NCBI RefSeq assembly: GCF_025602895.1
Contig: NW_026516220.1
Coordinates: 775,291 to 839,290 of the forward strand
Origin: Polychytrium aggregatum
Taxonomy: Eukaryota; Chytridiomycota; Chytridiomycetes; Polychytriales
Length of the DNA stretch: 64,000 bases
Direction of reading: 5' to 3'
Under the pieces are notes generated by a model that was not told the DNA's origin, ran no database searches, and worked only from the letters and a program-made list of their open reading frames with translations. The position numbers and the translations under genes are program-made. Below are positions 1 through 64,000 of the stretch, one piece after another (the stretch's first letter is position 1; every line of letters begins with the position of its first letter).

Positions 1-138
1 GAATGGACCGTCTTGGGCTGCAGCTTGACAGCCGACATCATCGCTGCTCATGCAGCCAGCCATCTGCATTATCCTGAGCCCGGACGAGGGCGATTGGCCC
101 GGTCAAGAGGGAGTGGCTGATCAAAGCCCGGCTGCTTC

Positions 139-1415
139 TCATTGCGATTCCTGCTCGCCCATGCGGGTCCACAGCAGGTCCACAAGCATCGACTTGAGCT
201 TGCGAGCAAAGACGTCGTCGGCTAGCACCACCTTTTCGTCAGGCGCAAACGGCGAGAGCACATATTGGGCCACATCCTGGTCTTTGTTCGCTGGCCGTCC
301 GATGCCGATACGAATGCGCTTGAATTCCTGTCGATGGGTTTCAGTCAGCGGATGGCCCAAGTATCGGCCGTCGAGATTCATGTGTAGATATCGAGCACAC
401 TCACAAGGCTCCTGGCTGTATCTGCGATCGACCGGATTCCATTATGTCCGCTGTGCAATCAGGATGATGGCCAAGGTATGATGTGCAAGGTTAGTCCGGG
501 CCAAACAGCAACAAGCCCAGGCCAGCGACGATTACGGACAGAGCTAGCCTGTTCTGCACCGAGAAGCCATACTTGGCGCTGCCCGAGAGTTTGGTCGATA
601 GCTGGCCGAGCTTCCGCTCGAGGTCGTCGTGGACAACAATCATGTCTGAAAGAGGAACCGATAGGCTTCGGGCTACACAGCGATTCAAAGCGAGGTGTAA
701 GTAGCGAGTTGGACGGCTGTTCCATGAGTACGGTCAGCCGGAATATCCTGCAACGATCCGATATTCCCAAAATCAATCGAGGCAATCGAGGCAATCGAGG
801 CGAATGAATCCAGGACCAAGCAAACGAACGCCAGGCAGCCACCCACCCACCGGCTTTCATCACCGAGGGACCGGAGATGTTCATCAGCGTCTTGGCCTTG
901 TAGAAAACAACATTGGCCTCTCCTATCGAAGCCGGCTCCAAGCGCAGTGCTTCCAGAAACGATGGCCCCGACAGCAGCTTCTTGAAGCTTTCGGTCTGCG
1001 GTCCATTGAGTTGGCCGTGGGCAATCCATCCGTTGAGCCGTCCGTCAAAGGTCCAAGCCCCCGGCCCGATCATGGTTTCGACCAAATAATCGAGGGCCAT
1101 GCTGCCGACGCTGTGCCTGGTGTTGGGGAAGGTGTAGTTTCCGAGGCCGACGACCTGAGGACCAGAGAGCCATGGAGGAGAGGGTAGCGATGGTCAGCTC
1201 GCAGAGCCAGTATGGAGGACGACGATCGGGCCGTTCTCCAATTCCAAGCCCAGCGAGACAATGCTGGCAGCAGATAACTGAAGCAACCGACGAGTTTCCT
1301 TCGAGATCCAGTGTATATCGACGGGTTGCAAAAGCGGACGGTGGCCGAAAAGCGACAGCAGTTTCGGATCTCGGCGAAAGACGGGGTCTGTCGACCATAC
1401 CAGTTGTCTCCGCAT
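139..1415 (-). CDS. Peptidyl-tRNA hydrolase (Pth family), 5 exons
   Basis: Hydrolyses peptidyl-tRNA released prematurely from ribosomes, in cytosol or mitochondrion. Exons, in transcript order: 1415-1401, 1154-851, 645-573, 450-405, 327-139; total 627 nt, 208 aa, the usual length for the family. Visible family motifs: VVGLGN and NTRHSVG near the N-terminus (the His is the family's catalytic base), YMN-type segment read as LMNISG, VVHDDLE (catalytic Asp), GSANGHNGIRSI, EFKRIRIGIGRP and VAQYVLSPF. All junctions have GT/AG and the frame is kept across each. The first exon is only 15 nt (MRRQL) and is the least certain part; it was chosen because its GTATGG donor joins in phase to the VVGLGN exon. 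The intron at 646-850 holds a short CAATCGAGG tandem run. Family identity is secure; start is inferred. Confidence 0.88.
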
Positions 1416-1845
1416 GGTAGCGATTGATGGAGCGAAACGAAGCCAGCAGACCCAACAGGCGGATGGACAGCGATGAGTCTCCACGACCAATCAGTATACC
1501 CAACGACAAACAACGGGCGACGAGACAGAGGAAGAAGCTCTGGATCAGGCCGGCGACAGAGGATGTGTTGGGGCCAACAAGGCCGCAGCAGGATGTGCAA
1601 GCAGTCGATTTTCAACACTTGCACGGAGACACTGCTTGAGACCAACAGTCCGGCTCTTGCGTCTTTGAAAACCTCATACGTCCGAGAGCATCGCTGTGGG
1701 CTGTTCCCTCGGTTATCATGCGATGCTGTCGCTCGATATATCTGGTCTCATTATGCCACTCAGTCGTCCCCACGGATGTATTCACGCGATTCAGACAAGA
1801 GGCAAGAACCAGATGCAGAGCCACTGCGATGCAAGGAACGGAGCG
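1416..1845. other. Intergenic, no gene recognised
   Basis: This stretch lies between the 3' end of the TmcB-like gene and the first exon of peptidyl-tRNA hydrolase, both on the minus strand. Open frames occur on both strands, but none shows a recognisable domain or splice pattern. It probably holds the promoter of the hydrolase. Confidence 0.5.
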
Positions 1846-4800
1846 CTATGCATCTCTGGCTGTATCCCGGACAACAGAGAATCGGAGCGACTTTGGTGCA
1901 TCGGACTCGGCGGCCGTGTCGGGGTCAGGATTGCATGCGTCGCCCATCAGGCTGGAGCCATGCTGCGATCCAGTGAGTGACTTGGACTGCTCGCTCATGT
2001 CTGAGTAGGCGCCCAGTTCCGCATTGATCTCGAGCTCCTTCTCCAGATCCTTGAAATGTTCTTCGGCTCCGGCCTTGCCCTGATCGAGCCAAAGGCGAGC
2101 GTGCAATGGTTAGCAAAGCCAGCCGATTGGGTTCAGGCTGTGGACAACTGACCTTTAGGAGGATCTGGAACGGTTTGTTGAAATTGGCGTTGTTGTGGGG
2201 CACCAGCAGGAGCAGCCGCTGGCAATTCTCATGTCCCTCCTGAGTGATTCGCTGTAGTCTGCGGAACACAAACAAGTAGTTGGCGGCCAAAAATACCAAG
2301 ATGAGCACAAAGACAGCTATTGAGATGCGGCTGTATGTTTGGACATTGTTGTAAAAGATTCCGGTTGTCGTCACGGTTTGCTGCAAATCAGTCGAAACAG
2401 GGAGGGTCAGGAGCGCACTTCCGCAACAGCGCTGGCAGCCGAGCACGAATGGCCTTTGTTCCTCACGGACCAAGAATGCATGCACCCGCAAATCATCCAG
2501 CGCCCCCGCACGGAGCCCGAGAGACCCGACAATCAAGCACCCGTTTCAATTGTGCTCACGTTGTTGAAGCCAGATACAATCCACGGCATCAGTTCCATCA
2601 CCCGCAGAGCCGACGGATTTGTAGGCAGGATTGTGTTTGTGGTCTTGATGCGGAATGTCGTGGAAGTATAGTAAAAATCTGCACAGTCAGTCTCTGCTGA
2701 GCACCTGGCCTCTGTTGATTCTGCCCAGCAGTCCCTTACCAAAAGTTTCTGGAGTTCGTTCATGGCGATGTTGACCATTTCGTCCACAGATGCACTAATA
2801 CCAAGAAGGACTCGTGAGAATCATATCTGTTGGAATACAGAGCTGTTCAACCCCTCCCTTTGGAACAGCAAGGAGTCGACTTACGTCTGCCATCCGCCAT
2901 TCGGGCTTGAGATATTGTAGTGCTGTGTGAACATGACCTGGGCCAAGACCTCTGGAAGGGGTCCGGGGCTCAGGCCGTACTGAAGATCGCCAAAGAGCAG
3001 GGCAAACTGAATACCGTTGAAGGTTCCCAAATCGCTGGAGAGGTTGCCTTTGACGTCGCTGGTTGTTAAAAAGGCAACCCCGTCGAATGCCATCAGCTCC
3101 TTCACTTCAAATGCGATTCTCCATCCGACGTATTGAATCTCCATGCCCAAGTTCATCCGCTGCCCTGCTTCAAGAACCTGGTTGGAGCCCAGTGCAGTCA
3201 CCGATGCGTATATCGCAAATGCCACCAGGATGGCAAAGAGCGAGCTGGAGTAGAGCATCGTCAGCCTTCTGTAGCGGCTTTGATGTGACTCGGAGATGAT
3301 ATCGTCCTTGGTAAGAGAATCAGAGATGACGTCATCATCATCGTCGTCATCGTCGTCACTCTCGCCCCCATCACTTTCGTTTTCGTTGGTGTTTGCTTGG
3401 TCGGCGTCTGTCTTGAGGTTTTCCTTGCTTGCCTCCGGCTCGTCCTTGAGGTTATCCTTGGAATTGCCTGAAGATGGATCTTTTGCCTTTTGCGATGCAT
3501 CTTTTTTTGTCGCCTTGATACGATGCAGCTTTGCTCTCTGTATAGCTAGAGAATGGCTATAGCACTCCTCGACGTTCGCTTTCGGCAGAGCCAGAACGGC
3601 TTTGACGGCAGTGTTTGTGTTTTGAAAGCTAGCATTCATGGCCGGTCGAAAGACAAAGATTCCGATCAGGAGGAGTATCCCGGCCATGATACCGAGGGCA
3701 ACAAACTCGGTTATAACTCCTGCTGAAATGCTAGCGGCGTTCTCCGTAGTTATCAGCTTGGTCAGCATGTCGTATGAGTCCGTGTAGATCAGCGGATAGT
3801 TTTCCATGACATATCTTTGTGGAACACAAACACATGCATACCGCAGAAATTGACGGGGATAGAGCGGTGAGTATTTTATGCAGTCGAGGGCGGAAGCGGT
3901 AGATGGTGTCTTGGCAAAATGGATATGGTCCGTCGCCGGGAGACTCCCATGCGGATGGCAGTGCCACCACGGGGGTGTGCAAGCATATTGCCGCCAGCAT
4001 ACCTCCATGCCGGGTTGATGAGGTAGCTGCTGTTGCGATATATTTCGGGGTTGATTCCGTTGGCTTCTCGCCCCTTTCTCCAAAACTCACTCGAGGCATC
4101 CTGTTTGCAGAAAATGCATAAGACATTTTGTTGCTGAGATGCTTCGTGATATACTTCGCGGCGTCTCGCTGGAAAAACGACATACCCAGGTACTCAGTGG
4201 ATTGTACCAATAGCGCTGTGTGACATTTCCGGGAAGATAAAACTTCAGCGGGATCCATGGGGTCAGCCAATATTTGTACGAGGGCTTTGTCTGATCGGAG
4301 GAGAAGAATAGCGTTTCTTGGACGCCAAAGAAGGTGGTAAACGCATCTTCGTTGGACTGCTGGTAGAGCTGAAGAGTGACCAAGTCATTGTTTCGAGCGG
4401 CATCGGCCATTTGCAAGATGCGAAGCGGGATGAGCGACGACGTCAATCGTCTGAACGTGGTCAGAGTGTCGTGGCAGTTTGGTGAGTGGCAGTCCAGTAT
4501 GAACAGATTGTGCTGAAAGCTGGCTGCGACAAAGACCCAAATACAAACCGAATCGAACTCATGGAAATGCTGTTGATACTCGCACTGACACTGTCCATTG
4601 TACTGCGGAACCAAATCTGGAATAGTGGCGCAGTGGACATGGTCAACTTTCGACGCTGTCGGCGACGTTGCACTGTCTCAGGTCATCGATTCAACGCAAA
4701 GATCATAGAACTGCTGTGGTTTGAATTGGCAAGCAGAGTAAAATATGATGCGACACAACATATGGGACCCACCAATTGGCCGACAGCAACACCCATGAGA

Positions 4801-7800
4801 AGAATGGTCACTGAGATGGTGATGATGCTGAGGGCTTGGATGGCGTTGGATTTGATCGATAGAACTTCAGAGCGTAGTTTCAGCATTGCCCTGTTTGCCG
4901 TGAGTTTAAATATCCATCCTCCAAGGAAAAAAAGTGGTACCACAGCCGCCCCAATCACAGCAGCGGAAACCTGCCTCATCTCCTTCTTGTTTACTGTTCT
5001 CTTCGGGGACCGAAACTTCCTGGTTTTCTTCTTGCTTGCCTGATTTTTTTCTTCCTTGAGCATACGGTCGTGATTGAGCGAGAGACCCAGGGCAGATTGT
5101 GATCCATCTGCCTCTGTTTGCGCACTATGGCGAAGGTAGGCGCAAAGTTCATCGACTTCGTCAAACTGTCTTTGAACTCGCTCCATGAAATCCGCATAGT
5201 AGGTGAGTACTTCGTTGTCGTCTGGATACATTTGAATCAGCAAATTAAAGTCGTATTCACACTTCTGCTCCTTCTTTCCGATTTTGATGGTCATGTCTTG
5301 CAACGAGTCACGGTCCAGCTTGTGGAGCATCAAGCTCTTCCACAGCAGCACACGCATATCGACGATCTCGGACGTCAGCTTCTTGCAGCGCTTTATGAGT
5401 CGCTTTCGCTCGATTTGCTGGTGCTCGTCGACTTCCTCGGTTCCCGAGATGCTTCGTTGGATGATAGCATAGCGTTTTCTCTCGGCATCTGACTGGGCTA
5501 TGAGAATCGAGACGTCCAACGACGGCGACGTACCCTGGGCCTTGTCAAGGTAGAGCTTCCAGACCTGGTGATCTGAAAGATACGTTCCGAAAAACATCGA
5601 AGCCGTCGCCAACATTGCCGGAGACCCATCATTGAACTGTCGCAGTCCGCGGATGTAGATGTCCCGGACGATGCAGAGGCTTTCTTCATCGGGACGCCCA
5701 ATGTGGTGAATGAAGCGCGTGGCGATCTCAACCGAAGAATGATTGGGGAAGGTGTGCGAGAACAACGGTCCATTGAACTGCTCGTCGGTGGCTTCACTCA
5801 ACTGTTTTCTCGACGGCGTCTTTTGGAGGGTGCGCCGCAATAGCTGTACACGCCGCTCAAAGTACCGATCGATCGCAAAGTATGACCCAGTCGCGCTAAG
5901 CACGGCAATAGCAATCCAAACAAAGAATCCGACATCGGGCGGCGAGATACCCGAGGGCTGGCTCGCCACTGATCCGTTCAGCCCGAACTTCACAAACATG
6001 GCTATTGAAAAGAGCGAGGTAATGATGTATGTGATTCCCATGGTCACTTGGATGCAGTTCATGGCTTTGGAGTAGTACGGCATGAAGTGGAAGACGTAAA
6101 ATGCTATACAGAAGGCGTTGGCGATCACAAATCCATTTTTCATCGCTGGCTGGGACTCGAGCGATAGCTGCAAGATGATCATGATTGTTTTGGAGATCCT
6201 GGCAAGAGCGTTGGTGTGAGGACGGGAGGCCGACATGGTTGTAGAGTGTCTGCGACTGGTCGCAGATATGCGGAGCCAAACAAAGTGCTTGCGGACGACC
6301 AAGCGCTGCTGGTATAGCGGAATCTAAACGGAATGTACTTACGTTTTGATTGTGTCCACGGTGCTGCCCACACGCTGGAACATCCAATTGGGGCGAGGAT
6401 CGGGCGATAACGACGTAATCCCTATTGCGTTGCGCGGAGACATGGTTGAGCATTCCATTCCCAGAGATCGAGCAGGGGGCAGTATGGCACTGCGCGCAGT
6501 ATATTAGGAGATTCTGTATCCTGGAAGCTGCGAGCACGGACAGGGTCATCGAGAACTTACCGCAGAGCAGCGTGAATGGGACCAGGAGGACGAGGAGTAC
6601 AACGATCACCAAGAGGAGAATATACGAGGCGGCTTCGATGCTCAGATCAATGTTTACGACAGTCGAGAACATGATCACCGCGACGAGATACAGGGCGCAG
6701 TTGAGGAAGATAAACAAAATCGGCACGTCTGGGAAAGTGTCAGTTCAGATGTTTGGGGGCTCTGAAACGAACCCAGCGCTTTCAGGAGCAAAGCGATGTG
6801 CATCGGCCGCGCCTTACAGAGAACGTGCTGGAGGATGCGGCCTTTAAGTTTGGGGGGGGGTTCCGGATTGGAAACACGATATACGCGATTGCAGTAGGGA
6901 TATTCCACTCTTGTTAGAACAGGCTCAGGTGGCGATTTGACCATCTTCCTAGATATGGCTCTGGCTCTGGACAGCTTCACGGATATTGGAGGGTAGATTT
7001 TGCCCCTCACCCCATCGCGTGCGCCGAGTGATGCGAGATGGAAAGATTGCACCGACCGGGAACTCACCGCCCCATTTGAGAACGCGAATCGGGACCGTGC
7101 CAAAGATAAACTTTCGTGTCGAATAGGTGTAGACGGCCGCTGCGAGATCGGCAAACAGGACCACCACGACCAAGAATGCCGCGATGAGGAGCGCCGCGGA
7201 CGTGTCGATGCCTTGACCGAAGAAGTTGGGACTTGACACGTAGGGCGAGAGCTGGAATACGGTCAAGAAGTGCGAAAATGTTCCTCCGTACACGCCCCTG
7301 GCCAAAGAATCGAGACAGAAGCCCGTCAGGCGCGCCGGGTTGCATCATGCGATCATGGTTGTTCGGTCTTGAGCTTCCCGGATCCCGATGTTCACCCAGC
7401 TGCCGGCCGCAGGGAGTTGGAGGGACGTACATGCATGCATCTTGGCCCTCCAGCTTACCATTGCACCCCCTCAAACGAAAACGCGAGGGTTTGGATGAAC
7501 TCGATAACCAGAATCGCGGCCGAGACGACGTTGTTGTCTGGCTCGCGATTCACGGCCGTAAAGATCTCCACGAGCAGCGGCCGGAGCCACTTTCGCCAAT
7601 ATATCTTTTTCCATGTTTCTTTTTTCGTGCCGCCGATGGCCTCGACGGCCAGGGCCTCGACCACGCTCGTCGCAGTACTGCCGCCCGAGACGCTGGACCA
7701 TCCCGAGTTGGTCGTGGCGTGGGAGTGCACTGATGCAGTGTCGGCCATTTGCGGTGCCTTCTCTTGGTTCAGGGTAAGTGCGCTGTTCTCCAGATGGCCA

Positions 7801-8039
7801 GCCGAGGCAGATGGATCTCTTGCTGCGGGTTGACTAGTGGGAGCGGAAAGCCCCGATTGAGAGTCTATGCGAGTGGACCGCCCGGCCGGCAGAGGCAAAA
7901 ACGGGCTTGGTTGGAGCGCGCTCAGTTTGGCTCTCGACGCACCCTCGCTTGGTGACTGCTTGGAGTCGACCGATTCTGGCGCCCGTGCTGCCCAAGATTC
8001 GTCTGGTGTGGGTGGATAATATACTGGGAGATGCTCCAA
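1846..8039 (-). CDS. Giant TmcB/TmcC-like multipass membrane protein, 12 exons
   Basis: Exons: 8039-7459, 7297-7068, 6907-6818, 6728-6561, 6421-6343, 6198-4773, 4602-4186, 4100-4003, 3814-2885, 2794-2560, 2380-2153, 2079-1846; 4,716 nt, 1,571 aa. Residues 1-160 are Ser/Pro-rich and probably cytosolic. Several membrane segments follow (about 165-460). Next comes the soluble helical repeat region (about 500-800) with the family hallmark MYPDDNEVLTYYADFMERV, as in the TmcB/TmcC TPR domain named after the Polysphondylium tiny-macrocyst genes. The C-terminal half has further TM segments, an extracellular-looking loop with N-glycosylation sites, and a nine-Asp run at about residue 1,200. Such proteins are expanded in chytrids; their function is unknown and a sensor or adhesion role is only a guess. 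The donor at 2740 looks usable but skipping it keeps the frame, so no intron was placed there. Individual boundaries, especially exon 7's start, could be off. Confidence 0.85.
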
Positions 8040-8477
8040 TCACATTGCGATTCGATTGGCTGCGATGCGCCGATTGGGTTCGGCATGCAGCTCGTTGCCA
8101 GAGTGGGCGAGCGGCTCAGGGCAGGTTGCGCCAACTCCGGGCCTGGGCCAGCCCGGCCCTATCGACGCCCTTGGCCCGACCCTGCCAATACCCTTGGCCC
8201 GGCCCTGTCAATGTGCCTTTTCGGGCGGGATCAGTGTCCCTGTTCGGAGTGCATCAGTGTCCCGACCTGGTTGGTTCGTCATGGCCCAGACAGCGGCTGG
8301 ACCCAGGCGCTGTGGCGCGGCAGGGCCTTCACAAGCCCGCCTCTCAGCCAGACCTTGCCTGCATCTTTGCTCTTGGTCTCGCCGGGCGAAGCGGTCGAGA
8401 ACACTGCTCCGTATCGGATCAGCACATCAAGCACAGGCAACGCCAGCAATTGCCCGCCAGTGCCCATACACACAGCC
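8040..8477. promoter_or_regulatory. Divergent promoter region between the TmcB-like gene and NSE2
   Basis: This 438-bp gap separates two genes that start in opposite directions. Near the TmcB side there are three CCAAT/ATTGG pentamers (about 8036, 8055 and 8076). Around 8167-8212 there are two near-identical 23-bp copies of the type CCCTTGGCCCGRCCCTGYCAAT. Use as a shared promoter is inferred from layout only. Confidence 0.4.
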
Positions 8478-9658
8478 ATGTCGCTGCAGATTGTAACAAA
8501 GCGACTCGACGATCTCAAGGACGATCTTAATGGCGTGCTCCAGAACACCGACAACACAATCGCAAGCCTGTTCGAGTCGGCCATCGAGCTCGAGTCGGTC
8601 GCTGTCGACCAGGAGGTGGACGCCAGCGATCTGGTCCAGGACCTTGAAGCGGCCCTCAAGAGCTTGATCGGTTGGTTTCTGTTCCAGAACCTCTGTGTTC
8701 GACGCTTTGCAGTCGATGTCGCCCATGACTGGTCCCTGCTGCCTGAGCGATCTCTGATGGGGGATGCTGCGCCTGTTTCAAAGTTGGGTCGGTTCGGATC
8801 CGGCATTTCGTAGTCTCTTGAGTGGCACTGCGCTGTGCAGCACCCATCGGGTCCTGAGGATATCGGCCAGCGACTCTCTCCACGATCTGTCTGCTTACCA
8901 CCCACTCCATTTGCTTTACCTCTGCTCTTCCTCTGGCCCAGATGCCAAGAACATTACAAAGATCGAGCTCGAGATTCTCGACAACCTGCGGGCCCGGGCC
9001 GGTTCGGGAGAGTCCCTCGAGTTGTTTTTGGAAATCTTCCGGCGCGAACGCAGCGAAAAAGTGGATGCCTACACGGGTGCCTCTGGCCGGTTGGAGAGCT
9101 CCGAAGATTTGCTGAATTTTCACAAGATGCTTTGGGAGATTCGCAACCCCGGACAGCCTTATCGGCCGGGCCAGGCAGCCGGCAACGCCGCCTCTGCGGA
9201 TTTGGAGGAAGACGACCTCGCTGTTGTGGGCGGCACCGAAACGTTCCTGTGCCCGATTACGGTAGGCTCCATAGATTGGAATCCTTGGCGAGCCGGCTGT
9301 CAGCTTCCAGGACTTGGCCGCCTGCCATTGAGCTCGATACAGTCTGTGCGGCCCACAGATTTCGCTCACTCAGCCGTGTCTCGATCGCATGTCCTTTCGT
9401 ATGCAGAAACGCACTCTGGTGGATCCCCACACGTCCCAGAGCTGCCGGCATAGTTACAGCGGCGCCGCAATCCTGGAGCTCCTCAAAAGTTCTCGGAATG
9501 GCCAGATGGAGTGTCCCGTTGCGGGGTGCGAGTACTACGTTACCCGGGGATCGCTCAAGCAGGACCAATATCTGACTATGCGCATCAAGCTGGAGCTCGA
9601 GCGGCGGGCACGGGCCAAGGAGCAGGAGAGCGAAAGCGATGTCGAAGCCATCGACTGA
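8478..9658 (+). CDS. NSE2: NSE2/MMS21-type SUMO E3 ligase of the SMC5/6 complex, 3 exons
   Basis: Nuclear SUMO ligase bound to SMC5 that promotes repair of stalled forks and double-strand breaks. Exons 8478-8670, 8942-9261 and 9407-9658 give 254 aa, typical for the family. The N-terminal half is helical and acidic (DDLKDDLNGVLQNTDNTI), fitting the SMC5-binding arm. The C-terminal third is an SP-RING: LCPIT, then QSCRHSYSGAAILELL, then ECPVAGC, so the Cys-His-Cys-Cys zinc ligands expected for the SP-RING are present. Splicing restores the RING, which is cut by the second intron between LCPIT and KRTLVDP. The first donor is GTTGGT, an uncommon form. ATG 8478 is the first in frame and is followed by a continuous helical segment. 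Confidence 0.9.
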
Positions 9659-10327
9659 TGCTGCGGCGGCTTCCGGACAACGAGTGTTGGCGGAAGGCTA
9701 TCCAAGACGACGCACATTTGTTGTAACTCCTGTGGAAACGATAGCCAGTCACCCGAAATCGAGGTCGTTTTGGTCAAGTCGCAGAACGCTAAGGCGGCGC
9801 AGACTCGCGGTGACCATCCGGGCTCCTTGCAGAAACTACGGTTGCATGATCGCTCCGGACGACTGTGTTATGTATTGATTAATGAGCACTGCATGTGTTT
9901 GTTCGGCTGCTGCCGTGCGAGCCGCCTGAAGAGCGTCCCGCAATTGAATGCATTCCCGTTTGAGCTAGCCGGCTCCGTAGCCGACAAACAGCACTTTCAC
10001 CGATTACACATTCAGCATCCCGGCGATGGACACCCATCGTACTTCTGATAATCCGCCGGGGAGAGAGGCAGCGCAGTCCGGGCTGGAAATGCCGTTTGTT
10101 CGGGCATTGGCACCAAGCTAATGTCGCCATACCCCTTCACATGCAAGCGTTATGCGATGCCGATTCCCGGTGCGTCCACTATTTCGGTCAAAATGAATGA
10201 GTGGTCGTTGGATTGAGAGCGAAGGAGCGAAATTGCCGAGAGCCAGGGGTTTGGATGAGCTGGAGGCGACAGTGCCAGACACATCAGCGCTGCAGAGGGC
10301 ACATTCGACCATACTGGACGGCTGCTG
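9659..10327. other. Intergenic between convergent NSE2 and enkurin-domain gene
   Basis: About 670 bp between two 3' ends. Only short, unconserved-looking open frames are present. No RNA gene, repeat or domain was recognised. Confidence 0.5.
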
Positions 10328-12484
10328 CTACGCGAAGCGGTGTTTCATGACGGGCATGGATTTTGACGGACCGAGCTTGGGTTTGCCGCCGAGCCTGGTG
10401 GTTGCCTCGGGTTGCTTTGGGATGACGGTGCGGCCCTCGTAGCCGCTCCATGTGCCAACGGCTCCGTGAATCAAGTCTCCGTAAGAGGGGTCTCGCCCAG
10501 TGTTTTCCTTCTCTGCTGTCGATGCGCTTGTCCCAGCCGCGGTCACATCGATGGCTTCATCGGTGTCGCTCCGACGAACAAACACCTTGGGTTTTGAGAA
10601 CGTATCGATGGCATGGTCGGTCTCCTCCAGCTCCGTCTCAATCTCCTGCTTCTTCTTCTTCATCCGAAGCGTCTCGAGAATCACGGGCAAGTTATTGAGC
10701 TCGGCGACCAGGGATTGTTTGCCTGCGAAGGTGTGCGTCAGCGGTTGCTTAACCGAACAATGGCGCCGCGCATGTGGGCATTGCTGTAGATACAGACACA
10801 AGCACAGACACGGTGATAGACATGACTTACGGCGCTGAAGATGTCTGAGGGTCTCTGTTCTTTGGAAGTCGCTAATTTCTGTGATTTGACATTGACTGTG
10901 AGCAAGCAGCGGACGAAGAGGGAGGGAAGGCGTGTTGCAGCTTCTACTCCGCGAAACACACTGTGGCGGTCATGGTGGACTTACGAATCATCCCTTCAGG
11001 AACCCTATGAAATCGCACGAATGGTGAGTTGCACTGCCAGGGCATTAAGCAGAAGATATCGGCTACACAGCGATCCTTTCCGATCTCTGCAGTCCAGGAA
11101 TCGACGGCCAAACTCGTGCCGGGCATCTGGGACTGGCTGATCCAACAACGAGTGCATTGGCGCAAAACCACACTGACAAACCAGCGGCAACATGGATGCA
11201 AGAGCACCCGGATACATACTCCTCCTTCTTCAGACTCTCGAGGCGCTGCAGCTCTTGATCCGCCCACACCATCTTCCGCTCGATCAAGCTATAGGATGAG
11301 ATCGAGCCGTGGCAGCAAACATCAGGAGCTGGGCGAACACTTAGATAGACGAGGCATATCAAGAGAGGGGGCTCGGGCGCGCGCGACAACCGAAGTGGCA
11401 TCGGAGATACGACCGGAATACTCACTACTTTGGCACCTGTCCGAGACGAAGCTTTCGATCGGGAGCAACAGGCTCGACAGTTGGACTGGGGGACTGAATG
11501 TGAGTTCGTGGCCGTTCCATACGGAAATGTAGGTGGGTGAGCAGCGTACGCAAGACTCGGGTATTGGGGATGCCCCGGCTCAAGCAGCCCGCTCCAGTGG
11601 ATGGCTTACCGGAGTCATGTTCTTTGCTCGGAGCGAGTTGATTCGAATAAAGTTCTTTTGCGAGGCCTGTGAACAGGGAGGAGGTTTGTGTTGGAGGGTC
11701 AGGGAACCACAGAGTCGGGCCGCTGGAAGAAGTCCCTGTTAATTCGGGACTGCGCTGCATCGTGAGAGATCCAATCCCAAATGTGCAGTATTGAAATGCC
11801 CACCGTCGTCGAGGATGATGCCGCCGTGGATGGTCGTGACGATTCAGGCGTTCCGCTTGCTGTCGGCGAGCCGGGGGCCTGAGCATGGTTGAGATAAAAC
11901 GAGGCATTGACGATGGTGAGCAGAGCATCCGGCGGAGAAATGCGTATGGTCAGCCCCACAGACCATTCGCAGACTAGATGGGTGGCCGGATCGGTGGCCG
12001 GATCGGTGGCCGGATCGGTGGCCGGATCGGTGGCGAGCGAGTCGTCGAAGCACATGGTGAGGTGGTTCTGTCGCTGCTGCCGTGCGTTGCAACTTCTTAC
12101 CGAGCTGCGGCGGGTGTCCAGCTTGGCCTTGACGGCGTCGAACTTTTTGAGCTTGAAGGGCTGGGGTGGCGGTACCTGCTCTTGCTGCATATGAAAGGTA
12201 CATTGAGAGTGGTCAAAGGCGAATCCCCTCCGTCCGGTGAGCACCCCAGCAACATTCAATCGGCCAATCTTCATCCGAAAGCGATGGATGAGGGCAGTAC
12301 GTACCTGCTTTTTCTCATGATTGGCCCTCTCCATCTCCTTGATACGATGGTAGTTGATCCTTCCGTGATCCTTGGGCGTCTCTCCGCGGCGGATGAGCTC
12401 GTCCCGCAGGCCGTGGGTAGGATGCAGGAGCGATGACATCTGGTGGCCCGACATTTGCCGGCGCTTGATCTGCTTGGCGTCCAT
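10328..12484 (-). CDS. Enkurin-domain protein, ENKD1-like, 8 exons
   Basis: Probable cilium/basal-body-associated microtubule protein. Exons (plus or minus 1 nt for the second): 12484-12305, 12184-12101, 11666-11610, 11493-11426, 11288-11220, 11004-10985, 10878-10831, 10722-10328; 306 aa, against 346 for human ENKD1. The protein reads HGLRDELIRRGETPKDHGR near the N-terminus, PFKLKKFDAVKAKL, KNFIRINSLRAKN, then VPEGMI, and the enkurin domain SDFQRTETLRHLQRRKQSL ... LNNLPVILETLRMKKKKQEI ... IDTFSKPKVFVR. The exons are tiny (one is 20 nt), yet phases agree throughout, which is strong support. Its 5' end faces a Tectonic gene across about 390 bp. Enkurin-domain proteins occur in ciliated lineages, so this argues for a flagellated zoospore. 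The stretch after the domain is unconserved-looking. Confidence 0.87.
11981..12034. repeat. 12-bp minisatellite (GGTGGCCGGATC), about 4.5 copies
   Basis: Four perfect copies and a partial fifth lie inside the second intron of the enkurin-domain gene. Confidence 0.9.
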
Positions 12485-12876
12485 TGTTTGTGGGATCGAG
12501 TGCCTTGGGTCCGTGCCTGAGCAGAGTTCCGTTCGGTGCGTCTTCGGTGGTGGAGGAGGATCAGAGGAGCTGCCGTTGCTCGTGGTCTGGGGCACCAATA
12601 TGCACTGGTCGAGGCGGAGGCAAGCGATGACGACGAACAACCCAGAGAGTCGACCAGAGGCGGGGCCAGAAACGCATGACCAGAAACCGGGAGGGCCGCC
12701 TGGTCGCGTGACTGTTCCCGCCAACCTGCGATTTGGCGGGGAGAGCGGCCTGTGCCGAGGAGCCGCCAGGACAGAGGGCCAAGGACGACGATGCCGCCGC
12801 GATGCCTGGGATGCTGAGGATGATCTACCGACTCGTTTTCGATACGATGCTTTCCGGCAGCGCCGATTGCAATCCC
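12485..12876. promoter_or_regulatory. Divergent promoter of two ciliary genes with an inverted CCCGCCAA motif
   Basis: About 390 bp separate the start codons of the enkurin-domain gene (-) and the Tectonic gene (+). At 12717-12724 the sequence is CCCGCCAA and at 12733-12740 it is TTGGCGGG, a perfect 8-bp inverted repeat with an 8-nt spacer. The half-site resembles an E2F-type TTCCCGCC element. No convincing RFX X-box was found by eye. Joint control is inferred. Confidence 0.45.
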
Positions 12877-15800
12877 ATGGGTCCTGCGAAGACCAAGAGC
12901 GCCGCAGGCTCGCTGGCGCTCCTCTGGCTTTGGCTTCTGCTGACCCTTTCCCTGACCAAATCAGCATCAGGCAAGTACTCGCAAGTGCCGATGATGCTGC
13001 TGCAATCGATGCTACCGACGAAGGCATAATTCGGCAAGAGTCGCGGTCGCTCATTTCGCTCGCCTTTACCTGTGCCGATGCCCAGGCCAGGCTGTCCTGA
13101 ACGCCAATCTGAGCAACAGTTTTCCTGCATCGGACAGCCTGCTGCTCATCGCCAGTCAGCCGGTGCCGAACCTGGCAACGATACCGCTCGGCAGCACCTA
13201 CTATGGTCCGTTGGCTCCACTGGCGATCAACTGGTCGGCCGTTTCTGCAGCCCAGACGACCCTGAACTATCAGAGCAGTAAGTCTGGTCATGGCCCATGA
13301 GCACCGAGAGGAGACGCGTGCGATGGGGTCTTCCACAATGCTGAGATGCCAGCGCACCGACTTCCTGGGTCTAACTTGGTTTACGAACTTGGCGGCACGC
13401 CATCCGCTCTTGGGGTTTGACAACTGCAGATCTTGCAACATGCACCTGCGACCTGACCGCAGGGGTATGCGACGTCAATTGTTGCTGCGACCCTGACTGC
13501 TCCATGGGTGAACAGAACGCAACCTTCTCGGGCTGCCGTAACTCCAATGCCTCTCAGTCTCAAGGCTCCATTGAGTTTTGCTCGTCTTCCTTCTTCAGAA
13601 TCAACAATGGATATGGAGCCGTTGCCGGAGGAGCGGCAGACTCAGCTGGGGCCCTCTGCGTGGTATTCAGTAACAGTAAGAGCGGCTGTTCGGTTTGAGC
13701 CTCGGGTCATTTGATGATCGATTCATGTGATAGCGGCATCAGCTCGGGTCATAGAGGCAAAAGATTGTGACAAGAGCAAACTGCAATGGCCTAATCGAAC
13801 CTCGGGGACGGGGCTTCATCGCGACGGCTCCACCGCACAGGCCCAATCCAGGGATTCTACTACAACAACCCTGGCACCATCGTGAGCGACGCTGACTTCA
13901 ATGCCCAGACGGCCTCTCTGGAGTTCCCAATCGCCCTGGAGAGCTACGACATTGACAACTCGTACCTGAACTCGACCCCATACAAGGTAGAGCATAGGAT
14001 TCGGTCGTCGCATACCTGCATGGCGTGGTCGACGGTTGTGATTGATGTGAGCGCCTACTGGATGATGCCGCATTCATCGCCTTTGTTTGCATCAACATCC
14101 AAAATACAGTACGGGGATACTATCCAGGTTTCATTTGCGGCAACGGGGTCGCCAACTGGAGTACTTACTCTGCCCGCGGCAGACTCGTCTGGCGGATGCA
14201 ACGAATGGAATCGAGTTGGTGAGTGGTTGGCGGACGGGAGCAGCAGAGCGATGGTGGCTGTTGATCGGCATCGCCAAGCTCAAACGATTAGTCTGCTTTT
14301 TTTTCGTAAATCGGGTGCACTTTTCTTTGGCTTGTGCTATTCAACTTTAACCCCTCGGACCAACACCGAATATCAACGGACACACGGTGCAAATCAGGCT
14401 TCCTGGAACCGTACTCAAGCAAATGTACCCGTTCTGTCAACACACCCTCGGTGGCATGTGCGGCTATGACATTTTTGGATGCAAATTATTACTTGACAGG
14501 GTATTCGGTGGTTCCGGTAAGTGTTTTGAAGAGCCAGCGGGAGCCCCGGCGCTGCTCGTAATGGCATATCGTATCAGTTGGGGCTATGTTGGAGGGGGCA
14601 AATTCAATGCGTCGATGACCACAACGACGTACTCAACGGGGCGGGTCGAGATGCTTTGCGAAGGAAGAATGGCGGATGCAATCAGATCGGAACGACAGTC
14701 TGGTCGCTTGCGCTGTGAGAGGCGACCCACGATGATGGATATGGCATGCTAACAGCATAACCGACAGCAACCCTCGAACTCTAGCCTGGCCGCCCTGACG
14801 GTTGGAATCAACAGCATCAGCTGCGTCGATCTTGCGAGCGGGATTCAAAGCAATTGCTCGAGCGCGACGCTGGCACCTCCCAGCTGGAATGCCGCGGCGT
14901 CGGTTTGTGTCGGGGCAGTCGTGAAGGTACGAGGATGGTGCCCGCTGGTAGCCATGCGATTTCGCTTGACTTGGTGGCTCGCTTCTGGGCCGTCGTGAGG
15001 GAGATGCGTCAGGAGTGCTGTCTATGCATAAGACGCCGAGCCTCAATCAAAGTACTCACTCATCACACGCCTCGTAGACCAACATCAACATCCAGTATGG
15101 GTACTACACCCTCAACGTGAGCTCTGTCATCAACAACGTGACCACCTTTAGCAATCAGTCGTTTTCGTTCGTCCAGCGCGTCAGCGCCGATATCGTCATC
15201 GCCAACATTACCTTGGCGATTGGAGGGCGGATCGAGCAGAGCTTCTCGACCACATTCAGCTCGGTATGTGGAGCGACATTATACGGATAATCTGTGACAT
15301 CGCTGGTGGCATCGCTGGTTACCTCACTTCAGCGAAGCTGTCCATTGCTTTGCTTGGAAGCGTCGGGATTCTTGCAAGAGTCCAGGGGAAGGCTGCATGG
15401 GGCGACTACATTGCAAATGTTGGGGAACGGGAGCGTGGGTTTGGGAGATGAATTGGCCACAACAGCACCAGCTCTGGTTCTATATGCCGATCAACTCAAC
15501 TGCTGTTTTGTCGGTGGCCAGGTCAACAACACAGCAAGCGCCATTGGCCGCTCAGGAAGCCCCGGATACCGCTGGGGATCGGAGATCTTGGTTGGGTCCT
15601 TGACAACCAATAGCTCATATCCTTTCATGATTGCAGTCAGCGCGCCTTGGCCTCGGTTCAGCCGTTCGTCTGTCATGGTTGTTTGCGTGATGCTCGAGCG
15701 TGGGAGGTGGCCATGGGTCTCGCAGCTCTTTCTGGCTGGCTGGCTGGCTGGCTGGCTGTCTGGCTGGCTGGCTCTCGGTGTATCTGCCCACAAGCCATCT

Positions 15801-16808
15801 GCGGACGACACCCTCGCACACATCGATGCGTACACATGGTCGATTGGTTTGATTTTCTGCATCTGGTATTTGTTGTTCGTCCTTGACTCTCTCCAATGCG
15901 CCTCTGTCACGCAGCAGGCCATCGTATACAACCCCAACCCCATTTACGGAATCACCTTGGCTTCCGAGCAATACTATAGCAGCACGCAGGACCTCCAGTG
16001 CCCGGACTCACAGAACTACCTGTCTCGGACCCAAGTCACCTTTGGCGACAACGTCGTTGCGGGCTGCACGCTTTACTACAGCTTTGCGGATCTCAACACC
16101 ACGAGCTCGTGTGCCACGATTCGGTCGCGACTCTTCCAGCTCCAGACGCTGACCGTTGCGGCGATCACCCATGTAGGCAAGTTTGGTAATGCGAGCTATC
16201 TGAACGTGAACGACTGGGTGCCGATCCTCAACAATCCGCCAAGCGCCTTGACAGGCAATTCTGTGAGTAGCATGGAATCCGTAGCCGCTCTCGCCCTTGA
16301 CACATAGCATGTTGGCACTGTGCCGATCACACGACCGGCCCAGCTACCTATGTTCACGCCTATGCAATCATCACCCTGGGTGGGATGGCTTGGTCAACCG
16401 CAGCCTGTTGTCGACACACTCCCAGGAACATGCTCGAGCCTTCTGACAGAGCTGGACGTGCAAGTCGTCTACAGCGACGCCGGGTCCAAATACGAGCCCC
16501 AGAACACGATCGTTGGGGTGCGGGTACAGTATGTCTCGGGGCGGTTCCAGTATCGCTGTCTCAAGGTCCAGGATTGTCTGAACTTGGGTCAGGTGCAGCC
16601 GTTCCGGATCCGCAATACCGTGACATTCGTGCCGCTCTCGAATGCCGAGCCCCTCATGTTCGTGCCTCCTCCACCAAACCTGTTCCCGCCGATCCCGGAC
16701 GATCTGTTTTATCCATTTCAGCTCGGAGCTGGGCAAAGATCGGGAATGACAGCTGCAGGGCCGTGGTGGATAGGGTCGGTGGCCTTGTTGGTGCTCTATT
16801 TTGTGTAG
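12877..16808 (+). CDS. Tectonic-family (TCTN) ciliary transition-zone protein, 11 exons
   Basis: Tectonics act at the ciliary transition zone as part of the MKS/B9 gate. Exons: 12877-12970, 13086-13277, 13430-13675, 13841-13986, 14110-14218, 14398-14516, 14768-14926, 15078-15263, 15522-15590, 15915-16262, 16404-16808; 690 aa. The start gives a textbook signal peptide (MGPAKTKSAAG, hydrophobic core, SASG); upstream in-frame ATGs exist. Family hallmarks: the Cys block CTCDLTAGVCDVNCCCDPDC at about residues 98-117, the CTRSV segment, SGSPGYRWG (the SGNPGY motif), many N-glycosylation sites, and a hydrophobic tail (WWIGSVALLVLYFV) for a TM or lipid anchor. The first intron uses a GC donor (AG/GCAAGT). 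The 3' end of exon 9 and the start of exon 11 (16343 is an in-phase alternative) are the weak points. Confidence 0.85.
15732..15773. repeat. (CTGG)n microsatellite in a Tectonic intron
   Basis: About ten tetranucleotide units with one interruption (CTGT). It lies in the intron before the exon starting at 15915 and helps show that this stretch is not coding. Confidence 0.9.
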
Positions 16809-17406
16809 ACTGAATACATATGTGCGGATGCGGGGCAAGGCGGCGCCGACAGACCCTGATTGCCAACACGCATGCACCAAATGCTTCTCGGATGCGAGGA
16901 AATAGCGATGTGTATGTAGTTTAAGGATCGCATCAAATCGTTACATCATAGAATCAGGCGCCAGTGCGCGACAGGCGGGACGAGAGGAAGAAAGCGAGGG
17001 CGACCAGGCCGAGAACGAACGGCCTTGGGCGAAGCTAGTACAGCAGAGAAGGAACAGTCGTATACCGACAGTAAGAGGGTTCAAGAATGAAACATCTGCA
17101 GCATCGGCGTGCTGGCAGGCGCTGGATCAAACCCAAGCGCCAACCATGAGAAACGCCGAGCCGAATTCCAGCGTGGATTCGAAGCGCTGGTTGCTTAGGC
17201 GGTCATAGAGGGTCGCACCCGAACTCTTTGAGTGCGATCGGCGGGACAATTCGATCCCATGGGGATCATAGGCCCCACACAGGATCGCCGCTGTACCGGT
17301 ACGAGCCAGCCACAAACATAGGAGTACTGGTCCAAAAAATAGAATGGTCCGGGTGATATCAAGGCGCGCCAATGCTGAGGACACATGCCCTGGAGTGGCT
17401 GTCTCG
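16809..17406. other. Intergenic between convergent genes
   Basis: About 600 bp between two 3' ends. An 85-codon minus-strand frame (17127-17384) has a hydrophobic stretch but no ATG start at its opening and no recognisable family, so it is not called. No other feature was seen. Confidence 0.4.
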
Positions 17407-18703
17407 TTATCGGCTCGCTTGCGAGGAGGGCGGTTTTCGAGGGGCTCCGCTAGTATCCTGGGGCGAGCGACGGGTGCTCATTGCCGGAGAGGCCGAATAT
17501 ACACTCGAGGGAGCACGGTTTCGGCGGACGTCGCTGTAGGACCGTGGGTTCGAGGAGCTTGGGAGAGATGGAGTAGGCGCCTGGGGACTCGGGGTGTTGC
17601 TCTGGACTTGGACGGGACGCAGGGTGGTTGGGGAAAGCAGTATCGGATCGGAAGGTTCAGAGAGGTCGCCCCGGAGGGCCCCTGTACGCTGTGAGCTTGG
17701 CTGCCCATATCGGACCGTGGTGCTGGACTTTACTGAGGCTGAGGACGAGGCAGGGGCCGGCCCCGAAGTCGGGGTCCGATAAGGGACGGCCGGGGCCATG
17801 TCGGCGACGGGGTATTCGAGGCGAGTGGACTCGCGGTTGGCAGAGCTGCTGGATCGATAGCGCTTGAGGGGAATCACATCATCGCTGCCCTTGCGGAAGT
17901 AGATGAATCCGGCGATGCCTAGGGCCACCGCGACGCAGGAAGCGAAGATGATGGCGATCATCGTTCCAGAGAGGCCGCCACCCGAGGGCACACTGGCGGG
18001 GCTACCGATGCTGCTCTGGGGATCGGGAGTCGGCGACGGAGGCTTGTACGTGTACTGGAAGTCGTCGGTGTTGACGCATGTCTTGTCCTGGCAGAACTGC
18101 AGGTAAATTGGGCCAGCGGTGAGCTGGGTATCCGGTAGGCTGTTGTATTGAAACGACCGAACGCCGGGCGAGAGGGTGTTGCCGGTGACATAGCTTGAGC
18201 CGCCGCCGCGGGCCTTTGAAGAGGAGAGGATGCATGTGAGTCGGAGCAGCGGAGGAGTGGCAGACGCAGATGGGTGATGGAGGGAGCGGAGGGCCCTCGG
18301 AAAGACAACTTACATATGCCCTGATGTCGAACCAGTTGGTGTTGTTGAAAGGGCCATCGGAAGTGACGTTGATGGTGACGGTGTTGTTGGTGGTGCTCCA
18401 GACGCTGCTGGCATTGGGAGACTGGAATGCGAGAGGTATGAGAGTCGCTGTTAGATAAAGGACAGGCAGACACGCAGACCCGACTGGATGACTGGATATC
18501 TGGGCTGGCGAGTGCACACGATGCGGGTCCACACGATGCGGGTGCAATCCATCGATGCATCAATCGATGTGCTGGCCGAGCCGAGCCGAGCCGAGCCGGT
18601 TGACACACGGTTGGCGACTCACAATGAACGAGACGCCGAGGGCATGGACGCCGGAACCGAGGAGCAGCGGCAGAAGTGCCTGGGAGAGCGAGCGGTGCAG
18701 CAT
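17407..18703 (-). CDS. Single-pass membrane protein with signal peptide, possibly Kre9/KNH-like ectodomain, 3 exons
   Basis: Exons 18703-18623, 18421-18314 and 18213-17407 give 331 aa with phase-0 junctions throughout. Residues 1-22 form a signal peptide (MLHRSLSQALLPLLLGSG). The ectodomain (about 25-120) is rich in Asn, Ser and Thr with several N-glycosylation sites (SPNASS, NNTVTINVT, PFNNTNW) and two Cys (FCQDKTC). Its start SPNASSVW and beta-rich pattern recall the Kre9/KNH1 cell-wall domain, but the match is loose. A Pro/Ser stalk leads to one TM helix (MIAIIFASCVAVALGIAGFIYF, about 142-163 region of the third exon) followed by a cytosolic tail of about 170 residues, rich in Ser, Pro and Arg. 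A cell-surface or wall-sensor role is inferred from topology only. It is divergent from ARPC5. Confidence 0.72.
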
Positions 18704-19292
18704 CGTCCTGGACAGGGGAGAGGGACCGAGGATGGATCGAGGGGAAGATCGAGGGAGAGATCGAAGGAGGGATCGAGGGAGGGATCGAGGCGAAATGCAG
18801 GGACGAGGAAGACCGAGGCGAAGCAGCGGATGGAGCAATGGACAGAGCAATGGACAGAGCAATGGACGGGGCAATGGACGAACAAAACGCGACACGGACA
18901 AGGCCGACGTTTCGGAAGTGTTGCGGCACAAGGGCGCTGTTTTTGTCTGTTCTGTTGCGCGGTGGGGATCTGTACCACATTGGGTGGCGTGACGTGGCAC
19001 AGACGCGCGGCCACTGTGTGGCGGTGGCGGCGCGGCAACATGCCTGTGCGACCTGGATCCAGCCGTGGATCCGCACTCGATCCGCTCCCACGTGTCCCGC
19101 TCGACCCGCACTCGACCCGCACTCGACCCGCACTCGGCCCGCACTCGAGCCGGCTCCCTTGGCCCTGGCGCTTTCTGGCCTGGGCTGTTCCCCCCTTTTG
19201 CCCCACATCGCCATCGCCCTTCGCCGTTGCATCGTCACCGCCTTCGTCACCGGATCGCTATCGCCTTCTCTCGCCCATCCACAGCCGCAGCC
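18704..19292. promoter_or_regulatory. Divergent upstream region with three small minisatellites
   Basis: The gap between a membrane-protein gene (-) and ARPC5 (+) holds GGGAGGGATCGA-type repeats (about 18745-18795), AATGGACAGAGC repeats (about 18836-18875) and GCACTCGACCC repeats (about 19095-19140). No gene is supported here. Promoter function is inferred from layout. Confidence 0.4.
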
Positions 19293-20406
19293 ATGTCCAG
19301 CAAGAAAACAGACATCGACGTCGAAGACGACGACCAGGCTTTCCAGGAAGACGCCGGGCTGGAGCAAGGATACGCCGAAGTCGAGCAGCTGGTCAATGCC
19401 CGCGCCCATCACGTCCAGGGCCTTTTGTCGAGGTGAGCGCCGGCCCGGCTTTGCACAGCCAGCCCTGTTCTGTCTGGCTGGATCATCATGGCTTGCATAT
19501 CTCTGCAGCCCGGATTACTAGTTCTTGGAATGGTCTTGTCGCCTGGCCCCGAGCGGAGCTCTCTGGCAATCAGGCGCCGCTAGCTCGGCTGCACCCTCCG
19601 GAAGCCCTCCCAGTCGTGGCCGCAGCCAAGATTGTTCATCTCCGCAGAGCCTGCATCCTATAATACCATCAACGCGCTGTCGATATCGACCCATTGCCAC
19701 CTGTCGAGTGTGACTTCAAATGTGCATCTCTGCCTCTCGCCAACGCCAACACCAACGCCTTCGCGCTTTGTGATGTCTACAGATCCGATTTCCTCGGCGC
19801 CATCCGAGCTTCGCTTGATAGCCCTCCTACTGGCCGCGCTCCGGCAGAGCTCAAGGTGCGTTGTGCAAGGCTCGACACTCATGAAGGCGCCTGCAGCGGC
19901 CGATCATGCATGAAACGGTCTCTATTGGTCGTTGGCCCCCAAGCCGCAGCGCCGCTCTCTGCCCTTCTCCCTGATCTCACCAACCGCGCTCTCGCTCTCG
20001 GCATTCCAGGATTTGAACACAAAAACAGTCATGGCGGCTCTCTCAACTCTCCGGCCCAACGACATTCCCGAAGTCATCAAGTCCCTGAGCCCTGCCGAAG
20101 TTGACTCCCTGGTGAAGTACATCTACAAGGGCATGGCCTCGCCCGAGCAGTACAACTCTGGTCTGCTCCTGGCTTGGCACGAGCAGGTGAGTGGTCGCTG
20201 GCGACTTTGCTGCCGCTTTCCTCGATCGTTCGACGAGTCTGAGGCCTGACGTTGCGCTAGAGATGACATGCGATGTGTGGATTCCTCTGCGTCTCATGTG
20301 CTTGCTGTGCACCACCAAACTCACCTTGGCTCTGCATCGACAGGCGGTCAAGACCGCGGGACTGGGATCGATCGTGCGCGTGCTGACGGATCGCCGCACT
20401 GTATAG
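19293..20406 (+). CDS. ARPC5: Arp2/3 complex subunit 5 (ARPC5, p16-Arc), 4 exons
   Basis: Smallest subunit of the Arp2/3 actin-branching complex. Exons 19293-19432, 19783-19855, 20010-20186 and 20344-20406 give 150 aa, against 151 for human ARPC5. The N-terminus is acidic (DIDVEDDDQAFQEDAG), as in the family. Then follow FLGAIRASLDSPP, the conserved VKYIYKGMASPEQYNSGLLL and LAWHEQ, and the C-terminus GLGSIVRVLTDRRTV, which closely matches the human ending GVGSIVRVLTARKTV. All junctions are GT/AG and in phase. It fits an amoeboid-capable zoosporic fungus; many Dikarya keep Arp2/3 too, so it is not diagnostic. Confidence 0.95.
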
Positions 20407-21213
20407 AGGCGCACTTTCTGTTCCCGACTTGGATGGCGGGATGCGCATGTACATTTCAGTGCTATGCTTGGCAGGTCCCGCCCAACACGAACTCGCATAT
20501 CCACGCTGCTGGCAATGAACATGGGCAATGTCGCCGATACCCAGCACGCGCAAGCGCTGTCCCCTACACATTGGCGAGCATCCGCCCGAATCCCAATGCG
20601 GAGACGGTTCGCATGAGATCGGCCATGCTGATTGAGCATCTCGAGTCCAGCACGTACTATCGCCGCATATCCCGGCGACTCATGTGCCGCAATTGAGTGA
20701 CAGACTCTCGGTTTGCGAGCATTGTTGGAGCATTCGAGCATTGTCCACTTGTCTTTAGTCTTGGATTCCATGCTGTGATGCCCCCTCTTGGTTGCTGATT
20801 TTGATACCCGTGATTGGCCGACATATGTCTTGAACTGTGCGCCTATCCATAGCGGAACCATTGTCTCGGAGTCGCCTCAGGTCGGCGTGCATGTGCGTGA
20901 AAGATAATGAGGCCGTTCTCGTGCTCGAAAAAACAATCGGATAGAGCCCGGCCGGGATTCGGCATCGGCACAGAGCGTCTTCGGGCTCTTGAACTCCAGA
21001 GCCTCTGTCCATTCATTCCGGCGGATCCAATCGCTTTGTTCAAGGCAGACCAGGCGCTCCTTCACGACGAGATATCTTTCGTAAATGCCCTCCTTTCCTC
21101 GATGGTAGCTCGTCGCGAACACAGAAGCAAGCACCGCACCGTATCTGTCCTGCCATCTGATTTCTCTCCCACTATCGCAAACCGTTGCGTCTCGCAAGTC
21201 ACCGCCAGTATTC
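20407..21213. other. Intergenic, no gene recognised
   Basis: About 800 bp between ARPC5 and the next plus-strand gene. Open frames on both strands overlap one another and carry no recognisable domain. It includes the promoter of the downstream membrane-protein gene by position. Confidence 0.45.
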
Positions 21214-22620
21214 ATGGGTGTCCCATCCCCACCCACGCAATGGGCTCTATCGCTCGGCATCAGCTTCATGATCCTTGGTCTTTGCCTCACCGCCGCCAGC
21301 CAGATGCTTGCTTTCAAGCTGCATCGACGATTCATTTTCAAAATCGTGTGGTTTGACGTTGGCATGCTCATCATTGCCGGGATCTTGGTGATAATCACGA
21401 TATCGGGGCTTCTAAACTCAAACGACATGAGCCAGTACGAATATGTGATTGCGGTTTATGCTGGCCTGGAGAACATATCCATATTTCTGGGAATCATTGG
21501 TAAGTTTCGCGCGGATGGGGGCGACCGGGGCGGGCACAGCTGGAAAGTCTCAGGTGCTACTCGATATTGTGCTTGATGAAGTCGATAAATATGCTGAGGA
21601 CGCCTTCAGAGGAGCCATGTGCATAACTCCATATCGATTCCTTCATCGGATGTTTGGATTGCACATGCCTTGATGTCGTTCCTGGCAAATTGCGGCCCTC
21701 ACCAACCCGATCACTTGGAGCTGACTTGACCCCATATGCACCAAAACCTTGCTTCGATCGAACGACAGAATCGACGGACCGGTAGGTGTGATGCTGCATG
21801 TCGATCTTGTCGGGAACTACGAACTGCAGCGCCGGCAAGGAAACGCGGACATCGATTGAGGGATGGACAATGCCCCGGGGACTGACTTGGCGTTATTTTG
21901 GTCAGGTTTTGCGCCTTCGTTCAGAGCAGCAGGAATCGCATGATCATCAAGACGGTTGTGTGGGCGATCTTTGCCCTCTCGATGCTCTTCATCATTGGGT
22001 CTGGATTCATAGGCATCCTGATCATCTATCCAGGATTCTTTGCCTTTGCAGCAACGTCATACTATGCCAACGTCTTGAATCCATTTCTGACGTTCTACTG
22101 TGAGTTCGCGATGGATCGTGCGCCACAGTCGGCCTCGCTGCCCTTCCGGTTCCGGACTTGATTCTCGCAGAAACTAAGCCGGACCCATCGCCACGCAGAT
22201 AATGCCTATCTTGTGACAACGTCGTTCATGGACTTTCATTTTCTGTACAAGCTCGTCCAGGCCATGGGCCTCCAGCTCGACAAGATGCCCGACAGCAAGG
22301 AAAAGTACATTGTCCACAACCACGTCCTCTGGGTCTTGATGTGCCTGGTCGCCAGCATCGTCGCCTTTTGCGTCAACATTGCCGCAGCCGCCACAAACAC
22401 CTATACGTTCAGCAACCACCTCAACTGCCTTGCGCATTCCTATCGTCTTTGCGTCTTTGTTGACTTTGGTATTCAGATCCACGAGCTCTTGGGCAGCGAG
22501 TATGTCAAAAGTGCCAGTGCCAACCTGGATGTTGACAAAATCGCCTCGACCATCCCTAACCCAACCACAACGAACGTCACCAAGACTCGGGCGGCAACGG
22601 AGTATCCGAGCGTGATATGA
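21214..22620 (+). CDS. Multipass (about 7 TM) membrane protein of unknown function
   Basis: I do not recognise the family. The best model joins 21214-21499, a 13-nt micro-exon at about 21768-21780, 21906-22099 and 22199-22620, giving 304 aa in one frame. Hydrophobic segments: WALSLGISFMILGLCLTAA, VGMLIIAGILVIITISGLL, YVIAVYAGLENISIFLGI, VVWAIFALSMLFIIGSGF plus GILIIYPGFFAFAATSYY, and HVLWVLMCLVASIVAFCVNI, with a last weaker one at SYRLCVFVDFGIQ. Loops are short and the C-terminus ends in a polar tail. The micro-exon is needed because the best donor (after 21499) is out of phase with the only good acceptor at 21905; it is the main uncertainty. A receptor-like role is possible from topology but unsupported. 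Confidence 0.6.
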
Positions 22621-22929
22621 GAGTCGGGCGCTCTGGTGGACGCCTTGCCAAGGCTCAACATTTGGCGGGCAGGGTGGATATCTGCGGAATGAATATAGGG
22701 GCTCTATGACGACCACAACGGAGGATGTTCTCGTCAATCGAGGGTCATCGAGAGTGGCGATGCTGAACCGAATCGCAGCCCCGAACCAGCCCATCACATG
22801 GTTGTGGCACGCGCTGTGGCTTGGGAATGGCTTCGCTGGCTTTGCCTCTTGCCCCATATCTTCTCGCCATTCGCCTCACCGCCCCCCTCTTCCCCATCAC
22901 CAGTCGCCTGTTCTCCCATCTCCTGCAGT

Positions 22930-24513
22930 ATGGCCAACAACCCCGTCGATCAGTCCGCCTCGGGTGCTGCTCTTGAGCAGCACGGTGTCGGCTTGCGTCC
23001 TGCACCAGACATCTTCACCATTGTGTGTTCCAACGACAGCTTCCAACTGGCCCTCGACCACACCACAACCAAGACCATGCTCCGAGTGTGCAAGCAGGTC
23101 CAGCCACTCCTGAGCTCCAAAGTAGCTGGCTTCCACGACTGGTGCCAGAAGGCAGGACTGTGCCGTCCGGACGGCCAGTTGATGATCCGCCTCACCATCA
23201 GCGACCAGATTGCCCTCTCGCTGCACAGCAAGGGCCAAGACACAGCCGGTATATCATGGGTTGTAGCTCTGGCCGACCAAGGCCATGCCGCTGCCTCGTA
23301 TCTCCTGGCCTGGGTTCTCCTTCTCGCGTCCATCGTCAAGCTGCCTTTGCCCGAGGTCGACTTCATTTCCAGACAGAAAGAATGCGCCCGCCATTTGGAA
23401 ACGGCCGCCAACGCCGGCCATTCCATGGCACAACTCCAGTTGGCCGACTGCTATTATAATGGCATCGGGGTCGACCGAGACCGTGCCAAAGCCTTTGAAA
23501 GCTACCGCAAGCTCGCAAACGACGGGATCCACCGGGCCCAAGTTGCCGTTGGTCGATACTATGCAGATGGCGAAGGTATCGATCAAGACTTCAACACAGC
23601 CATCGAGTGGTATTCCAAGGCTGCCGCCCAAGGAAGCGAAGATGGCCGGCTTCATGTCGTGTTCCTCCAAGGATGGTTCTCGCTCATCGGCCATGATGGT
23701 GTCGAACAGAACGATGTCGATGCCTTCAACCGCTGGCTGGAGGTCAGCAGCAAGTCCACTGACTCAGCTATCAGGTCCATTGCCACGCACATGGTCGGAT
23801 GGATGCACTACCTTGGCAGGGGTACCGTGCGAGACGAACAGAAGGGCGTCAAAATGATCCGAGACAGCAAGTCGATTGAGTTCCTTCTCGGAGAAGGGGA
23901 CGGCCTGACCGGCGGAGGTGACGGAGCGTTTATGTCGTTGGCCACCTCGGACTCGGCCATATCACGCAAGTTCTTTGGGCTGTGCCGACTGGGGTCCGAC
24001 CACGACTGGTTGTGCCAGCATCTGATGGCGCTGTGCCTGGTGCATGGATTTGGAACGACGAAGGACCAGGAAAAGGCCGTGGCCATCTTTGAGCAGCTCG
24101 CCAACGACGGCCGCAGCAGCAGCCAGTACTGGGTCGGCAAATGCTGGTGGGAGGGCTGGGGAGTGTCGGGAAGCTACTCGACGGCGTTTGAGTGGTTCAG
24201 CAAGTCGGCCGAGCAGGGCAGCTCGTACGGACAGTTCATGGCTGGTGTGTGCTACAAGATAGGACTCGGTGTCGATAAGGACAATGCTCGTGCTTTTGAG
24301 TGGCTCCGCGAGTCGGCCGAGCAGGGCAATCGATACGGACAATACTACCTCGGCAGCTGCTACAACAACGGCATCGGCATCGACAAGGACACTGACACGG
24401 CCGTGTTCTGGTATCGCAAGTCCGCAGACCAAAGCCACTACCTCGCTGTCAACGAGCTCAAGTCATTCGGCTTGTGGTCCTGGGCCTCGAGCAGGCAATC
24501 AGAAGCGCCTTGA
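22930..24513 (+). CDS. Sel1-like-repeat protein, intact, single exon
   Basis: This 527-aa protein has no TM segment. An N-terminal part (about 1-115) of unknown fold includes DIFTIVCSNDSFQLALDH and LSSKVAGFHDWCQKAGLC. At least six Sel1-type TPR units follow, for example LADCYYNGIGVDRDRAKAFE, GRYYADGEGIDQDFNTAIEW, VCYKIGLGVDKDNARAFEWL and SCYNNGIGIDKDTDTAVFWY. Sel1 repeats act as protein-interaction scaffolds; the partner is unknown. ATG 22930 is chosen because the aligned pseudogene copy at 37,440-39,036 begins similarly just upstream of the conserved DIFTI segment; frames upstream are Pro/Ser-rich and unconserved. No introns are needed. Confidence 0.88.
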   Translation: MANNPVDQSASGAALEQHGVGLRPAPDIFTIVCSNDSFQLALDHTTTKTMLRVCKQVQPLLSSKVAGFHDWCQKAGLCRPDGQLMIRLTISDQIALSLHSKGQDTAGISWVVALADQGHAAASYLLAWVLLLASIVKLPLPEVDFISRQKECARHLETAANAGHSMAQLQLADCYYNGIGVDRDRAKAFESYRKLANDGIHRAQVAVGRYYADGEGIDQDFNTAIEWYSKAAAQGSEDGRLHVVFLQGWFSLIGHDGVEQNDVDAFNRWLEVSSKSTDSAIRSIATHMVGWMHYLGRGTVRDEQKGVKMIRDSKSIEFLLGEGDGLTGGGDGAFMSLATSDSAISRKFFGLCRLGSDHDWLCQHLMALCLVHGFGTTKDQEKAVAIFEQLANDGRSSSQYWVGKCWWEGWGVSGSYSTAFEWFSKSAEQGSSYGQFMAGVCYKIGLGVDKDNARAFEWLRESAEQGNRYGQYYLGSCYNNGIGIDKDTDTAVFWYRKSADQSHYLAVNELKSFGLWSWASSRQSEAP

Positions 24514-25726
24514 AGCTGCGACAAACCCCGCGGAACAGCAAATGTATCGATGAAGCGACAAGGGTCGAGGAGTGCTGCGTGTTATCCAATCTGTCCATGG
24601 CACCCATCACATTCCAATGGATCCGAATACATCTGAATACATCTGAATACATCTGAATACATCTGAATACATCTGAGTACATCTGAATATATCCAGCATA
24701 TCCCAGTGTGAATGACTGCGCTGTCCCACAACAATCCAGGACAACTTTTTACCCTGTTGGCGTGAGGGTGCATTGCTGCTGATCAAGTCTTTCAATCTTC
24801 CGAGTCCGGTCTGTATCGATAGCTCAATCGCGCCGGCTTCTCCGGTTGGCCCCCTTCCCACCCGGCATGCGCCAACGACTTTGCCATCCTGGATTGATCC
24901 ATTGATTGCTTCAAGGCATCCGCCTAGCTTTGCCTCGTGCAACCCGTCCACCGCCGTCTCAGTCGTCGCCGTGGCTGCCTCTCATTCGCCCATTCACCCA
25001 ACAACTCCAGGGCCGTTGTGCGATGGACCAACGCCCTGTGATCGGCTCGGTTGGTTTTTGTTTGTGGCGGCGCTGGGGCTGAGCGGCCCACTTACTGGAT
25101 GCTTGCTTTGGCTGCTTGCTTTGGATGCATCGTCCGTTGGGTGGCCGGGCTATCTGTCCCCCCCCCCGCTTTGCCATTTTTCCGAGCTGCTCCTATGGTT
25201 TCGTTTCGACTTGGGCGGCGGCTCGGTTCCGGCATGCCCACACAACGACACCTCCAACAGCGCTCCATCGCAACATCCACGCGATTCCCCCGAGGTGATG
25301 TTTGCGCATGGCCTCCTTGCGGCAGAGCTTTTCCGTCAACCCATCCATCAATCCGTCAACCCATCCATCAATCTACCGATTCGCACCAGACAGCACCGCC
25401 CCCAGCAGAATCAGTCTGTGTCCGCCCGGCACCGGCTCCCGCCATCGCTTTCGCTGCACCCGTTCTTGTTGTCATGAACATGGCGCCACAAGCCGGCCCT
25501 GGAACGGCTATATATGTCCCTCGGCTGTTCCCACCCATTCGCTCTCACCTCCAGCCCAGCTCCGCGACAGCAGCCCGACGGCCATCTTGGCAGCGAGTTC
25601 GTCTTCTTACTCTTTCACCTCATCCATCGTGCTCGTTTTGTCGGACCTTTCCCTGTCCGCTTGATCCCGGCCCATCTCGAGTCCACTGCCTCTACTTCCT
25701 CTACTGCCTCTACTGCCTCTACTGCA
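24514..25726. other. Intergenic, upstream region of the MFS transporter gene
   Basis: No gene supported. It contains the 10-bp minisatellite described separately, a 20-bp direct duplication at 25332-25371 (CCGTCAACCCATCCATCAAT twice), a TATATAT stretch near 25510 about 215 bp before the transporter ATG, and a CTCTACTGC repeat ending just before that ATG. Confidence 0.4.
24621..24690. repeat. 10-bp minisatellite (ATCTGAATAC), 7 copies
   Basis: Seven head-to-tail units with three single-base variants lie about 100 bp after the Sel1 gene stop codon. Confidence 0.95.
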
Positions 25727-28165
25727 ATGGAAGCCGCGACTCCAGCCCACCCCGACAAGCTCGTTCACTCCGAGTCGGCCGACACCACTGTCGAGCTCGA
25801 CAACCAGAACGACTATATCGACCGGGACGAGGATATTTCCAGCTACTCCTTGGAGGAGCGCCATCTCTTTCTGAAGCTGACCCGATATCTTGTCCCGTGG
25901 ATGTTCGTCATGTACTTTTTCTGCTACATTGATCGCGCAAATCTGTGTAAGTGCTGCTGGTTCTCGCGGCAGGACGATTGGTGGATGGGAGGATTAGCTT
26001 TGCTTGATCGCTGTCGTTGCCAGAAGCGGATCGCGCAGCTTTCGGCAGCGATCAAATCCGCTGCTTGCTGGCGGATCGTGCTCTGATCATGGTCTCCCCA
26101 TCTCCTCCTCGGCATAGCGAGCGCGCTGGTAATGAACAAGGAGACCGGTCACTCCCTCAAACAGATGGTCCTCTCCGACCAGGATGTCTCGATCGGTCTC
26201 GGACTCTTTTACCTGGGTATGTTATCCCGCATCTGTGAGCATGGGGGCATATGGTCTGAGGAAACAGGCCGGGTGCTGTCATGATGACGGCGGCCGAGGT
26301 TTCGATTGGCATACCGGCTGTCCGAAGCCGCTGGCGGGTGCTGGGGTGATCTTTCTCTGTGGCTCACTCTCCCACCGCACATCCAACCAACCGCACATCC
26401 AACCGCACACAGGCTACGTCATCTTTGAGATCCCCTCGAACTGGGTCCTCACCAAGGTCCGCCCCAGTCTCTGGTTCGCGCGGATCATGGTCAGCTGGGG
26501 CATTGTCCTTGGCTGCTTTGCCCTGATCTCCAAGAGTTGGCACTTTTTCCTCCTGCGGTTTCTGCTTGGGGCCACTGAAGCTGGGTAGGTGTACCTGCAG
26601 CGACGCAATGCGATGGCCGCCAATGCCTCTGCTGCATCGTGGCGACTGCATCCGAGTCTAACTGCTGGCCCTCGCAGTCTCTTCCCTGGCATGTCATACT
26701 ACATGACCCTCTGGTTCAAGCGGCGCGAGACGTCCACCGCCTATTCGGGCTGGTACATTGGCCTCCCGCTCGCCGGAATGGTCTCGGGCATCCTGGGCGC
26801 CGTGATCGGCAATATGGATGGGATCGGCAATCTGCGCGGATGGCAGTGGAACTTTCTTCTGCCGGCTATCCCGACCATTCTCATCGGCATTGCTGCGTAC
26901 TTTATCTTGGTGAGTTTTCGCAGTCGCTAGCTTGTTGCGATATATCGAGCGAGCAGCCTAGACTTGATAGGTGGCCTGTTCGTTATCAAGCACATCGACT
27001 ACTGTCTTTGGTTTGGCATTCACTGGCGGGTGGGTGCTGTTTGACGGCAGCCTCGGAGAAGGTCGCATGGACCGCTCGGAACGATGCAGACCCACACTCG
27101 GATCTTGTTTGGCTGACGCTTCGCTCTCGTTTACCAGCCCGACGAGCCCAGTCCAACATCAAGCAGCCTGCGCTACCGATTTTTGTCGACGGAGGAGCAC
27201 AAGATGGCCGAGTCCCGGATGGCTACCCGCAAGGCCCAGCTGCTGTCGGCGACCCACAATGCGCACAGTCTCAGGACGCTGTGGAGATCGATCTCGGATT
27301 GGAAGGTGAGCCCTCAGCTCGATTCCTGACAGATCTGTTGCCAGTCTCGCCGGGCCAGCATGGCAAGGAACATGATTGTCTGATATGTCGATGGTGGTTC
27401 ACTCGGCAGGTGATTTTCTTTGCGATTGTCTATCTCCCTGGGCTCGTCGCATCGACAAGCCTGGCGTACTACCTGCCTCTGTTTGTCAGCGGCCTCGGCT
27501 TCAGCTCTGTGTTAAGCCAGATCATGGCAGCGGCCGGCTGGATCTACGCTGCCATCCACATGGTCATCGCCGGTCGCATATCCGACAAGTTTGGTAGCCG
27601 CAGTCTACCCCTGGTCGTGAACATGATCCTGGCCAGCATTGGCTTTCTCGGAATGGGGCTTGGCGGCAATCTGTGGGTTCTGCGCTATGTGGCAGCATTC
27701 CTGGCCCTTGGCGGCACCAAGAGCGTCACGGCGATCTGCATGCCGGTAAGCACCGACATCTTGATGTGCACGTCAAAAGGCCGATGGCCGCTGTCTTGAG
27801 AGACGTTGCAAACCTGCTCTCAGCAGGTTCCGACCGAGTGGCCTCGACTGACTCTCTCCATGTTCCTCCCATGTTCTCTCGCGACTCAGTGGACAAGCAA
27901 CAATTTTGTCGCCCAGTTCGCTCCCGGTGCGATCGCAGCAGTCACCACGCTGGGCAACATCGGCAACATCGTGACGAGCTTTACGATCTTTTCGGCCTGG
28001 GCAGCCGATGCACAGAGGAACTATGAGTATTCGTGTGTGGTCGTCGCAGGGCTGATGTGGCTCTCTATCCTATCGACGGTATTCTTGCGTGTGTTCTTTA
28101 TCCGCGAGAACGGCAAGCCCAAGGGAGCCAAGACAGCCGAAGCGGTCGAGCGATACATTATATGA
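25727..28165 (+). CDS. MFS transporter, anion:cation symporter (allantoate permease/Dal5) family, 7 exons
   Basis: Exons 25727-25946, 26118-26216, 26413-26584, 26678-26909, 27138-27305, 27419-27745 and 27890-28165 give 497 aa, normal for 12-TM ACS transporters. After an acidic cytosolic N-terminus, TM1 reads YLVPWMFVMYFFCYIDRANL. Hallmarks are FEIPSNWVLTKVRPSLW, the RFLLGATEAG motif, LFPGMSYYMTLWFKRRE (the family's FPGM-YY-WF pattern), and in the second half WTSNNFVAQFAPGAIAAV and NIGNIVTSF. Members import small organic anions such as allantoate, nicotinate, pantothenate or dipeptides; the substrate cannot be read here. It lies 1.8 kb upstream of the Pls-type synthetase on the same strand, so a role in uptake or export for that pathway is possible but only inferred. 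Confidence 0.9.
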
Positions 28166-29540
28166 TTTGAATCAGAGCAGCGCAAGGGAGGGATCAGAGC
28201 CCAGAATGAGTCAGCGAGAGTTGCTTGGCAATAGTGCCGCCCATGGATGTAATGGATATGGATTGGAAGCATAATACAGCTTGTTGTGCACAAGCCCGTG
28301 TGCCCAAGATGTGGTCCTCCTAAGGTGGTCCTCCTGATCCCGTCTTGCTAATGCCGTCCTCAAGACGCAGTCTCCACGATGGCATCTCCAGAGACACCGC
28401 TATCACGGCTCCAACACAAGCGATCTGTTCAGGATCCGGGGAAAGGTCCTCTTGTCGATCCAGTCGCCGGCCAGGACTCGTTCCAAGGAGGATCTGTCTG
28501 CTCTTTCAGCGTTGCGGCGGACAACCAGCACTGAGCAGCGGACAGGCCGAGCGGCGTGCCGGAGCATCGAGCTGCGATGGCAGGATCCAAGCTGGGCCCT
28601 TGTCTGGCGATAATCGCCGCCGTTGCTGAGCGGGCGGCGCTGGACGGAGGGAAGAGCAGAGGAAAAAGCCAAGGGTGCGGAGACAGCCCAGTTCTGGTGT
28701 GCGTTGTTGCCGCGGAAGAGAGTAAGCTTATCCACGACCTCAGCCCGAATCTGCCGCCCAAGAGGCGGTTCGCAAGACACCTCCGAAACCGCCGCTCCAT
28801 ATCTCCGCCGTTGATGCCGCCGTTGATGCCGCCGCTGATGCCGCTGCCGCTTGGATAATACCGCCAAATCGACTCCAATACGACTGTCAGGCTTCTTTAA
28901 TGAAGCGATGCCACGGCAGTTATAAGTTATGTTATCGTTATTCCGTAGCGACTAAATGCCTCTTATTCAGCCCTCACAGCTCTCGCTGCTCGGATCCCCC
29001 GTCTCCGATACCACCGCAGCGCACATCTTGTCTCTTGCCTTGCTCCGACCCACTGACTGGTTGGTCAGCTGGGAGTGCTGGGACATCCCCAATGCTGTCC
29101 CTTGCGTGCTTGGTCCTCCTGCGTGCGTGCTCTTCCGGGTGCCCTGGGCACGATCGCGCGGCGCAAACGGACAGCTTGCCGTGCCGCTCAGACGAGCGCA
29201 GAGGAATGCACCATTGGAATGGAAACGAAGGCGACCGCAGACGGTGTCTGTCCCATGCCGGCCGCTGGCGACGCTGGTCCGACTGGCCGCGCTGGCAAAC
29301 CCGCTGGTTGGCCTCGCTGGTTGGCCAGCAATGCTCCGTCACCCCGAGCCGCAAGCCCGATGCCTGCCCAGGCCAAGAGCCCCCGGCCAGCGCCCGCGGC
29401 TGGCGGCCCGGGGTCCGATCTCGAGCGGCAGCGGCCGTGGTCGGATCATTCCACAACCGCACGGCACAAAGGGAAATACATTGACAGCTGCAACGGCCGC
29501 CGCGCTGACAGTGGTTTGTGCCACCATCATGGCCATCCCG

Positions 29541-29610
29541 CTGTGATCTGCTGTGCACTGCTGTGATATGCTGTGCACTGCTGTGATCTGCTGTGATCTG
29601 CTGTGCGGTG
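29541..29610. repeat. 10-bp tandem array (CTGTGATCTG/CTGTGCACTG), 7 units
   Basis: Seven adjacent units alternate between two variants, about 130 bp upstream of the TATA box of the Pls-type gene. A promoter-proximal array of this kind could affect expression, but nothing in the sequence proves it. Confidence 0.9.
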
Positions 29611-29737
29611 CGGGCGCTGCTGTGCCATGGGCACACTCCGCTGTTCGTTCCGTCCGTGTCGACGCTCTCCCGGTTGTCCCGCCGCTCCGACGTCCACCAC
29701 CCTCGCTCCTGCCCACCAACGGCCTCCTCCTCGAGCT

Positions 29738-29745
29738 ATAAATCG
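29738..29745 (+). promoter_or_regulatory. TATA box of the Pls-type synthetase gene
   Basis: TATAAATC lies 191 bp upstream of the ATG at 29929, with a pyrimidine-rich stretch between them. Position and match are good; function is inferred. Confidence 0.55.
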
Positions 29746-29928
29746 GTTCCTCCCCGAAGACCACCATGTCATCCCGTCCCTCGCCGAAGCTGCCAGTCTC
29801 CAGCAGCATTGCCATTTTCCCGTCCACGCTCTGGCTTCCGGCATCCCCTCGCTTCTTTACACCCCCATCGACGTTCCCACGGCTCTGTCCCCGTCGACCC
29901 TTGCTCCACCCTTCCCTCACTAGAGAGA

Positions 29929-32900
29929 ATGCTCTCAAAAAAGACCCTCGAGGCCGTCTCGGCCGTCACCGAGGACCTCAAGCGCCACGACTATGCCGCC
30001 TTCATCACCGTCGGCTTTGTCGCCGTCCTGGCCCGGTACTCCGACTCCATCGAGAACTACGACCTGCACTTCAGAATCGACAGCCGCCTCGCGAGCGCGC
30101 CCGTTGGCTCCAAGTGCACCGTCAATGTCACTCAGTCCTTCAGTCATATCCACCGCATGATTCTCGGCGTCCTGTTCACCAGCCATCCCTTGGACGAGAA
30201 TGAAAGCTGCAAGATCACCGTCGCCTGGTCCGAGACCGGCGACTTCCAGTCCAGGTTTGTGTCGCTCACCTTCTCCTCTGGAGACTTTGGATCAGGTATG
30301 TGGCCGTATTTATAACAGGCTTGTCGCTGGTGCCTTCCCACTATCTACCATCAATCCCACGCCACTGCTTGCCCCCCGTTACCACCGCCTACCACGACTA
30401 TCCGTCCCACACATCCTCCGGGCTGTACAACGCCACAAATGCATTCCTGACGCACTCGTCGCCCTTGTCTGTCGCCTCATGTCGAATCTGCATCTCCTTC
30501 ATCGACTGACCGGCTGCACTATCATCCTCTGTTCCTTCCAGGTTCCTCCGACTTTGTCGAGGAGATGATTGGTCTCGACTGTCAAATGGCTGGCTTTGCC
30601 GGCCTCTCCCCCGCCGAGATGGCGCTGGTCAACATCGAGGGCTCCGTCACGGCCTTCCTCGAGTCGCTGGCACAGCACCCCAACTTCCGCAAGATGCCCC
30701 TCGACAGCTTCAACGTCATCTGCCCCGAGGACTACCAGCGTCTGCTCGTTCTCAGCAACGCCAACAACCTCTCTCCTCAGCCGCCTCGCAAGAGCGACCA
30801 GTACCTGGCCAACATCTTTGTCCGCACCGTCCAGAAGCACCCGCGCATGCTGGCCCTGATCCACGAGACAAAGTCCATCACCTACGAGAAACTCTTCCAT
30901 CTGTCCAAGCTGATCGCCCAGCATCTCATCGAAAAGTGCGGCGTTCAGGCCAACGACCGCGTCGCCCTGATGTTCCCAAAGTCCATCGAGGGCTTTGCCA
31001 TCATGCTCGGTGTGATCCTCGCCGGCGCTGCCTATGTCCCCATCGACAACGAAAAGACCCCGCCCGAGCGTGCCGCCTACATCATCATGGACTCGGCCTC
31101 CAAGGTCTCTGTCATCGTCGACGACGCCCTCTGCGACAAGGTCTCGGCCGAACTCGACAAGCTCGGCGTCTCCGGCAGCACCATCCTCCTGACCGTGCCG
31201 GTTCTGTACTCTGCCGCCCGCGATCTCTTCATCTCCTCTGGCTCACAGAGCATCTCCATCACCATCGACGACCTCCCTGTCGACCGCAAGCCCTCCGATG
31301 GTGCCTACATCATCTACACCAGTGGAACGACGGGCAAGCCCAAGGGCGTGCTCATCAGCCAGGGCGCCATCGCCAACCTGGTGGTGGTCGAGCGCGATCT
31401 CTTCCAGCTGTCGCCCGGCGATCGTGTCTTCCAGAACTTTTCCCACAGCTTTGACTTTTCGATCGAGGAGATCTGGATGGCGTACTCGACAGGCGCCTCG
31501 CTGGTCATCCCGACCAAGGACATGATCTACGCCGGCCCCGATCTGCCCAAGCACATCCAAAAGTACAGCGTCACCGTGTTCTGCTGCGTCCCGAGCCAAC
31601 TCGGCATCCTCGTCGGCGAGATGCCCTCGGTCAAGATGATTGTGCTGGGCGGCGAGGCTGCCCAAGAAAATATTGTGCAGCGCTACCGAATGAGGGGCCG
31701 CAAGATCTTCAACACCTGTAAGTGCTGTTGTTGTGTGGAGTGGTGTGTGGAATGGTGCGGTGAACCTGGGGGCAACCAGAGTCCCGGTGAGACAGACGAT
31801 GCTCGATCTTCCACACATTCATCACATACTCATCACACACTCATCACACACTCATCACACACTCACCACACTTATCCCACTTGCGCTGCCCCAGACGGCC
31901 CCACCGAGACCACCTGCAGCTCCACCTACCTCGACATCTCCGAGCCTGTTGAGAAGATGACCATCGGCCGGCCCTTCATCAACTACACGTCGTACGTCGT
32001 CGACTCCAAGAACCGCCTGGTTCCCATCGGCGCCATGGGCGAGCTCGTCATCGGAGGCAAGAGTGTCGCCGAGGGCTACATCAACAGGTGCGTCCGACTA
32101 CTCGCCCCACGAACTGCTCTCGATTCTGCCCCTCGGCTCGCTGCTGCTTCCGTGGCGCTGACGCTGCATTCTCTCCCCATACAGAGACGACCTCACTGCC
32201 GAAAAGTTCATCCACAACCCCTTCGATCCCAGCGGACGCATGTACAAGACCAGCGATCTCGTCAGGTATGCTGTCGGTCTCGATCGTGTGCACCATCATT
32301 GCTCCAGCAAATGTGCCTGTCCCACTTGGCCCTGTCGAGGGTGGTACGCCTTGGCCATGACCGACACATCGCTATGAGCTCCGTGTCTCATCGACATGCC
32401 ATGATGTGTGCTCTGGTCCACAGATACACTCCCGAGGGCAACATCGAGTACTTTGGCCGCATCGACTGCCAGGTCAAGATCCGCGGCTTCCGCGTCGAGG
32501 TGAGCATCGCACGCTGTCCTGTCCATCCTGCCCGCACTGCTCGTCGATGATCGTCGATGATCGAGCCATGCCCATGCCGCGGTTGGCATGTCGATCCATC
32601 AACTTTGCATCACGGCACCGCACTCTGCGATTTCATCTTACTGACCCACTCTGGGGTTTCTCTCCCCTCGCTCCCCCCAGCTCGGTGAGATCGAGTCCAA
32701 TCTCTCGGATTGTGACGGAATCCAGAGCGCCATCGCTCACGTCTGGACCGCCCCGAACCCAGACACCGGCAGCACCGAGCAGACCCTCGTTGCCTATCTG
32801 GTGCTCGAGACCTGGTGCCACGAGATCGACGACCGCAAGATCCGCGAGAAGCTCCGTGCCACTCTGCCGCCGTACATGATCCCCTCGGTCTTCCAGCGCA

Positions 32901-33014
32901 TGCTCCCAGAGGACGTGCCGCGCCTGACCAGCGGCAAGATTGACCGCAAGAAGCTGCCTCCCATCATTGCTCCCGTGAGCACCGATAGAGGCATTGGTTC
33001 CGGCTCTGGCGCTG

Positions 33015-33045
<31 letters not shown>

Positions 33046-36000
33046 CTCCAGCCCGACCGCCGCTTCTGGCTCCGAGAAGCCTCGCCCCAAAAAGTCAGTC
33101 GATGGCCCAGAGCCCATGAATGGCTCGATGGAGGATGTCATCACTGCCGTCTGGAAGGACCTGCTGGGCAGCGATCGTATCGCCAAGACCGACAACTTTT
33201 TCCACGACCTTGGCGGACGTAAGTGCCCCACTCGGCTCGCTGTGACCGCCTTGCAATCATGTATGAGCGACGAGCAGAGTCTAATCATGGATCTCGTTCT
33301 ACTCCCCAGACTCGTTCCTTGCGGCCAAGACCATCGGTGCCCTGCGCAAGCATCCTCGACTGGCCGGACTCAGCGTCCGCGACCTCTACGAGAACCCCAC
33401 CATCGCCCAACTCGCCACTCTGGCCGCCCCCGCCCAGGCCGAGAACCGCACCGAGGAGCGCAAGAGCAGGCGCTTCAGCAGCATCAAGCGCACCGCCAAG
33501 GTCCACCGCCCTTCGCTTCCGGCCAAGGCATTCTGCGGCCTGATTCAAGCGTCGTTCTTGTATCTCTCGACCTTCTTCGGTGGCCTTCCTCTCTACCTGG
33601 GCATGTTCTATCTCTACAACTTCCAAACTACTATGGAGCTCTGGACTTGGCACTATGTGCTGATCACAGCCATTCTCTTCCTCCTCGTCACCTCGGTGGG
33701 TCGCATCTTTGCGATCATGTTTGTGGTTGTCCTCAAATGGCTCCTCCTCGGCCAGATGCGCGAGCGTTCCGTCCCCGTATACTCCTTCTTCTATCTCCGA
33801 TGGTGGATCGTCAAGACACTTTCTGGTAGCCTTGGTCTGACGGATCTTCAAGGCTCGTTCCTGCTCCCGTTCATCCTTCGTCTGCTGGGATGCAAGATTG
33901 GCCGTGACTGCAACATCTTCAGCATTAGCGTTGATGGATTTGATCTGATCGAGATTGGCCACGGATCCACCATCGGCAACAATGCCACGATCATCGCTTA
34001 CGAGTTTGCCAACGGATACGTGCACTTTAAGAAAATCAAGATTGGTGAGTGTCGCTGATGGAGGTTGTCAGTAGTGTGGTTGTTCTTGCCGTTGTTGGAT
34101 CTTTCAGCCGCACTCGGCCTGGGCGATGAAAGTGGTCTGCCAATGAGTCTGTGTTGGAGTCATCCCCGCATACGACCCAAACTATCACACTGACATCACT
34201 GCTCTCCCGTCTCAGGCGAAAACTGTGTCGTCGGAGCCAGCTCCGTTGTCGAGGCCGGCGGAATCATGAACGACGGCTCCGAGCTCATGGATTCGTCGCT
34301 CCTGTCGTGCAATGACGTTCTCGAGGCCAACCACTACTGGGGCGGCTGCCCCGGCCGCGACCGCGGCAAGAAGCAGCCCTCCGCCAAAGCCCGCTCGCTC
34401 TCCGACGGCAACTTCATCTATGTCTTCACCTACTCGATCTTGATGATCCTCGCGTGGTTTATGGCCCAGGTTTTCAAGGGCCTCACCTTCTACCCCGGCT
34501 TTACTCTGTACCTGTACGCCAGCTCGGTGTTTGGAACCAAGAACCTGATCTGGGCCTTTGCCCCTGCTGCGGCTCTGGTGTAAGTCGACAACGGCGATGC
34601 AGGTTTCTACTTTGGTCTGCAGCTGGTGTGAACCAGCGGCTGGCCCAGCATGCCACGTACATTCAAGCATGCGTTTCCATCACCGACATTGTCGCTGACT
34701 CTGTTTCCTCTGGACTTCCAGCAACATTCTGTTCTCGCTCTTCCTGGCCATCGTTCTCAAGTGGATCCTCCTCGGAAAGGTCAAGGCCGAGCGTATCCCG
34801 GTGGTGTCGTTCACCTACATCAAATACTATCTCTTTGATGCCTTTGTGAGTAGCTTGCATCGCCGTCGAGGATTCGGACTGCATCAGAAGGCTTGCTGTG
34901 TCCAGTGTCTTGTCTGCGATGCGATGCGATGCGATGCGATTTGCTCACATTCCTCTTGTCGATGGCCACTTTCTTCAAACGTAGTACCATGATATGCTGA
35001 CCTCCTTCAAGACCGTCTTCAACACCCAATATGTGGTTCCCTGGCTCCGCATGATGGGCTGCCGCTTGGGCAAGTTTTCCGAAGTGGCATTCTTCAGCCC
35101 GTTCCCTGGCGAGCTGCTGACGGTACGTTGTCCTTGACATGCAATCTTCTGCCACTCCGAGCCTGTTTGGCCATGCTCAGGACACTCACTGTGCGCTCTG
35201 ATGATTGTAGACCGGACAAGGATCCTTCATTGCCGATGCCGCCGTGATTGCTCCGCCCTACGTCTCGAACGGCTGGTACAGCACCGGACCCGTGCACATT
35301 GGCGACAAGAGCTTCGTTGGCAATGCGGCTGTTGCTCCCGCATACACACACATTGCCAGCGACTCGCTTCTGGGTATGTTTGTGGAAAGAATGGACAGAC
35401 GCATGCTGCACACTCCTGCTCGCTTTCGAGGCAAACGACATGATACTGCGTCGTATGGCTGCGTATCCTCCAGTCCTGCCTCGAAGCCTTCCTCGTGGCT
35501 CGTCGCTCTCGTACGGTGCAGCTCCGTGACTGACATAACCCCACCTGCATTGATCCGTGGCTCCAGGCGTCGCCTCCCTGCCGCCGAGATGCCCTCGTAA
35601 CCCTGAGGCTGGCGGATACTGCATCAATCAAGGCGAGACCTGGCTGGGCAACGAGGCTGTCCGCATCCCCTTCCGCAACAAGGACGGCAACGACCGCTTT
35701 GGCGATTCGTCGACCTACCAACCCTCATTTGCGATGAGACTGCATCGCTACATCTGGGGTGAGTGACAGTCTCAGTGCTGTATGATGATGATGAGTGTGT
35801 GTCGGTCTCGGTGGAGAACGTACTCGAGGCAGTGAGAGTTACTGCTTGCTGACTGGATCCTCCACGTATCCTGCAGAGGCCTTCCGTATCCTCGTTCCCT
35901 CTGCGATCTCGGCCGCCTTTGTTCTCTTCCAGCTTGAGTACTTTGCGCAAGGTTTCCTTGACAACTACCTGGACCATGTCCAGAAGATGGTTTTGTTCCC

Positions 36001-36712
36001 TGCCCTCGTCTGCTTGCTCGGTGTCTTTGAGCTCTTGCTGCTGATCGTGCTCAAGTGGATCTTGATTGGCCGCTACAAGAAGACGGAGCAGCCCATGTAC
36101 TCGACCTTTGTCCGCCGCACCGAGTTCCTCACGGGCATGCAGGAGCAGAATGTTGCGCCCTTCCTCGGGGCACTCATAGGTGAGTGCAGCAGACCGCACG
36201 ACTTGCATGCTTGATGTGCAGGCGGGGTTCAGAGGCAGGCGGGCGATGCGGTGGCCATGGCGCATCTTGGTGGCTTGAACTGCATGGATGTCAATGTCGG
36301 CCTGTTTCATTTGCTGACCTGTTGGTGATATACTCGGTTCCATCACGCAGGCACACCCTTCATGTCGATCGTCTTCCGCATGCTCGGCGCCCGGGTCGGC
36401 AAGAATGTCTTCTGGGCCACCGTTGACTTGACCGAGCACGACCTGCTGACGATTGGCGACAACTGCACCGTCGGCTCCTATGCAGTCTTCCAGACACATC
36501 TGTTCGAGGACCGCGTGATGAAGCTCGGCCCGATCGAGATCGGCAAGAACTGCAACATCCGCACCCGCACGATCGTGCTCTACGACGTGGCCATCGGCAA
36601 CGAAGTCGACGTCAACCCGCTCTCGCTCGTGGTCAAGGGCGAGAGTCTCCCCGACAAGACCACCTGGGAAGGCCTGCCGGTCCGCCACACCGACCGCCGT
36701 CTCCTATGCTAG
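29929..36712 (+). CDS. Pls/PosA-type NRPS: A-T plus three TM-pair/LbH modules (epsilon-poly-amino-acid synthetase-like), 14 exons
   Basis: Exons: 29929-30295, 30542-31717, 31895-32087, 32185-32265, 32424-32499, 32681-33218, 33310-34044, 34216-34579, 34722-34845, 34985-35122, 35211-35373, 35567-35758, 35877-36179, 36351-36712; 4,812 nt, 1,603 aa, all junctions in phase. Residues 1-195 look like the C-terminal lobe of a condensation domain with no HHxxxDG. The A domain (about 200-720) has TSGTTGKPKG, YGPTET and SGKIDRK. A Gly-Ser linker precedes the T domain, whose LGGHSF carries the phosphopantetheine Ser. Six TM helices follow in three pairs, the second of each pair ending VLKW(L/I)L(L/I)G, each pair leading to a soluble hexapeptide-repeat domain (IGHGSTIGNNATI, VHIGDKSFVGNAAV, IEIGKNCNIRTRTI). 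Bacterial Pls and fungal VibA of this design polymerise lysine through epsilon-amide bonds. Product here is inferred, not shown. Confidence 0.92.
32996..33053. repeat. Coding hexanucleotide repeat (GGCTCT)n making a Gly-Ser linker
   Basis: Within exon 6 of the Pls-type gene, GGCTCTGGCTCT-type units encode alternating Gly and Ser between the A domain (ending at SGKIDRKKLPP) and the T domain. Such a repeat can change length by slippage without breaking the frame. Confidence 0.9.
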
Positions 36713-36846
36713 AAGGCTTTGGCCACACCATTATCTACACTATTCCAATCGTTCACCCCCTCCCGTGAAAGATTTATAGACACCCATCGCGTGTAGTGCT
36801 CTGTTGTGCCAACTCTCCGTTATCAAGATACTCCTTGGTCGTCACA

Positions 36847-36974
36847 CACACCATCATTATCATCATTATCATCACAATCCTCATTATCATCATTATCATC
36901 ATTATCATCATTATCATCATTATCATCATTATCATCACAATCCTCATTATCACAATTATCACCACCATCATTAT
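36847..36974. repeat. (ATCATT)n-rich microsatellite downstream of the Pls-type gene
   Basis: About 128 bp of ATCATT/ATCACA units begin 135 bp after the stop codon. The surrounding 36713-37439 is otherwise AT-richer than the flanks and shows no gene. Confidence 0.92.
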
Positions 36975-37439
36975 GATCATCTCCGATAACGATCAGCCCA
37001 AAGTTCCCATTGTATCCAATCTTGCATTTTCCACCATATTTCGCATCCACATTCATGATTGCATTCGTCTATCTATCTCACTTCTTCATTTTACAATCTC
37101 TTCAAACATTTTTAGCCCCTCGTTCGGTCATTTGTTGGCTATTTTGCGAAGGTGGGTGTTGACCATCCCAAGCAACGAGGGCACAGCCCATTTGCATGTT
37201 TCTCTCACAATGGCTCTTGGCTTACAGCCCGGGCTACTCGCTAAATCTTGAATATAGCAGTGGAATGATAGCTCGTTGCTTGCATTCTCTGGTAAAATGT
37301 GGTCAAGGAGGATCTGGATGGTGCTGAGTCCTTCCACAATCTACTATTGTGAAGCTGGAATCGACGGACGAAAGTTGCATATGCCATTGTTGCTTCACGG
37401 AGTCATTCGATGTTTCTCTCGATCAGTCAAGATCAGCGA

Positions 37440-39036
37440 GTGTTTCGAGACAGCATTGCTGTGATCAGTTGCCGAGATTCTTGAGGAGACGGATGGAACC
37501 TACGTGACCCTGGTTGGCGGACTTGCGGTACCAGAAGATGGCGGCGTTGATGGTCCTCGGGGACACCACTGCCACCGTGGTAACAGAAGCTGAGCCACCA
37601 TTGTCCGATCCGATTGCCCTGCTCGGCAGATTTGCGATGCCACTCCACTGCCTTGGTGTGGTCCTCAGTGGTTCCGTATCCATGCTAGCCTGAACACCAA
37701 CCAACCATCCACTGCCCATATAAGTTGCCTAGGTCGGCCGACTTGCTGAACCACTCGAATGCCTTCTCGCATTCCTCTGATACTCCAAAGCCACTCAAGT
37801 AGCACACTCCGATCCAAAACTGACTGTCACTGTGGCCTTCGTTGGCGAGCTGCTCGAAGATGGCCGCTGCCATCGTACGGTCCACGGTAGTTCCAAATCC
37901 AAAGTACACACACACAGCGATGAGATGCTCGCACAACCAGTCACGGTCCGATCCCAGCTGGCACAACTGGAAGAACTTGCGGGCGACAAGCGAGTGTGAT
38001 GTGGCAGCCCAGTGGGAGGATGCCAGACACTCGGCTTCCCCAAGCGGGAATGCATTTGATCGATTATCGCGAATGATCTTGACACCTTTCTGCATGTCCT
38101 GGACAGTGCCGCGGCCAAGGTAGTGCATCCAGCCAACCATGTGGGTGGCGATGGGCTTGATGACTGGATCGTCGGATTGGGTGCTGACTTCCTGCCAGCG
38201 GTGGAACCATCGACATCGCTCTATTCGACACCATGGACGATGAACGAGAGCCAGCCACGGAGAAACACGATATGGAGTCGACCACCTTCGTTGCCCTGGT
38301 CGGCAGCCTTTGAGTACCACTCGATGGCTGTGTAATAATCTTGTTCGACACCTTCGCCATTCTCATAGCAGCATCAGAGAGCCGCTTGTGCCTGAGGGAG
38401 TTCAAGCTCTGTAAGCTCATGGTACAGCTCGAAGGCCGTGGTGTGGTCATGATCGATTCCAATTTTGTTGAGATAACACTAGGCCAGGTGGAACTGAGCC
38501 ATTGCGTGGTTTGTGTTGGCCGATGTTTCCAGATGGCGGAAGATTCGCTGACGAATGGCTCGCTGCTCGTACCATTTCATTCCTCCTTGGTCGAGATCGA
38601 CTTGGAGGATCCTTGAGAGGAAGTATGAAGCATAGGTGTTTCCTTGGTCCGCCTGAGCGACGAGCCAGGATCGGTCGGCTGAGCTTGGATTCGCGCAGTG
38701 CGGCGATAGGGCAATCTTGTCGCAGGGCGCAAGCCCGAACCAAAGGGACCCATCTGGATTGCACAGCTCTTCCTTCTGGCACCAGGTGTTGAATCGAGGC
38801 AGCTTGGAGCTCAGGAGAGGACGGGCTCGCTTGCACACTCGAAGGAGGGTCTTGATGGTGTTGTGATCGAGGGCAAGTTGGAAGCTGTCGTTGCAGCAGA
38901 TGATGGTGAAGATGTCTGGGTTGTGTTCGAGTGAGAGCTGGTTGATATTGGGCATTGACGAGGTCGATCTGGCCACAGCTTGGGTTTGGTGGGTGGCAGA
39001 TGCTGTAGTTGAAGCAGGCTCGTTCATGCTGGCCAT
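37440..39036 (-). pseudogene. Decayed Sel1-repeat gene, paralogue of the gene at 22,930-24,513
   Basis: The minus strand starts with ATG at 39036 (MASMNEPASTT) and matches the intact copy over its whole length: DIFTIICCNDSFQLALDHNT against DIFTIVCSNDSFQLALDHTT, and MAQFHLA against MAQLQLA. At 38481-38479 a TAG replaces the Asp codon after HLA. The matching reading then continues (CYLNKIGIDHDH), meets a TGA near 38388, and a TAG replaces the Gln of GVEQ near 38242. The C-terminal half survives in other frames (IATHMVGWMHYLGRGTVQD, then FEWFSKSADLGNLYGQ), with further frameshifts near 37690 and 37540. It is therefore a multi-lesion pseudogene, not an assembly slip. It lies between the Pls-type and A-T-R genes and is convergent with the former. 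Confidence 0.88.
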
Positions 39037-39332
39037 GTTGACGGAGACTGGATGGAGACAAGTGGTGACGGAGCTGGACAGGAGACAGTGAGGGAATTTG
39101 TGTCGAAGCAAACCAAACACTGGCCATCGAACACACACACACAAACCTGGCTCGATCCGATGGTTTGCTGGCTGGACTCGCTGTTGTATAAGTACTGCCA
39201 CATACACTGCCACAGATATTGAACATGGAATCAGATTCTCCATTCTCGTCGTCCAAGGCCAGACGCACCTCACTATAGGCGATCCAATCTTTGTCCATTC
39301 TTGACCCCTCGGTTACACTCATCCCCTCGACA

Positions 39333-39840
39333 TCAAGGCGCCTACGACACTGTCTGGAGGGAGAAGTTCTGGGACAAGATTGAAGAGCGCACCCCGTGCA
39401 CGGTCACCCTCAGGCTCTTGAAGGCCATGTTCGACGATGTGAAGATTCAAGTCGTCAGCAAGAGTCGTCGGTCCAATCCGGTCTGGCTGCAGAAGGGACT
39501 GATCCAAGGATCGGTGCAGATCCCACTCATGTTCAGCGTGTTCATCGACGACCTCCCTGGGAAACTCCGGGCAGACGGTGGAACGACCCTAACCACCACC
39601 CGAGGACGACCCGTCCAGGTCAACTCGCTGTGGTTTGCCGACGATGGGGTGCTCATCTGCCGCCCCAACCAGACCCAGCGCCTCCTCGACATCTGCGAGG
39701 CCCGCAGCATCGAGAACCGATACCAGTTCTCGCCCCCGAAGTGCGAGATGATGTTCACCGAACAGCACCCGTGGATTGGGATCCTGTCGCCAGATGATGG
39801 ATACCCTGGCTGCCAATGGACGACAAAGGAATCAATCCTT
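39333..39840 (+). mobile_element. Non-LTR (LINE-type) reverse transcriptase fragment
   Basis: One open frame reads GAYDTVWREKFWDKI, GLIQGSVQIPLMFSVFIDDL, and NSLWFADDGVLICRP, which are successive reverse-transcriptase motifs including the catalytic ADD. Both the N-terminal fingers and everything C-terminal (thumb, RNase H or endonuclease) are missing, so it is a roughly 0.5-kb internal remnant. The frame is still open, so the insertion or loss may be recent or by chance. No target duplication or poly(A) was identified. Confidence 0.8.
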
Positions 39841-40359
39841 GATCAAGCAACAGGAGAGACATGAGAACGGGCACTCCCACTCATCTCTGTCGCTCTCCCT
39901 CTCGGCCTGCATTGTGTCCTTGCTTCTCTCCTGATCGTTCACTCACTCGTGTCTGTGCGCCGTCCGTGACGACCTGTGGCGATCACTTTCCAAATCGTCT
40001 GGGAAGATGACAGTCACTGGAATGGATAGGTGTGCCCGAACCACAGATGCGACAACCATCATCCGAGGATCGAGTCCCATCGTCGATATGACCACAATGG
40101 GCTGCAGAAGGCAATACCAGTGCGGTCCGGGAAGTTCGCTGTCCTGTCACGGTCAGTCTCACCATATCAATCGTGTTCACATCACAAGACTTAGACAGGA
40201 CTTGACCAAAGACCAACATCATGGAAGCGAAGGGAGCGGATCAATCGAGTGATCCGCCGTTTATAGATGAAAAGAAAGAAAATGAAAGAAGAGACTCAAG
40301 CAGAAAGGAAGAGGAAAGAAACGACCTGATCAATCTATTGCTGAATCACCGTCCGCTGA

Positions 40360-43300
40360 TCAGTTGCGGCCGGTGCGGGTGAAGATGCTGACTTCGGGAT
40401 ACTCGTCGTCCTTCAGCTCGCTCGACGGCTGGATGGGGTTGGGAAGGAAGTGGGCGTGGTTCAAGTAGCTGAGACACTTCTTGGCGATCAGTACAGTCGA
40501 GGGACAGGGTGTTGGGTAGATCGAGCGGGTGTTGGCGTTGTCGAGCTTGAAGGACATGTCCATCATCATGTGCATGAGCGGGGACAGGGCATTTTGGTCA
40601 AACAAGGGGTTGGTGGAAAGAATGTACTTGAACTTTTCACGAGTTTCAAAGAGGACGGGCCAGCCAAAGGAGTTGACGATCTCGAACAGCTTGGTCTCGG
40701 AGAGGACACTGCGGTGAGTGAGTGAGTGAGTGAGTGAGTGAGTGAGTGAGTGAGTGAGTGAGTGAGTGAGTGAGTGAGTGAGTAATCAGAGTCAGAATAC
40801 ACCATCCACACCACACCACATCGCACTTCACACCACATCACACACTCCTCACCTGTGCTCCGAGTCGCTGATGTGGAACACAAACTTAGACAGGGACTCC
40901 TCCGAGCCGGCAATCTCGGCAACCACCTTGGCGACATGGTCGACGGGATCCATGGTCAGGGTGACGGGAGTGGCATACGACGGAGCAACACCAAGTTGGA
41001 TGCATCCCTTGACATATCGCCAGATGTAGTCATCAGAGTTGGACACTGGAGCAATGGAGGGTGTGAAGGTGTCAGTTGGTGTCAGTTGGTGGATGAGTGC
41101 CACTTGACAATCGAGACCATCGATTCATGGCCAGTCCGTGGGAATGAATGAGACATCTCCACCACATCACATCTCCACCACACCACACCACATTCGACTC
41201 ACCTCCGTACTGGCTGTCGCCGGCAATGACGGCCGGGCGGATGATCGTCACCGGCACTCCCCTCGATCGTGCCTTGTTGATCAGCTGCTCAGAGACCCAC
41301 TTGGTCTGGCCATACCCGCCAGAGATGTTCCAGGCCGAGTAGATCTTCTCCTCGAGCGGCTTGTCTGCCTTCTTGGCCATCGGGATCGTGCCGATGGTCG
41401 AGATGTAGTGCAGCGGCTTCAGGTGGTGGGTTGTGGCCAGTCTCAGGGCCGTCGCCGTGCCGAGGACATTGGGTCCCTTGAGTCTGTCATAGTCAAACAG
41501 CCAGTGGACCTCGGCGCCGTTGTGGACAATCATGTCGGTCTCCTCGCTGATCTCCTTCCATCGCTCGTCCGAGAGTCCCCACTTGTCCTGCGACAGGTTG
41601 CCGCACAGTCCAACGAGTCGAGACTTGAGGCTGTGCTCAAGAAAGGCTCTCTGGTCCGGATCGAGGACCAACTTCTGAGCCGTGCTGATGATGCGCTCGA
41701 CAGCCTCCTGATCGTCCTTGGCTCGGACCAGGCAGTAGATCTTGGCCCGAGGGAACTTGTGGGCCAGCTCAAAGACCAGGAAGGCACCAAGGAAGCCAGT
41801 GGCACCGGTCAGGACGATGCCGCGAGGGTCCTTGGGATAGACAAACGGAGGAAGACCCTCGGTCGTCACACTCGCATCGTCGAGCTTGGCGGCCTCGGCA
41901 GCCAGATGGACGGTCGGGGGAATCATCGGTTTGTCGTCGAGGATGTCGACGACCAACTGGGCGACATCGAGCGGCGTCATTCCGTTCGACAGCAAGATCA
42001 TCGGTGAGATCTCAACATCCAGCTCGTCCTTGATGGCGAGAGCCAGACGGCCGACACTCAGCGAGTCAAAGCCGACACCGCCGATGTAGTAGTTGCGGCC
42101 GTCGAGGGCGGGGTTGTCGATGATCTGGCTGCCAAGTGTGGAGATCTTGGCGGCAGTGCGGGACAGGGGAGTGTTGACGATGTCAAGGGTTGGATAGATA
42201 ACCGACTCGCCAAAGTACTTGGCATGCTCGGCGAAACGCCTGAGCTTCTTGAGGTCGCGCTTGCCCGAGTCATTGAAGGGGAACTGGTAAAGTTCGAAGA
42301 CGTTGTGGATCGGGAACTTGGCGACGTTCTCGAGGGTAAATAGCTCCTCGGTGCGGCGGATCATCTCGCTGGGGGTTACTTTGAAGCCCGATCCCTTTCG
42401 AACGACGTAGAGCATCACGATCTCCTTCTCGGAGGTTTGGACAAAGGTGCAGTCTTTGATGGTATCAGGCATGTGCTTGTAAACCAGCTCCTCGAGGGCG
42501 TTGAGGTCGACATAGACGCCGTTGACCTTGATCTTCTGGTCGAATCTGGAGTGATGGTGTGGAGCGAGGGAGTGAGGGAATGGATGACGTGAGTACTCGG
42601 GATGCAGGAGTTGGATGTGTCCCCAGGATGTCAGATGTGCAGTCGCCATCAACGAGAGATGCAACGCCCGGCCGTCGACCTCACCTTCCAACCACAGTGA
42701 ACTGCTTCTCGTCAACCATCTCGACCCAGTCCATGGTGCAGACACGGGGCGAGCCATCCTCGAGGAAGCCAAATGTAGCAAGCTTGTTGTTCGGATCGAT
42801 GTTGGCAAAGCTCGGGTGGTGCTTTGCAAGATGATCCTTGTCGACGGCAAAGCCAAGCACGCCGCTCTTCGAGACCTTCTGGTCGACGATATTCCCCTCT
42901 TCGTCAAAGAGGATACAGCGCACACCGGGCTTCGCAAGTTTGTAAACCACTTTGTCTGGAACGAGTCCGTTACTGGCTGGCAAGAAGAACACCGAGACAG
43001 CACCAATCGTTCCCAACTGTCGGTAAAGCCGTGGTCAATGACAATCCAGGGTGACTAGCTGACAAGATGTTTATGTTAATCCTACCTCACTTGCTCCATA
43101 TATAATCTGAATATCGGCCTTTGGACAAACGTCTCTGGCCATTTTGACAACGTTTGCAGGAACAAGCTCGGAGCCCATAACGATTTTTCTCATCTCATTC
43201 CACTTGACTTTCGGGTTCTGAGTTCGAGCCACGCTGATGATCATCTTCATGAATGAGGGCGTCTGGGAAGAGTGTATCAAAGAGGAATAATCCATCAGCA

Positions 43301-44901
43301 CTGGGATGAAGGGCGGTTTGTCATCAATGCATATTCCCTACCATATACAGGTTCCAGACACCATCGTCGAGCATTTTGATAATACTCTTGACTTTGTCGA
43401 CAGTGTTGGGTGTGGGCTCGGGAAACCAAACGGATCCCTTGAGATTCATAATACACAAAAAACTTCCAAGAGTGGCTGAAAACGATGGCGACTGGCAAAA
43501 TATACTGTTAAGCGATCGGCCATCCTTCGTTCATCCCGATCGACGTCATATATCAACCATACCTGACAGATTGCACTACTACAGTATAGAATTCCGATGA
43601 GTGCTCGGGCCACTATCGTGCTCTTATGAGAATAAACAAATCTTTGTTCATCATGGACATGCCATCAGGGTTAGTATTGGGCTGATACTGTGCATAGTGA
43701 AATGATATCAAGGCGAGGCCACCTACGTCTTCGGAATGCCTGTTTTGGTTGATCAGGGAGCAGCATCGAGGATTGAGGCACAGGTCAAACACATTTCTAA
43801 CAGGTAATTCGCTATCTACCGTAACTATCGCAGCCACCATCCCGCGCTCGACTGCCCATGCTCGACCTTTGTGGCTGGGGCTTACTTTGTCAGCAATCCC
43901 AGGCACTCTCATACTCCACTCACATACCAGTTGTTCCAGAGGTTCCCAAATAGGCAACAAACTCATCAAGCGGCTCACAGACATCGAGAGACGGGGATGG
44001 AATGTTGTCCAACACCGGGAAGGTGGCAGCATCGATCAGAGTCACGCCTTCGGTGCGGCCGGGCTTGGTGTAGTGGTGGAGGATGTACTTGATTGCATGT
44101 CTGTCGGTTGGTGATGTGAGTGCCAGATCGGGATCGGACATAGCTGGCTCGATTCAACCCCCCGGACCAGCCTGCTCATCCTAACGATAGCAACCAGCAC
44201 AAACCTCTCGCACAGGGCCCCGCGGGCTGCAGGTGGCAGGTTGAGGGCAAGGTTGAGTGTTTTCCTGGATGGAGTTCAAAGGGCAGGTGAGACTCGACCC
44301 TTGACATGGCGCGGAACAAGGGTTGAACATGTCCCTTGCTTGAATCGATGTTCATAGCTCCACATCCCAACATCACATCGCTGCAACAGACCAGAGATAC
44401 TCACTTGCCAAGCATCCACACAGCGAGCGAGCCAATCGCCCAGCTGGATTCGGCCTCACAGAAGGTGCCGATGGCCTCGTGGCCGTCATCGTTCCAGCCA
44501 GGGAGAGCCTTGAGAGCCTGGGCGATGGAGTAGGCTTGCTTCCACACACGGAGATAGCTGAAGCGCTCCGAGGCACCGTTCTCGTAAGTGTTGATCAGGA
44601 GAGTATCAGGTTCGTCGCGGGCGCCGTTGATGAGACACTCGACGGGATGGAACCAGGGACCAAACGGATCGGGCGGAGGAGGGAAAGTTGGCTGCTGGGA
44701 AACAGGGGTCTGGGTTTGGGTTTGAGTGTCAGCAGATTGGGCGACGACATCCTGGGTCTGCTCGGAGACAGGAGGCTGGCTCTGTTGGGCTGCTGGTGGG
44801 TGGGTCTGCTGGTAGAGGTAGATAGGGGTCTGCTGGGAGACATCTCGGCCGTCGACCGGGTCTGAAGACCCTCCAAAACAACAGGAGATGGCCCTGAGCA
44901 T
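40360..44901 (-). CDS. NRPS-like A-T-R enzyme (AMP-ligase, carrier, thioester reductase), 10 exons
   Basis: Exons: 44901-44405, 44264-44205, 44100-43924, 43641-43563, 43491-43342, 43262-43086, 43016-42685, 42545-41203, 41045-40853, 40708-40360; 3,357 nt, 1,118 aa, in phase throughout. The A domain has YLGTSGTTG, IYGASE and VVGRFDQKIKVNG. It activates a carboxylate with ATP. The T domain carries GGVGFDSLS (Ser about 651). The reductase has the NAD(P)-binding GATGFLG (about 739), STIGTIP and the catalytic YGQTKW (about 900), so the product should be released as an aldehyde or alcohol. It differs from lysine-pathway Lys2 (about 1,400 aa) in size and in its Pro/Gln-rich N-terminus. Oddly, the usual Pro-Lys after TSGTTG is absent in the spliced reading (IFVYSHKS follows), which may mean an unseen alternative splice site. 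The last intron carries a (GAGT)n array. Confidence 0.88.
40713..40783. repeat. (GAGT)n microsatellite, about 17 units, in an intron
   Basis: An almost pure tetranucleotide run lies inside the 144-bp last intron of the A-T-R gene, only a few bases from its acceptor. On the transcript it is (CTCA)n, so it may serve as the pyrimidine-rich tract. Confidence 0.95.
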
Positions 44902-46520
44902 GGCGGAGAGGCGGGGTGAGGGCGACGAAGGTGTTGATGCCAAAGCCAGATGGGGGCAGGAGAGCGAGGAGGGAGCCGAAAGGGCAAAACGAGACAACGA
45001 CGACGAGGGGAAAGGGTGAGGGAGTGCCTTTTGTCCGTCTGGGCAGCCAGGGGAAAGCGCCTTTGGCCTGGCTGCTTGCCATATTGCATTGAATGGGTGC
45101 CCTTGCTTCCTCTCGGCTGCCCTCGATGCTGTGCTGTTGCCTCGCCCAGCAAGCTGCTTGCAAATCCACTGTTCGTTCAGCGATCAGCTCACTCAGTGGG
45201 AACACATGTGCAAGTTCGACACTCTTATATCTTTGTTTGTGTCTGGCTGCAGATATGCACGCCATCCCACAAGTCGACCACCTCCTCGTGCTCTGGCCTC
45301 GTTCTGCTGGTCAAGCCCTGATCGGTCTCCAGCCTTGCCAGTCCATCTGGCTCCGCTGTTGACGATTGTTGATGCGGATGCTGAGTGCCTCGGCGCTCCC
45401 GAACCAGTGGCTGGATTACTGCTTCCGATGCCCGGCTCCTGTTCAATTGTGCGTTCGTCTTCACGGCCAGACACTGGCCATCAAAACCCCAGGGTCCCTG
45501 GCACCTCGCTCTCTCTGTCGAGATACTCGAGTGCCCATACATCGCACTCGAGTCGCCAGGTCTGGTCTCCATCCAGCGAGAATCCACATCGAGTCCCGCA
45601 CCATCTGTTCCAACCCAGCTCACAGGCCCTTTGCCGTCGTCCAGCTGATCTGCAGAGTTCCACTTGGCTGCTGCCCCTGCCGACCGCACAACCACGACAT
45701 GCAGACCCGGCCAAGGCCGGTCGGCTGATGTTTCCGATTTGGCTGGTGCTGCGCATCGTATCGCTATCTCATCTCGTTTGTCTCCGCCAGATCGTCTGCC
45801 GCGATCCCTCTTCCTCCGCCCGTCCTGCTCTTTGCCTGCTGGTCCAGCATTCCCGTCCCCGCCGCAAGAACAATGTCGCTCGTCTCTGTCCAGATCCAAA
45901 CAGTGCTCGCCCGTCGCCAGCCGCATCCCCGCAGCCTGCGTCTCGCACGCTTCTCGACCTCCCAGCGATATGGCGCCGCCCATCCTCAGACCCTCGTCGA
46001 GAAGATCGTCCAGACCTACACGGTCGATGCTTTTTTTTTTTTTGTTTTGATAGTTGTATATTCAGGAATATTCAACATGCCATCAGTATCGCAGGATACC
46101 CGGCAGTGGGTGACCAAGCTCGCTCATACACCCCTGTTGCGGCCTTCGCCGACTCTCCAGCCCACACGGCGAGCCATGCGGGTGAACACTAATTCTAGTA
46201 ACTCCCACAGGGAGTCGCACGTTTCCAGGTCCCTCTCAGGGATGTCGGGGGTTGGTTTATCCAAGTCTCCCTCTAGTATCAACTCGAACCCACTCCAGGG
46301 TTTGCTGTGCGGTGTTGGGTCTTGACTTGCCCTCAAGGGAGTGTGAGTTTGTCTGTGGGAGGGGTACTCGGGATTTATCTCGTATCCTGGGGTCTGACCT
46401 AGTCCCAAGTCATCGTCGGACTCTGGGATCGGGTCAGTACTTCGTCCTTGGGAGGGCGTGGGAACCTCTATGGTTTCGAGGCCAGAGACTATGTTTCTAT
46501 TCGTCTCCCTGGCCCGGTTT
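44902..46520. other. Intergenic, no gene recognised
   Basis: Upstream of the A-T-R start a minus-strand TATAAG (45240-45233) sits about 330 bp before the ATG. The rest has only overlapping unconserved open frames. A T14 run begins near 46030. From about 46130 to 46520 the minus strand is open but matches nothing I know; it ends exactly where the LTR fragment begins, so it could be remnant repeat. Confidence 0.4.
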
Positions 46521-46956
46521 CTGTTAGGGATAGCTCCTGCTTGTTCTCCACTTTGACTGCACACTTGGCTGTTCCTTTGCGCTTTGCTTGTTTGTGTGTA
46601 GCTTTGCAGTTCCCCTCCAATTTTCCGCCTTTTGCCTGTCTTTTCCGCTCCTTCCGCACTTCCGTTTTCCCGCGCTGCTCCGCTTCCTTTGTCTTCTTCG
46701 CACGCGCCGGTTTGTTTGTGCACGCGCCTTGCTGCGATTGGTTGCAATTCGGCTGCCGGTCATGTGTCCCCCCACCGGTGACTCATGACCTGCCTGACCG
46801 CCCCGATCTCTTGTTCATCTCGCATGCATTTGCCCCAACCTTATACTTGACCAATCCGCTTCTTGGACGTTGAGTCACATTGCTTCGCCTTTGCACGTTT
46901 CTCCTGCCAGGTGCTTCGCTTTTGCTTGCGCCTCTCTCGCTTTGGTTCTCTGCCTG
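46521..46956 (+). repeat. Truncated LTR of the element-A family
   Basis: Starts TGTTAGGGATAGC and is nearly identical to 52192-52628, the 5' part of the element-A LTR. It stops abruptly at CTCTGCCTG where a C-family LTR begins, so the C-family insertion cut it. The rest of this LTR is not found on the other side within the window. Confidence 0.88.
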
Positions 46957-47316
46957 TGTAACGTCCACTACTGGGACGTTGGGGCAAGACGGGGAGGGAG
47001 GGGGTACAAGACAAGACAGGACAGGGCAGAACAGGGCGGTGCTAGGCTACTCTAGCGGACGGGTGAGCTCGGGGAAGCACTTACGTTTATTCACGATAAA
47101 ACCGAACTCCAGACAAACGGGGGGAACGGGGGCAACCCGCAGGTATACCCTGCGGTGGCCTGCCTGCGGTGCGTGAAAACGCAAAGCGCAGCACAGGTCA
47201 CGACCCACTGCGCCGCGCAGTACGCGCAGTACGCGCAGCACAGCGTCGGAGATACCATCTCCTACACTCCCACACTTAAGAAGGCTTCCTGCGAGGAGCC
47301 CTGCGTGTGCTCTTTA
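46957..47316 (-). mobile_element. 3' end fragment of a C-family element (LTR plus 42 bp internal)
   Basis: 46957-47274 is a 318-bp LTR, almost identical to the one at 47317-47633 (one extra A). The next 42 bp (47275-47316) match the last coding bases of the pol gene of element C, then stop where the second LTR starts. It is the end of one C-family copy into which, or next to which, another C-family element inserted or recombined. Confidence 0.85.
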
Positions 47317-47633
47317 TGTAACGTCCACTACTGGGACGTTGGGGCAAGACGGGGAGGGAGGGGGTACAAGACAAGACAGGACGGGGCAGAACAGGGCGGT
47401 GCTAGGCTACTCTAGCGGACGGGTGAGCTCGGGGAGCACTTACGTTTATTCACGATAAAACCGAACTCCAGACAAACGGGGGGAACGGGGGCAACCCGCA
47501 GGTATACCCTGCGGTGGCCTGCCTGCGGTGCGTGAAAACGCAAAGCGCAGCACAGGTCACGACCCACTGCGCCGCGCAGTACGCGCAGTACGCGCAGCAC
47601 AGCGTCGGAGATACCATCTCCTACACTCCCACA
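47317..47633 (-). repeat. 3' LTR of element C
   Basis: 317 bp with TG...CA ends in minus orientation (TGTGGGAGTG to GACGTTACA). The pol stop codon lies one base before the LTR. Near its end is a 7-bp inverted repeat (AACGTCC/GGACGTT), and inside it GCGCAGTAC-type 9-bp repeats occur. Confidence 0.85.
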
Positions 47634-47634
47634 C

Positions 47635-50600
47635 TTAAGAAGGCTTCCTGCGAGGAGCCCTGCGTGTGCTCTTTATTTGGGGCTCCTCGAGGTGTTTACC
47701 GTATTTACTCAGCTCCTCGGGTGCATGGGACAAGTCCTCCAGTGTTTGCCATGTGTTGCCCGAGTGTGGGTAACCAACCCACTTGACATAAAACCGAAGT
47801 GACCCATCAGCCACTTTCTTGTGCCTCACGATCCTTTCGACTTCATATTCTTGAGTATAGTATTGTCCGAGGTCGTCTTCCAGTGGTGCGTCGTCCGGGA
47901 CACCTTCGTCGGCGTCGGGGAACTGTGCTGGACTGCGGGTCGTGTGGCGACGCAGCTTGGACACATGGAAGACAGGATGGAGCTTGCTTCCAGGTGGCAA
48001 GTCCAACAGGTAGTTGAGGGGACTGGGTCGGGCCGCTATCTTGAACGGTCCTCGGTACTTGGGCAACAACTTCTTTGACTGGGCTTCGGGGACCTTGATG
48101 TTGTCGGCGTCCAGGTAGACAAGGTCTCCAACTTCAAAGGAGACATCCTGGTGTCGGCGGTCGTAGTACTTCGCCATCACTTGTTGCGCATCCGTGAGCG
48201 CGTCGGCGATCATCTTGTGTCGGACTTGATGATCTTTGACAAAGGCACTTGGTTTGGGAGGCAATCCAGCCGTGGACTCGGTCAGTGTCAAGGAGGTGGG
48301 AACATCAGGCTGGAATCCGTAGAGCGCCTCAAAGGGGCTCAAGCCAGTTGTGCTCGACTTGGCGGTGTTGTATGCAAACTCTGCATGACTCAGCTGTATG
48401 TCCCAGTCGTCTTGGCTGGTCGAGGCGTATGTCCTCAGGTATTGCTCGAGGGTGCGGATCGTCCGCTCGGACTGTCCATCCGTTTGTTGGTGGTGCGAGG
48501 TTGACATGTTCAGCTTGGTGCCGAGATGGTCGAACAGACTTGTCCAAAACAAGGAGGTGAATCGGGGGTCTCGATCACTGACGATGGACTTTGGGAGGCC
48601 GTGGTGCTTGAACACATGCTTGAAGAACAGCAGTGCAAGGTCAGGCGCGGAGCATGTCGTCTGGCACGGCACAAAGTGTGCCATCTTGCTGAACCTGTCG
48701 ACAAAGACAGCGATTGCATCGTGGTCCAACTTGGTCGTCGGTAGATGCGTGATGAGATCCATGGACATGCTGGTCCAGGGGCGGTCGGGAACAGGCAGGG
48801 GTTGCAGCAATCCTTGCTCTCGGGTCGTGCGTGACTTGACCATCTTGCAGGTATGGCAGGACTCGATGTACTTCTCGACGGTGCGCTTCATTCCAGGCCA
48901 GTATGCGACTTTGGCCAGTCGGTCGTATGTCTTCTCGACTCCAAAGTGTCCAGCGAGGGGCGAGTCGTGGACCTCTTGGAGCAACTTGGTCTTCAACGAC
49001 GGAATGTCCGGCACACAGACACGGCTGTCCTTCTTCAGGAGGAGCAGGCCATCACGCACTGTGTACTCGGATGATTCGTCGTCCTTGGGGAGCTTAGACA
49101 CCTTTCGGAACAGTTCTCCGAACTGTTTGTCGTTGGCGATGTTGTCTCGGACAACATCCAGCATCGTGTTGTCGACACTGACAGTCGACTCGTACAGTGA
49201 CGCCAATTGGTAGTCGGGGCGTCGGGACAGTGCGTCAGGCACCACATTGAGTTTGCCTTTCTGGTATACAACCTCGTAGTTGTACTCGGCGAGGAACTCC
49301 ATCCATCGCGCTTGGCGTCGGCTCAGGTTCTTCTTGGTGTCGAGGTAACGCAGTGACTGGTGGTCCGTCACAATCTTGAAGGGCTTGGCGGTACCGTGGA
49401 GGTACACTCGGAACTTCTGCAGCGCGTAGATGATCGCAAGCTGCTCCTTCTCGTGCACGGGATAGTTGATCTCGTGTTGGGACAGTTTGCGCGACTCGAA
49501 GGCAACGGGCCTTCCCTCCTGCATCAAAACAGCTCCCACCGCAAAGTCGGAGGCGTCGGTGTGCACGGAGACATCCGTGTTCGGGTCGAACACAGCGAGG
49601 ACAGGAGCGTTCGTCAAGGCGTGCTTGAGGGTCTCGAACGCTTGGCGTTGTGGGTGGTCCCACACGAAGGGGCACTCTTTGCGGAGTAGGTCTGTGAGTG
49701 GACCGGCAGTGCGCGCCAGATCGGGGATGAATCGGCGGTAGTAGTTGACGAGACCGAGAAACGACTGCACGTCAGAGACGCATGCGAGCGGCGGCCACTC
49801 GACCACAGACTTGACCTTGGCGGGGTCGACTTCGATTCCTCTTCCTGAGACAACGTGTCCCAGGAACGGGACTTGATTCTTGAAGAACTCACACTTGGAC
49901 AGTTTGGCATACAACTTGTGCTCGCGTAGCTTGGCCAGCACGCGGGCGACATGACCTTCATGGGTCGCTTCATCCTTGCTGTACACAAGGATATCATCCA
50001 GGTACACGATGACAGAGTTGTCGAGCTCTTGGCGGAACACATCGTTCATCAGCTGCATGAACGTGGCAGGTGCGTTCGTCAATCCGAACGGCAGCACTAG
50101 GAACTCGTACAGTCCGTAGCGAGTCCTGAAGGCGGTCTTGTGGACATCATCCTCGTGGATGCGGATCTGATGGTAGCCTGAGCGGAGGTCTATCTTGCTA
50201 AAGACCTTTGCTCCACTCAGACGATCCATCAACTCGTCGATCCTGGGCAACGGGTAGGTGTTCTTGATGGTCTGTTTGTTTAGTGCGCGATAGTCGACGC
50301 ACATCCTGAGATCACCTTCTTTCTTCTTGACAAAGAGCACTGGTGCACCATACGGTGACTGGCTCGGGCGGATGAACCCATGGGCGAGGAGGTCATCCAA
50401 CTGGCGCTTGAGTTCGTCCATCTCCGTCAGCGACAGTTGGTACGTCGGTCTTGACGGAGGCGACGAGCCTGGTTCGATGTCGATGCGATGATCGACGGTG
50501 CGTTGGGGTGGCAGGCATTGTGGCAACTGGTCGGGGAATACGTCCTTGTACTCGTCGAGCAGCTTGGTCACCACAGGCGGGGGACCGGGACCGGCTTGGT

Positions 50601-51567
50601 CGGTGTCGTCGACCTCACGCACGACACAGAGGAACGACGTGTCCTTCTTGATCAGCCTCTTGAATTGCATGGCTGAGAGGAGAGGTGGCATGTTGGGTGA
50701 GGCCATGCCCTGCAGGACAATGTCAGGGCCAACACGGACAGTGCGGCCTTTCCAGTCGACGACTGGAGTCGGCTCGGCACGAGCAAGCCAGCTCATGCCG
50801 AGGATGGCATCGAACTTGGTGTCGATCACTTGGAACAACAGGACAGGATGGTACTTGGGATGGAGGGCCACTCGCAGGACCACTTGGTGTGTGCACTGCT
50901 GCACACGATCGTCTGCAAGCGCCACACTCATCGGCGACTTCTTCTTGGTTGCATGTATGTTGAGCTCCTGGAGCAAGCGTCTGCTGACAAAGTTGCAGCT
51001 TGCTCCAGAGTCCACCATCATTCGGACGGTGTGACCTTGGACGGTGGCAGGGAGGTACAGCAGGGACTCTTCATGGTCCTCCTGCACAGCCTCCTGCACC
51101 ATGACTTGACTTGGGGGAACGGGCGACACTTGGTCTTGGTTGGCTTCATCACGGCCACTCGGACATTTTGGATAGGGTTCGGCCATTGCGGGGGCCTGCG
51201 GCGTCAGCACGCCATTGCACACGACGTCCACGGCTTGCGGACACATGTCGGAAGCATCCGACACACACGACTTGACAGGGGTGAGGGCACAGGCGGTCCT
51301 GTCCCTCAAGGGTTCTTGATTTTCTTTTTTGTTTTGGTTTTCAATTTTGGTTTTCTCTTCACGTTCGTGGAGAGGCAGGCGGCTTGCGCCACCATGCACC
51401 TCTCGCACGACGCACAACACTTGGTTTGTTTCTCCTTCGGGGGAGGGGGCGAGGTGAACTTCCTCTGGAGACGCGTGGACTGCATTGAGCAATCCACGGC
51501 GTTGGTCTCCTACTAGGGCTCCAGAGCCACCTAGTAGGGTCGGCCGTTTCCCGACTTCATGGGGCAC
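47635..51567 (-). CDS. Element C pol: protease-RT-RNase H-integrase-chromodomain (intact)
   Basis: An uninterrupted 1,310-codon frame. Retropepsin with [10 protein letters not shown] (about residue 184). Reverse transcriptase with [32 protein letters not shown] and the catalytic [10 protein letters not shown] (about 523). RNase H with [14 protein letters not shown] and TDHQSLRYL. Integrase with the His-Cys zinc finger ([20 protein letters not shown]) and an Asp-Asp-Glu core ([31 protein letters not shown]). C-terminal chromodomain with [12 protein letters not shown] and FYVKWVGYP (about 1,246-1,300), which defines it as a chromovirus targeting chromatin. It has no own start needed: it is reached from gag by -1 frameshifting in the 37-nt overlap. 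No inactivating change was seen, so it may be recently active. Confidence 0.95.
51509..51552 (-). promoter_or_regulatory. -1 ribosomal frameshift signal of element C
   Basis: Minus strand, 5' to 3': GGGAAAC at 51552-51546, phased G-GGA-AAC in gag. A 7-nt spacer follows, then CCTACTAGG (51538-51530) and its perfect complement CCTAGTAGG (51517-51509) around a 12-nt loop. Gag stop TAG lies in the first arm. Pol is in the -1 frame and reads GGG-AAA through the site. Heptamer, spacing and stem match the classical design. Confidence 0.88.
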
Positions 51568-52191
51568 TCCTTGGCCTGGTGTCCCGGTCGGTGACAGAAG
51601 AAGCAGGAACCATGGCGGAGGTCCTCCTGCTTCTGTCTGTCCTTGGGGGAGACAGTGGCAGCTTGCTGGAACCGGGAGCGGGGAGGGCCACGAGCCTCCA
51701 TGGCGTTGACGTCAACGTCCATGGGCTCAGGCATGGGTCTTGCGGGCGGGGCCGGGCGAGGCGGACGGGCTGGGACGTGATGAGACCGATGGCCGCCTGC
51801 CAGCTGCGGGTAGAACTGGCGGCCATGGTACTGGACGTTGTCGAGGTTCTCGGCAACGTCCATCATCACGTCCAGGGACTTGCGGGCATCAGGGTTGCTG
51901 GCGATGTACTCTCTGATCTTGGGCTTGAGGCCCTTCTGGAAGAGGTACATCGCATCAGCAGAGCCCAGCTCCTCAATCTGGGAGGAGAGGTCTTCAAACT
52001 CCTCGATGTAGCGGGTCACAGAACCACGCTGCACGAGAGAGTATAGCTTGTCACGGGCAATGAGTTCAGCATTGGGGCTGCCGAAGCGGCGACGGAGGCG
52101 GTCCTTGAAGTCGTCAAACACACCTTCGCTCTGCTCGTCGAACCCTTGGCGGCGGTACCAACGGTACGCCTGGTCCTTTAAGCAGAGCTTG
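51531..52191 (-). CDS. Element C gag, 5'-truncated
   Basis: The frame is open from the element-A junction at 52191 to the stop at 51531, about 219 codons. It contains the capsid-type segment [13 protein letters not shown] ... [13 protein letters not shown] ... [20 protein letters not shown] and a CCHC zinc knuckle [14 protein letters not shown] that binds the element RNA. The N-terminal part of the capsid is missing with the rest of the 5' end. The last codons read SGNGRPY-stop and contain the frameshift signal. Confidence 0.88.
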
Positions 52192-52860
52192 TGTTAGGGA
52201 TAGCTCCTGCTTGTTCTCCACTTTGACTGCACACTTGGCTATTCTTTTGCCTTTCTGTTTGTTTGTGTGTAGCCTTGCAGTTCCCCTCCGATTTTCCGCC
52301 TTTTGCCTGTCTTTTCCGCTCCTTCCGCACTTCCGTTTTCCCGCGCTGCTCCGCTTCCTTTGTCTTCTTCGCACGCGCCGGTTTGTTTGTGCACGCGCCT
52401 TGCTGCGATTGGTTGCAATTCGGCTGCCGGTCATGTGTCCCCCCACCGGTGACTCATGACCTGCCTGACCGCCCCGATCTCTTGTTCATCTCGCATGCAT
52501 TTGCCCCAACCTTATACTTGACCAATCCGCTTCTTGGACGTTGAGTCACATTGCTTCGCCTTTGCACGTTTCTCCTGCCAGGTGCTTCGCTTTTGCTTGC
52601 GCCTCTCTCGCTTTGGTTCTCTGCCTGTCTCGGTGGTCCTTCTCGGCCCTCGTTCGTGCATCGCCCCCTTCGCCCTGCTCGATCGCCCACTTTTCCCTCC
52701 CTTGGCCGCCCTTCGCTGCCAAGTCCGGACTTGTCTATAAATAGCCTGACCCCCGCGATGTGTAGTCGAACCTTAGCGTTCAAAATAGGACTAAATAAAG
52801 TGCCTTCTACTTTATTCTCTGAGTGTTCCTCACGTCTCATTTCGAGACAAGTCTTATCTT
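52192..52860 (+). repeat. 5' LTR of element A (end approximate)
   Basis: Begins TGTTAGGGATAGC, the same as the 3' copy at 63729 apart from one G. It carries a TATA box (TATAAATAGCC near 52736) and an AATAAA signal near 52792, giving U3 and R boundaries. The 3' end cannot be fixed because the second LTR runs out of the window. Confidence 0.8.
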
Positions 52861-52977
52861 GAACGGATCTTTGCTTCCCTCGCTCCCTCTCCGAGTCCAC
52901 TTCGGACTCTACCCTTGCTTTCCCTGAGCTCACTTCGAGCTCACTTCTTCTTTTGCCGTTGAGTCCCCTTTGGACTC
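52834..52977 (+). other. Series of four mini-hairpins in the element-A leader
   Basis: GTCTC/GAGAC (52834-52848), GAGTCC/GGACTC (52893-52909), GAGCTC/GAGCTC (52926-52942) and GAGTCC/GGACTC (52961-52977). Each has perfect arms of 5-6 bp and a 5-nt loop of the kind ATTTC, ACTTC, ACTTC, CCTTT. They lie between the AATAAA signal and the gag start, where packaging or dimerisation signals would be expected. Confidence 0.75.
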
Positions 52978-53053
52978 TAACATCATTTTGAACGCTCCCT
53001 CTTGGCTTCCCGGCCTTTCTTCTTCTTTCGCCTCTCTTTCCCTCGTCGATCCG

Positions 53054-54007
53054 ATGGCTGAGCCTGCTGCACCCCCGGCAGATCTCAATGCGTACCTGGC
53101 GCGCATGGAGGAGCGTATGAACGCCCTCATGACCCAGAACGCTGCTCTCCATCGTCAGATCCAAGATCTGCAAGCTCCCGCCGCCGCTCCCCGCCAGGTC
53201 TACCAGGTGAACAAGCCCAAGGAGTTCCTAGGTTCCCGCGACGAGACGACGGCCTTCCTCGCCCAGTGCCACCTCGTCTTCCTCGCCGATCCTGCCTTCT
53301 TTGCGCCCGAGCGCCAGAAGGTCCTTTATGCCACCTCCTTCCTCCGCGGCGAAGCTTTCAAATGGTACGAGGCCGCCTTTTATATGGCCAACCGCTTCCC
53401 GGCTTCCTTCGCGGATTTTGAAGTTGCCCTCAAGTCGACCTTCGGTGAGGACACGGCCTCCTCGCAAGATAAGGCCTTGAACGACCTCAAACGCTTGGTC
53501 CAGCTCAAGTCCTGCCAAGCCTTCGCCACCCGCTTCGTCCAGCTCGCCGCCCGCGTCCAGACTGACGAACCCACCAAGATGCACTTCTTCAAGGAGGGTT
53601 TGAAGTCTGAGGTCAAGTTCCACCTCATCGGTCTCCGCCCCGCTCCCGCTTCCTTGCCCGAGTTGATCAAGGCAGCGGTCGAGTACGACGATGCCCTCCA
53701 TCGTCTCAAGGTCTCCTCCCGTTCCCAACCTCCTCCTCCTTCTTCTCGCTCTGCTCCCCATCACCACCATTCTCCCGCGCATGTTTCTTCTTCCTCCTCT
53801 TCTGCACCCACTCCCATGGACCTTGACTCTGTCTCGGTCCGCCCTGCTAAGCTCTCCGACGTCGAGAAAAAGCGACGTCGTGAGCAGGGTCTCTGCTTGT
53901 ACTGCGGGGAAAAGTCTTGTCCCGGCAGTCGCGATGTTCAGCAGTGCCCGGTTCTGGTCAAACGGAACTCGGGAAATGCTCACAGCCGAGCAGCACCTCG
54001 CAAGTAA
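53054..54007 (+). CDS. Element A gag
   Basis: 317 codons from ATG 53054 (MAEPAAPPADLNAYLARMEE). A coiled-coil-like start is followed by the capsid region: PKEFLGSRDETTAFLAQCHL, FLRGEAFKWYEAAFY, FADFEVALKSTFGE, LKSCQAFATRFVQLAARVQT, FFKEGLKSEVKFHL. The tail is Ser/Pro-rich and ends in a Cys-rich segment CLYCGEKSCPGSRDVQQC, where the Gly-His of a normal CCHC knuckle has been replaced, so RNA binding may be damaged. The frame itself is intact. It overlaps pol, which is in the -1 frame. Confidence 0.88.
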   Translation: MAEPAAPPADLNAYLARMEERMNALMTQNAALHRQIQDLQAPAAAPRQVYQVNKPKEFLGSRDETTAFLAQCHLVFLADPAFFAPERQKVLYATSFLRGEAFKWYEAAFYMANRFPASFADFEVALKSTFGEDTASSQDKALNDLKRLVQLKSCQAFATRFVQLAARVQTDEPTKMHFFKEGLKSEVKFHLIGLRPAPASLPELIKAAVEYDDALHRLKVSSRSQPPPPSSRSAPHHHHSPAHVSSSSSSAPTPMDLDSVSVRPAKLSDVEKKRRREQGLCLYCGEKSCPGSRDVQQCPVLVKRNSGNAHSRAAPRK

Positions 54008-54015
54008 GCGAGGTG
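53971..54015 (+). promoter_or_regulatory. -1 ribosomal frameshift signal of element A
   Basis: GGGAAAT at 53971-53977, phased G-GGA-AAT in gag. After 16 nt (with a small GCTC/GAGC stem) comes CACCTCGC (53994-54001), loop AAGTAA holding the gag stop TAA, and the perfect complement GCGAGGTG (54008-54015). The -1 frame enters the pol frame without a stop. Confidence 0.8.
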
Positions 54016-54858
54016 GTCTGTTCGGCGATACGAACATCTTCCCCCTCTGACTCGTCACTATCGGACGATAAGCTTCTTCTTCCGGCCACTCTTATCGTCA
54101 TGAGTCTTTCTGGCCCGGTCTCCATCTCCCTTTCTGTTTTTATTGATGATGGATGTTCCGCTCTTGCCCTCATTGATCCTGCCTTTGCCGATCTCCATAA
54201 ACTCTCTCTTATCCCTCTTTCTACTCCTTACTCCGTTTCCCTTGCTGATGGTTCTTCGGCCGGTTTCATTCGTTTCCAAACCGCGCCTTTGACTCTGACC
54301 ATTGGTTCCCACACCGAGTCGATTTCTTTTCTTGTGACTCGACTCTCCACCACTCCCATCACTCTTGGTCTTCCCTGGATGCGCTTGCATAATCCAGTTG
54401 TTAATTGGAAGTCCCTCTCCCTTTCATTCTCCGATCCCTCTTGCCTTGCTGATGGACACATCCTCGCGGATGTCTCTGCTTCTTCCTTGGACACTCCGTC
54501 CGCTTCCGGCTCCTCGCCTCCCCCTTCGGGCACTTCGCCTTTGACTCCTCCTCCCTCCGGTCCTTCCCTTACACCGGTTCCCTCCTTTGGCACTTCGCCT
54601 TCCCTTTCTTCCCGCCTTGACTCTGCTTCGCTTTCTGAAGAGCCAACGGCTTTATCTTCACCCGACATTGAGCTCGTTAATGCGGCGAGTCTTCTCCGTC
54701 TTGCACGGGAAGACAAGCTCGACATTTTCGCTGCCCAAATGGATATCCGTCCTCCTTCGCCGGAGACGTATCCTACGGTGTCGATAAGGTCCGTGCTCAC
54801 GACGAAGGTGTATGCCGAGTCTGGCACCCCTGTTGACTCTCGAGGCGTCCCACTCAAA

Positions 54859-54863
54859 TACAA
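54859..54863. repeat. Target-site duplication TACAA, left copy (element B)
   Basis: TACAA directly precedes the left LTR of element B and is repeated right after its right LTR at 60788-60792. This proves element B inserted by integrase into element A. Confidence 0.95.
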
Positions 54864-55248
54864 TGTGAGGACCACGACAAGCAACGACACTGGACGACCA
54901 GGTGCTTGGCGAACAACGATAAGCTATATTACGACTTATCAGATAACAACAAGTGTTGTTCGAACTGCAGATACAAAATGGGTGCAAGAAAGGAGGGGCT
55001 TTATAGCCAAGAGGGAAACCGAAGGGCGAAAGTGGGCGAGAGGGGTGGAGCGACAAACGAGGGACGAGATGGGGGTGCGAGGGAGGCGGAGCTGCTAGAG
55101 AGAGGGGCGAAGCACAGCGCAGTCGGAGGCGAAGTAAGAGTCATCGGCGCCAGCCAATCAGGGAATACACGCCAAGACAAACAAACATGACTCACGGTGC
55201 ATCACGCGCAGCAGTCCACACGTGTTCCCAACGTGCATGATCATCACA
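54864..55248 (-). repeat. 3' LTR of element B
   Basis: 385 bp, near identical to 60404-60787; differences seen are single-base length changes. In minus orientation it has a TATA box (GGCTATAAAGCC) followed by the probable transcription start region. Confidence 0.95.
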
Positions 55249-56900
55249 TCATCCCCTCCCCAAACTACGGCCACTCCTGCGAACAATAAGTCCAGGCTTG
55301 TCGGGGTACCGGCGGTGGAAGTCGGCTATCTTGTCGGGAGCGTTAACGTAGTTGGCGGGCTCCCAGCTGCGATGATCAGTCGAGTAGCCCTTCCAATCAA
55401 CGAAATAGCTCAACTTACCGCGGACCAGCTTGGAGTCGAGGATCTCCTGGACTTCATACTCCAAGTGGTCGTCGACGCGGACTGGCGGAGGAGGGTCTTG
55501 GATGCGGCCGGGGAGGGTGTTCGACTTGTGGGGCTCAAGGAGGGAGACATGGAACACCGGATGGATCTTGAGATCCTTGGGAAGGTCGAGGCGGAAGGCG
55601 AGGGAACCGATGGCTTCGACGATCTTGTAGGGTCCGATGCGCTGGTAGTCCAACTTCTTGCTTGGACGGGTGGTCTTGATGTTGCGTGTTAGGACCCAGA
55701 CTTGATCGCCAGGAGCGAACTTGGGAGCGTCGGACTTGTGGGCATCCGCAAAGCGCTTGTAGTCCGCCTTGGCCTTCTCGAGGTTCTCCTTCAGCAACGC
55801 CAAGTTGTGCTGAAGGTGTTCGACTCGGTCGGTCGCGGAGGGGACATCGAGGCTGGAAGGAAGGACCGGAGACTCGAATCGAGGGTTGAAGCCGTAAGTC
55901 GCCAGGAACGGGGAGGCCTTGGTCGAGGTGTGCTCGAGGTTGTTGTATGAGAACTCGGCGAGCGGGAGCAGCATCGCCCAGTCATCCTGCTGGTACGAGG
56001 TGTAGCAGCGGAGATGCTGGTTGATGACTTGGTTGACCCGCTCAGTCTGTCCATCGGTTTGGGGGTGGAACGCCGTGGACAGACTGGTCTTGATGCCGAG
56101 TTCTGAGCACAGGGCCTGCCAGAACCGCGAGGTGAACTGGCTTCCTCGGTCCGAGACGATGTTGTCCGGGAGACCGTGGAGACGGAAGATGTTGTCGAGG
56201 AACAGCGACGCTGTTTCCTCGGCACTTGGGAGGGACCGACAGGGAAGGAAGTGGGCCATCTTGGTCAGGCTATCGACGACGACAAAGATGCAAGTCTTGC
56301 CGTTGGACTCGGGGAGGTCGGTGATAAAGTCCATCGTCACCAGAGACCAGGGTCGCGATGCCGTCGGGAGGGGCTGCAAGTATCCAAACGGCTTATGTCG
56401 AGGGACTTTCGAGCGTGCACAAGTGTCGCACGTCGAGACATAAGCCTGGACATCCTTGCGGATTGAGGGCCACCAGAACTGCCTCGAGATCAGTGCCCGA
56501 GTCCGCCGAATGCCAGGATGTCCAACAGCGACAGGATCGTGGCATGACTTGAGGACGGGGACTCGACACGACTCGGGCACAACGATCTTGTCCATGAAGG
56601 TGAGGAGACCATCCTTCAGGACATACTTGGGATCGTTGCGGAGCTGGTCCAGGGACGGGTCCTTGGGTTGCTCCTCGGCAATGAGCTTGAGCAAGTCCAC
56701 AGGGCGAGTGGAACTTGCATCCGAGGAGCGACGGACGGCACAGGCGAACGACGAAGGTGGCAGCAACGGGGGAGGCTCCTTGGACACAGGTGCGGACGGA
56801 GGGACGTAGTCCGGGCGGCGGGAGAGAGCGTCGGCCTTGCCGTTCTTTGGACCGGGGAGGTACTGGAATCCGGAGGTCGAACCGAGACAGGAACTGCGAC
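55249..56900 (-). pseudogene. Element B pol, 3' part: integrase and chromodomain
   Basis: The frame starts in RNase H/linker ([19 protein letters not shown]) and includes the integrase zinc finger (HPGIRRTRALISRQFWW, CDTCARSKVP), the core (MDFITDLPESNGK, SDRGSQFTS, DGQTERVNQVINQHLRCY) and a chromodomain (EYEVQEILDSKLVRGK, YFVDWKGYS). It ends with GLIVRRSGRSLGRG next to the polypurine tract. Confidence 0.9.
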
Positions 56901-59080
56901 CACCGGGCGTGTCGCTGGTTGAGGATGCGGGCCGACGCCAGGTATTCCAAGTTCTTGTGGTCGGTAAGGACTTGGACTGGGTGTTGGGCACCTTCGAGGT
57001 AGTGTCGCCAGACCTCGAAAGCCTCCTTGATGGCCAAGAGCTCCTTCTCATAGATGCTGTAGTTGCGTTCAGCATCCATGAGCGTGCGGGAGTGGAAGGA
57101 GCACGGGTGCAGGTGGCCATCGGAGCCGCGCTGGGACAGGACGCATCCGATCGCAAAGTCTGAGGCATCAGACTCCACGACAAAGGGCTTGGATGGGTCG
57201 GGGTGCGCAAGGACGGGCTCGGAGACGAAGGCTTCCTTGAGGGACTGGAAAGCCTTGTGGGCGTCGGGGGACCAGCGGAAGACCTGGGACTTCTTGAACA
57301 GGAGCGTGAGCGGACCGGCGATCTTGGCATATCCGTCAATGAAGCGACGGTAAAAGTTCGAGAACCCAATGAAGGAGCGAAGGTCGGAGACATTGCGGGG
57401 GACGGGCCAGTCGACAATGGCGGAGAGCTTTGCTCGTTCCATCTCGATACCCTTGGGCGAGATGACGTAGCCGAGGAATGAGACCTTGTCCTTGGAGAAC
57501 TCGCACTTCTCCAGCTTGCAGTACAACTTTGCAGCCTGGAGCTTGGCCAGGACCTGCTTGACGTGATTTGCATGCTGAGTGGGGTCAGCGCTGTAAATCA
57601 AAATGTCGTCAAGGTAGGCAATCGCAAAGTTGTCCAGTTCATCACGAAGGACATCGTTGATGAAGTGCTGGAAGGTGGCCGGAGCATTGGTGAGTCCAAA
57701 GGGCATCACCAAGTACTCGAACTGGCCGTAACGAGTGCGAAAGGCCGTCTTCCACTCGTCGCCTGCGCGGATACGCAGCAGGTTGTAGGCCCCGCGGAGG
57801 TCCAGCTTCGTGAACACCTTCGCGTCCCGGACTCGGTCCAGCATCTCATTGATCAACGGTAAGGGGTAACGATTCTTGACCGTGATCGTGTTCAATGCGC
57901 GATAGTCCACGCAGAGACGCAGAGAGCCGTCCTTCTTCTTGACGAAAAGGATCGGAGAACCGGCGGGAGAGGACGAAGGACGGATGAACCCTTTGACGAG
58001 GTTGTCGTCGAGGTATTCACGAAGGGCCTTGAGTTCGGGCTCTGACAGGGAGTAGAGCGGTCCGAACTTGGGGGTCTTGCCGGGCTCCAGGTCGATCGGG
58101 CAGTCGTACGTCCGGTGCGGGGGCAACGAATCGGCTTCCTGCTTCGAGAAGACTGAGCCAAACGACTTGTACTCCTCGGGGATCGACGTCGAGAGGGGCG
58201 TCGGATCCGGATCGGTGGCAGGAAGGACGAGGACTTGGAACACAGTCAGGGGGTCGGGGCTAGACTGTGTGTCGAGGACGGACTGCTCCAACGACTTGTA
58301 CCTGATCGCTTGGACACGGACAGGAGCGGGGCTGGGAGCAACGGGACCGGGGAGACCAGGACGGACGGAGACGAGACCGGAGGGACCAGGACGAGCAGCA
58401 CAGGAACAGGGCACCTCACTCGGAACACAATCAGAATAACGTTGAGCGATCACTTTATTCTGATCATCTTCGCGAGGTACAAACGGTGCGAGGCGAAGAA
58501 GCGAGCACCACAGTGGTGTCGGTAGAGGCACGAGGGAAAACATTGGGTGTGTCGCCAACAAGAGGAAGGGGAGAAGGAGAAACGGAAGAAACGGAAGGGA
58601 GGGAAGAGGCATCCACAACCTTGAGGATGTGGTTTGCAGGACGGGGAAGGCAAAGGAGTCCACGAGCCCAGTGGAACCTGGGTTCGATGGACTGCAGCCA
58701 GGGATAGCCAAGGATAACAGGTTGGTGGGGAGACTTAATGACATCAAAGGAAAGTGTTGAGTGTAGTCCCCAAGAAACATCTTGAGGGGTTCCGTCTCAA
58801 AATGATGGGGCCGGAAGAAAGTGGCTGGCCATCGACACCTTGGACAGGGAGGGGAGTGGATTTGGAAACGAGGGGGACCGAGAAGCGGTCAACAAAGCTC
58901 TCGTCGATGAGTTGCCGGAGGCACCAGAATCGACGAGAAGTTGGCAAGAGAGGGAGCGACCAGAAGGGAGAACAAGAGAAGCGGAGAAAACGGGAGAAGA
59001 CGAAGAAATCGACGAGACGCACGAAGAGGCTCGGAGCAGAGATCAGTGTCGGCAGCATGGTTCGAGCAGATGACCAAGTT
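56880..59080 (-). pseudogene. Element B pol, 5' part: protease, RT and RNase H, frameshifted
   Basis: Protease is broken: the LVDSGASGN motif (about 58950) is in a different frame from LIDESFVDRFSVPLV. The long frame 56393-58780 then gives [35 protein letters not shown], the catalytic AYLDDILIYS, and RNase H (VESDASDFAIGCVL, TDHKNLEYLA). Near 56,880-56,900 a one-base change moves the reading into the integrase frame. Confidence 0.85.
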
Positions 59081-59274
59081 CGCAGGTGGTGTGGAGATCG
59101 GGAGCTCTGTCAAAGACATCTGGGAGCCAGATGTGCCCTTAGAAGAGGGCGGGTTTGACAGAGTGCGATCCACCACCGACTACAATTGATCATTCCACAC
59201 ATAGCCATGCGTTCGACACTTACCTCATGCTCCTTAACCATCGACGCTTGCTTCTGGAGGAAGGGGAGACGGCT

Positions 59275-59317
59275 CCAGATCTAAGCCTCCACTTAGATCT
59301 GGGCCTGGTCGTTTCCC
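59275..59317 (-). promoter_or_regulatory. -1 ribosomal frameshift signal of element B
   Basis: GGGAAAC at 59317-59311 (G-GGA-AAC in gag), 8-nt spacer, then CCAGATCTAAG (59302-59292), a 6-nt loop and the perfect 11-bp complement CTTAGATCTGG (59285-59275). Gag stop TAA lies in the first arm. The -1 frame then meets a stop within about 25 codons in this damaged copy. Confidence 0.8.
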
Positions 59318-60290
59318 GACTCGAAGTGTTCCTCCTCACCATCATCGTAGACGATGGTTCGGACAACCTTCGAACGGGGACGGGAGCCGGGAGCCTGAGG
59401 ACGGGAGCCGGGGAAGCGGGAACCAGAGGCGGGAGCACGGGAGCCGGACTTGAGGGGGCAGGACTTGGCGACGTGGCCGGGCTTGCCACAGCGGAAGCAG
59501 AGGCGCTCCTGGAAGCGGGCGGTTCTTCTCCTCGGGGGTCAGGCGGCTGACGACGGCGGCGTCGATCTGCATCGGCTCGGAGTAGAGAACCGGAGGCTCC
59601 TGGGCGGGCGGCTGGAAGGACGGGGTGCGGGAGTTGAAGGCCTGGGTGCCGAAGGAAACAGGGCCAGTGTTTCGGAGCTCGTTGTTGAGCTCGATGATGC
59701 GTGCATCGATCTTGAGGCAAACGCTCGACGAACGGGACCAAGCGGAGAGGGAGAGGGTCGATGAAGGAGAGGCGCTGCTTGATCTCCCTCGACAGGCCAC
59801 GGCGGAAGGCGGAGATCTTGGCTGTCGTCCGTTCCAGGGAAGGTCGGCGGCAACGCGGAGGAACTCTGAGGCATAATCCATGCACGAGCGGTGCCCTGTG
59901 CCATGGAGGAAAGGAGCAGCTCGGCAGTGTGGGTGCGGTCGGGATCGTCAAAACGCTTGGCGAAAGCGTTCCATGAACGAGTCGAACGAGTGCAGGATTT
60001 GATCGTTCGACTCGATCAAGGGAGTCGCCCACTGGAGGGCCGGACCAGTGAGGCAAACTCAAGACGTAACCCACCTTGACTTGCTCGGACGGGAACCTGG
60101 ATGCCTGGAGCATCATGAGCAGGCGGGCACTGGTTGACGAAGGGGCGGAACTTTGACCTGGTGCCGTCGAACTTGTCCGGGGTCGGCATGTGCGGGAGCT
60201 GTGGGGCGGCGGAAGAATGTGTGGTCCGGAGGAGAACCAGTTCCTCCCTGGAGGGCAACGATTTGGGCCTGGAGTTGGTCCATGTGGGCT
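59282..60290 (-). pseudogene. Element B gag, frameshifted
   Basis: Starts near 60290 with MDQLQAQIVALQGGTGSPPD, then TPDKFDGTRSKFRPFVNQ of the capsid appears in another frame, and EFLRVAADLPWNG and the zinc knuckle LCFRCGKPGHVAKSCP in further frames. At least three single-base length changes are needed to read it through. The end, HFESGNDQAQI-stop, is intact and contains the frameshift signal. Confidence 0.82.
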
Positions 60291-60403
60291 TTGAAAGTGG
60301 GGAGCGAGGATGCAGGGAAGACAACAGAGAATAGAAGGGATGAGGGCAGCAACGAAGCCTCAGCCAGCAGGTGGTCAGACAGAGAGAGGGAGTTCGAACA
60401 ATA

Positions 60404-60787
60404 TGTGAGGACCACGACAAGCAACGACACCTGGACGACCAGGTGCTTGGCGAACAACGATAAGCTATATTACGACTTATCAGATAACAACAAGTGTTGT
60501 TCGAACTGCAGATACAAAATGGGTGCAAGAAAGGAGGGCTTTATAGCCAAGAGGGAAACCGAAGGGCGAAAGTGGGCGAGAGGGGTGGAGCGACAAACGA
60601 GGGACGAGATGGGGGTGCGAGGGAGGCGAGCTGCTAGAGAGAGGGGGCGAAGCACAGCGCAGTCGGAGGCGAAGTAAGAGTCATCGGCGCCAGCCAATCA
60701 GGGAATACACGCCAAGACAAACAACATGACTCACGGTGCATCACGCGCAGCAGTCCACACGTGTTCCCAACGTGCATGATCATCACA
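60404..60787 (-). repeat. 5' LTR of element B
   Basis: 384 bp, TG...CA ends, near identical to the 3' LTR at 54864-55248. The internal region starts in minus orientation with TATTGTTCGAACTCCC; I could not assign this to a tRNA 3' end. Confidence 0.93.
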
Positions 60788-60792
60788 TACAA
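60788..60792. repeat. Target-site duplication TACAA, right copy (element B)
   Basis: Matches 54859-54863. Removing element B and one copy rejoins the interrupted pol region of element A. Confidence 0.95.
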
Positions 60793-63728
60793 TGAGTTTT
60801 GGCGACGTTTTCAGCCTCAAGTCTGACCCTCCTTCTTCCTTGCCTCCTCATCGTCCGTATGACTTGTCCATTGAGTTTGTACGGACCGAGGATGGAAAGG
60901 AACCTCGTTTGCCAAAGCCGGGGAAAGTCTATCCTTTGTCCCCGGCCGAGGAATCTGCTCTTTCGGAGTATCTGACCAACGCCCTCGCACGTGGTTGGAT
61001 CTCCAAATCCTCTTCTCCCGTTGGTGCTCCCTGCTTCTTCGTGAAGAAGCCCAATGGTGGTCTTCGCCTTTGCGTCGACTACCGAGGCCTCAATGCCATC
61101 ACGAAGAAGAACCGTTACCCCACTTCCCCTCTTCCAGGATCTTCTGGATAAACTTTCTTCTGCCCGCGTCTTCTCACACCTCGACCTTCCTGATGCTTAC
61201 CACTTGGTTCGTGTCAAGAAGGGCGATGAGTGGAAGACTGCTTTTGTTTGCAAATCTGGCTCATTTGAGTACAATGTTATCCCCTTTGGTCTTTCGAATG
61301 CCCCCGCTGCTTTTCAGTTTTTTATGAACGACATCTTCTCGGACCTCCTTGGTGTCTGTGTTGTCATTTATCTTGACGACATCCTGATCTTCTCAAAAGA
61401 TCCCCAGGAGCATGAGGAGCATGTTAAGCTTGTTCTCTCTCGCCTTCGTGAACACTCCCTTAAGGTCAATCCGGCCAAGTGTTTCTTTTGACCTTTCTGA
61501 AGTTGACTTTCTCGGCATGATCATTTCTGCCGATGGCATCAAAATGGACCCTGCCAAGGTCGAGGGCCGTTTCCCTTTGGCCTGTTCCCTCTTCTGCTCG
61601 CGATATCCAAGTCTTTATTGGTTTCGCAAACTTTTTACCGCCGCTTCGTCAAGGACTTTTCCGCACTTGCTCGTCCTTTGACTTCCCTCACTACCAAATC
61701 CTCCACCTTCTCTTGGTCTCCCGAGGCCCAAGAGGCTTTTGATTCTCTTAAACTTCCTTCACTTCCGCACCTATTCTTCGATACTTTGATTCTCTAAACC
61801 CGCTGTCATCGAGCCCGATGCTTCTGACTTTGCTTTGGGTGCCGTCCTTTCTCAGTTTGACCCTGACGGCGCTCTTCACCCCGTTGCTTTTCACTCTCGG
61901 CAATTCCGTCCGCCGAGGTGAATTATGACACTCACGACAAAGAGCTCCTCGCCATTGTCGATTCCTTTACCGCCTGGCGTCATTACTTGATGGCTGCCGA
62001 CCCTGATATTCCCACTCTTGTTTTCTCTGATCATCAGAACCTTACCCGGTTCACTGCCGCTTCTCAACTTTCTCGCCGCCAGTTCCGGTGGGCCCAATTC
62101 CTTTCTGACTTTGCTTTTCGCATTTACCACCGCCCTGGTCGTCTCAACACCAAAGCCGATGCTCTCAGTCGCCGTTCTGACTTTGAGATAAAGCCTGGTG
62201 ACTCCCTCCACTCCACCAACTTCCTTCAGCTGTTCGAGTCTATTTCTCTCGACAGCATCACTGTTATCGGCTCGAATCCCGACTTTCTTCCGAGATTCGA
62301 GCTGCCACCCTTTCTTGTTCCCTCCTTTCTGACTTTAACGCCAAACGTCTTGATGGCGATTACTCCTTCCGTGACGGTCTCCTTTACTTTAAAGACCTGA
62401 TCGTTGTCCCTTCCCCCGAGCTCCAGCTCAAAGTGTTTGAGCAACGTCACTGCTCCGCTGCGCTGGTCACTTTGGTCTTGCCAAGACCGTTGAGCTCGTC
62501 TCCCGGACTTTCACTGGCCCCCGGCTTCGTAAGTCTGTGCGTCGCTTCATTGCTAATTGTGAAGCGTGCCAGCGAGCCAAGCCGTCCCGTCACTCCCCTT
62601 ATGGTTTACTTCATCCTCTCCCCGTTCCTTCCGAACGTTGGTGGGACCTGTCGATGGACTTCATCACGGATCTCCCACCTTCGAACGGTTTTGACTCGAT
62701 CTTCGTGGTTAAGGACCGCCTGTCCAAACAAGCACACTTTGTGCCCACCACGAAGACGGTTACAGGCGAGCAAACCGCCGAACTCTTCCTCTCCACATCT
62801 TCCGCTTGCATGGTTGTCCCCGGTCTATTGTTTCGGACCGAGGAACTCAGTTTACTTCGGCCTTCTGGAGGCGCTTCAATGAGCTTCTGAAGACGAAGAT
62901 TTCCCTTTCTTCTTCTGCCTTCCACCCCAGACCGACGGTTCGACCGAGGTTCTCAACCAGGTCATCGAGCAGTATTTGCGTATCCATTGCAATTACCTGC
63001 AAGACGACTGGACCCTTCACCTTCCCTTGCCGAGTTCACTTACAACAACTCGGAAAACACCTCCACTGGCATGACTCCCTTCTTTGCAGTCCATGGCCAT
63101 CACCCCATTTTCGATCCCTATCATTCGTGATCCCTCTGTTGTGCCCTCTGCCGAAGAACGTGTCGACCGACTTCAGACCGTTCTCGAGGATCTCAAGGCC
63201 AACCTCGGGTTGCCCAAGAGTCCTACACTGTGCAGGCCAACAAATCCCGTCTCCCCACTCCCGACATCTCCGTTGGCGACCTCGTTTTTCTGGATCGTCG
63301 CCACATTCGCACCCTTCGTCCCTCCAACAAGCTTGACCAGAAAAAGCTTGGCCCCTTTAAAGTTCTTCGCCGCATCAACCCCGTTGCCTTTGAGCTTAAA
63401 CTCCCTTCCACACTTAAAGTTCACCCCGTTTTCCATGTATCCCTCCTTGAACCCCGAACGACATTGTTCCCGAGTTCACCCAACCAGAACCACCTCCCAT
63501 TCTTGTTAACTCCCAGGAAGAGTTTGAGGTCGAGACTGTTCTCGATTCTCGGCTCTTCCGTGGTCGCTTACAGTACTTGTTCAGTGGAAGGGCTATTCCG
63601 AGACTGACCGGTCTTGGGAGCCCGCTGCCAATGTTTCCCACGCCACTGATCTTGTTGCTGACTTCCACCTTCGCTATCCCTCAAAGCCGAAGGCGACGTC
63701 CGGAGTTCGTCGCTAAGGAAGGGGATGA
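60793..63728 (+). pseudogene. Element A pol, 3' part: RT, RNase H, integrase, with many frameshifts
   Basis: Begins [22 protein letters not shown], then [21 protein letters not shown] frame change at about 61125 leads to [13 protein letters not shown] and the catalytic [10 protein letters not shown]. Another near 61490 precedes DFLGMIISADGIKMDP. RNase H appears as NYDTHDKELLAIVDSF and FSDHQNLTRF. Integrase appears as CEACQRAKPSRHSPYG and MDFITDLPPSNGFDS, then in other frames; [19 protein letters not shown] and VHPVFHVSLLEP mark its C-terminus. At least six frame changes occur. No chromodomain is evident before the polypurine tract. Confidence 0.88.
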
Positions 63729-64000
63729 TGTTAGGATAGCTCCTGCTTGTTCTCCACTTTGACTGCACACTTGGCTATTCTTTTGCCTTTCTGTTTGTTT
63801 GTGTGTAGCCTTGCAGTTCCCCTCCGATTTTCCGCCTTTTGCCTGTCTTTTCCGCTCCTTCCGCACTTCCGTTTTCCCGCGCTGCTCCGCTTCCTTTGTC
63901 TTCTTCGCACGCGCCGTTTGTTTGTGCACGCGCCTTGCTGCGATTGGTTGCAATTCGGCTGCCGGTCATGTGTCCCCCCACCGGTGACTCATGACCTGCC
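63729..64000 (+). repeat. 3' LTR of element A, cut by the window end
   Basis: TGTTAGGATAGCTCC follows the polypurine tract and tracks 52192-52462 with a few single-base gaps. It continues beyond the window. Confidence 0.93.

Follow-up and report, generated by a model that had tools for sequence, protein, structure and literature searches.

The closest described relatives of the enzyme reported here belong to the Pls/PosA family of membrane synthetases for cationic homo-poly(amino acids) (CHPAs). According to PMC7179176, the Epichloe synthetase Epls is 51% identical to Pls of S. albulus. In the account given by PMC10522769, lysine enzymes carry Ala at position 2 and Ser at position 4 of the substrate pocket, and Phe at position 2 is the mark of the poly-2,4-diaminobutyrate (poly-Dab) and poly-2,3-diaminopropionate (poly-Dap) synthetases. 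The same source already reports homologues in several fungal genera and in other eukaryotes, so the presence of such an enzyme in a fungus is less surprising; the preliminary description of this locus was right about the family and the host but overstated the surprise. We found no report of such synthetases from chytrids in the literature searched, and the eukaryotic list of PMC10522769 may include Polychytrium.

The window is a 64,000-nucleotide stretch of DNA from Polychytrium aggregatum, a member of the Chytridiomycota, which bears out the zoosporic fungal host first proposed. Its features, in window positions, are:

29929..36712, + strand: whole gene, 14 exons, 1,603 aa
29929-30295, 30542-31717, 31895-32087, 32185-32265, 32424-32499, 32681-33218, 33310-34044, + strand: exons 1-7
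34216-34579, 34722-34845, 34985-35122, 35211-35373, 35567-35758, 35877-36179, 36351-36712, + strand: exons 8-14
29929..30597, + strand: N-terminal cassette, aa 1-141, orphan; two types, N1 and N2, among the copies (50-51% aa identity)
30820..32962, + strand: adenylation (A) domain, aa 216-725 (PF00501, E 1e-73; PF13193; TIGR01733, 381.9 bits, cut-off 317.4)
31453..31467, + strand: start of the substrate pocket, aa 427-431 (D, F,.,., E), from the alignment with the PosA control
32252..32254, + strand: aa 602, Ser in the window copy (motif A7), Gly in 112/112 relatives
32963..33127, + strand: Gly-Ser-rich A-T linker, variable in length in the copy comparison
33137..33419, + strand: thiolation (T, carrier) domain, aa 784-847, attachment Ser812 in GGHS (PF00550, E 1e-8)
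33516..34370, + strand: unit 1, predicted transmembrane (TM) pair aa 880-956 and beta-helix 1005-1107 (AlphaFold2 of P0002, mapped)
34413..35670, + strand: unit 2, predicted TM pair aa 1122-1194 and beta-helix 1244-1353 (AlphaFold2 of P0002, mapped)
35728..36688, + strand: unit 3, predicted TM pair aa 1373-1445 and beta-helix 1498-1596 (AlphaFold2 of P0002, mapped)
36491..36523, + strand: QTHLFEDRVMK motif, aa 1531-1541, with His1533; varies little or not at all within the family

All 13 introns have GT-AG borders, and splicing yields a single open frame of 4,812 bases (1,603 aa and a stop), as expected of the real multi-exon gene, with 14 exons in one frame, that had been proposed. Splicing of the C335 sister copy at the homologous junctions reproduced the deposited protein P0001 (BJ171DRAFT_585221, 1,597 aa) exactly, which is agreement with a deposited gene model and not RNA evidence. 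Intron 13 is missing from the C356 and C367 copies and the frame continues through, which supports this junction. The sister copy is labelled 'uncharacterized' in the deposited P. aggregatum annotation.

The C-terminal half of the protein (residues 907-1594) matches the Pls/PosA profile TIGR02353 with 473.5 bits (E 1e-141) against a curated cut-off of 423.1, which upholds the family assignment. Pfam matches to AMP-binding (216-576), AMP-binding_C (634-717) and PP-binding (784-847) are all above cut-off. The seven Pfam families found in the window protein at E 1e-3 include neither a condensation nor a thioesterase domain, and the single A domain followed by a single T domain is that of the Pls/PosA family. 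The AlphaFold2 model of the sister protein P0002 (pLDDT 87) predicts three helix pairs (421-455/465-497, 663-701/704-734 and 912-945/955-984 in P0002 numbering) with a beta-helix after each, in line with the six TM helices in three pairs and the three tandem beta-helices of the family. At a hydropathy threshold of 1.6, five of the six helices were detected in the window protein (TM1 was missed, and part of the A domain was also flagged) and three of the six in the C356 copy. The Pfam matches and the predicted model agree with the domain order of the preliminary description (A, T, then three times a TM pair plus a soluble domain), and the 1,603-aa gene with A, T and three TM-pair/beta-helix units is confirmed as first noted. 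The proposed architectural match to fungal VibA does not hold, because in PMC7179176 VibA is an NDT80/PhoG-type transcription factor and the Epichloe synthetase is Epls; no NDT80/PhoG DNA-binding domain is among the seven Pfam families of the window protein. Judged from its sequence, the window protein appears to be a divergent eukaryotic member of the known Pls/PosA family, in which QTHLFEDRVMK is a candidate catalytic site.

Approximately 205 residues, absent from the preliminary description, precede the A domain. A Pfam search with the N-terminal 202 aa returned no family at E 1, and for residues 1-205 of P0001 the only match at E 10 among 1,538 scored candidates was P0001 itself. Eight Pls-like relatives (P0005, P0016, P0022, P0027, P0072, P0076, P0078 and P0101) resemble the chytrid protein in having an extra region of about 200 aa before the A domain; in these relatives hhalign identifies it as the degraded C-lobe of a condensation domain (E 7e-12). 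In profile comparisons, however, the chytrid N-terminus matched these relatives unconvincingly (E 0.015, probability 3%), and its match to the condensation C-lobe had an E of 0.045 and a probability of 1% (negative controls, 0.12 and 0.66). A condensation-domain remnant, which the position would fit, is therefore not supported, the profile match being unconvincing and the protein search having found nothing.

The pocket was read from an alignment that returns the published code of the PosA control, DMEHNGTVSK; the full code of the window A domain is DFECVGTCSK. Asp427 and Glu431, at pocket positions 1 and 3, are the same in 112/112 relatives, and this acidic pair points to a diamino acid substrate. 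Phe428 at position 2 and Cys470 at position 4 (placed for the lysine rule via the spacing from D213) depart from the Ala and Ser of the lysine enzymes, and Phe428 also departs from the Met of the ornithine enzyme PosA. The Phe is that of the poly-Dab/poly-Dap synthetases, and thus points to diaminobutyrate or diaminopropionate. The first four code letters, DFEC, are those of actinobacterial loci adjoining Dab-transaminase or aspartokinase genes. Cys at position 8 is unique to the chytrid (Val or Ile in 112/112 relatives), and no relative among the 112 has the whole combination, positions 5 and 6 being read one residue off in that comparison. L104 (S. cattleyicolor), which gives a senseless code from a broken or wrong frame, was excluded when pockets and neighbours were counted. 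The 'epsilon' (lysine) product named in the preliminary description does not appear to suit this pocket. Our tentative first choice for the monomer is a short one, 2,4-diaminobutyrate or 2,3-diaminopropionate; ornithine seems rather unlikely, and lysine more so. In a genome search that reads exons singly, and in which exon-split genes score low, the best match to the Dab transaminase TIGR00709 reached 74.1 bits against a cut-off of 401.6, and none to SbnB (TIGR03944) exceeded the cut-off. No monomer supply gene was found adjoining the window gene.

In the trees, the chytrid enzyme is a lone long branch near no relative, and they identify no donor lineage; P0014, the sister in one tree, was flagged as a long-branch join. 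The chytrid A domain lies outside the Phe-pocket clade in the A-domain tree. Its union with the Phe-pocket rows was not rejected by the AU test (p 0.153 with 15 Phe rows, 0.295 with 8 rows), whereas the corresponding union of the polymerase was rejected (p 0.011) in a setting where the 8 Phe rows are not one clade themselves. Acquisition of the A domain from an ordinary fungal NRPS is disfavoured, because in per-domain BLASTP the A domains of the Pls family (best 361 bits, median 313, n = 118) score above those of NRPS (best 328, median 258, n = 118); an initial NRPS-like impression came from scores summing many modules per protein. In the A-domain tree the NRPS rows are monophyletic (99), and the AU test (LG+G4, 37 rows) does not reject placing the chytrid domain together with six from NRPS (p 0.444). 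The polymerase is 29-38% identical to the 118 relatives listed and 30% to PosA, and the alignment of A, T and polymerase gives approximately 31-33% to the 15 plasmid records listed. The chytrid lineage is apparently separate from that of the ascomycete Epls.

The gene occurs at four loci (C90, which holds the window copy, C356, C369 and C382) in eight contig copies, each locus apparently being present in two haplotypes. Polymerase type 1 is that of C90, C369 and C382, and type 2 that of C356. Between loci, the A-domain cassette is about 97-99% identical, introns included (dS ≤0.08), and the N-terminus and polymerase reach dS values of 0.9-0.95, with sharp breakpoints at 30594/30595, about 32980 and 36681/36682. 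Two tracts of the window copy illustrate this:

30595..33424, + strand: high-identity tract with C356, which is diverged elsewhere (106 mismatches over 2,747 aligned sites)
30595..36681, + strand: tract about 99% identical to C382, with exon 1 and the downstream flank diverged

The C90/C356 tract scored 2001 against a permutation null maximum of 99.5, but it is uneven: identity in 100-base bins falls as far as 77% (at 31200), and the linker near 33000 is diverged. The best-scoring C90/C382 tract (30616-36687) contains 20 mismatches in 6,049 sites. A near-identical A cassette within diverged ends and sharp breakpoints suggests gene conversion, and the mosaic seems to stem from ectopic conversion copying this cassette, which would explain the nearly identical A domain at four loci. 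The C90 and C356 polymerase exons have a dS of 0.955 and a dN of 0.232; the ratio of 0.24 between these old copies indicates purifying selection and not chance, in agreement with the claim of a selected gene. Recent copies give higher ratios (0.81 for the C90/C382 polymerase, 0.38 for C90/C369), calculated from few changes. New here is the four-locus mosaic with its converted A-domain cassette, a case of cassette-wise conversion, introns included, inside one eukaryotic genome. It also offers a natural experiment, near-identical A domains being joined to polymerases of 68-69% identity between types, on which part sets chain length.

We consider it probable that the protein is a membrane CHPA synthetase of the Pls/PosA kind. 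The A domain would adenylate a diamino acid and load it on Ser812; side-chain amine would then be joined to carboxyl, over and over, by the beta-helix assembly in the membrane, without a condensation or thioesterase domain. The isopeptide polycation would be released outward, probably as an antimicrobial. Ectopic conversion would have spread one A cassette over the four loci, with both N-terminal types and both polymerase types persisting. Against this reading count the lack of supply-gene matches above cut-off in the exon-wise search, the unique pocket, ten altered polymerase positions, Ser602, the place of the A domain outside the Phe clade and the higher dN/dS of recent copies. If active, the enzyme would give an early-diverging fungus with zoospores a polycation of the bacterial style. 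A narrower version, which we hold doubtful, is a chytrid-specific recombining synthetase family with one A cassette kept nearly uniform by conversion, two N-terminal types, two polymerase types and at least two forms of a poly-Dab/poly-Dap-type polycation; these forms would differ in length, linkage or destination, and the polymerase would be changed at sites fixed in relatives. No eukaryotic producer of such a polycation was found in the literature examined.

The same kind of enzyme may instead use lysine or ornithine and make epsilon-poly-lysine or delta-poly-ornithine, if the pocket rule fails for so distant an A domain, and we regard this as a serious possibility. Lysine and ornithine are available without special supply genes. 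The failure of the Dab/Dap supply families to exceed their cut-offs in the exon-wise search and the placement of the A domain outside the Phe clade fit this alternative, as does the retention of Thr514, whose counterpart in PosA and Pls touches the side-chain amine. The residues at positions 2 and 4 speak against it, and the nearly ten-fold gain in Lys efficiency described for PosA M218A (PMC10522769) indicates that size matters at position 2. Transfer of single residues or short chains onto an acceptor in the membrane, either a lipid or a wall polymer, with no free homopolymer, seems unlikely, although the beta-helix units are described as having an acyltransferase-like fold (PMC10522769). 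Ten of 67 near-invariant polymerase positions differ in the chytrid (relatives lose at most five, but they defined the set), and nine of the ten departures are common to both chytrid polymerase types, which would fit a function that has changed but is still maintained. Five further loci of the genome have divergent polymerase-like frames, and the one scanned, L111, adjoins a FadD-like ligase exon. However, the remaining 57 positions and QTHLFEDRVMK are kept, and the window polymerase is much nearer to the CHPA relatives (404 bits, best of 8) than to this second class (102 bits, best of 4), for which reason the second class was also rejected as its source.

Decay of the window copy through damage to motif A7, with activity only at other loci, is improbable. 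Ser602 replaces the Gly of the relatives in four of the eight copies, the other four retaining Gly; yet it is common to both contigs of the C90 and C382 loci, and all eight copies retain the open frame, the pocket, Ser812 and His1533. Chimeric contigs as the origin of the mosaic are very improbable, since the two contigs of every locus, eight contigs in all, have identical match boundaries, with 98.9-100% identity within pairs over the gene and short fetched flanks.

As a probable CHPA synthetase, the chytrid protein can be compared with three described groups. It shares its domain order with the fungal Epls, which has a lysine-type pocket and lies near Streptomyces Pls, whereas the chytrid protein has a non-lysine pocket and is far from every relative compared, a set without Epls. 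Phe at pocket position 2 is shared, by description, with the PDAPs enzyme of S. albulus PD-1 (PMC4668381) and PddA (PMC8225329), but the rest of the code differs from those of the poly-Dab/poly-Dap synthetases, no supply gene was found nearby or above cut-off in the exon-wise genome search, and the protein stands outside the Phe-pocket clade in the trees. PosA, described as the delta-poly-L-ornithine synthetase of Acinetobacter (PMC10522769), and the wider bacterial Pls/PosA family have the same A-T-(TM pair + beta-helix)x3 architecture, acidic pair and QTHLFEDRVMK motif; the chytrid protein differs in Phe instead of Met at position 2, the N-terminal region of about 205 aa, 13 introns and ten changed polymerase positions.

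The gene and domain observations of the preliminary description are confirmed: splicing of 13 GT-AG introns joins the 14 exons at 29929-36712 (+ strand) into a single frame of 1,603 aa, and the host, Polychytrium, is a zoosporic fungus of the Chytridiomycota. Its assignment to the Pls/PosA family was also right, whereas the comparison with VibA, an NDT80/PhoG-type transcription factor, was wrong. In the P. aggregatum assembly (418 contigs, 64.7 Mb), the gene lies on eight contigs, paired as C90 (the window copy)/C226, C369/C335, C382/C35 and C356/C367. Because within-pair identity is 98.9-100% across the gene and the short flanks fetched, we read the eight copies as probably representing four loci on two haplotypes. 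The spliced C335 copy equals the deposited protein P0001 at every residue; therefore, a sister of the window enzyme is already in the databases, labelled 'uncharacterized protein'. Intron 13 is missing in C356/C367. Four of the eight copies, the window copy included, carry Ser602 (TSD in place of TGD in motif A7).

Identity changes abruptly between loci, and the loci combine two N-terminal types (N1, N2), the A-domain cassette (A) and two polymerase types (P1, P2) as follows.

Domain combinations of the four loci
C90 and C369: N1-A-P1
C382: N2-A-P1
C356: N2-A-P2

Between C90 and C356, dS is 0.887 for aa 1-141, 0.077 for aa 142-725, 0.246 for the linker and T domain, and 0.955 for aa 851-1603. 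Protein-level selection cannot account for these jumps because the introns jump too, with 98.9-100% identity in introns 2-6 and only 53-63% in introns 7-12. The cassette itself is uneven in this pair: 100-base bins of exon 2 fall to 77-91% (30700, 31200, 31400), the linker is diverged near 33000, and another high-identity patch lies at 33200-33400. C90 and C382 are 66.5% identical in exon 1, about 99% from 30595 to 36681, and diverged beyond, the C-terminal tail of C382 being longer than and different from that of C90. The second N-terminal type is common to C382 and C356 (90.1% aa identity). The stretch 29693-36813 is common to C90 and C369, as is a 203-base piece at 37054-37256; elsewhere their flanks differ. 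When identity tracts were tested by 300 site permutations in three comparisons, the best-tract scores (2001, 5318 and 2353) were far higher than the respective null maxima (99.5, 384.9 and 109.5). We infer that the mosaic is the product of ectopic gene conversion or cassette exchange.

A protein search with region 870-1603 scored 8,000 candidates, of which 467 reached E 1e-3 or better and 120 were listed. Apart from two Polychytrium proteins, every listed match carrying an organism name is bacterial and the rest are nameless; no fungus other than Polychytrium is named among these 120 of 467. The window polymerase is 29-38% identical to the listed matches other than the Polychytrium ones, and the 15 plasmid-collection records listed show 31-33% identity over 87% of P0001. 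In a 114-row tree, the chytrid pair is isolated, its branch measuring 1.56 changes per column. According to PMC7179176, the published fungal (Epichloe) enzyme Epls shares 51% identity with S. albulus Pls; therefore, an Epls sister would presumably lie much nearer the Streptomyces enzymes than the window protein does to any relative seen. Several listed Pls/PosA-type proteins of about 1,740 aa (P0040, P0043, P0070 and others) bear an additional PF04235 domain and a DGES-type pocket; P0043 and P0104 are named Akkermansiaceae.

No Pfam family matches residues 1-202 at E 1. When residues 1-205 of P0001 were searched, P0001 itself was the only one of 1,538 candidates to reach E 10. An N-terminal extension of like length occurs in 8 of 112 relatives (those listed matches that are 1,270 aa or longer, the Polychytrium one left out), where it is an eroded condensation C-lobe (E 7e-12). 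The chytrid N-terminus does not match this lobe convincingly (E 0.045).

Among these 112 relatives, 67 polymerase positions are at least 97% conserved. The window polymerase retains 57 of them, including those of the QTHLFEDRVMK motif; the relatives retain at least 62, but they themselves defined the set. Nine of the ten departures recur in C356, the diverged sister type, whose polymerase shares 68.7% identity with that of the window. With dS near 0.95 and dN/dS of 0.24 between C90 and C356, the changes are old and maintained; they are most simply read as those of a polymerase that is altered but still works. Recent copies differ by few changes and show higher dN/dS (0.81 for C90/C382, 0.38 for C90/C369). 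On the model of Pls, PosA and PDAPs (general chemistry of the family; PMC10522769, PMC4668381), the enzyme would adenylate an amino acid and load it onto Ser812, after which the membrane polymerase would form isopeptide bonds iteratively and the product would be released without a thioesterase.

Pocket codes were taken from one alignment of 125 proteins, in which A. baumannii PosA reads DMEHNGTVSK, exactly as published, and a Novosphingobium protein reads DSECYGGVTK, the code printed for a Bdellovibrionales protein. The window code, DFECVGTCSK, is identical in all eight copies. According to PMC10522769, Asp at position 1 and Glu at position 3 are essential, and position 2 gauges size: lysine goes with Ala, ornithine with Met, and 2,3-diaminopropionate or 2,4-diaminobutyrate (Dab) with Phe. 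In Pls, a Ser and a Thr take part as well (PMC11253843); in the window enzyme, Cys470 stands in place of that Ser, and the Thr is retained as Thr514. A Dab transaminase and/or aspartokinase adjoins four of the five named DFEC-pocket loci inspected, two of which (L102, L103) are closely related and thus not independent: L103 by annotation, L025 with both over the cut-off, L102 with an aspartokinase, and L032 with a Dab-transaminase match that is partial and below the cut-off. The fifth, L023, has neither in the two ORFs tested. Among loci with other pockets, neither is listed within about 2 kb of L106 and L107, nor found in the two ORFs of L022 and the one of L024 tested; L105 is without annotation, and L104 was left out of this comparison. 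DFEC also occurs in P0077, P0084, P0090 and P0094, outside the neighbour count. Searches of the Polychytrium genome returned nothing over the cut-off for TIGR00709 (Dab transaminase; best 74.1 bits) or TIGR03944 (SbnB). The pocket and the neighbours speak for a short diamino acid and the missing matches against it, so that it is the favoured candidate substrate; lysine is disfavoured, and the lysine product proposed earlier is unsupported.

The synthetase has the following surroundings in the window.

Features flanking the synthetase
22699-24507, + strand: Sel1-repeat gene, on one side of the synthetase
26579-27793, + strand: MFS-transporter-like frame (31.7 bits, just short of the Pfam cut-off of 33.4)
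37436-38362, - strand: Sel1-repeat gene, on the other side
41078-43054, - strand: thioester-reductase frame (NAD_binding_4, E 9e-55)
47641-58888: frames from two or more Ty3/gypsy-type chromodomain retroelements

The MFS-like frame, upstream on the same strand, is a possible exporter. The reductase frame, by eye, also holds an A-domain end and a carrier site, and is predicted to be an A-T-R gene of NRPS-like type, lying about 5 kb downstream on the opposite strand. A catcatta-rich simple repeat (about 36850-36985) directly follows the synthetase. Since the fetched flanks differ among the four loci, no conserved gene cluster is indicated.

Elsewhere in the genome, five further loci, on two contigs each (C386/C387, C79/C94, C107/C112, C113/C383 and C102/C124; L108-L112), contain long frames of 644-870 aa weakly matching TIGR02353 (133-192 bits in the four scanned, cut-off 423.1). 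The one locus scanned for it, L111, has a FadD-like ligase exon (76 bits), and inspection by eye showed ligase-like and carrier-like exons at others. By sequence, the polymerase-like frames are a second, diverged class, with 51-59% identity to L111 against about 22% to the polymerase of the window. On C417, two A-domain matches about 10 kb apart (L019, L020) adjoin condensation-domain matches and are possibly tandem multidomain NRPS genes.

The window enzyme is not a new kind of system: it belongs to a known family, of which it is a divergent eukaryotic variant rich in introns; what is unusual about the Polychytrium enzyme is its recombining set of copies.
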